Shown: piece after piece, positions 1 through 28,015 of the stretch
Position numbering within the stretch: position 1 is the first letter of the stretch
Layout: each line of letters begins with the position of its first letter
From: Spirogloea muscicola
Taxonomy: Eukaryota; Streptophyta; Zygnematophyceae; Spirogloeales; Spirogloeaceae
NCBI GenBank assembly: GCA_009602725.1
Contig: WELB01000353.1
Span: 36,442 to 64,456 of the forward strand
Direction of reading: 5' to 3'
Length of the DNA stretch: 28,015 nucleotides
Notes under the pieces: generated by a model
Told to the model about the DNA's origin: nothing
Databases searched by the model: none
The model's input: the letters and a program-made list of their open reading frames with translations, nothing else
Position numbers and translations under genes: made by a program

Positions 1-27
1 GCCGCCGCCGACGCCGCGGCCGCGGAG

Positions 28-154
28 ATGTCGACGGCGGCAGCCCCAGTGACGCCAGCCTTCTGGAGCGGCTCCGGCCTGCTACCCTTCTGCCAATTCA
101 CGCCCGGCACCCCGAACGCAGCAGCGGCGGCAATGTCGGCAGCGGCATCAAGGA

Positions 155-189
<35 letters not shown>

Positions 190-1984
190 ATCTTCCGCCC
201 CATCGCCAGGCCGGCGCCGGTCTCGACCGCCCAATTCCCCATGTGGCTGTCGCTCGGAAGGGGCGGAGACGTTGCTGCGGACCCAATTGCTGACGCCGCC
301 GTAGCCGCTGTAGCCGCCGCCGCCGCAGCTACCGCCACTGCCGCCATGAATGTCATGCCCGGGGGCCCGACGCTGCGCAACGGCAGCTTCACCGCCATCA
401 AGGCTGAAGCGGCCGCCACAGCGGCAGCCACTGCCGCCGCAGCGGGCGCCGCCGGCTTCTCGGCGGCGAGGGTTCACCCGTACATGAAGGCCGGCAAGGC
501 CAAGGACGCCGCCGCTGTCGCCGCCGCCGGCGGCCGCGGGTCTGTCGAGGACCCCAGCGACGCCGCGGCGCCGGCGGCGATGGCCGTGACGGCGGCAGCC
601 CATGTCTGGTCTGCCATGGCGGTCGCAAACCCGCTCGAGCTCTTCGCCGATGTGGTGGCTGAGGAGGAGGGCCGCAGCAAGGCCAAGGCCGCCGCCGCTG
701 CCGCCGCCGTGGACTCCAGCGGCGGCAAGTCCTCCCGCAGCTCGCAGGGCAGCGAGGTCATCCAGGGCCCCACCGCCACCGCCGCTGCGCCGCCCAGCCG
801 GCTTCACGGCAGCAGCGGCGGCGGTGGCAGCCGCCGCAGCAAGAAGGTGCCGTTCGTGGGCGTGCGCCGGCGCCCGTGGGGCCCGTACGGTGCCGAGATC
901 CGGACCAAGGACGGCAAGCGCCAGGTCCGCACTCCACTGATGCCCTCAACTGACTATCTAATTGTCATTCAAGCTTAATCAGCCAGCTTCTATCTCAAAC
1001 TTCAGTTAGTCACTTAATTGGCGGTTTTGGACCTCTCGGTGCGCAGTGGCTGGGGACCTTCCCGACCGCCGAGGAGGCGGCGCTTGCGTACGACGAAGCC
1101 GCGCGCAAGCTGCGGGGCGAGAGCGCTCGCACCAACTTCCGCAAGGGCGCCGCGGACCCCACCTCTCCCGCGGCAGCGCCGCCGCGCCGCAGCAGCACCG
1201 GCGGCAATGGTCAGGAGGATAACGATGACGACGAGGAGGAGGAGGTAGAGGGCGAGTGGGAGGGCGCACTGGAGAGCGGTGGCGGCAGAGGAGCGCGGGC
1301 GGTGGCAGCAGCTGGCAAGCAGGACAGCACGCCCGGCGGAGATGCGTCCAGCGAGGACAGCCAGGTCGAGGTGACGAGCAGCGAGCGCTTGCCGCAGGAG
1401 GGGGCCCTGTCACTGTTGTCGCCTGCCTGCAAGGAGTCTGCGTGGGCCGGCGGTGTTAAGCGGAGGATGGTGGCGGCGGCGGCGGCAGCCAAGGTCGGCA
1501 AGCTCCACTGCGGTGACACATCTGTGAGGAGCACTTACCAGGTGCACTGAGCATTTGATGATGGTTATGATTGGCCCGTGCATTATTGCTTTATATAGGA
1601 GTGTTATCGGAGGTGCTAATTGGGCTTTTATTTGCTTAGGAGGTATGCAGTTATGTCAGGAGGTGGTGCTGGCTGCCATGTTCATAATCTTTTCTTTGGC
1701 AGTCGCGAGCAATGGGTGCCTTCGGGAGCAGCTGCGCCAAGGCGGCTCTGAGGCCGGCGCTGCCCCGCTTTGTGTCTGCGCAGGCTTTCTGTGGAAGCGC
1801 TGCCGCTCCCCCTCTCCCCCATTCATCGGGTTGCATCGGGCCGCCTCCGGTGCTGCTCACCGAGGCCGCCCACATGCAAGCTCAGGACAATCTCAAGAAG
1901 CAGCGACTTGCACCGCATCTCAGCTCCTTCCAAGCCGACAAGTTGGACACGCTGGGCGCGGGACGATACCTTGACAAGGACTAG
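28..1984 (+). CDS. AP2/ERF-domain transcription factor (three exons, 5' end possibly outside window)
   Basis: Predicted sequence-specific DNA-binding protein acting in the nucleus. Exons are 28-924, 1047-1541 and 1703-1984; both introns (122 and 161 bp) are GT-AG and phase 0, giving 557 aa. The single AP2 domain lies at about residues 273-330: [16 protein letters not shown] and GKRQ end exon 1, and [20 protein letters not shown] with the closing RTNF is in exon 2. This is the canonical [10 protein letters not shown]...WLGTF...AYD.AA...NF pattern, and splicing restores it exactly. The first 270 residues are Ala/Gly/Ser-rich with a poly-Gly run encoded by GGC repeats at about 158-188. A strongly acidic stretch ([11 protein letters not shown]) follows the domain and could act in activation. 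Exon 3 is supported by a pyrimidine-rich acceptor and matching phase. The frame is open to base 1, so ATG 28 may not be the true start. Target genes cannot be told from sequence. Confidence 0.92.
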
Positions 1985-3132
1985 CGAAGCGCTAGCTAGC
2001 GCCGATGATGAGCAGCAACTTTGTACAGCCTCTTGCCTCCCCCTGTTCCCCCACAGAACTACGGCACAGCTTACCACGAGCGATGCACTCTGATTCTTAA
2101 GCTCTTCGATCCAAGCCAGCGCAGCAAGCCAGGGGGGCGACATCCCGCAAGGTGCAAGCTGAAGCTGCTCCAGCCTCGCCTTGCCACTCTGACATTGTGC
2201 CGCGGCTGGCGAGGCGACTGCCAAACTCATCCCCATGTCAATCCTCGATAGCTCAATCCGGCTCAGCTTCTCTCAGTAGCTTGGCTCCTATTGCTGCTGC
2301 TGGCAGGCACTGAATTTTGTACAGTTTGGCAGCGCAGTGCGTGCCATTTGGGTCTCCATTAGGCGTAGGAGGCAAGGTCGTTCCTCTTTTTGCTGCCGTG
2401 CACTTTGCTACGCCCATCTTCTTGTACAGCAGGTGCAGGTCAGGCATCCAGGCCTGTGTGATTGTTTGCTCTGTCGATGGCTCCGTCCATGGCTGCCTGC
2501 CCACCAGCATGCATGCTGGTTACCCAGGAGGTCGCTCACTAGGTGCTGCCAGCAGAGCTCCTGGCAAGTGGCGCTGCATAAGTCACTCCTCTAATTGTGA
2601 TCTGTAGGTCCGGCAGTGAGCACCGCACGCTGCACAGGGAGTGTGCGTTGGCACTGTACATATTTGGGCGCCTCTTGGCGCAAATTTTGTCGAGGCCGTC
2701 CTCTGACGCTCGTAAGCTGCTGGCATGTGGTAGGACGAACCTAGTTAGACAGTGCTATTTGCCGACATTTTGTTATTTTTGCGCATCCTTCAGCCAACTT
2801 TGTACAAAAGGGTGTGACCTGTCCTCAATCAAGCCAGTATGTGCAATGTGCAATTCAAAGCCTTCACCACTGCCTACATCATCATACTGACGTCTTTCTT
2901 GTCATTCTTGATGTCGCTGTGGCTTCATTGCATGTCAAGGACTAGTATGCAAACAAGGTCACGAAATTAGCAATCTGCAGAAAGTTGTTGACATCTGCAG
3001 ATGGGTTAAACTCGCTGGGGTTAAACTTAGACACACGGCGCAGGAGCAAGGGCGCTGCACTCTTGAGGCTGATCTGACTCCAGCTGCTCACATGGAGTGC
3101 TTCTAGTGGCTGCAGCCTCTGTCTCTAGCCAG
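1985..3132. other. Gene-free DNA downstream of the AP2 gene
   Basis: I see no exon with a recognisable product here, although both strands contain short open stretches. It should hold the 3' untranslated region of the AP2 gene. No TGTAA motif was found soon after the stop, so the transcript end is not placed. Confidence 0.4.
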
Positions 3133-3550
3133 GGGAAGCGCTACCTGAAGGCTAGTTTCTCTGACCTGCGGCTGCTCAACAGGGGTTACTAAGTGCCTCA
3201 TGGCCCACTTGATGCACTGTGTGCTTCAGCGCTTTCTCTAGCCCCTTCGAAGAACTTTATTTGGTTCATTCCATTTCTGGGCTGGCCTCTCACAGCCCTC
3301 GGCCTCGACTGCAAGCGTCTTCCTTCTAGTTGGTTCTAGCATCACATAAACCAACTAGCATCACATAAAGTGGTCCTGGGCCATCAGTAAGTTCGAGGTC
3401 GTGGTCACCTGCCTCGGGCAGATGAGGCCCTCAATTGCAAATATCAGCTGCGGCTCCTGGACAGCGCTTGTTGGCCCCTTCGGACCCTGTCAAGTTGTTC
3501 CGGGCTGGCTGTTCACAGCCCTTGCCCCCTTTGGGAGAGCCCTAAACGTA
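3133..3550 (+). repeat. Relic of a retroelement 3' end with two hairpin repeats
   Basis: An open stretch at 3133-3192 encodes GKRYLKASFSDLRLLNRGY and then a stop. The same C-terminal peptide recurs at about 11537, 12135, 12754 and on the minus strand in every unit of the array beyond 13250. Downstream lie two hairpins of the form GGGCTGGC..CAGCCC, at 3279-3298 and 3502-3521. Each follows a T-rich lead-in like that of the hairpins at 12800-13250, and the second is followed by a TTTGGGAGAGCCC-like block matching ATGGGCGAGC there. It is a short, isolated, non-coding relic. Confidence 0.6.
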
Positions 3551-3789
3551 AACCCTACCCACTCAACCCTGGCGAATGCATGAAGCTGAGACAACTCGTG
3601 GGACCGTTAAGTGGACCCGGCTCTCCACCAGCTCGCTCGTGTCTTGCTGAATATGCATTATGCTTCTTGATGCCACCCCTTTCAGTGAGTGCCCCCTCGC
3701 ATTCGTGGGTCAAAGACCATTGGACCATCGCTTAACAGATATTTGTACTTCGCTTTGGGGTATCTTGGGGATCTTGTTGTGATGTGACC

Positions 3790-6700
3790 CTACGACTCTC
3801 TAGTAGATTCTTGCTGCTCATTTTGCAGCTCCTTGCACAACTCCGCTGTCTGCAGCATTGAGATAAAGTATGTCATTAGTAAATGCAGCCCAGAGCAATT
3901 AAGATGGCTGCTGTATATCCAGTCACACAGCAATATGTCAAGGTTACGGTTTTGCTGACTATGAAAGGCAGCCAATACACATCGATTTGCACACCTCTGC
4001 AAATATTGCTACGGTACTCACCATGGGTTTCCATCTCCTCGCCCTTGCATTGACGAACCAATTCTCAACCTGCTCAAAGCATGACAGTGTCAGAGCACTT
4101 TCCATCTGGCGCATATGCCTTCTTTGCTTTGTGATGTTCGTCAGCACATGCAATTGCTGCTGTATTACCTGCTTCTTGTCGATGTTGCAGGCAGTCGCAA
4201 TGGCAAGCTTCTGCTCCTTGGTGGGGTTGCTGCACTCATGATGCATGTTGCTGAGGAGATCAGAGCTGGTGATAGAGATCATATAAAATAGCAACACCAT
4301 GGTAGACTCATACATTGGAAGAAGGCTTACGGGCATTCCCAGTGCTCAATAAGCCATGCCTCCATGTACTGTGCAGCAGCAATGGGCAGCATGCCCCGGG
4401 GCCCAGACAAGCCCAGCTCCTTTCTTGAGGACATGTCCCGGCTCAAGGCTCCAGCCCCCTTCTTCTCTTTGCCCTCACACAGGCCTAAACGTGCCACTTT
4501 CACCAGTTTCTTGATGTGCGCTTCTGTGAGCCTGGTGCTGGATGGTCTGGATATCTGCCTGGAGCCTGGTGATGAGGATTTCAGATTTGAAGAAGCTGGG
4601 TATGTAAACATGGAGTGCGCAGCTTTGGCGGTCAACATGCTCTTCCTTAAGCTTTCCACTACCTGCAGCTGAAATCTCTGGTATAATCTCTGCAGCTGCA
4701 TCACCTGTCATATAAGAGCTTCTCTATAAGTCTTTTACCACATATTCTCAAGGATGTGCTCTCTGTGAAAAGTACTCAGAGAGGGGAGCAACTTGATTCA
4801 TGCATGCCTTGTGACTAGCAGCTGCAGAATACATGTTTAAGGCCGCATACATGTCGCGTACCTGCATGTTAAGTAGTACAGGGGCACAGCCTGAGATGGA
4901 CTGCAGCACTGCCTTGTGCTGCAGCCAGCCAGAATGAAAGCTTTCCTCCATCAGCTCCTGATGTGCCTGTGGAGGTTTACAAGGATGTTAAACATGTACT
5001 GCAATTGAACGACTCACAGAAGAATACATACATAGATCGATGAAGAAGGTGGCCTGGAGTGCTTCCGCGTACTGCTGGCTTGCTGCCATCTGGGTAACAT
5101 ACATCTGTTATATTCTGCACCCAGGACGTTCTCCCTTGCAGTGAGAAAGATGGCTGCTTCTGTAGCCCTGCTGTTGAAGGAGAACTACGAATATTCACGA
5201 ACTCTTTCACAGCTTCCTGAAGTAGGCCTTGAGGAAGAGGCAGGGTAACACTGTCTGCTGGCTGCACGAATCGAATGCAATCAAGTCTTGCAATAGTTAA
5301 TCAATCACCAAGTCATTAATATCTGACCTCTTGTGAGGGCAAGGCTTAGGTTGGGAGGCAACAGAGAAAGCATAGAAAGCCAGTCTTGGAAAAAACAGAT
5401 TGGAAACAGTACAACGGCAATAAAGAAAATGGTACAAATGCACACATTAAGTGTACATCAACAGTGAAGCTGACACGTGAGAGGAAATTTGTCACTGAAA
5501 ATGACTACCTTTGGGCCTGCACAAGCCTGTTGGAGGAGGGCAAGAATTGTGAGCATGCATTGCCTGCCTCCTGCAACCAAGCAGGGCTTCCAAGCCACGG
5601 CTTGATTGGTAGCTGGAGCCAGCAGGTGGTGGGGCTCCACCATCGACTGTTTCTCAACAACTGTGTCATCTGCAGGATAAGAAGCCGATGCCAACAAGTC
5701 ACGGGGCCTGGAGACTGATGTCCCAGGAAGTCGTGACCCTCCCTGCACCTCCCTCTGCTTCTTCTTCCTCACGATGGCATGCTCCCTCGTGAGCGCTTCT
5801 GCAGACAAACCACGGTCTCTTTTGAACTCTCGAGCCACTTTGTCCAGTTGGATTGTAGCAGATGACCCGATCCCGGCTGCCTGCATTTGGGCATCCATGT
5901 GCAGCATAGCACAGCCCTCCTTAGCAGTTTCTTGAGGAGCTATGTCAGAGGCCAGCGTTATTGATCCAGGTTGTCTCAGTAAGGAGGCTGGCACAGGACC
6001 TCTGCTTGTAATAACAGCCTGAGGCTGTGAAGTTGACAATCTCTTGTCCCCAGAAACAAGTCTGTGTGCTAGTCGATGAGGTGAGAGATATCTTGCACTC
6101 TCAACAAGGCTCTGTAAACTGCCCCTTGCCGGACTGCTTGTAGCTGCATCTTCTCTGGTGTAGCTGTGTACATCTGCAATGTTGACGTCTGATTCAACAA
6201 CAAAGACAACATTGTTTGTGAGTCAGCACTGCAGCGTCGCTAGTCCATCAAGATCACATGAGCATTACAGAACCTTGAAAGACACGTATAAGTGCCTCCT
6301 ACAAGCACGTCACAACCTTGGAACGTATGCATGTCTGCAAATGTTGGAATGTATGCATGTCAGCAAATCAGTCAGTCGTGGAGGAGATACCAACTAGATT
6401 GGATCATATTCGCTTGAGCAATACTGCAATTATAGTGTCTAATGTTGGCCTACCTGCATATGCCTCTGTCGATGAAAGTGTTGCCAAGGGGGACATTGCG
6501 GTGCCCCACAGATCAGGCGGGCGGAAGCTGTTGTCAAGCACAAGGTCGGGCCTAAGGGCCAGATGTTCGTTGCGTTCTGCAAGAGCTTTATAGTTACGCT
6601 CCGCCTGCCGTGCCTCGTGGAAACGACAAGCGAGCTTCAGTTGGCAGCTGCCTGCAATGATGCCCTACTTGACTGAGCAATCAATGCATTGTATGTACCT

Positions 6701-8133
6701 GGTTCCTGCAACTGGTATTTGCAATCACAAATATAGTCATTTTATTGTCAAATGCGTGTATACATCCAAGATTAGTCTTTAATAAGTACATCAATGTTTA
6801 CTGTCAGGCTTTTGGAGTATACCTGTCTTTCCCACCCCACTACTGTCTGCCCTGAAGGAGGCAGTTCTCCACCCATACCGACCGTCTTGAGGAACTCAGG
6901 CTGCAATGTCGTGGCTGGCATCTCATTCTGAGGACTTTCCATACACTGTCTGTGGCCAATACTGGTCCACAGTCGAGGGCTCTCCACTTGGCCGCCAGCA
7001 GCTCCAGGCAAGAGGTCCAATGTCTGCCAGGGATCCTCAACTTCATGCTGATCCTCTATTCCAAGCAGAGGTGGGTGTGAAAGGAGCTGGAGATCAGCAT
7101 GCATTGGATATCTGTAGAAGAGGCCTGGAGAAGACAAGCTGTTGGGTAGCGGCGGCAGTTGCTCCCAATTGATGGTATCAGTGAAGTCTGCAGCTGGTCG
7201 TGAGTCGCGAGTTTCTTGCTGCATGGATGGGCGGGCTCTCTCAGGGGCCTGGCATGCAGGCTGAAGTCTACCGCTATCTGCAATAACATCGAGCTCAGTC
7301 TCTGCAGTCTCCTTCTGAGATATGTGCTTCAGAAGGGCTGGGCCCCCAGCTCCGTGACCTGGCAGCCTTGCATGGCCTGTAAAAATGGCTTCTTGGCAGT
7401 CCCTACAGACCGAGCTGGTCGCTGTAGCACCTGCTAAAAGACGTGGCTCAGAATTGCTGCCAAGTTTCACTGATGGCAGCTCTGGTGCCGGGATTACTGC
7501 TTGATTAGATTCTGAACACAGAAGGATTCTTGCAGGAGCTATCTTTGCACCGGCGTTCGCATATCTTGAGCTCGAACAGCTATCTCCCCACCAGCCCTGT
7601 AGTCTCAATAGTGCAGTGCTGCTTCGTGAGCCTTGTCTTGTACGCTGCTTTGCATGCACATTGGTGCCAGCTGAACTGTAACCACCTGCATACACAAATG
7701 GAGCATATATGCAGCATCAGCAGGTTTCACTTGTCCCAACGAGCAGAATGCAGCTGCCAGAGTCATTGACCACCATGACATTGAACTGTCCCAACTTATT
7801 CCGATGCACATGCTGTTAGCAGAACTAGACGGACAAAAGACTGTAGTTCGTCCAGTGGCTTGACAAAGCCAGCTTCAGTATGAACGACTCCGAAGCACAC
7901 ATAGGCTTGCAGCATGACTTTGTACAGGTTTCTCGTTAGGCACCTGCGTTGGACAAATCCAACAGTGACGCCAAGGACTTGGCTCGTGTACGCCCTGAAG
8001 TCTGTAGTTGAGGTGGCCAATCAAGCATGCTAGCGGAAGGTCCAGCCGCTGTAGCAGATCGTGACCTTGTTAATTGCGGGCAGAACTCAGCTGACGATGA
8101 TGTGCTCATCGAAGCAACAAATTGTTGCCTCAT
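3790..8133 (-). CDS. BELL-class TALE homeodomain protein, GSP1-like
   Basis: Predicted nuclear transcription factor of about 919 aa. Exons in coding order: 7944-8133, 6823-7685, 6699-6705, 6454-6651, 5509-6173, 5073-5261, 4862-4966, 4331-4704, 4169-4229, 4022-4069, 3790-3849. Every junction is GT-AG and all phases agree. The homeodomain (about residues 841-899) is spread over three exons: RGMLPIAAAQYMEAW, then EHWECPNPTKEQK, then VENWFVNARARRWKP. The HWECPNPT segment carries the three-residue loop extension of TALE proteins, residue 50 is the small nonpolar Val, and the ending RRWKPM resembles plant BELL proteins (ARVRLWKPM) more than KNOX. A basic stretch RKKKQRE in exon 5 could be a nuclear localisation signal. 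I could not confirm a POX/BELL dimerisation domain, though Leu/Gln-rich segments in exons 6-8 precede the homeodomain. ATG 8133 is preceded by GCC and an upstream in-frame stop. The exon 5073-5261 has an alternative donor after 5103, also phase 0, giving 909 aa. By family knowledge such proteins pair with KNOX partners at fertilisation; that role is inferred. Confidence 0.92.
6699..6705 (-). other. Predicted 7-nt microexon of the BELL gene
   Basis: The sequence GAACCAG is flanked by TTGCAG on its 5' side and GTACAT on its 3' side. The upstream exon ends in phase 0 and the downstream exon must be entered with two bases, so exactly one extra base modulo three is needed; seven bases supply it and encode Glu-Pro-Gly across the junction. 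Skipping it or retaining the following 47-bp intron leads quickly to stops. Confidence 0.65.
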
Positions 8134-8839
8134 GGCTGAAGGTGTACCTGCTTGTCAGGAAATCAGTAATTGACTTACTTATTCCTCATTGGAAGGCCAT
8201 CTTCTTAACATCAAAATAACAAACACAAAGGCAATACAGTAGTGGGACATTGGAACTAATAACAAGTACATGTGACTATTGTGTCTTGCCGATACTGTCA
8301 CTTAGAAGCACTTTTCAGGCAGATCAGAACAATCGGCACTGCAATCATCAGCCTTGATATCTATTTGTAGTGGTCAACGAACTGCATGCATAGCATGTCA
8401 CCCACCAGGTCCCATGTGTATATCCAAGACGAGCTGCTGACGAGGAGATGACTTCGAAAGGGCTGGTCAGGCTATCTCAAGCCAAATTCCTGCGGAGGAC
8501 AGGATATCCACTCAGCTTTTGTCAACCCTGCGACGTCCCATTGTCAGACTCGCAAACGTCAAGTAGACACATCGCCACGTTGATCGTGCATGGTGTCACG
8601 CACTGCAATCTTCGTTCAGAGCGAATATGACAATAATGCCAGACTCTGCAGACGTAAGAGAGCAAAGACTAGATCAAAGGCAGGCGCTGTAAACGAAGCT
8701 GGCCAGCGTTTGGCCACATGGGGAGTGGCGATGAAGCCAGAAAGAAGGGCAGTGCCTGAAGTCCTGTCAATCGAGCTAGTGCAGGAGACTGAATGCTGAC
8801 TCGTGAGGGAAGCTGATCGCCGCGGTGTTTTTTACCGTG
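8134..8839. other. Upstream region of the BELL gene, no gene recognised
   Basis: This 700-bp stretch precedes the minus-strand start codon at 8133 and should hold its promoter and 5' untranslated region. An acceptor-like CTGACAAGCAG lies 17 bases before the ATG, so a 5' untranslated intron is possible. No clear TATA box or conserved coding segment was found. Confidence 0.35.
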
Positions 8840-9220
8840 AGCTCTCGTAGCTGCACTGCAGAGGCGTGGAAGGCAGCGTTGCCGAGTCCGGTCGTCACCG
8901 CCAGCCCGTCGTCGGAGGCCGGCAGTCGTCGAGCCGCCTCCGCCGCCGCCGCCGCAGAGGACCGGCGCTGCTGCGGCGGTGGCGCTGGCGGGACCGTCTC
9001 CGCCGCCGCCGCAGGTGTGCGGCGGCGGGGGCTCTGGCAGCGGCGGCCATGGCGGCCGCGGCGGCTCCTCCTTCCTCCGGGCTGCTGCCTGCAGGCGGTT
9101 GGCGCCCCCTCCGTTAATGCATTTCCATCAGCGCAGACAATCTCTCGCGGCGGACGGGCTCCACCGTCTCGCCGCGTCGCCGGCGCCGTCTCCCCGAGCC
9201 GCGATGAGATAACCACCTAA
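8840..9220. other. GC-rich island with coding-like composition, unassigned
   Basis: A sharp rise in GC content with CGG/GCC runs separates this block from AT-richer DNA on both sides. Both strands are open across it, as expected for GC-rich low-complexity DNA, and neither translation matches a family I know; the minus strand reads Ala/Pro/Arg-rich segments. It may be the first exon or CpG-rich promoter of a gene, for example an untranslated first exon of the BELL gene, or an exon whose partner is missing. Confidence 0.3.
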
Positions 9221-9733
9221 TGTTAATGCCCCTCTTATTGCCTGCTCCTTGACTGGTCGGCGGGGCGGGCGGTCACCTCAAACGGGATGTCCCCTCCCAT
9301 GCAAAAGAAGAAAGAAATGCTATTTGAAATGAAATGTAAGGCAATGTCTGTGACCTTGTTCTTTTGGAGCTTGTCCATCTGCTTAGGCTGGCTCTCACGG
9401 CTATTGCAAGAGCAATCTCATTCTTCGAGAGGCCAGCCAACAGGAATGAACAATGTAACGAATTTACATGGCTGGAATGTCAATGCAGCTGTGATGTATT
9501 AACAGATGCCTGGAGATTAGATACCTCATCCGGCTGATAAATAAATTGACTGTCAGTGCCGCAGGAAAGGCTTGACAGATGCCTGGAGACGGACAATTTC
9601 ACCAGGCTGGGCAGCGTGGCTTTGATATAGAGCTGAGAGCGGCGCAACCCGAGTCGTGACACGCGAGACAGCATGGTGCTGGCGCTGGAACGGCGACGGG
9701 AGGTGGCAGCGCTGTAGACTGCCTTGACGGCAT
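9221..9733. other. Gene-free DNA with a short imperfect direct repeat
   Basis: No gene is recognised. The phrase ACAGATGCCTGGAGA occurs twice, near 9502 and near 9575, each followed by a similar CATCCGGCTG or CACCAGGCTG block. This suggests a small local duplication. Confidence 0.35.
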
Positions 9734-10113
9734 TGTTAGCCGTTAGTATTGACGGGGATGATAGACGGCTGACGATAGCCTGGGGGTAGTGACCGTCAGC
9801 TGCGAGTGACGGGTAGATTGTCGGTGGTAGCCGTTGATAGCCGTCGACAGGTCGTGGACGGGTCATCAACGAGAGACTGGGTGCCGAATATCCCACCCGG
9901 GCCCGTATGGCCGGGCTCGCAGTCCGTCGGGCTATAAAGGGGGCACCCGAGATGGGAAAGGGGGTGACTTCTTCACCCAACCTCGGACCCCTGGACCCTT
10001 GCCCCTGCAGTAACCGTTGCTCAGTTTTACCCGTTGCGGCCCCATCCGAATGCCTCCCGCTTCTCCTTGCGCTGCCGGCAGCCCGGGCTTGGCGATCTAC
10101 AGCATTCGTTACA
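9734..10113 (+). mobile_element. LTR-like relic (possible solo LTR)
   Basis: The block begins TGTTAGCCGTTAG and could end GTTACA, about 380 bp. Near 9931 it has a TATA-like GGGCTATAAAGGGGG, followed by C/T-rich DNA, the layout of an LTR with U3, R and U5. I found no matching target duplications, no primer-binding site and no internal coding region, so a whole element is absent. The right end overlaps a TGTAA motif that may serve NAA20 on the other strand, so the boundary may be a coincidence. The alternative is an ordinary TATA promoter. Confidence 0.3.
10109..10113 (-). terminator. TGTAA-type polyadenylation signal candidate for NAA20
   Basis: On the minus strand TGTAA lies 34 bases after the NAA20 stop codon. 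TGTAA is the usual green-algal polyadenylation signal, and the spacing suits a very short 3' untranslated region. A five-base motif can occur by chance. Confidence 0.45.
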
Positions 10114-10146
10114 AAAGGTGCGCAGAAACTAGGGCCTCCTTTCTTA

Positions 10147-10662
10147 TTAATCATGCTCGAGCTCATCAGGGGTGATTGCCCGCCCAAGAGGGACCATCGA
10201 CTTCTTATCACGGTCCCGGGCCATCGCCTTACGCATATCTGTGCAGAGCATTTGCACGGTCAGAAGGCAGCATCGAGTCGAGTCGATTGTAAAGGGGGGT
10301 GATGGAAAGTGTTCAGATCGAACAATAGCAATGCTTAATGCGGTAGGCAGTGCACCCATTTTAGCTTAAGCATGCCAAGGTAAGGGAGTCGTGAGCGCTC
10401 ACCAAAAGCATCCTCCTCGCCCGAGTAGTAGCTGAGTACGCGCCGGTACACTGTGTACCCAAACTGCGAGGGCGACCACGAGGTTCAGGATGAATGGTTT
10501 GGCCAGTGCCCAGGCTACTTTCAGAGCACAGTTTAGCTCCAAGGTCACAAGCAAGCGCAGCAGCGCAATCATACTCAGGTCCATAAGCTCACCATCTTGT
10601 ACATCTCAATGGCCTTGACATTGGAGACCCGCACGAAGAGGTCAACAAAGTAGGCCGAGTAC
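10147..10662 (-). CDS. NAA20: N-alpha-acetyltransferase 20 (NatB catalytic subunit), C-terminal exons
   Basis: NatB acetylates the starting Met of proteins beginning Met-Asp, Met-Glu, Met-Asn or Met-Gln; NAA20 is its GNAT-fold catalytic subunit, working with NAA25 at the ribosome. Three terminal exons are visible: 10593-10662, 10403-10463 and 10147-10238, all GT-AG with agreeing phases (0, then 1). They read YFVDLFVRVSN, then MYKM joined to FGYTVYRRVLSYYSG, then EDAFDMRKAMARDRDKKS and a tail ending in PDELEHD. This is almost collinear with the remembered human protein (FFVDLFVRVSN, LGYSVYR, EDAYDMRKALSRDTEKKS). About 73 of a usual ~175 aa are present. The acetyl-CoA-binding N-terminal half is missing: immediately upstream lies a G homopolymer with an N. 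A short reading SSMAALLA at about 10707-10730 resembles the family's LMALLE segment and may be the end of the previous exon, but nothing further upstream is recognisable. Confidence 0.9.
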
Positions 10663-10668
10663 CTGAAA

Positions 10669-10702
10669 GGGGGGGGGGGGGGGGGGNGGGGGGGGGGGGG
10701 GG
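10669..10702. other. G homopolymer containing an N (likely gap or unresolved sequence)
   Basis: Eighteen G, one N at 10687 and fifteen more G. It falls directly upstream of the first visible NAA20 exon, in what should be an intron. Length and content here should not be trusted. Confidence 0.8.
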
Positions 10703-11270
10703 CCAAGAGGGCCGCCATGCTACTGTCTGTAAGTACATGGAGTACTTGGGCAGCGGTTGCTCTAGGCCAGAAACCTGAGCTTTGCACCAAGCCCAGTCTC
10801 GCACAAACCAGCGGACCAGTAGTGCTGACGCACAGAATAGCCACGAATTCTGCAAGAACGTGTCGAAAGTAGCAGGTTGCAACGGGCTGGATTGAAGGTG
10901 CATGAGTTGCAAATTTAGAGCGCGGTTGGCTTCCTTATGAGCCAATTGCTTGCACAGGCTTTCAGAAGTCTCTGCATGCAGCCTAAGGTTCTTCTGTCAC
11001 CTTGAGCAGGTAAGCTCAAGGACTGCTACTTGAAGAGGCCGAGCATCAAGGGTCAAGATTGTTCTTGGAACTTAGATTTCAAAACGTTGCCATATATGTA
11101 TACCTGAATAGGTGACATAGATATTCTAATAGTGTTCAGGGTGCAAAGTCACAGTAGGATTCTAACAGTGTTCAGGGTGATCTGAAAGAGCTGTGCATTG
11201 TGTGGATAGAGGTATCCACACAAAGTGGAAAGTGGCGCCACCCCTCCCAGGTTACTGAGAGCCTCCTTGT
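10703..11270. other. Region where the NAA20 N-terminal exons would be expected
   Basis: I translated the minus strand looking for NAA20 landmarks such as WPEYF, YIMGKAEG and VAPEYRR and did not find them. Either the exons are lost at the homopolymer, or the sequence beyond it does not belong directly next to the gene. A short direct repeat of TTCTAATAGTGTTCAGGGTG and TTCTAACAGTGTTCAGGGTG lies near 11125-11180. Confidence 0.4.
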
Positions 11271-11589
11271 CGTCTTAGCACTTAGTCCCCTGCTTTCTGC
11301 GCCATTCGGCTCCTCTTGACCTTGCCCATTCCTTTTGGGCTGGCTTCTCCAGCCACCAGTCAATTCGGCCGCGCTTTCCTTTTGGGCTGGCTTCTCCCAG
11401 CCACCAGTCAATTCGGCCGCGCTTTTCCCCCGCGGCGCCGCCGCCAGCCCAGGCGCCGGTGGGCCCACGCCGGGTGGCCGCACCGCCGCACCCCCAACCC
11501 AACCGCCGCTCCTCCGCGGGTCACTCGCGGGTACTGAGCTTCCATATGTTTGTTTCAAATACACGAAATTTTCTTCCATATGCATCGTC
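11271..11589 (+). repeat. Retroelement 3'-end relic with the RGY-stop tail
   Basis: A plus-strand open frame ends RVTRGY and stop at 11537, matching the tail peptide of the other relics. It is followed by GTTTGTTTCAAATACACGAA, shared with 12206-12230 and, inverted, with about 12405-12425. Upstream is a TTCGGCTCCTCTT..GGGCTGGC block like the one inside each 882-bp unit. The GC-rich middle (11425-11520) is low-complexity. Confidence 0.55.
11331..11426 (+). repeat. Two-copy tandem duplication of about 47 bp carrying the hairpin motif
   Basis: Copies start at 11331 and 11378 and run from CCTTTTGGGCTGGCTTCTC through CAATTCGGCCGCGCTTT. They differ by a single-base length change, so the duplication is recent or has been conserved. 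Confidence 0.9.
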
Positions 11590-12243
11590 TCGTGTCTAGT
11601 TGTGTATTTTTTCTAGTCGGCACCTTCTTTGGCTTTAGATATTGTCCATTCGTTTTGGGCTGGCGTGGCCTCTTGGGGCGTGCAACCTGGTGGAGTACCT
11701 CGGGCCCTGGTCGACGTGGTTGTTATGGAGGCGTACAAAGGTCCAGCATCGACACAAATCGCTGGCCACGCAGTGGGCATTGCAGAGCAGAGAAAGCTAC
11801 AGCACTACTCCGACTACCCCCGGTGCGATCAGCTCCTGCCAGCAGCAGTTGACACCTTTGGCTGTCTGGGTCCGCGTTTCCACACCCTCCTCCACAACAT
11901 TGCCAATTTGGGCTACACACGACGTGCAAATGTGTTCCCGGCTGAGATGTGCTTGCCAGCTGCATATCTGTCTTTCTTGCGCCGACGAGTTTCGGCCTGT
12001 TTGCAGCGTGCCCAGGCTAATGCCTTGCACCAGAAAGCTGGGCGAGCTCTAGCTGGTGGCAGAAGGGCTTCTTATCTGACATCTAGTATTCAGGCATCGA
12101 TTAGCGACCTTTATGTTTTGACCCGCGGTTACTGAGCGGGTCATTCTGCTGTAGGTTATGTAGGTCTTAGATGTGCTTGCCTTTGTACTTGGCCATTTGG
12201 CCTTCGTTTGTTTCACATACACGAGAATTGTCTTTTCTAAGGG
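11590..12243 (+). mobile_element. Non-LTR-type retroelement 3' fragment (C-terminal part of an RT-bearing ORF plus 3' UTR)
   Basis: A plus-strand frame open from 11629 to the stop at 12135 carries landmarks of the region after the reverse transcriptase in many LINE-like proteins: a short ALVDVVV strand, a run like AEQRKLQHYSDYP, then LLPAAVDTFGCLGPRFHTLL and SFLRRRVSACLQRAQANAL. It closes with ISDLYVLTRGY and stop. No reverse transcriptase domain is present, so it is a 5'-truncated copy, as LINE insertions usually are. The start at 11590 resembles a block inside the 882-bp unit (TTGTCCATTC..GGGCTGGC). LINE membership is inferred from the fragment's shape and truncation. Confidence 0.6.
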
Positions 12244-12693
12244 CGCGCATTCTTTATCCTGCGCTTTGCACCTATTCTTGCCTTTGGGCTGGTTTGGGCT
12301 GGCCTCTCACAGCCAGTCGCCTGACGTGGAAGTGCTGCTTCTTCCTCCATCTTGACGTCAGCAGCCGCAGGAGTCTTTCGGAAGGGAGCCCTTCCAAAGA
12401 TAAAACAATTTCGTGTATTTGGAACAAACGAAGGCCAAATGAACAAGTACAAAGGCAAGCACATCTGAAGACCTACATAACCTACAGCAGATTGACCCGC
12501 TCAGTAACCACGGGTCAAAACATGGAGGTCGCTGATCGATGCCTGCATACTAGATGACAGAAACGAAGCCATTCTGCCACCAACTAGAGCTCGCCCCAGC
12601 TTTCTGGTGCAAAGCATTAGCCTGAGCACGCTGCAAACAGGCCAAAAGTCGTCGTCGCAAGAACGACAGATAATGCAGCTGGCAAGTCCATCT
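11951..12693. repeat. Long inverted repeat, arms about 290 bp, made of two opposed retroelement 3' ends
   Basis: The left arm (about 11951-12238, plus strand) and right arm (about 12404-12693, minus strand) align along their length with scattered differences, roughly 85-90 percent identical by eye. Both encode FLRRR..CLQRAQANALHQKAG and SDL.VLTRGY with a stop (12135 on plus, 12501 on minus) and share the downstream block ending in a CGTTTGTT..ATACACGA motif. The spacer of about 165 bp contains a hairpin motif at 12296-12315. Confidence 0.8.
12404..12693 (-). mobile_element. Second non-LTR-type retroelement 3' fragment, inverted
   Basis: This is the right arm of the inverted repeat. On the minus strand it reads the same C-terminal segment as the plus-strand copy and ends ISDLHVLTRGY with its stop at 12501-12503, followed by about 95 bp of shared 3' sequence. 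It is truncated at its 5' side, has no reverse transcriptase domain and is a relic. Confidence 0.6.
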
Positions 12694-12704
12694 GCAGACG
12701 TGTT

Positions 12705-13056
12705 TCCCGGCAGCTAGTCTGTCGGATCTGAGGCTACTCACTCGTACCTACTGAGTGTTCCATCCTCCCCCTGTTCTGACATAGCATCTTCCGGCCCCTT
12801 GTCCATTGTTTTTGGGCTGGCTTTGCCAGCCCTTCTTCTCTATGGGCGAGCACTTTCTTTCTTTGTAGCTGCTAATAGCTTGTAGGCCCCGCCAAACCTT
12901 TGTCAATTCTTTTTGGGCTGGCTTTTCGCAGCCCTTGCCTCCATTGGGAGTGCCACTTCATCTCAGCCGGGAACACGTCTTCATGTCGTGTGTAGCCTAG
13001 ACCCTTCCAAAGGCTGCGGGGCCAGTGAAAAGCCGGCCCAGAAAGAAGTGAGGCCC
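12705..13056 (+). repeat. Further retroelement 3'-end relic with two hairpin motifs
   Basis: The plus strand encodes AASLSDLRLLTRTY and stop at 12710-12754, one more copy of the tail peptide. It is followed by hairpin-bearing blocks near 12816 and 12917, each a CCATT or CAATT then T-run then GGGCTGGCTTT..CAGCCC. A DVFPAEM-encoding segment on the minus strand near 12955-12985 matches one in the fragment at 11590-12243, so pieces in both directions adjoin here. Confidence 0.5.
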
Positions 13057-13249
13057 GCCCATTGAGGATAGGGGCTGGAAAAGCCAGCCCAAAAAAGAAT
13101 GAACAAAGTACGAGAAGGGGGCCAGAGGAAGCGCTAAGAAAACAAAGCACACAAAGACACAGAAGCACAGAAAGAAGGGCTCGCCCATTGAGGATAGGGG
13201 CTGGAAAAGCCAGCCCAAAAAAGAATGAACAAAGTACGAGAGGGGGCCA
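13057..13249 (-). repeat. Short tandem hairpin repeats flanking the array (period about 126 bp)
   Basis: The block GCCCATTGAGGATAGGGGCT..GCCAGCCCAAAAAAGAATG starts at 13057 and again at 13183, each followed by GGGGGCCAGAGGAAGCGC and AACAAAGCACACAAAG. The same blocks occur inside each 882-bp unit, where 265 bp of GC-rich DNA separates GGGGGCCA from GAGGAAGCGC. These copies look like the simpler precursor of part of that unit. Confidence 0.75.
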
Positions 13250-13866
13250 GAGGAAGCGCTAAGAAAACAAAGCACACAAAGAAAAAAAGCAGCTACAAAT
13301 CACTCAGTAACGCTTGCTAAGCAGCCGCAGATCAGAGAGGCTAGGGTCCTGAAAGTGGGTCCCCTGGCCAGAGCCAGAGGCAGCAGCGAGAGCTCTGCCG
13401 ACCGGAAGGTGCAGCGCGGCAGAAAAAGAAGAAAGGGCTAGCCCATTGAGGATAGGGGCTGGAAAAGCCAGCCCAAAAAAGAATGAACAAAGAACGAAAA
13501 GGGGGCCAGAGGAAGAAAGAATGTGCTCGCCCATAGAGATCTCTATGGGCGAGCACATTCTTCATAGAGAAGAGTGGCTGGCAAAGCCAGCCCAAGAAGA
13601 ATGGACAATATCCCAAGCCAAAGAAAGAGGAGCCGAAAAAGAACTACACCACAGGCCATGCCGTCGGACTAGGACGAAGACATCAGCCAGAGGACGCTCA
13701 GTAACCTCTAGTCAGGAGATGCAAGTCGGAGTAGCTAGCCGGGGGAAAGACGTCGCCCTGACGGAAGCCGGAGGCCGCCGCCAAAGAAGAAAGTGCTCGC
13801 CCATTGAGAATAGGGGCTGGAACAACCAGCCCGAAAAAGAATGAACAGAGTACGAGAAGGGGGCCA

Positions 13867-14131
13867 AAGCTCGGCCTGCTCGCAAGTGGACCGCGAACGC
13901 AAGTGACCGCTGAAGCGAGACGGCCAACCGCATGCGGAAGACCTGCGCAAGGGACCCGGCGACATTGAAGCCGGGCTGCTCGCCCTGCTGCCCGTGGCGG
14001 CGGGCCGCGGCCTGCTGCGCCAGGCGGTGAAGCCAGTCGAGCCACTTTGCGCCGAAGGCCCCGTGTACGTCGACTGCAAGGGGAACAAATTCGTCGCCCA
14101 CCGGGTGGTCTGCGTATTTACGTTCCTTGGC
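13867..14131 (-). mobile_element. GC-rich LINE-like C-terminal coding segment inside each array unit (first copy given)
   Basis: Copies recur every 882 bp, the last at 21805-22069. The minus strand reads ERKYADHPVGDEFVPLAVDV, then HGAFGAKWLDWLHRLAQQ and MRLAVSLQRSLAFAVHLRAG, the counterpart of QRKLQHYSDYP..AAVDTFGCLGPRF..SACLQRAQANAL in the fragment at 11590-12243 but from a clearly different subfamily. A hairpin block follows on the minus strand, and then the tail peptide SDLHLLTRGY with its stop at 13698. This is a relic fragment and not a whole element. Confidence 0.65.
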
Positions 14132-14398
14132 GAGGAAGCGCTAAGAAAACAAAGCACACAAAGATAGAAAGCAGCTACAAATCACTCAGTAACCCCTGCT
14201 AAGCAGCCGCAGATCAGAGAGGCTAGGGTCCTGAAAGTGGGTCCCCTGGCCAGAGCCAGAGGCAGCAGCGAGAGCTCTGCCGACCGGAAGGTACAGCGCG
14301 GCAGAAAAAGAAGAAAGGGCTAGCCCATTGAGGATAGGGGCTGGAAAAGCCAGCCCAAAAAAGAATGAACAAAGAACGAAAAGGGGGCCAGAGGAAGA

Positions 14399-14444
14399 AA
14401 GAATGTGCTCGCCCATAGAGATCTCTATGGGCGAGCACATTCTT
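14399..14444. repeat. Perfect 46-bp palindrome, one per array unit (unit 2 copy given)
   Basis: AAGAATGTGCTCGCCCATAG is followed by AGATCT and then its exact reverse complement, with no spacer. Copies lie at 13517-13562 and every 882 bp to 21455-21500. The half-site GTGCTCGCCCATAGAG matches the TCTATGGGCGAGCAC block near 12839, so it looks like two opposed copies of the hairpin-block end joined head to head. Confidence 0.95.
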
Positions 14445-17400
14445 CATAGAGAAGAGTGGCTGGCAAAGCCAGCCCAAGAAGAATGGACAATATCCCAAGC
14501 CAAAGAAAGAGGAGCCGAAAAAGAACTACACCACAGGCCATGCCGTCGGACTAGGACGAAGACATCAGCCAGAGGACGCTCAGTAACCTCTAGTCAGGAG
14601 ATGCAAGTCGGAGTAGCTAGCCGGGGGAAAGACGTCGCCCTGACGGAAGCCGGAGGCCGCCGCCAAAGAAGAAAGTGCTCGCCCATTGAGAATAGGGGCT
14701 GGAACAACCAGCCCGAAAAAGAATGAACAGAGTACGAGAAGGGGGCCAAAGCTCGGCCTGCTCGCAAGTGGACCGCGAACGCAAGTGACCGCTGAAGCGA
14801 GACGGCCAACCGCATGCGGAAGACCTGCGCAAGGGACCCGGCGACATTGAAGCCGGGCTGCTCGCCCTGCTGCCCGTGGCGGCGGGCCGCGGCCTGCTGC
14901 GCCAGGCGGTGAAGCCAGTCGAGCCACTTTGCGCCGAAGGCCCCGTGTACGTCGACTGCAAGGGGAACAAATTCGTCGCCCACCGGGTGGTCTGCGTATT
15001 TACGTTCCTTGGCGAGGAAGCGCTAAGAAAACAAAGCACACAAAGATAGAAAGCAGCTACAAATCACTCAGTAACCCCTGCTAAGCAGCCGCAGATCAGA
15101 GAGGCTAGGGTCCTGAAAGTGGGTCCCCTGGCCAGAGCCAGAGGCAGCAGCGAGAGCTCTGCCGACCGGAAGGTACAGCGCGGCAGAAAAAGAAGAAAGG
15201 GCTAGCCCATTGAGGATAGGGGCTGGAAAAGCCAGCCCAAAAAAGAATGAACAAAGAACGAAAAGGGGGCCAGAGGAAGAAAGAATGTGCTCGCCCATAG
15301 AGATCTCTATGGGCGAGCACATTCTTCATAGAGAAGAGTGGCTGGCAAAGCCAGCCCAAGAAGAATGGACAATATCCCAAGCCAAAGAAAGAGGAGCCGA
15401 AAAAGAACTACACCACAGGCCATGCCGTCGGACTAGGACGAAGACATCAGCCAGAGGACGCTCAGTAACCTCTAGTCAGGAGATGCAAGTCGGAGTAGCT
15501 AGCCGGGGGAAAGACGTCGCCCTGACGGAAGCCGGAGGCCGCCGCCAAAGAAGAAAGTGCTCGCCCATTGAGAATAGGGGCTGGAACAACCAGCCCGAAA
15601 AAGAATGAACAGAGTACGAGAAGGGGGCCAAAGCTCGGCCTGCTCGCAAGTGGACCGCGAACGCAAGTGACCGCTGAAGCGAGACGGCCAACCGCATGCG
15701 GAAGACCTGCGCAAGGGACCCGGCGACATTGAAGCCGGGCTGCTCGCCCTGCTGCCCGTGGCGGCGGGCCGCGGCCTGCTGCGCCAGGCGGTGAAGCCAG
15801 TCGAGCCACTTTGCGCCGAAGGCCCCGTGTACGTCGACTGCAAGGGGAACAAATTCGTCGCCCACCGGGTGGTCTGCGTATTTACGTTCCTTGGCGAGGA
15901 AGCGCTAAGAAAACAAAGCACACAAAGATAGAAAGCAGCTACAAATCACTCAGTAACCCCTGCTAAGCAGCCGCAGATCAGAGAGGCTAGGGTCCTGAAA
16001 GTGGGTCCCCTGGCCAGAGCCAGAGGCAGCAGCGAGAGCTCTGCCGACCGGAAGGTACAGCGCGGCAGAAAAAGAAGAAAGGGCTAGCCCATTGAGGATA
16101 GGGGCTGGAAAAGCCAGCCCAAAAAAGAATGAACAAAGAACGAAAAGGGGGCCAGAGGAAGAAAGAATGTGCTCGCCCATAGAGATCTCTATGGGCGAGC
16201 ACATTCTTCATAGAGAAGAGTGGCTGGCAAAGCCAGCCCAAGAAGAATGGACAATATCCCAAGCCAAAGAAAGAGGAGCCGAAAAAGAACTACACCACAG
16301 GCCATGCCGTCGGACTAGGACGAAGACATCAGCCAGAGGACGCTCAGTAACCTCTAGTCAGGAGATGCAAGTCGGAGTAGCTAGCCGGGGGAAAGACGTC
16401 GCCCTGACGGAAGCCGGAGGCCGCCGCCAAAGAAGAAAGTGCTCGCCCATTGAGAATAGGGGCTGGAACAACCAGCCCGAAAAAGAATGAACAGAGTACG
16501 AGAAGGGGGCCAAAGCTCGGCCTGCTCGCAAGTGGACCGCGAACGCAAGTGACCGCTGAAGCGAGACGGCCAACCGCATGCGGAAGACCTGCGCAAGGGA
16601 CCCGGCGACATTGAAGCCGGGCTGCTCGCCCTGCTGCCCGTGGCGGCGGGCCGCGGCCTGCTGCGCCAGGCGGTGAAGCCAGTCGAGCCACTTTGCGCCG
16701 AAGGCCCCGTGTACGTCGACTGCAAGGGGAACAAATTCGTCGCCCACCGGGTGGTCTGCGTATTTACGTTCCTTGGCGAGGAAGCGCTAAGAAAACAAAG
16801 CACACAAAGATAGAAAGCAGCTACAAATCACTCAGTAACCCCTGCTAAGCAGCCGCAGATCAGAGAGGCTAGGGTCCTGAAAGTGGGTCCCCTGGCCAGA
16901 GCCAGAGGCAGCAGCGAGAGCTCTGCCGACCGGAAGGTACAGCGCGGCAGAAAAAGAAGAAAGGGCTAGCCCATTGAGGATAGGGGCTGGAAAAGCCAGC
17001 CCAAAAAAGAATGAACAAAGAACGAAAAGGGGGCCAGAGGAAGAAAGAATGTGCTCGCCCATAGAGATCTCTATGGGCGAGCACATTCTTCATAGAGAAG
17101 AGTGGCTGGCAAAGCCAGCCCAAGAAGAATGGACAATATCCCAAGCCAAAGAAAGAGGAGCCGAAAAAGAACTACACCACAGGCCATGCCGTCGGACTAG
17201 GACGAAGACATCAGCCAGAGGACGCTCAGTAACCTCTAGTCAGGAGATGCAAGTCGGAGTAGCTAGCCGGGGGAAAGACGTCGCCCTGACGGAAGCCGGA
17301 GGCCGCCGCCAAAGAAGAAAGTGCTCGCCCATTGAGAATAGGGGCTGGAACAACCAGCCCGAAAAAGAATGAACAGAGTACGAGAAGGGGGCCAAAGCTC

Positions 17401-20400
17401 GGCCTGCTCGCAAGTGGACCGCGAACGCAAGTGACCGCTGAAGCGAGACGGCCAACCGCATGCGGAAGACCTGCGCAAGGGACCCGGCGACATTGAAGCC
17501 GGGCTGCTCGCCCTGCTGCCCGTGGCGGCGGGCCGCGGCCTGCTGCGCCAGGCGGTGAAGCCAGTCGAGCCACTTTGCGCCGAAGGCCCCGTGTACGTCG
17601 ACTGCAAGGGGAACAAATTCGTCGCCCACCGGGTGGTCTGCGTATTTACGTTCCTTGGCGAGGAAGCGCTAAGAAAACAAAGCACACAAAGATAGAAAGC
17701 AGCTACAAATCACTCAGTAACCCCTGCTAAGCAGCCGCAGATCAGAGAGGCTAGGGTCCTGAAAGTGGGTCCCCTGGCCAGAGCCAGAGGCAGCAGCGAG
17801 AGCTCTGCCGACCGGAAGGTACAGCGCGGCAGAAAAAGAAGAAAGGGCTAGCCCATTGAGGATAGGGGCTGGAAAAGCCAGCCCAAAAAAGAATGAACAA
17901 AGAACGAAAAGGGGGCCAGAGGAAGAAAGAATGTGCTCGCCCATAGAGATCTCTATGGGCGAGCACATTCTTCATAGAGAAGAGTGGCTGGCAAAGCCAG
18001 CCCAAGAAGAATGGACAATATCCCAAGCCAAAGAAAGAGGAGCCGAAAAAGAACTACACCACAGGCCATGCCGTCGGACTAGGACGAAGACATCAGCCAG
18101 AGGACGCTCAGTAACCTCTAGTCAGGAGATGCAAGTCGGAGTAGCTAGCCGGGGGAAAGACGTCGCCCTGACGGAAGCCGGAGGCCGCCGCCAAAGAAGA
18201 AAGTGCTCGCCCATTGAGAATAGGGGCTGGAACAACCAGCCCGAAAAAGAATGAACAGAGTACGAGAAGGGGGCCAAAGCTCGGCCTGCTCGCAAGTGGA
18301 CCGCGAACGCAAGTGACCGCTGAAGCGAGACGGCCAACCGCATGCGGAAGACCTGCGCAAGGGACCCGGCGACATTGAAGCCGGGCTGCTCGCCCTGCTG
18401 CCCGTGGCGGCGGGCCGCGGCCTGCTGCGCCAGGCGGTGAAGCCAGTCGAGCCACTTTGCGCCGAAGGCCCCGTGTACGTCGACTGCAAGGGGAACAAAT
18501 TCGTCGCCCACCGGGTGGTCTGCGTATTTACGTTCCTTGGCGAGGAAGCGCTAAGAAAACAAAGCACACAAAGATAGAAAGCAGCTACAAATCACTCAGT
18601 AACCCCTGCTAAGCAGCCGCAGATCAGAGAGGCTAGGGTCCTGAAAGTGGGTCCCCTGGCCAGAGCCAGAGGCAGCAGCGAGAGCTCTGCCGACCGGAAG
18701 GTACAGCGCGGCAGAAAAAGAAGAAAGGGCTAGCCCATTGAGGATAGGGGCTGGAAAAGCCAGCCCAAAAAAGAATGAACAAAGAACGAAAAGGGGGCCA
18801 GAGGAAGAAAGAATGTGCTCGCCCATAGAGATCTCTATGGGCGAGCACATTCTTCATAGAGAAGAGTGGCTGGCAAAGCCAGCCCAAGAAGAATGGACAA
18901 TATCCCAAGCCAAAGAAAGAGGAGCCGAAAAAGAACTACACCACAGGCCATGCCGTCGGACTAGGACGAAGACATCAGCCAGAGGACGCTCAGTAACCTC
19001 TAGTCAGGAGATGCAAGTCGGAGTAGCTAGCCGGGGGAAAGACGTCGCCCTGACGGAAGCCGGAGGCCGCCGCCAAAGAAGAAAGTGCTCGCCCATTGAG
19101 AATAGGGGCTGGAACAACCAGCCCGAAAAAGAATGAACAGAGTACGAGAAGGGGGCCAAAGCTCGGCCTGCTCGCAAGTGGACCGCGAACGCAAGTGACC
19201 GCTGAAGCGAGACGGCCAACCGCATGCGGAAGACCTGCGCAAGGGACCCGGCGACATTGAAGCCGGGCTGCTCGCCCTGCTGCCCGTGGCGGCGGGCCGC
19301 GGCCTGCTGCGCCAGGCGGTGAAGCCAGTCGAGCCACTTTGCGCCGAAGGCCCCGTGTACGTCGACTGCAAGGGGAACAAATTCGTCGCCCACCGGGTGG
19401 TCTGCGTATTTACGTTCCTTGGCGAGGAAGCGCTAAGAAAACAAAGCACACAAAGATAGAAAGCAGCTACAAATCACTCAGTAACCCCTGCTAAGCAGCC
19501 GCAGATCAGAGAGGCTAGGGTCCTGAAAGTGGGTCCCCTGGCCAGAGCCAGAGGCAGCAGCGAGAGCTCTGCCGACCGGAAGGTACAGCGCGGCAGAAAA
19601 AGAAGAAAGGGCTAGCCCATTGAGGATAGGGGCTGGAAAAGCCAGCCCAAAAAAGAATGAACAAAGAACGAAAAGGGGGCCAGAGGAAGAAAGAATGTGC
19701 TCGCCCATAGAGATCTCTATGGGCGAGCACATTCTTCATAGAGAAGAGTGGCTGGCAAAGCCAGCCCAAGAAGAATGGACAATATCCCAAGCCAAAGAAA
19801 GAGGAGCCGAAAAAGAACTACACCACAGGCCATGCCGTCGGACTAGGACGAAGACATCAGCCAGAGGACGCTCAGTAACCTCTAGTCAGGAGATGCAAGT
19901 CGGAGTAGCTAGCCGGGGGAAAGACGTCGCCCTGACGGAAGCCGGAGGCCGCCGCCAAAGAAGAAAGTGCTCGCCCATTGAGAATAGGGGCTGGAACAAC
20001 CAGCCCGAAAAAGAATGAACAGAGTACGAGAAGGGGGCCAAAGCTCGGCCTGCTCGCAAGTGGACCGCGAACGCAAGTGACCGCTGAAGCGAGACGGCCA
20101 ACCGCATGCGGAAGACCTGCGCAAGGGACCCGGCGACATTGAAGCCGGGCTGCTCGCCCTGCTGCCCGTGGCGGCGGGCCGCGGCCTGCTGCGCCAGGCG
20201 GTGAAGCCAGTCGAGCCACTTTGCGCCGAAGGCCCCGTGTACGTCGACTGCAAGGGGAACAAATTCGTCGCCCACCGGGTGGTCTGCGTATTTACGTTCC
20301 TTGGCGAGGAAGCGCTAAGAAAACAAAGCACACAAAGATAGAAAGCAGCTACAAATCACTCAGTAACCCCTGCTAAGCAGCCGCAGATCAGAGAGGCTAG

Positions 20401-22103
20401 GGTCCTGAAAGTGGGTCCCCTGGCCAGAGCCAGAGGCAGCAGCGAGAGCTCTGCCGACCGGAAGGTACAGCGCGGCAGAAAAAGAAGAAAGGGCTAGCCC
20501 ATTGAGGATAGGGGCTGGAAAAGCCAGCCCAAAAAAGAATGAACAAAGAACGAAAAGGGGGCCAGAGGAAGAAAGAATGTGCTCGCCCATAGAGATCTCT
20601 ATGGGCGAGCACATTCTTCATAGAGAAGAGTGGCTGGCAAAGCCAGCCCAAGAAGAATGGACAATATCCCAAGCCAAAGAAAGAGGAGCCGAAAAAGAAC
20701 TACACCACAGGCCATGCCGTCGGACTAGGACGAAGACATCAGCCAGAGGACGCTCAGTAACCTCTAGTCAGGAGATGCAAGTCGGAGTAGCTAGCCGGGG
20801 GAAAGACGTCGCCCTGACGGAAGCCGGAGGCCGCCGCCAAAGAAGAAAGTGCTCGCCCATTGAGAATAGGGGCTGGAACAACCAGCCCGAAAAAGAATGA
20901 ACAGAGTACGAGAAGGGGGCCAAAGCTCGGCCTGCTCGCAAGTGGACCGCGAACGCAAGTGACCGCTGAAGCGAGACGGCCAACCGCATGCGGAAGACCT
21001 GCGCAAGGGACCCGGCGACATTGAAGCCGGGCTGCTCGCCCTGCTGCCCGTGGCGGCGGGCCGCGGCCTGCTGCGCCAGGCGGTGAAGCCAGTCGAGCCA
21101 CTTTGCGCCGAAGGCCCCGTGTACGTCGACTGCAAGGGGAACAAATTCGTCGCCCACCGGGTGGTCTGCGTATTTACGTTCCTTGGCGAGGAAGCGCTAA
21201 GAAAACAAAGCACACAAAGATAGAAAGCAGCTACAAATCACTCAGTAACCCCTGCTAAGCAGCCGCAGATCAGAGAGGCTAGGGTCCTGAAAGTGGGTCC
21301 CCTGGCCAGAGCCAGAGGCAGCAGCGAGAGCTCTGCCGACCGGAAGGTACAGCGCGGCAGAAAAAGAAGAAAGGGCTAGCCCATTGAGGATAGGGGCTGG
21401 AAAAGCCAGCCCAAAAAAGAATGAACAAAGAACGAAAAGGGGGCCAGAGGAAGAAAGAATGTGCTCGCCCATAGAGATCTCTATGGGCGAGCACATTCTT
21501 CATAGAGAAGAGTGGCTGGCAAAGCCAGCCCAAGAAGAATGGACAATATCCCAAGCCAAAGAAAGAGGAGCCGAAAAAGAACTACACCACAGGCCATGCC
21601 GTCGGACTAGGACGAAGACATCAGCCAGAGGACGCTCAGTAACCTCTAGTCAGGAGATGCAAGTCGGAGTAGCTAGCCGGGGGAAAGACGTCGCCCTGAC
21701 GGAAGCCGGAGGCCGCCGCCAAAGAAGAAAGTGCTCGCCCATTGAGAATAGGGGCTGGAACAACCAGCCCGAAAAAGAATGAACAGAGTACGAGAAGGGG
21801 GCCAAAGCTCGGCCTGCTCGCAAGTGGACCGCGAACGCAAGTGACCGCTGAAGCGAGACGGCCAACCGCATGCGGAAGACCTGCGCAAGGGACCCGGCGA
21901 CATTGAAGCCGGGCTGCTCGCCCTGCTGCCCGTGGCGGCGGGCCGCGGCCTGCTGCGCCAGGCGGTGAAGCCAGTCGAGCCACTTTGCGCCGAAGGCCCC
22001 GTGTACGTCGACTGCAAGGGGAACAAATTCGTCGCCCACCGGGTGGTCTGCGTATTTACGTTCCTTGGCGAGGAAGCGCTAAGAAAACAAAGCACACAAA
22101 GAT

Positions 22104-22104
22104 N
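22104..22104. other. Assembly break at the right end of the array
   Basis: A single N interrupts the eleventh unit; the following sequence (a C/T-rich tract from 22105) shares nothing with the repeat. The most likely reading is a scaffold gap at an unresolved array, with both array copies and the start of the next gene missing. Confidence 0.8.
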
Positions 22105-22214
22105 TCTCGCTCCCTCCCCTCCTCCCTCCCTCCTCCTCGACCCTCACGAGCTGGGCACCCCCCACTTCTTCCTCCATCTGCTGGCGCAGCCCGCCATGCT
22201 CTGCAGAGACTCCA
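22105..22214 (+). other. Possible upstream exon or intron tail of the O-fucosyltransferase gene
   Basis: A C/T-rich tract (CTCCCTCCC..CCTCCTCGAC) leads into CACGAGCTGGGCACCC and ends at a good donor, CTCCA with GTAAGC at 22215. In the frame phase-compatible with the next exon the text is low-complexity; the more protein-like frame (HELGTPHFFLHLLAQPAM) does not match the phase. The exon boundary on the left is not visible. Confidence 0.35.
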
Positions 22215-22354
22215 GTAAGCGTCAAGAGGACTATGACAGTGACATCGATTCACTGGTGACACTGTCATAGATCGTTAAGGTATGTTGCGAAGTAGCGCCT
22301 TCATCATCGTTTCTGAACTTACGGAGCCACCGATCCCTCTCCTCTCTCCTGCAG

Positions 22355-23784
22355 GAGTTCCTCAAGCGGCAGGGCGGCCGTCGCTGGGAGCAGGAGGTGC
22401 TGGTCGTGGGGCGCGTGCTCTGCTGGCTCGAAGGCTGCATCTACCCCGCCGGCCGGCCTCCGGAGCACAAGCGCATCCGGTTCCCGCCGGTCGTCGAGGA
22501 GAGCGGCCTGGCGCCCAACCTGACGATGGCCCACTTCCGCGCCGCCTTTGGCGACGTCCCCGACGCCGTCCTCTCGCTGGGCGACGTGTACCTGCCCGCC
22601 AACGTGACGGACGCGCCGCCGCTGCCCCGCATCCTCTCGGCGCGCCACAACGGCACCATGGCTACCAAGTGCCGCCTCCTGGTCAAGCCCCACGATGCCA
22701 TCATCAAGGTCTGCATCTTCACCACAAAAGCCCGTAGGTCTACATAAAGTGTGGTCCTGATAGTGTTTGAGATTTTGCGATTAAATGCAAGGGTGAGTAA
22801 TCTGCTACAACAACTAACAATACGGCTACATCATGATTTAGCAATGTGGCTCTGTCAAGCAAGCAAACGGTAACCTCAGAAGGATGCTTATTGATCGGTA
22901 CCTGCAGTATAGGAGGTGTTCCATTGTAAGATTACATTGCAGCTTCACGTGTATTCGAGCCATAGATCTAAACGACAGATCATTGTCCGTCTACTGGTCA
23001 GCAACACAAGAGAGCCTATAGACGTCACCATCACTGACTGTCAACCAAGCTACGTTGTCCATTTGCCCGTGGGACGGCTCGCTGCTTGCGATTGAGGAGA
23101 CAGTGCTGGCTTCTTGATCACATCGGTCTGCTGAGATGCTCAGCTGCAATCGTGGTATCCTCATGAAGAGTTTGCCAGCACAGCTGACGTGTCTGGCCAT
23201 TACATTTGCCAATCATAACCATTTTCAATGAGTATTATGTGCAGGCGGCGAGGGGCTTTGTGCGGGAGTTCACGGGTGCCAACTACGCGGCGCTGCACCT
23301 GCGGCGCTCCGACTTCTACCGGGACGTGCCGCAGCCGCAGAAGGGCCTCAAGTACTGGTCCATCCAGCAGGTGGCGGAGTGCATCTCGCGCAAGCTGCAG
23401 GCGCTGGGTGGCGTGCGGCTGCTCTTCCTGGCGACGGACGCCACCGACAGCGACGTGCGGCTGCTGCAGAGCCTGCTGCTGGGGCTCGCGTCGCCGGCGC
23501 AGCCGGTGAGCCTCGTGCGGCTGCCCAACATGGGCCGCGAGGTGTGGGCGGGCGACCTCAACCGCCTCGGCCTCGCCGAGGACCCCCTTGCCGTCGCGCT
23601 GGTCGAGAAGCTCATCTGCGCCATGGCCGCCGCCTTCTTCTCCTCGCCCTACTCGTCCTTCTCCTTCCACATCCGGCAGTACCGCGCCGCCTTCTCCATG
23701 CCGACGTGCTACGACCAGCTCATCTGCGAGGGCCAGGAGTGGCGCGACCCCATCCCCACCTCCCTCAACCTCTTTGCCACGTGA
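22355..23784 (+). CDS. GDP-fucose protein O-fucosyltransferase family protein, C-terminal part
   Basis: Predicted ER/Golgi lumenal enzyme moving fucose from GDP-fucose to Ser or Thr of target proteins (O-FucT family, closest by eye to POFUT2-like proteins). Two exons are clear: 22355-22708 (118 codons) and 23245-23784 (179 codons and stop), joined in phase 0 across a 536-bp GT-AG intron, giving 297 aa. Family marks are ANYAALHLRRSDFYRDV in the second exon, where the HLRR Arg is the expected catalytic or GDP-binding residue, the LFLATDAT strand, and EKLICAMAAAFFSSPYSSFS with HIRQYR near the end. The first exon carries three N-glycosylation sequons (NLT, NVT, NGT), which suits a lumenal protein. 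An upstream exon probably ends at the GTAAGC donor at 22215, but its frame is unclear and its start is lost at the N. The signal sequence and substrate-loop half are not seen. Confidence 0.83.
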
Positions 23785-24104
23785 CTAGCTCGGCAGCTGC
23801 ACCCCAATACTAGACGAACCCGATCAGTAACTCAAGTTATCATCCTTAGTGGGTTATGGGCTCCTCTTATGACGGCCATTCCTTCCTGGTCGCCTGCGAC
23901 TGACGCACTATGGAGCTCGTTGTGACGCCGATGCAGCGGACTTAACGGACTCACTTCTTCTGTGTTGAGATCACCCGCTGAAATCTGCGGCAATGCAGGC
24001 TGCCTGTTGGCAGCCCGACAGGCTTCCTCGCTTTGCTGCTTCCAGACTGGCGCTCATTGATGAGCCGCTCGAGTGCGGCCACAGTGGAGTCAGCTCAAGG
24101 ACAA

Positions 24105-24109
24105 TGTAA
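24105..24109 (+). terminator. TGTAA polyadenylation signal candidate for the O-fucosyltransferase gene
   Basis: TGTAA lies about 320 bases after the stop codon at 23784, a normal algal 3' untranslated length. A chance match is possible. Confidence 0.35.
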
Positions 24110-24237
24110 CTTATTGTAGCCTGGCTGCCCTCAGTGGCAGCCATTGAGTGGCTTCTGAGGAAGCTCAAGGAGGATCTGCTGACTGCAGCTTTACAGTCCA
24201 CTGCACGGTATTGCTCGCAGATGCATTGACATGCTAT

Positions 24238-24291
24238 CAAGTACTTTGATGGGTCCCTTCATTGCAAGTACCTTGATGGGTCCCTTCATTG
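24238..24291 (+). repeat. 27-bp tandem duplication
   Basis: CAAGTACTTTGATGGGTCCC with TTCATTG occurs twice head to tail (24238-24264, 24265-24291) with one base difference. It is in intergenic DNA. Confidence 0.9.
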
Positions 24292-25202
24292 CAGTCACCG
24301 AATGCTTATAGGTGTTGAGTTCTTGCTCAAGATACAGGACACTGAATCACGGCAAGTAGAGCCAGAGTGACGAGAGGAGTGTTGGTCGCACAATGAGTAG
24401 CTCCAAATAGCGCAGCTAGATACAAGCCCTACCTTTCTGACTAAAGTAGTACAAATTTTGAGCTCTTGCCTATGTCATGACATTGCACAAGTTCATCAGC
24501 CACTGCATCATAGCAATGATCTCATTCCACTGCGGTGTAACTGAAGACAGTCTTAGTTGGTTGGCTCTTTCACAAAGAATGGCAAAAGGAACAGCCATCT
24601 CATCGTTCTGTGATTTTGACCGCCAGACCCACTAAAAGCTTTCGTGAGCCCCCGTCTGGTCTGGTGATAGATTCAGCAGCCGTGAGCTTAACAAGACTGT
24701 ACTGGGAGCCCACCAGACATTCTGCAGTGCATGTATGCTGACTTGCTTCCATGCACATGCGACGATTGTCAGCAACACGATGTTAGTGCAAAGGCCTGAA
24801 GGAAAACGACTGCTGGCTTGAGCCAGCGTGTCTTAGCCGAGCCCAAATAACTGAGAAGCTGACAATTGCATGATGAAGCGCAATTTCCTTCCTAAACCAA
24901 GGGGCCTCAACAGCAAGCAGACTGAAGCCCTCGCGCTTTTTAGCAAAGCTCCATGAGACCTCGTGCAACAAGTCTCCAATAGTGTAATGTCCAATCATTC
25001 TATGGTGATCCATGGTAATTAAGCGAAGTAGTGCTCAAAGTGCAGTTCGCTGGTTAACTGCCAAAGCACTGTCAAGAGCTCTTGACAGAATGCGACATGC
25101 CTTATGATCAACGTGACCCAGTCGTTGGAACAGTGGACCCAAAGGGCAGGTGCAGATAAATCATGTTAACACATACAAGCAGCTCAGCTTGCAAAACAGA
25201 GC

Positions 25203-25207
25203 TTACA
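25203..25207 (-). terminator. TGTAA polyadenylation signal candidate for gamma-glutamyl hydrolase
   Basis: On the minus strand TGTAA lies about 157 bases after the stop codon at 25364, a fitting distance for a green-algal transcript end. Confidence 0.4.
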
Positions 25208-25363
25208 ATGGTGGAGGGTGCGACTACCTCCGGGTGGGGAGGACCCGCCCAAAGAATCACTAGTGCGAACCTCACAACAAATGCCCGGCAAGGCCGGCTA
25301 AGTGGACTACGAACTAAAATTATAAAATAAGCTCAAGTCTAATGGCTGACAATGGGGTCCGCA

Positions 25364-28015
25364 CTACGTCAGTAGCACGATGTCGGACACTGTCGTTGTC
25401 TTGACCGCCAAAGGCTCCTCAAGAAGAGCCTGCCGACGCTCACCCCGGCGCCGCATGGACCGCTTGGGGAAGAAATACATCTGGTCGTAATCATGGCCCT
25501 CGACAAGTGCAGTATACCGAAGCGGCCAATTGTCAACCACTGAGCGCATAGCCACGTCCCGTGGCACGTAGTGCTCATTCTTCCTCGCCTCGCTGCCAAG
25601 CCCAAAGGTTCTGATTGAGTTTATTGGGCTCTACATTGTGATAACTTTACAAAACCTGCTCCATTGAGGTAATTGGGCTCTACATTGTGGACTAGTCTCA
25701 GAATCTGTTCAAGAGGTTACTGTGGACCTTCTGACACAAGTATCTGGTCCAGAGTGCTCATTTGGCCTTCCATAAAGCCCTACACTTGCACCTTGATGTA
25801 AAACCCGAGTCTCGTATCGAAATGAGTAGACAAGAAGTAGCAGTGCGATGGATTGAGGTTTCAGAGACACTGGCCCAGATTTTCAGATGTTGATTGAGTG
25901 TTGATCAAGGTCCAGGTTCAAGCACCAACCTGACAATGAAGTTGGCAAAGGCCTGCGTGACGAGGACCGCATCCTGGCAATGCGGCACATTGATGGCGCT
26001 GTACCATTCGTACGGGTGCTTCTCGGCGTGCCACTGTGTCGCGCTCACAGGGTACCGCACGCCAGCCAACGTTGACACATACTCCTGGATAAGCCACAGC
26101 TCGAGAATGGTCACCAGGAGCGTCATAGAAATGAGAATGCCGCAGACTTTGAGACTTTTGACCAGGAGTTTCAGGGCTCGATGATGCAAGTATTTGGCAT
26201 TTTGAGCAGAAACATTGACATGGATCCTGTTCAGAAAGTCCAGATTTCCCAATTTTCAAGCGGGTTCTGCTAGAAATTATCGACTTTAAATACGGGTGTA
26301 CTCCCAAGTGAAACCATATGGAAGATTTGGCATCTGAGCACGAAGCTTGACAAATAATTGCCAGGCGCTTATCATGATCATTTGTCTTCTGTCTTGACCA
26401 CTACTTGCGCTTCAAGTTGCCAGTGGTGATCCTCCACGACGACGATGCAAGCAATGTCGCATGCACGGCCGCTCAGAGCCGGGGGCCGCAGCGCAAACCT
26501 TGCCGTCGGCATCACTTGACGTCGTCAGCACCTCGAAGAAGTCGGAGAGCTCGCCATCAGCGCTCAGGACCTCCGGCAGCAATCCCCACTGCAGCGCCAT
26601 GCAGGTCAACTATCAAATTAATGTTCATTTCTTCATTGCTGAGCTACATCACTTGGAGAGATTCCACCTCCCACGAGCATCACACGGACAGGCTCGCGGC
26701 ATTCCTCAGGAGATATCTCAGAGTGCTAACAGAAGCTCCGGGTTAGTGCCGTTGACAGCCTCGCAAGGCGGCTGGCAGGACTCACCCGGTGCGTCTCCAT
26801 GGTCAGCGGCCGGCGCTGGACAAGCTCCAGGAGGTCGTTGCTCATCCTGCACATGGTGGCGACCATTGCAACGAGCGGCGTCAATCTGGACCAGGCGGTC
26901 GACAAGCTCAGCGGCGGTGCCGGCATCCAAGGCGAGCTCGGAGGGCGGCGCGGCCGCCGCCCTCACCAGGCGAATAGGCGATGGCACTTGGCGTCGTTCG
27001 ATGCGAACTCCAGCGCCGCCGGTTGCCCCACGGCGTTCACCGGCTTCAGGAGGCCATCAGCCTGCGGCATTGACCGCGAATAGCATTTTCAATTAGCGAA
27101 GCACGGCTGCCATCATAGAGTGAGGTGGGGCCGGTCGGCGGCCATGGCCGGCTCGCTCACCGGGCTGACGAGCTTCATCAGCAGCTCGAGGCCGAGGCAG
27201 GTGCCGTGCACGGGGAAGTAGTCGCCGCGGTCGTTGGCCGCCAGCGCCATCTGCGGCGACGTGACGGAGGCCGGCCCCTGCCTCAGATCCAGCTGCCGAT
27301 GCAATCCGCAATGTGTGCATCCACACTAAGGTTAAGACTAACATTGACATTAAAACTACAACATAATGGCGGCCGCAGCGTCTTTAGACCTTGAAGAGCT
27401 TCTGGGCGGTCTTGAAGTACTTGTAGCACCGGCCGAGGCGCGCAAAGCCGCCGGTGAACAGGAGCATGTTGATGCGGCTGAAGACCTGCGCGCCCGCTGA
27501 AGCGAGCTCAGCGGCGTCCACCGCAGCTCGGCTGCAGCGGCGAGGAGAGAACCGCAACGGCGGCAGTCGCCGTAACGGCGACAGTTGGTGCAACGGCGGC
27601 GGCGGCGGCGGCGATTCTGAAGCTCTTGAACCCATATCTTTTAATCAGAGAACCCAAGTGAGTCTTAGCTCTGCGGACCTCCTCGAGCTCGTCGTCGGAC
27701 GAGTCGTAGAACACCGGCACGGCCTGGCCGCCGGCGGACTCCACCATCTTGACGTACGACGCCGAGATGAAGGACCCGAGCGCCGGCATGGCGTTGCCGC
27801 GGCTGGGGTGCTGCCCCAGGCCGTAGTGCGGGTGGGTGTAGATGCCTGCGTCAGCCGTCAGCGGCGAACCGTCAGGCGTCCACAGGCGTCAGCCGTCACG
27901 AACGTCAGCCCGTCAGGCGGAGGCCCGCCTGGCGGTGCCACCGCCCATCTGCGGCACTCCCGGGCCGCCGAAGGCGGCGGCGGCAGCGGCGACAGCGGCG
28001 GCGGCGGCAGCGGCG
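25364..28015 (-). CDS. GGH: Gamma-glutamyl hydrolase (folate polyglutamate hydrolase), 5' end outside window
   Basis: Peptidase C26 enzyme that trims glutamates from folate polyglutamates, in plants in the vacuole; it sets folate retention. Exons in coding order: 27942 to beyond 28015, 27679-27845, 27390-27485, 27161-27250, 26967-27061, 26786-26846, 26499-26588, 25930-26084, 25364-25610; all GT-AG with agreeing phases, about 333 aa from exon 2 onward. Family landmarks in order are SASYVKMVESAGGQAVPV, INMLLFTGG, NDRGDYFPVHGTCLGLELL with the nucleophile Cys, DLLELVQRRPLT, FFEVLTTSSDADGK, and YPVSATQWHAEKHPYEW with the catalytic His; the closing SEARKNEHYVP resembles the human EARKNNHHF. They are collinear with human GGH. 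Exon 1 is Ala-rich and open to the edge; the signal peptide would lie outside. The last intron (25611-25929) holds a 20-bp direct repeat, TATTGGGCTCTACATTGTG and TAATTGGGCTCTACATTGTG. No lost catalytic residue was seen. Confidence 0.95.
27846..27941 (-). repeat. Degenerate CGTCAGC-type short repeats filling an intron
   Basis: The first visible GGH intron (96 bp) consists largely of CGTCAGC, CGTCAGG and CGTCACG words in near-tandem order on the plus strand (CTGACG words on the coding strand). This suggests local slippage-driven growth. Confidence 0.7.

Follow-up and report, generated by a model that had tools for sequence, protein, structure and literature searches.

The 882-bp unit repeated between positions 13250 and 22103 of the window (the whole stretch of 28,015 nucleotides from Spirogloea muscicola that was analysed) is, with a probability of about 0.55, a composite of successive 5′-truncated 3′ ends from one LINE-type group of retroelements, expanded by exchange between two direct copies of one such end, here called A and B. 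The array comprises ten full copies and 34 bp of an 882-bp period, and at this offset the sequence from 13000 to 22500 matches itself at 94%, compared with 26–29% for the six other offsets tried. Copies 2 to 10 show no differences among each other, and copy 1 deviates from copy 2 only at positions 13283, 13285, 13312, 13314 and 13411, all five inside the first 162 bp, for which the chance is 2e-4 if differences were uniformly distributed. A sequence-only reading of this DNA had described ten units identical except for the left edge of the first, and this description is exact. The arrangement is that of a satellite array, with copies of one long unit following each other head-to-tail, and it ends at an N.

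In minus-strand orientation the unit reads as a succession of 5′-truncated ends of a non-LTR-type retroelement; it contains two protein ends of the form SDLxLLxRGY-stop and three hairpin tails, together with a segment of 265 bp and a perfect palindrome of 46 bp. Copy 2 starts with segment B (14132-14293), which recurs every 882 bp, and holds the open reading frame (ORF) end RGY1 (QDPSLSDLRLLSRGY-stop, 14186-14233), hairpin block H1 (14285-14393, unit 154-262), the palindrome (14399-14444, unit 268-313), hairpin block H2 (14445-14490, unit 314-359), the ORF end RGY2 (PPASYSDLHLLTRGY-stop, 14580-14627), hairpin block H3 (14644-14751, unit 513-620) and a GC-rich coding segment of 265 bp (14749-15013, unit 618-882) that splits a 3′ UTR. 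All of these lie on the minus strand except the palindrome, which consists of two inverted tail copies and has no strand. The composite anatomy proposed from the letters alone, with its three hairpin blocks, two RGY-stop tails, GC-rich segment and palindrome, is present, and of the relics that had been placed in the left flank, those of the hairpins, the tails and the coding segment were found there. A blastn comparison of the unit with the right flank gave no match at E 0.01 or better. As in composite satellites, a monomer built of several transposable element (TE) fragments is accompanied by relics nearby.

Copy 1 opens with segment A (13250-13411, minus strand), a decayed 3′ end terminating in SKRY-stop, and is adjoined on the left by two blocks of hairpin and 3′ UTR that share the orientation of the array (13031-13249, minus strand). 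The 3′ UTR runs uninterrupted in this flank, and in the unit 265 bp divide it; no target-site duplication was found at this 265-bp segment of the unit, a point against the retroelement-end explanation. An inverted repeat of two coding ends at 11911-12997 carries an empty site in its left arm and the corresponding filled site in its right arm, the latter occupied by a 265-bp insertion (12694-12958, plus strand) that holds two 3′ ends arranged head-to-tail and is flanked on each side by CATCT (12689-12693 and 12959-12963). A target-site duplication with a known empty site was found at this one site, and a 5-bp match at the fixed boundaries of a 265-bp interval was seen in 0.4% of random placements in the window; CATCT is nevertheless only 5 bp long, which again speaks against retroelement ends. 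Among the hairpin ends at 12780-14140 the tail runs into another like 3′ end in five of seven, which is the nested head-to-tail insertion of 3′ ends seen in Zepp and ZeppL. Further relics are a coding C-terminus ending in RGY-stop (11779-12135, plus strand) and a distant copy with an ORF end (3109-3226, plus strand, stop at 3192).

Seven distinct ORF ends, together with the hairpin relics, give the picture of 5′-truncated copies with a common 3′ end, and the retroelement class is taken to be non-LTR (LINE-type). Pooled over these seven tails (21 pairs), pS was 0.70 and pN 0.30 in frame, compared to 0.36/0.45 and 0.22/0.45 in the other two frames, where the tails had been selected by amino-acid motif and such selection alone lowers pN, so that the picking by motif also weighs against the explanation. 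The proposal that retroelement 3′ ends are the source of the unit gains from the fewer amino-acid than silent changes, the filled and empty site with its 5-bp repeat, and the head-to-tail chaining. The 265-bp segment of the unit resembles the coding relic at 11779-12054 with 34% identity, a likeness that weakly suggests the RT-type C-terminal identity first assigned to it; no Pfam or PDB match came in support of RT. Neither an RT, an endonuclease nor another retroelement domain was detected by Pfam, only C-terminal fragments being recognised, and this too counts against retroelement ends. The six-frame Pfam scans, in which stops were written as X, covered 4001-13249 and 22105-28015, a form of search that is weak because it also missed the O-FucT match found by another Pfam search. 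No family was obtained for the coding segments from Pfam or PDB, and PDB matches at E 0.1–0.9 (sulfite oxidase, galanin receptor and HapR) were taken as noise. Structure prediction of the coding relic from a two-row alignment gave no usable fold, at a mean pLDDT of 46.7. Protein-pattern scanning of viral_contigs with two coding segments returned 33 pattern-matching stretches, none of which was confirmed, and scans with the hairpin DNA pattern gave 0 matches in each of viral_contigs and genome_contigs. Rfam at gathering thresholds and the tRNA search both gave 0.

Hairpin relics occur nine times outside the array and three times per unit. Twelve hairpin sequences were compared, picked from the hairpin search matches together with an incomplete one recognised by eye at 11657; 11385, a near-duplicate of 11338, was left out, as were the repeats of H1 to H3 in copies 2-10 and those at 7336, 8461 and 27801, which by eye lack the flanking motif. 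The inner stem has 6 or 7 of its 7 pairs in 11 of the 12 sequences, the twelfth being without one side; in the outer stem, 5 of the 12 form 7 or 8 of the 8 pairs. The four single tails that were folded gave z-scores from −0.9 to −3.2. With so little variation in the inner stem there is no covariation to be read from it, and a selected RNA structure is not claimed for the hairpin.

For the origin of the array it is proposed that several 5′-truncated 3′ ends of one non-LTR-type group inserted one behind another and that a 265-bp coding fragment interrupted one 3′ UTR. In each end the conserved C-terminus (SDLxLLxRGY-stop) is followed by a short 3′ UTR and by a GC hairpin whose tail reads GGGCGAGC-CTT. 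Segments A and B stand in direct orientation 882 bp apart and are identical in 157 of 162 positions (97%). Their distance is also the period of the array, and as direct copies of one end they form a substrate for unequal exchange. By such an exchange the 882 bp from A to B would be duplicated precisely, and further exchange would expand and homogenise this stretch. This is the mechanism that we infer, and no cellular function is indicated.

The array breaks off precisely where copy 1 can first be told from copies 2-10, and the base directly 3′ of it, one position beyond this first A/B variant site, is an N (22104), one of only two in the window; the sequence-only reading had mentioned neither point. 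A lone N is presumably the mark of a join and the one at 22104 an assembly seam, although our literature search returned no direct statement on scaffolders writing overlaps as a single N. There is a sizeable minority chance that the copy number is an artefact, the genome holding a B-type 3′ end in addition to copy 1. The long identical sequence common to A and B would then have produced an 882-bp cycle in the assembly graph, and this cycle would have been walked several times during gap filling, leaving one N. The base-for-base identity of copies 2-10, the confinement of the five copy-1 differences to the first 162 bp and the halt at the variant site beside an N all fit such a loop, and nine identical copies ending in this way also tell against the retroelement-end explanation. 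The other N of the window sits within a 34-base poly-G run, and the sequence at bases 1 and 28015 is of the GCC/GGC type, which is probably common at short-read contig ends. On the other side, the B-type starts are not identical to A, which requires that unit positions 1-162 exist in a second, distinct copy with the 265-bp segment before it; a contig built from long reads and broken within a real array would end likewise; and tandem repeats are described as collapsed, not expanded, in the passages cited from a gap-filling paper (PMC3158087). More than two units are presumably real. Since an assembler loop would look identical, the copy number is unsafe, and as the array as shown ends at a seam, its natural right end lies outside the window and the true number is not fixed: at least a second, B-type start, with a total that may lie above or below ten units. 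For the same reason the term macrosatellite, and the recent amplification or continuing homogenisation proposed when the sequence was first read, are not safe for perfect copies that reach an N.

Use by the chromosome, as a functional centromeric or subtelomeric satellite kept homogeneous in the manner of Zepp clusters or the Chlamydomonas Sultan repeat, is improbable here. Zepp-type nested LINE clusters do mark putative centromeres in the cited accounts of Coccomyxa and Chlamydomonas (PMC3446292, PMC8226300), and for two Chlamydomonas relatives ZeppL is placed in the last 20 kb of 28 of 30 centromeric contig ends (cited part of PMC8226300), so that contigs there also stop at such clusters. 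The present array is however flanked on both sides by gene-like sequence, AP2-like near 1-1550 and homeobox-like near 4.1 kb on the left and O-FucT-like from 23188 (a Pfam match) on the right, and telomere-type repeats of at least two units, searched for as tandem TTTAGGG or TTTTAGGG on either strand, are absent from the 28-kb window, from which the array's right end is missing. Amplification of a real array by a rolling circle or another replication-based process on an 882-bp circle, in place of unequal exchange, is more improbable still: nine identical copies would fit a single burst and the 46-bp palindrome might stall forks, but the sequence offers nothing that separates circle amplification from exchange, and the A/B repeats account for the period without a circle.

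The closest known systems are the clusters of nested Zepp LINEs in green algae and the composite satellites that arise in transposon graveyards. The Zepp tail is one we take to be poly(A), and the tails in the window are of another kind, hairpin and CTT-rich, reading GGGCGAGC-CTT and then C/T-rich sequence. As described in the cited part of PMC8226300, Zepp and ZeppL form tandem chains of mostly 5′-truncated 3′ ends, as here, by nested insertion targeting existing copies; unlike them, a composite of several ends recurs in the window as one identical 882-bp unit. Composite monomers from TE graveyards likewise combine several TE fragments, put in tandem from a locus in which many degraded copies lie together (passages cited from PMC12628747), whereas the fragments here belong to one 3′ end group and their likely source relics are adjacent. 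The Ogre satellites of Lathyrus sativus also derive from retrotransposon 3′ untranslated DNA, but Ogre is in the cited account an LTR element whose 3′ UTR already contains short tandem repeats (PMC7004042), and the unit here stems from several separate insertions. The subtelomeric Sultan repeats of Chlamydomonas are named in the cited part of PMC10030371. With a unit of about 850 bp, Sultan is a green-algal tandem repeat whose long unit is of similar size, a likeness of description and not of sequence comparison. No telomere repeats were seen in the 28-kb window, which lacks the array's right end, and to that extent it differs from Sultan.

We tentatively suggest that a green-algal retroelement, with a hairpin-plus-CTT 3′ end where others have poly(A), directs new insertions to its own tails, and that by way of two direct copies 882 bp apart the resulting chain of ends has turned into a young, perfectly homogeneous satellite whose founder parts can still be read adjacent to it among genes. 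If true, the birth of a satellite would here be caught at its source, and the origin of composite satellite monomers is called an open question in the cited part of a 2025 review (PMC12628747). Should the array be an assembly loop, it would serve as a warning, since the direct repeats that would seed satellites also seed false ones. If long reads confirm it, satellite birth would be seen to proceed stepwise, by nested insertion of ends, interruption by a fragment and amplification between direct copies.

Comparison of the region 13000-22500 with itself at an offset of 882 bp gave 94% identity, where six other offsets gave 26-29%. The array at 13250-22103 amounts to ten full copies plus 34 bp. 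Copies 2-10 show 0 differences among themselves and copy 1 differs from copy 2 in five positions, all within its first 162 bp, in agreement with the sequence-only reading of ten units identical except at the left edge of the first. The array is absent from the Tandem Repeats Finder listing, in which the longest period is 500. The GC content of the window is about 56%, with GC-rich exon-like stretches; together with an AP2-like sequence these features would fit a green alga.

With unit coordinates (u) counted on the + strand from 14132, the minus strand of the unit reads as retroelement 3′ ends, containing the ORF ends QDPSLSDLRLLSRGY-stop (RGY1, within u34-138) and PPASYSDLHLLTRGY-stop (RGY2, within u429-532). 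Three hairpin blocks of the form GGGCTGG-loop-CCAGCCC or close variants, H1, H2 and H3, lie at u154-262, u314-359 and u513-620; tails like GGGCGAGCACTTTCTTCTTT come next after the H1 and H3 hairpins, and a pair of such tails, inverted relative to each other, makes up a perfect 46-bp palindrome at u268-313 (-39 kcal/mol, z -10, for a folded 56-nt piece around it). A further 265 bp (u618-882) are GC-rich and coding-like. Open stretches through the unit reach 163 codons at most and every one of the six frames has 4-10 stops per unit; a single repeated protein is therefore not what the array encodes.

Hairpin relics were found outside the array at 3280, 3503, 11338, 11385, 12297, 12815, 12916, 13073 and 13199, and ORF ends of the same type have stops at 3192 (+), 12135 (+), 12501 (-) and 12754 (+). 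The 265-bp coding-like segment has 34% identity to a relic at 11779-12054 (tblastn E 3e-11 in a small search), whose frame runs on to an RGY stop. The segment may be an RT C-terminus, as the sequence-only reading also proposed; Pfam and PDB gave no match. The retroelement is probably of the non-LTR (LINE) class. Added to the ORF ends outside the array, the copy 1 variant (SKRY-stop) and both ends of the unit bring the distinct sequences to seven, finishing in RGY (5/7), RTY (1/7) or KRY (1/7). Over the last 12 codons of all 21 pairs, which are not independent, synonymous divergence was 0.70 and nonsynonymous 0.30, the latter lowered by the selection of the ends by amino-acid motif; the other two frames gave 0.36/0.45 and 0.22/0.45. 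Three pairs obtained motif-free by nucleotide comparison agree in direction (RGY1-3192, 0.31/0.08; RGY1-RGY2, 0.82/0.17; 12135-12501, 0.35/0.04). The start of copy 1, segment A (13250-13411), is a contrary case with two nonsynonymous and no synonymous changes relative to RGY1, as would be expected of a dead copy.

Adjoining the array, two diverged coding ends form a tail-to-tail inverted repeat at 11911-12997, with main arm blocks 90-93% complementary. Its right arm has an extra 265 bp (12694-12958), missing from the left, comprising an ORF end, the hairpin at 12815 with its tail, and a second 3′ end with the hairpin at 12916. This insert is flanked by CATCT at 12689-12693 and 12959-12963, boundaries taken from the printed sites and slightly different from the MAFFT gap position, and the left arm has a single CATCT at 11945-11949. 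Random placement of a 265-bp interval within this window gave a 5-bp match at its fixed boundaries in 0.4% of cases, and the filled and empty sites have the pattern that target-primed insertion with a short target-site duplication would leave. Seven hairpin ends lie between 12780 and 14140, and five of them run into another 3′ end (H3 into RGY2, H1 into RGY1, H2 via the palindrome into the H1 UTR, 13215 into that of 13089, and 12815 into 12916), the exceptions being 13089 and 12916; head-to-tail chaining is thus common at this locus. The repeated ORF ends, the insertion site and the chained tails uphold the earlier proposal that the unit arose from retroelement 3′ ends, an origin that is well supported.

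On the left side of the array two unbroken copies of the 3′ UTR (GGGGGCCA-GAGGAAGCGC) occur, at 13125 and 13250, and the same point in the unit is filled by 265 bp, around which no flanking duplication was seen. Segment A opens copy 1 attached to its intact UTR, and segment B opens copies 2-10 with the 265-bp segment ahead of it. The two are identical at 157/162 positions, in the same direction and 882 bp apart; B ends in RGY like most relatives, A in a decayed KRY. If A and B underwent unequal exchange, exactly 882 bp would be duplicated and the middle copies would start with B-type sequence; as the inferred source of the period, this fits well.

A real tandem of composite ends, expanded by exchange to an uncertain number, is favoured with a probability of roughly 0.55. 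The competing reading, an assembly loop built on a single unit plus a second start, is a serious contender of lower probability, and all other readings together are improbable. Bearing on both is the right edge, where the first base past the array, 22104, is one of two Ns in the window, and where the last base, 22103, coincides with the first site at which A and B differ and is a T, as in B, a match spotted after the fact. Under the exchange model B must have spanned all five variant sites, so that u34 would be no natural end and the array would have been cut at this point. Either a real array runs on into a gap, or an assembler went round the A/B cycle several times and halted where the types diverge. 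The other N, at 10687, lies inside a run of 34 G (10669-10702) that is probably another assembly seam, and 10688-22103 may therefore be a separate contig piece.

Past the N at 22104 the right flank opens with C/T-rich sequence and an O-fucosyltransferase-like gene at 22150-23784 (+) (PF10250, E 0.0017, below cut-off; POFUT2 chains from E 3e-4), whose start was not found in the stretch from the N to its first likely exon. A 27-bp tandem duplicate of 2.1 copies lies at 24238-24293. Elsewhere in the window there are an apparently intron-split AP2-domain gene at 1-1550 (+), with PF00847 on its second part (E 1.2e-5, below cut-off) and the first part recognised by eye, and a homeobox-like match at about 4037-4237 (-) (Homeobox_KN, PF05920, E 2e-4, below cut-off), whose peptide WFVNARARRWKPMV resembles BELL-type TALE proteins.

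The locus resembles a small Zepp-type nest with later tandemisation and is at most a candidate member of Zepp, which has poly(A) tails, a feature absent here. Zepp clusters are described as arising by nested insertion into existing copies, giving tandem arrays of mostly 3′ ends (PMC8226300), and one account of Coccomyxa has what its authors take as one Zepp cluster per chromosome (PMC3446292). Degraded transposon loci are the proposed origin of composite satellite monomers in another report (PMC12628747), and most satellites of Lathyrus sativus are traced to tandem repeats located within the 3′ UTRs of retrotransposons (PMC7004042); Chlorella centromeres are characterised in one source as transposon-based, without tandem satellites (PMC11005252). 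By analogy with the Zepp clusters, the Spirogloea muscicola locus would work like such a nest in which insertion was followed by tandemisation.
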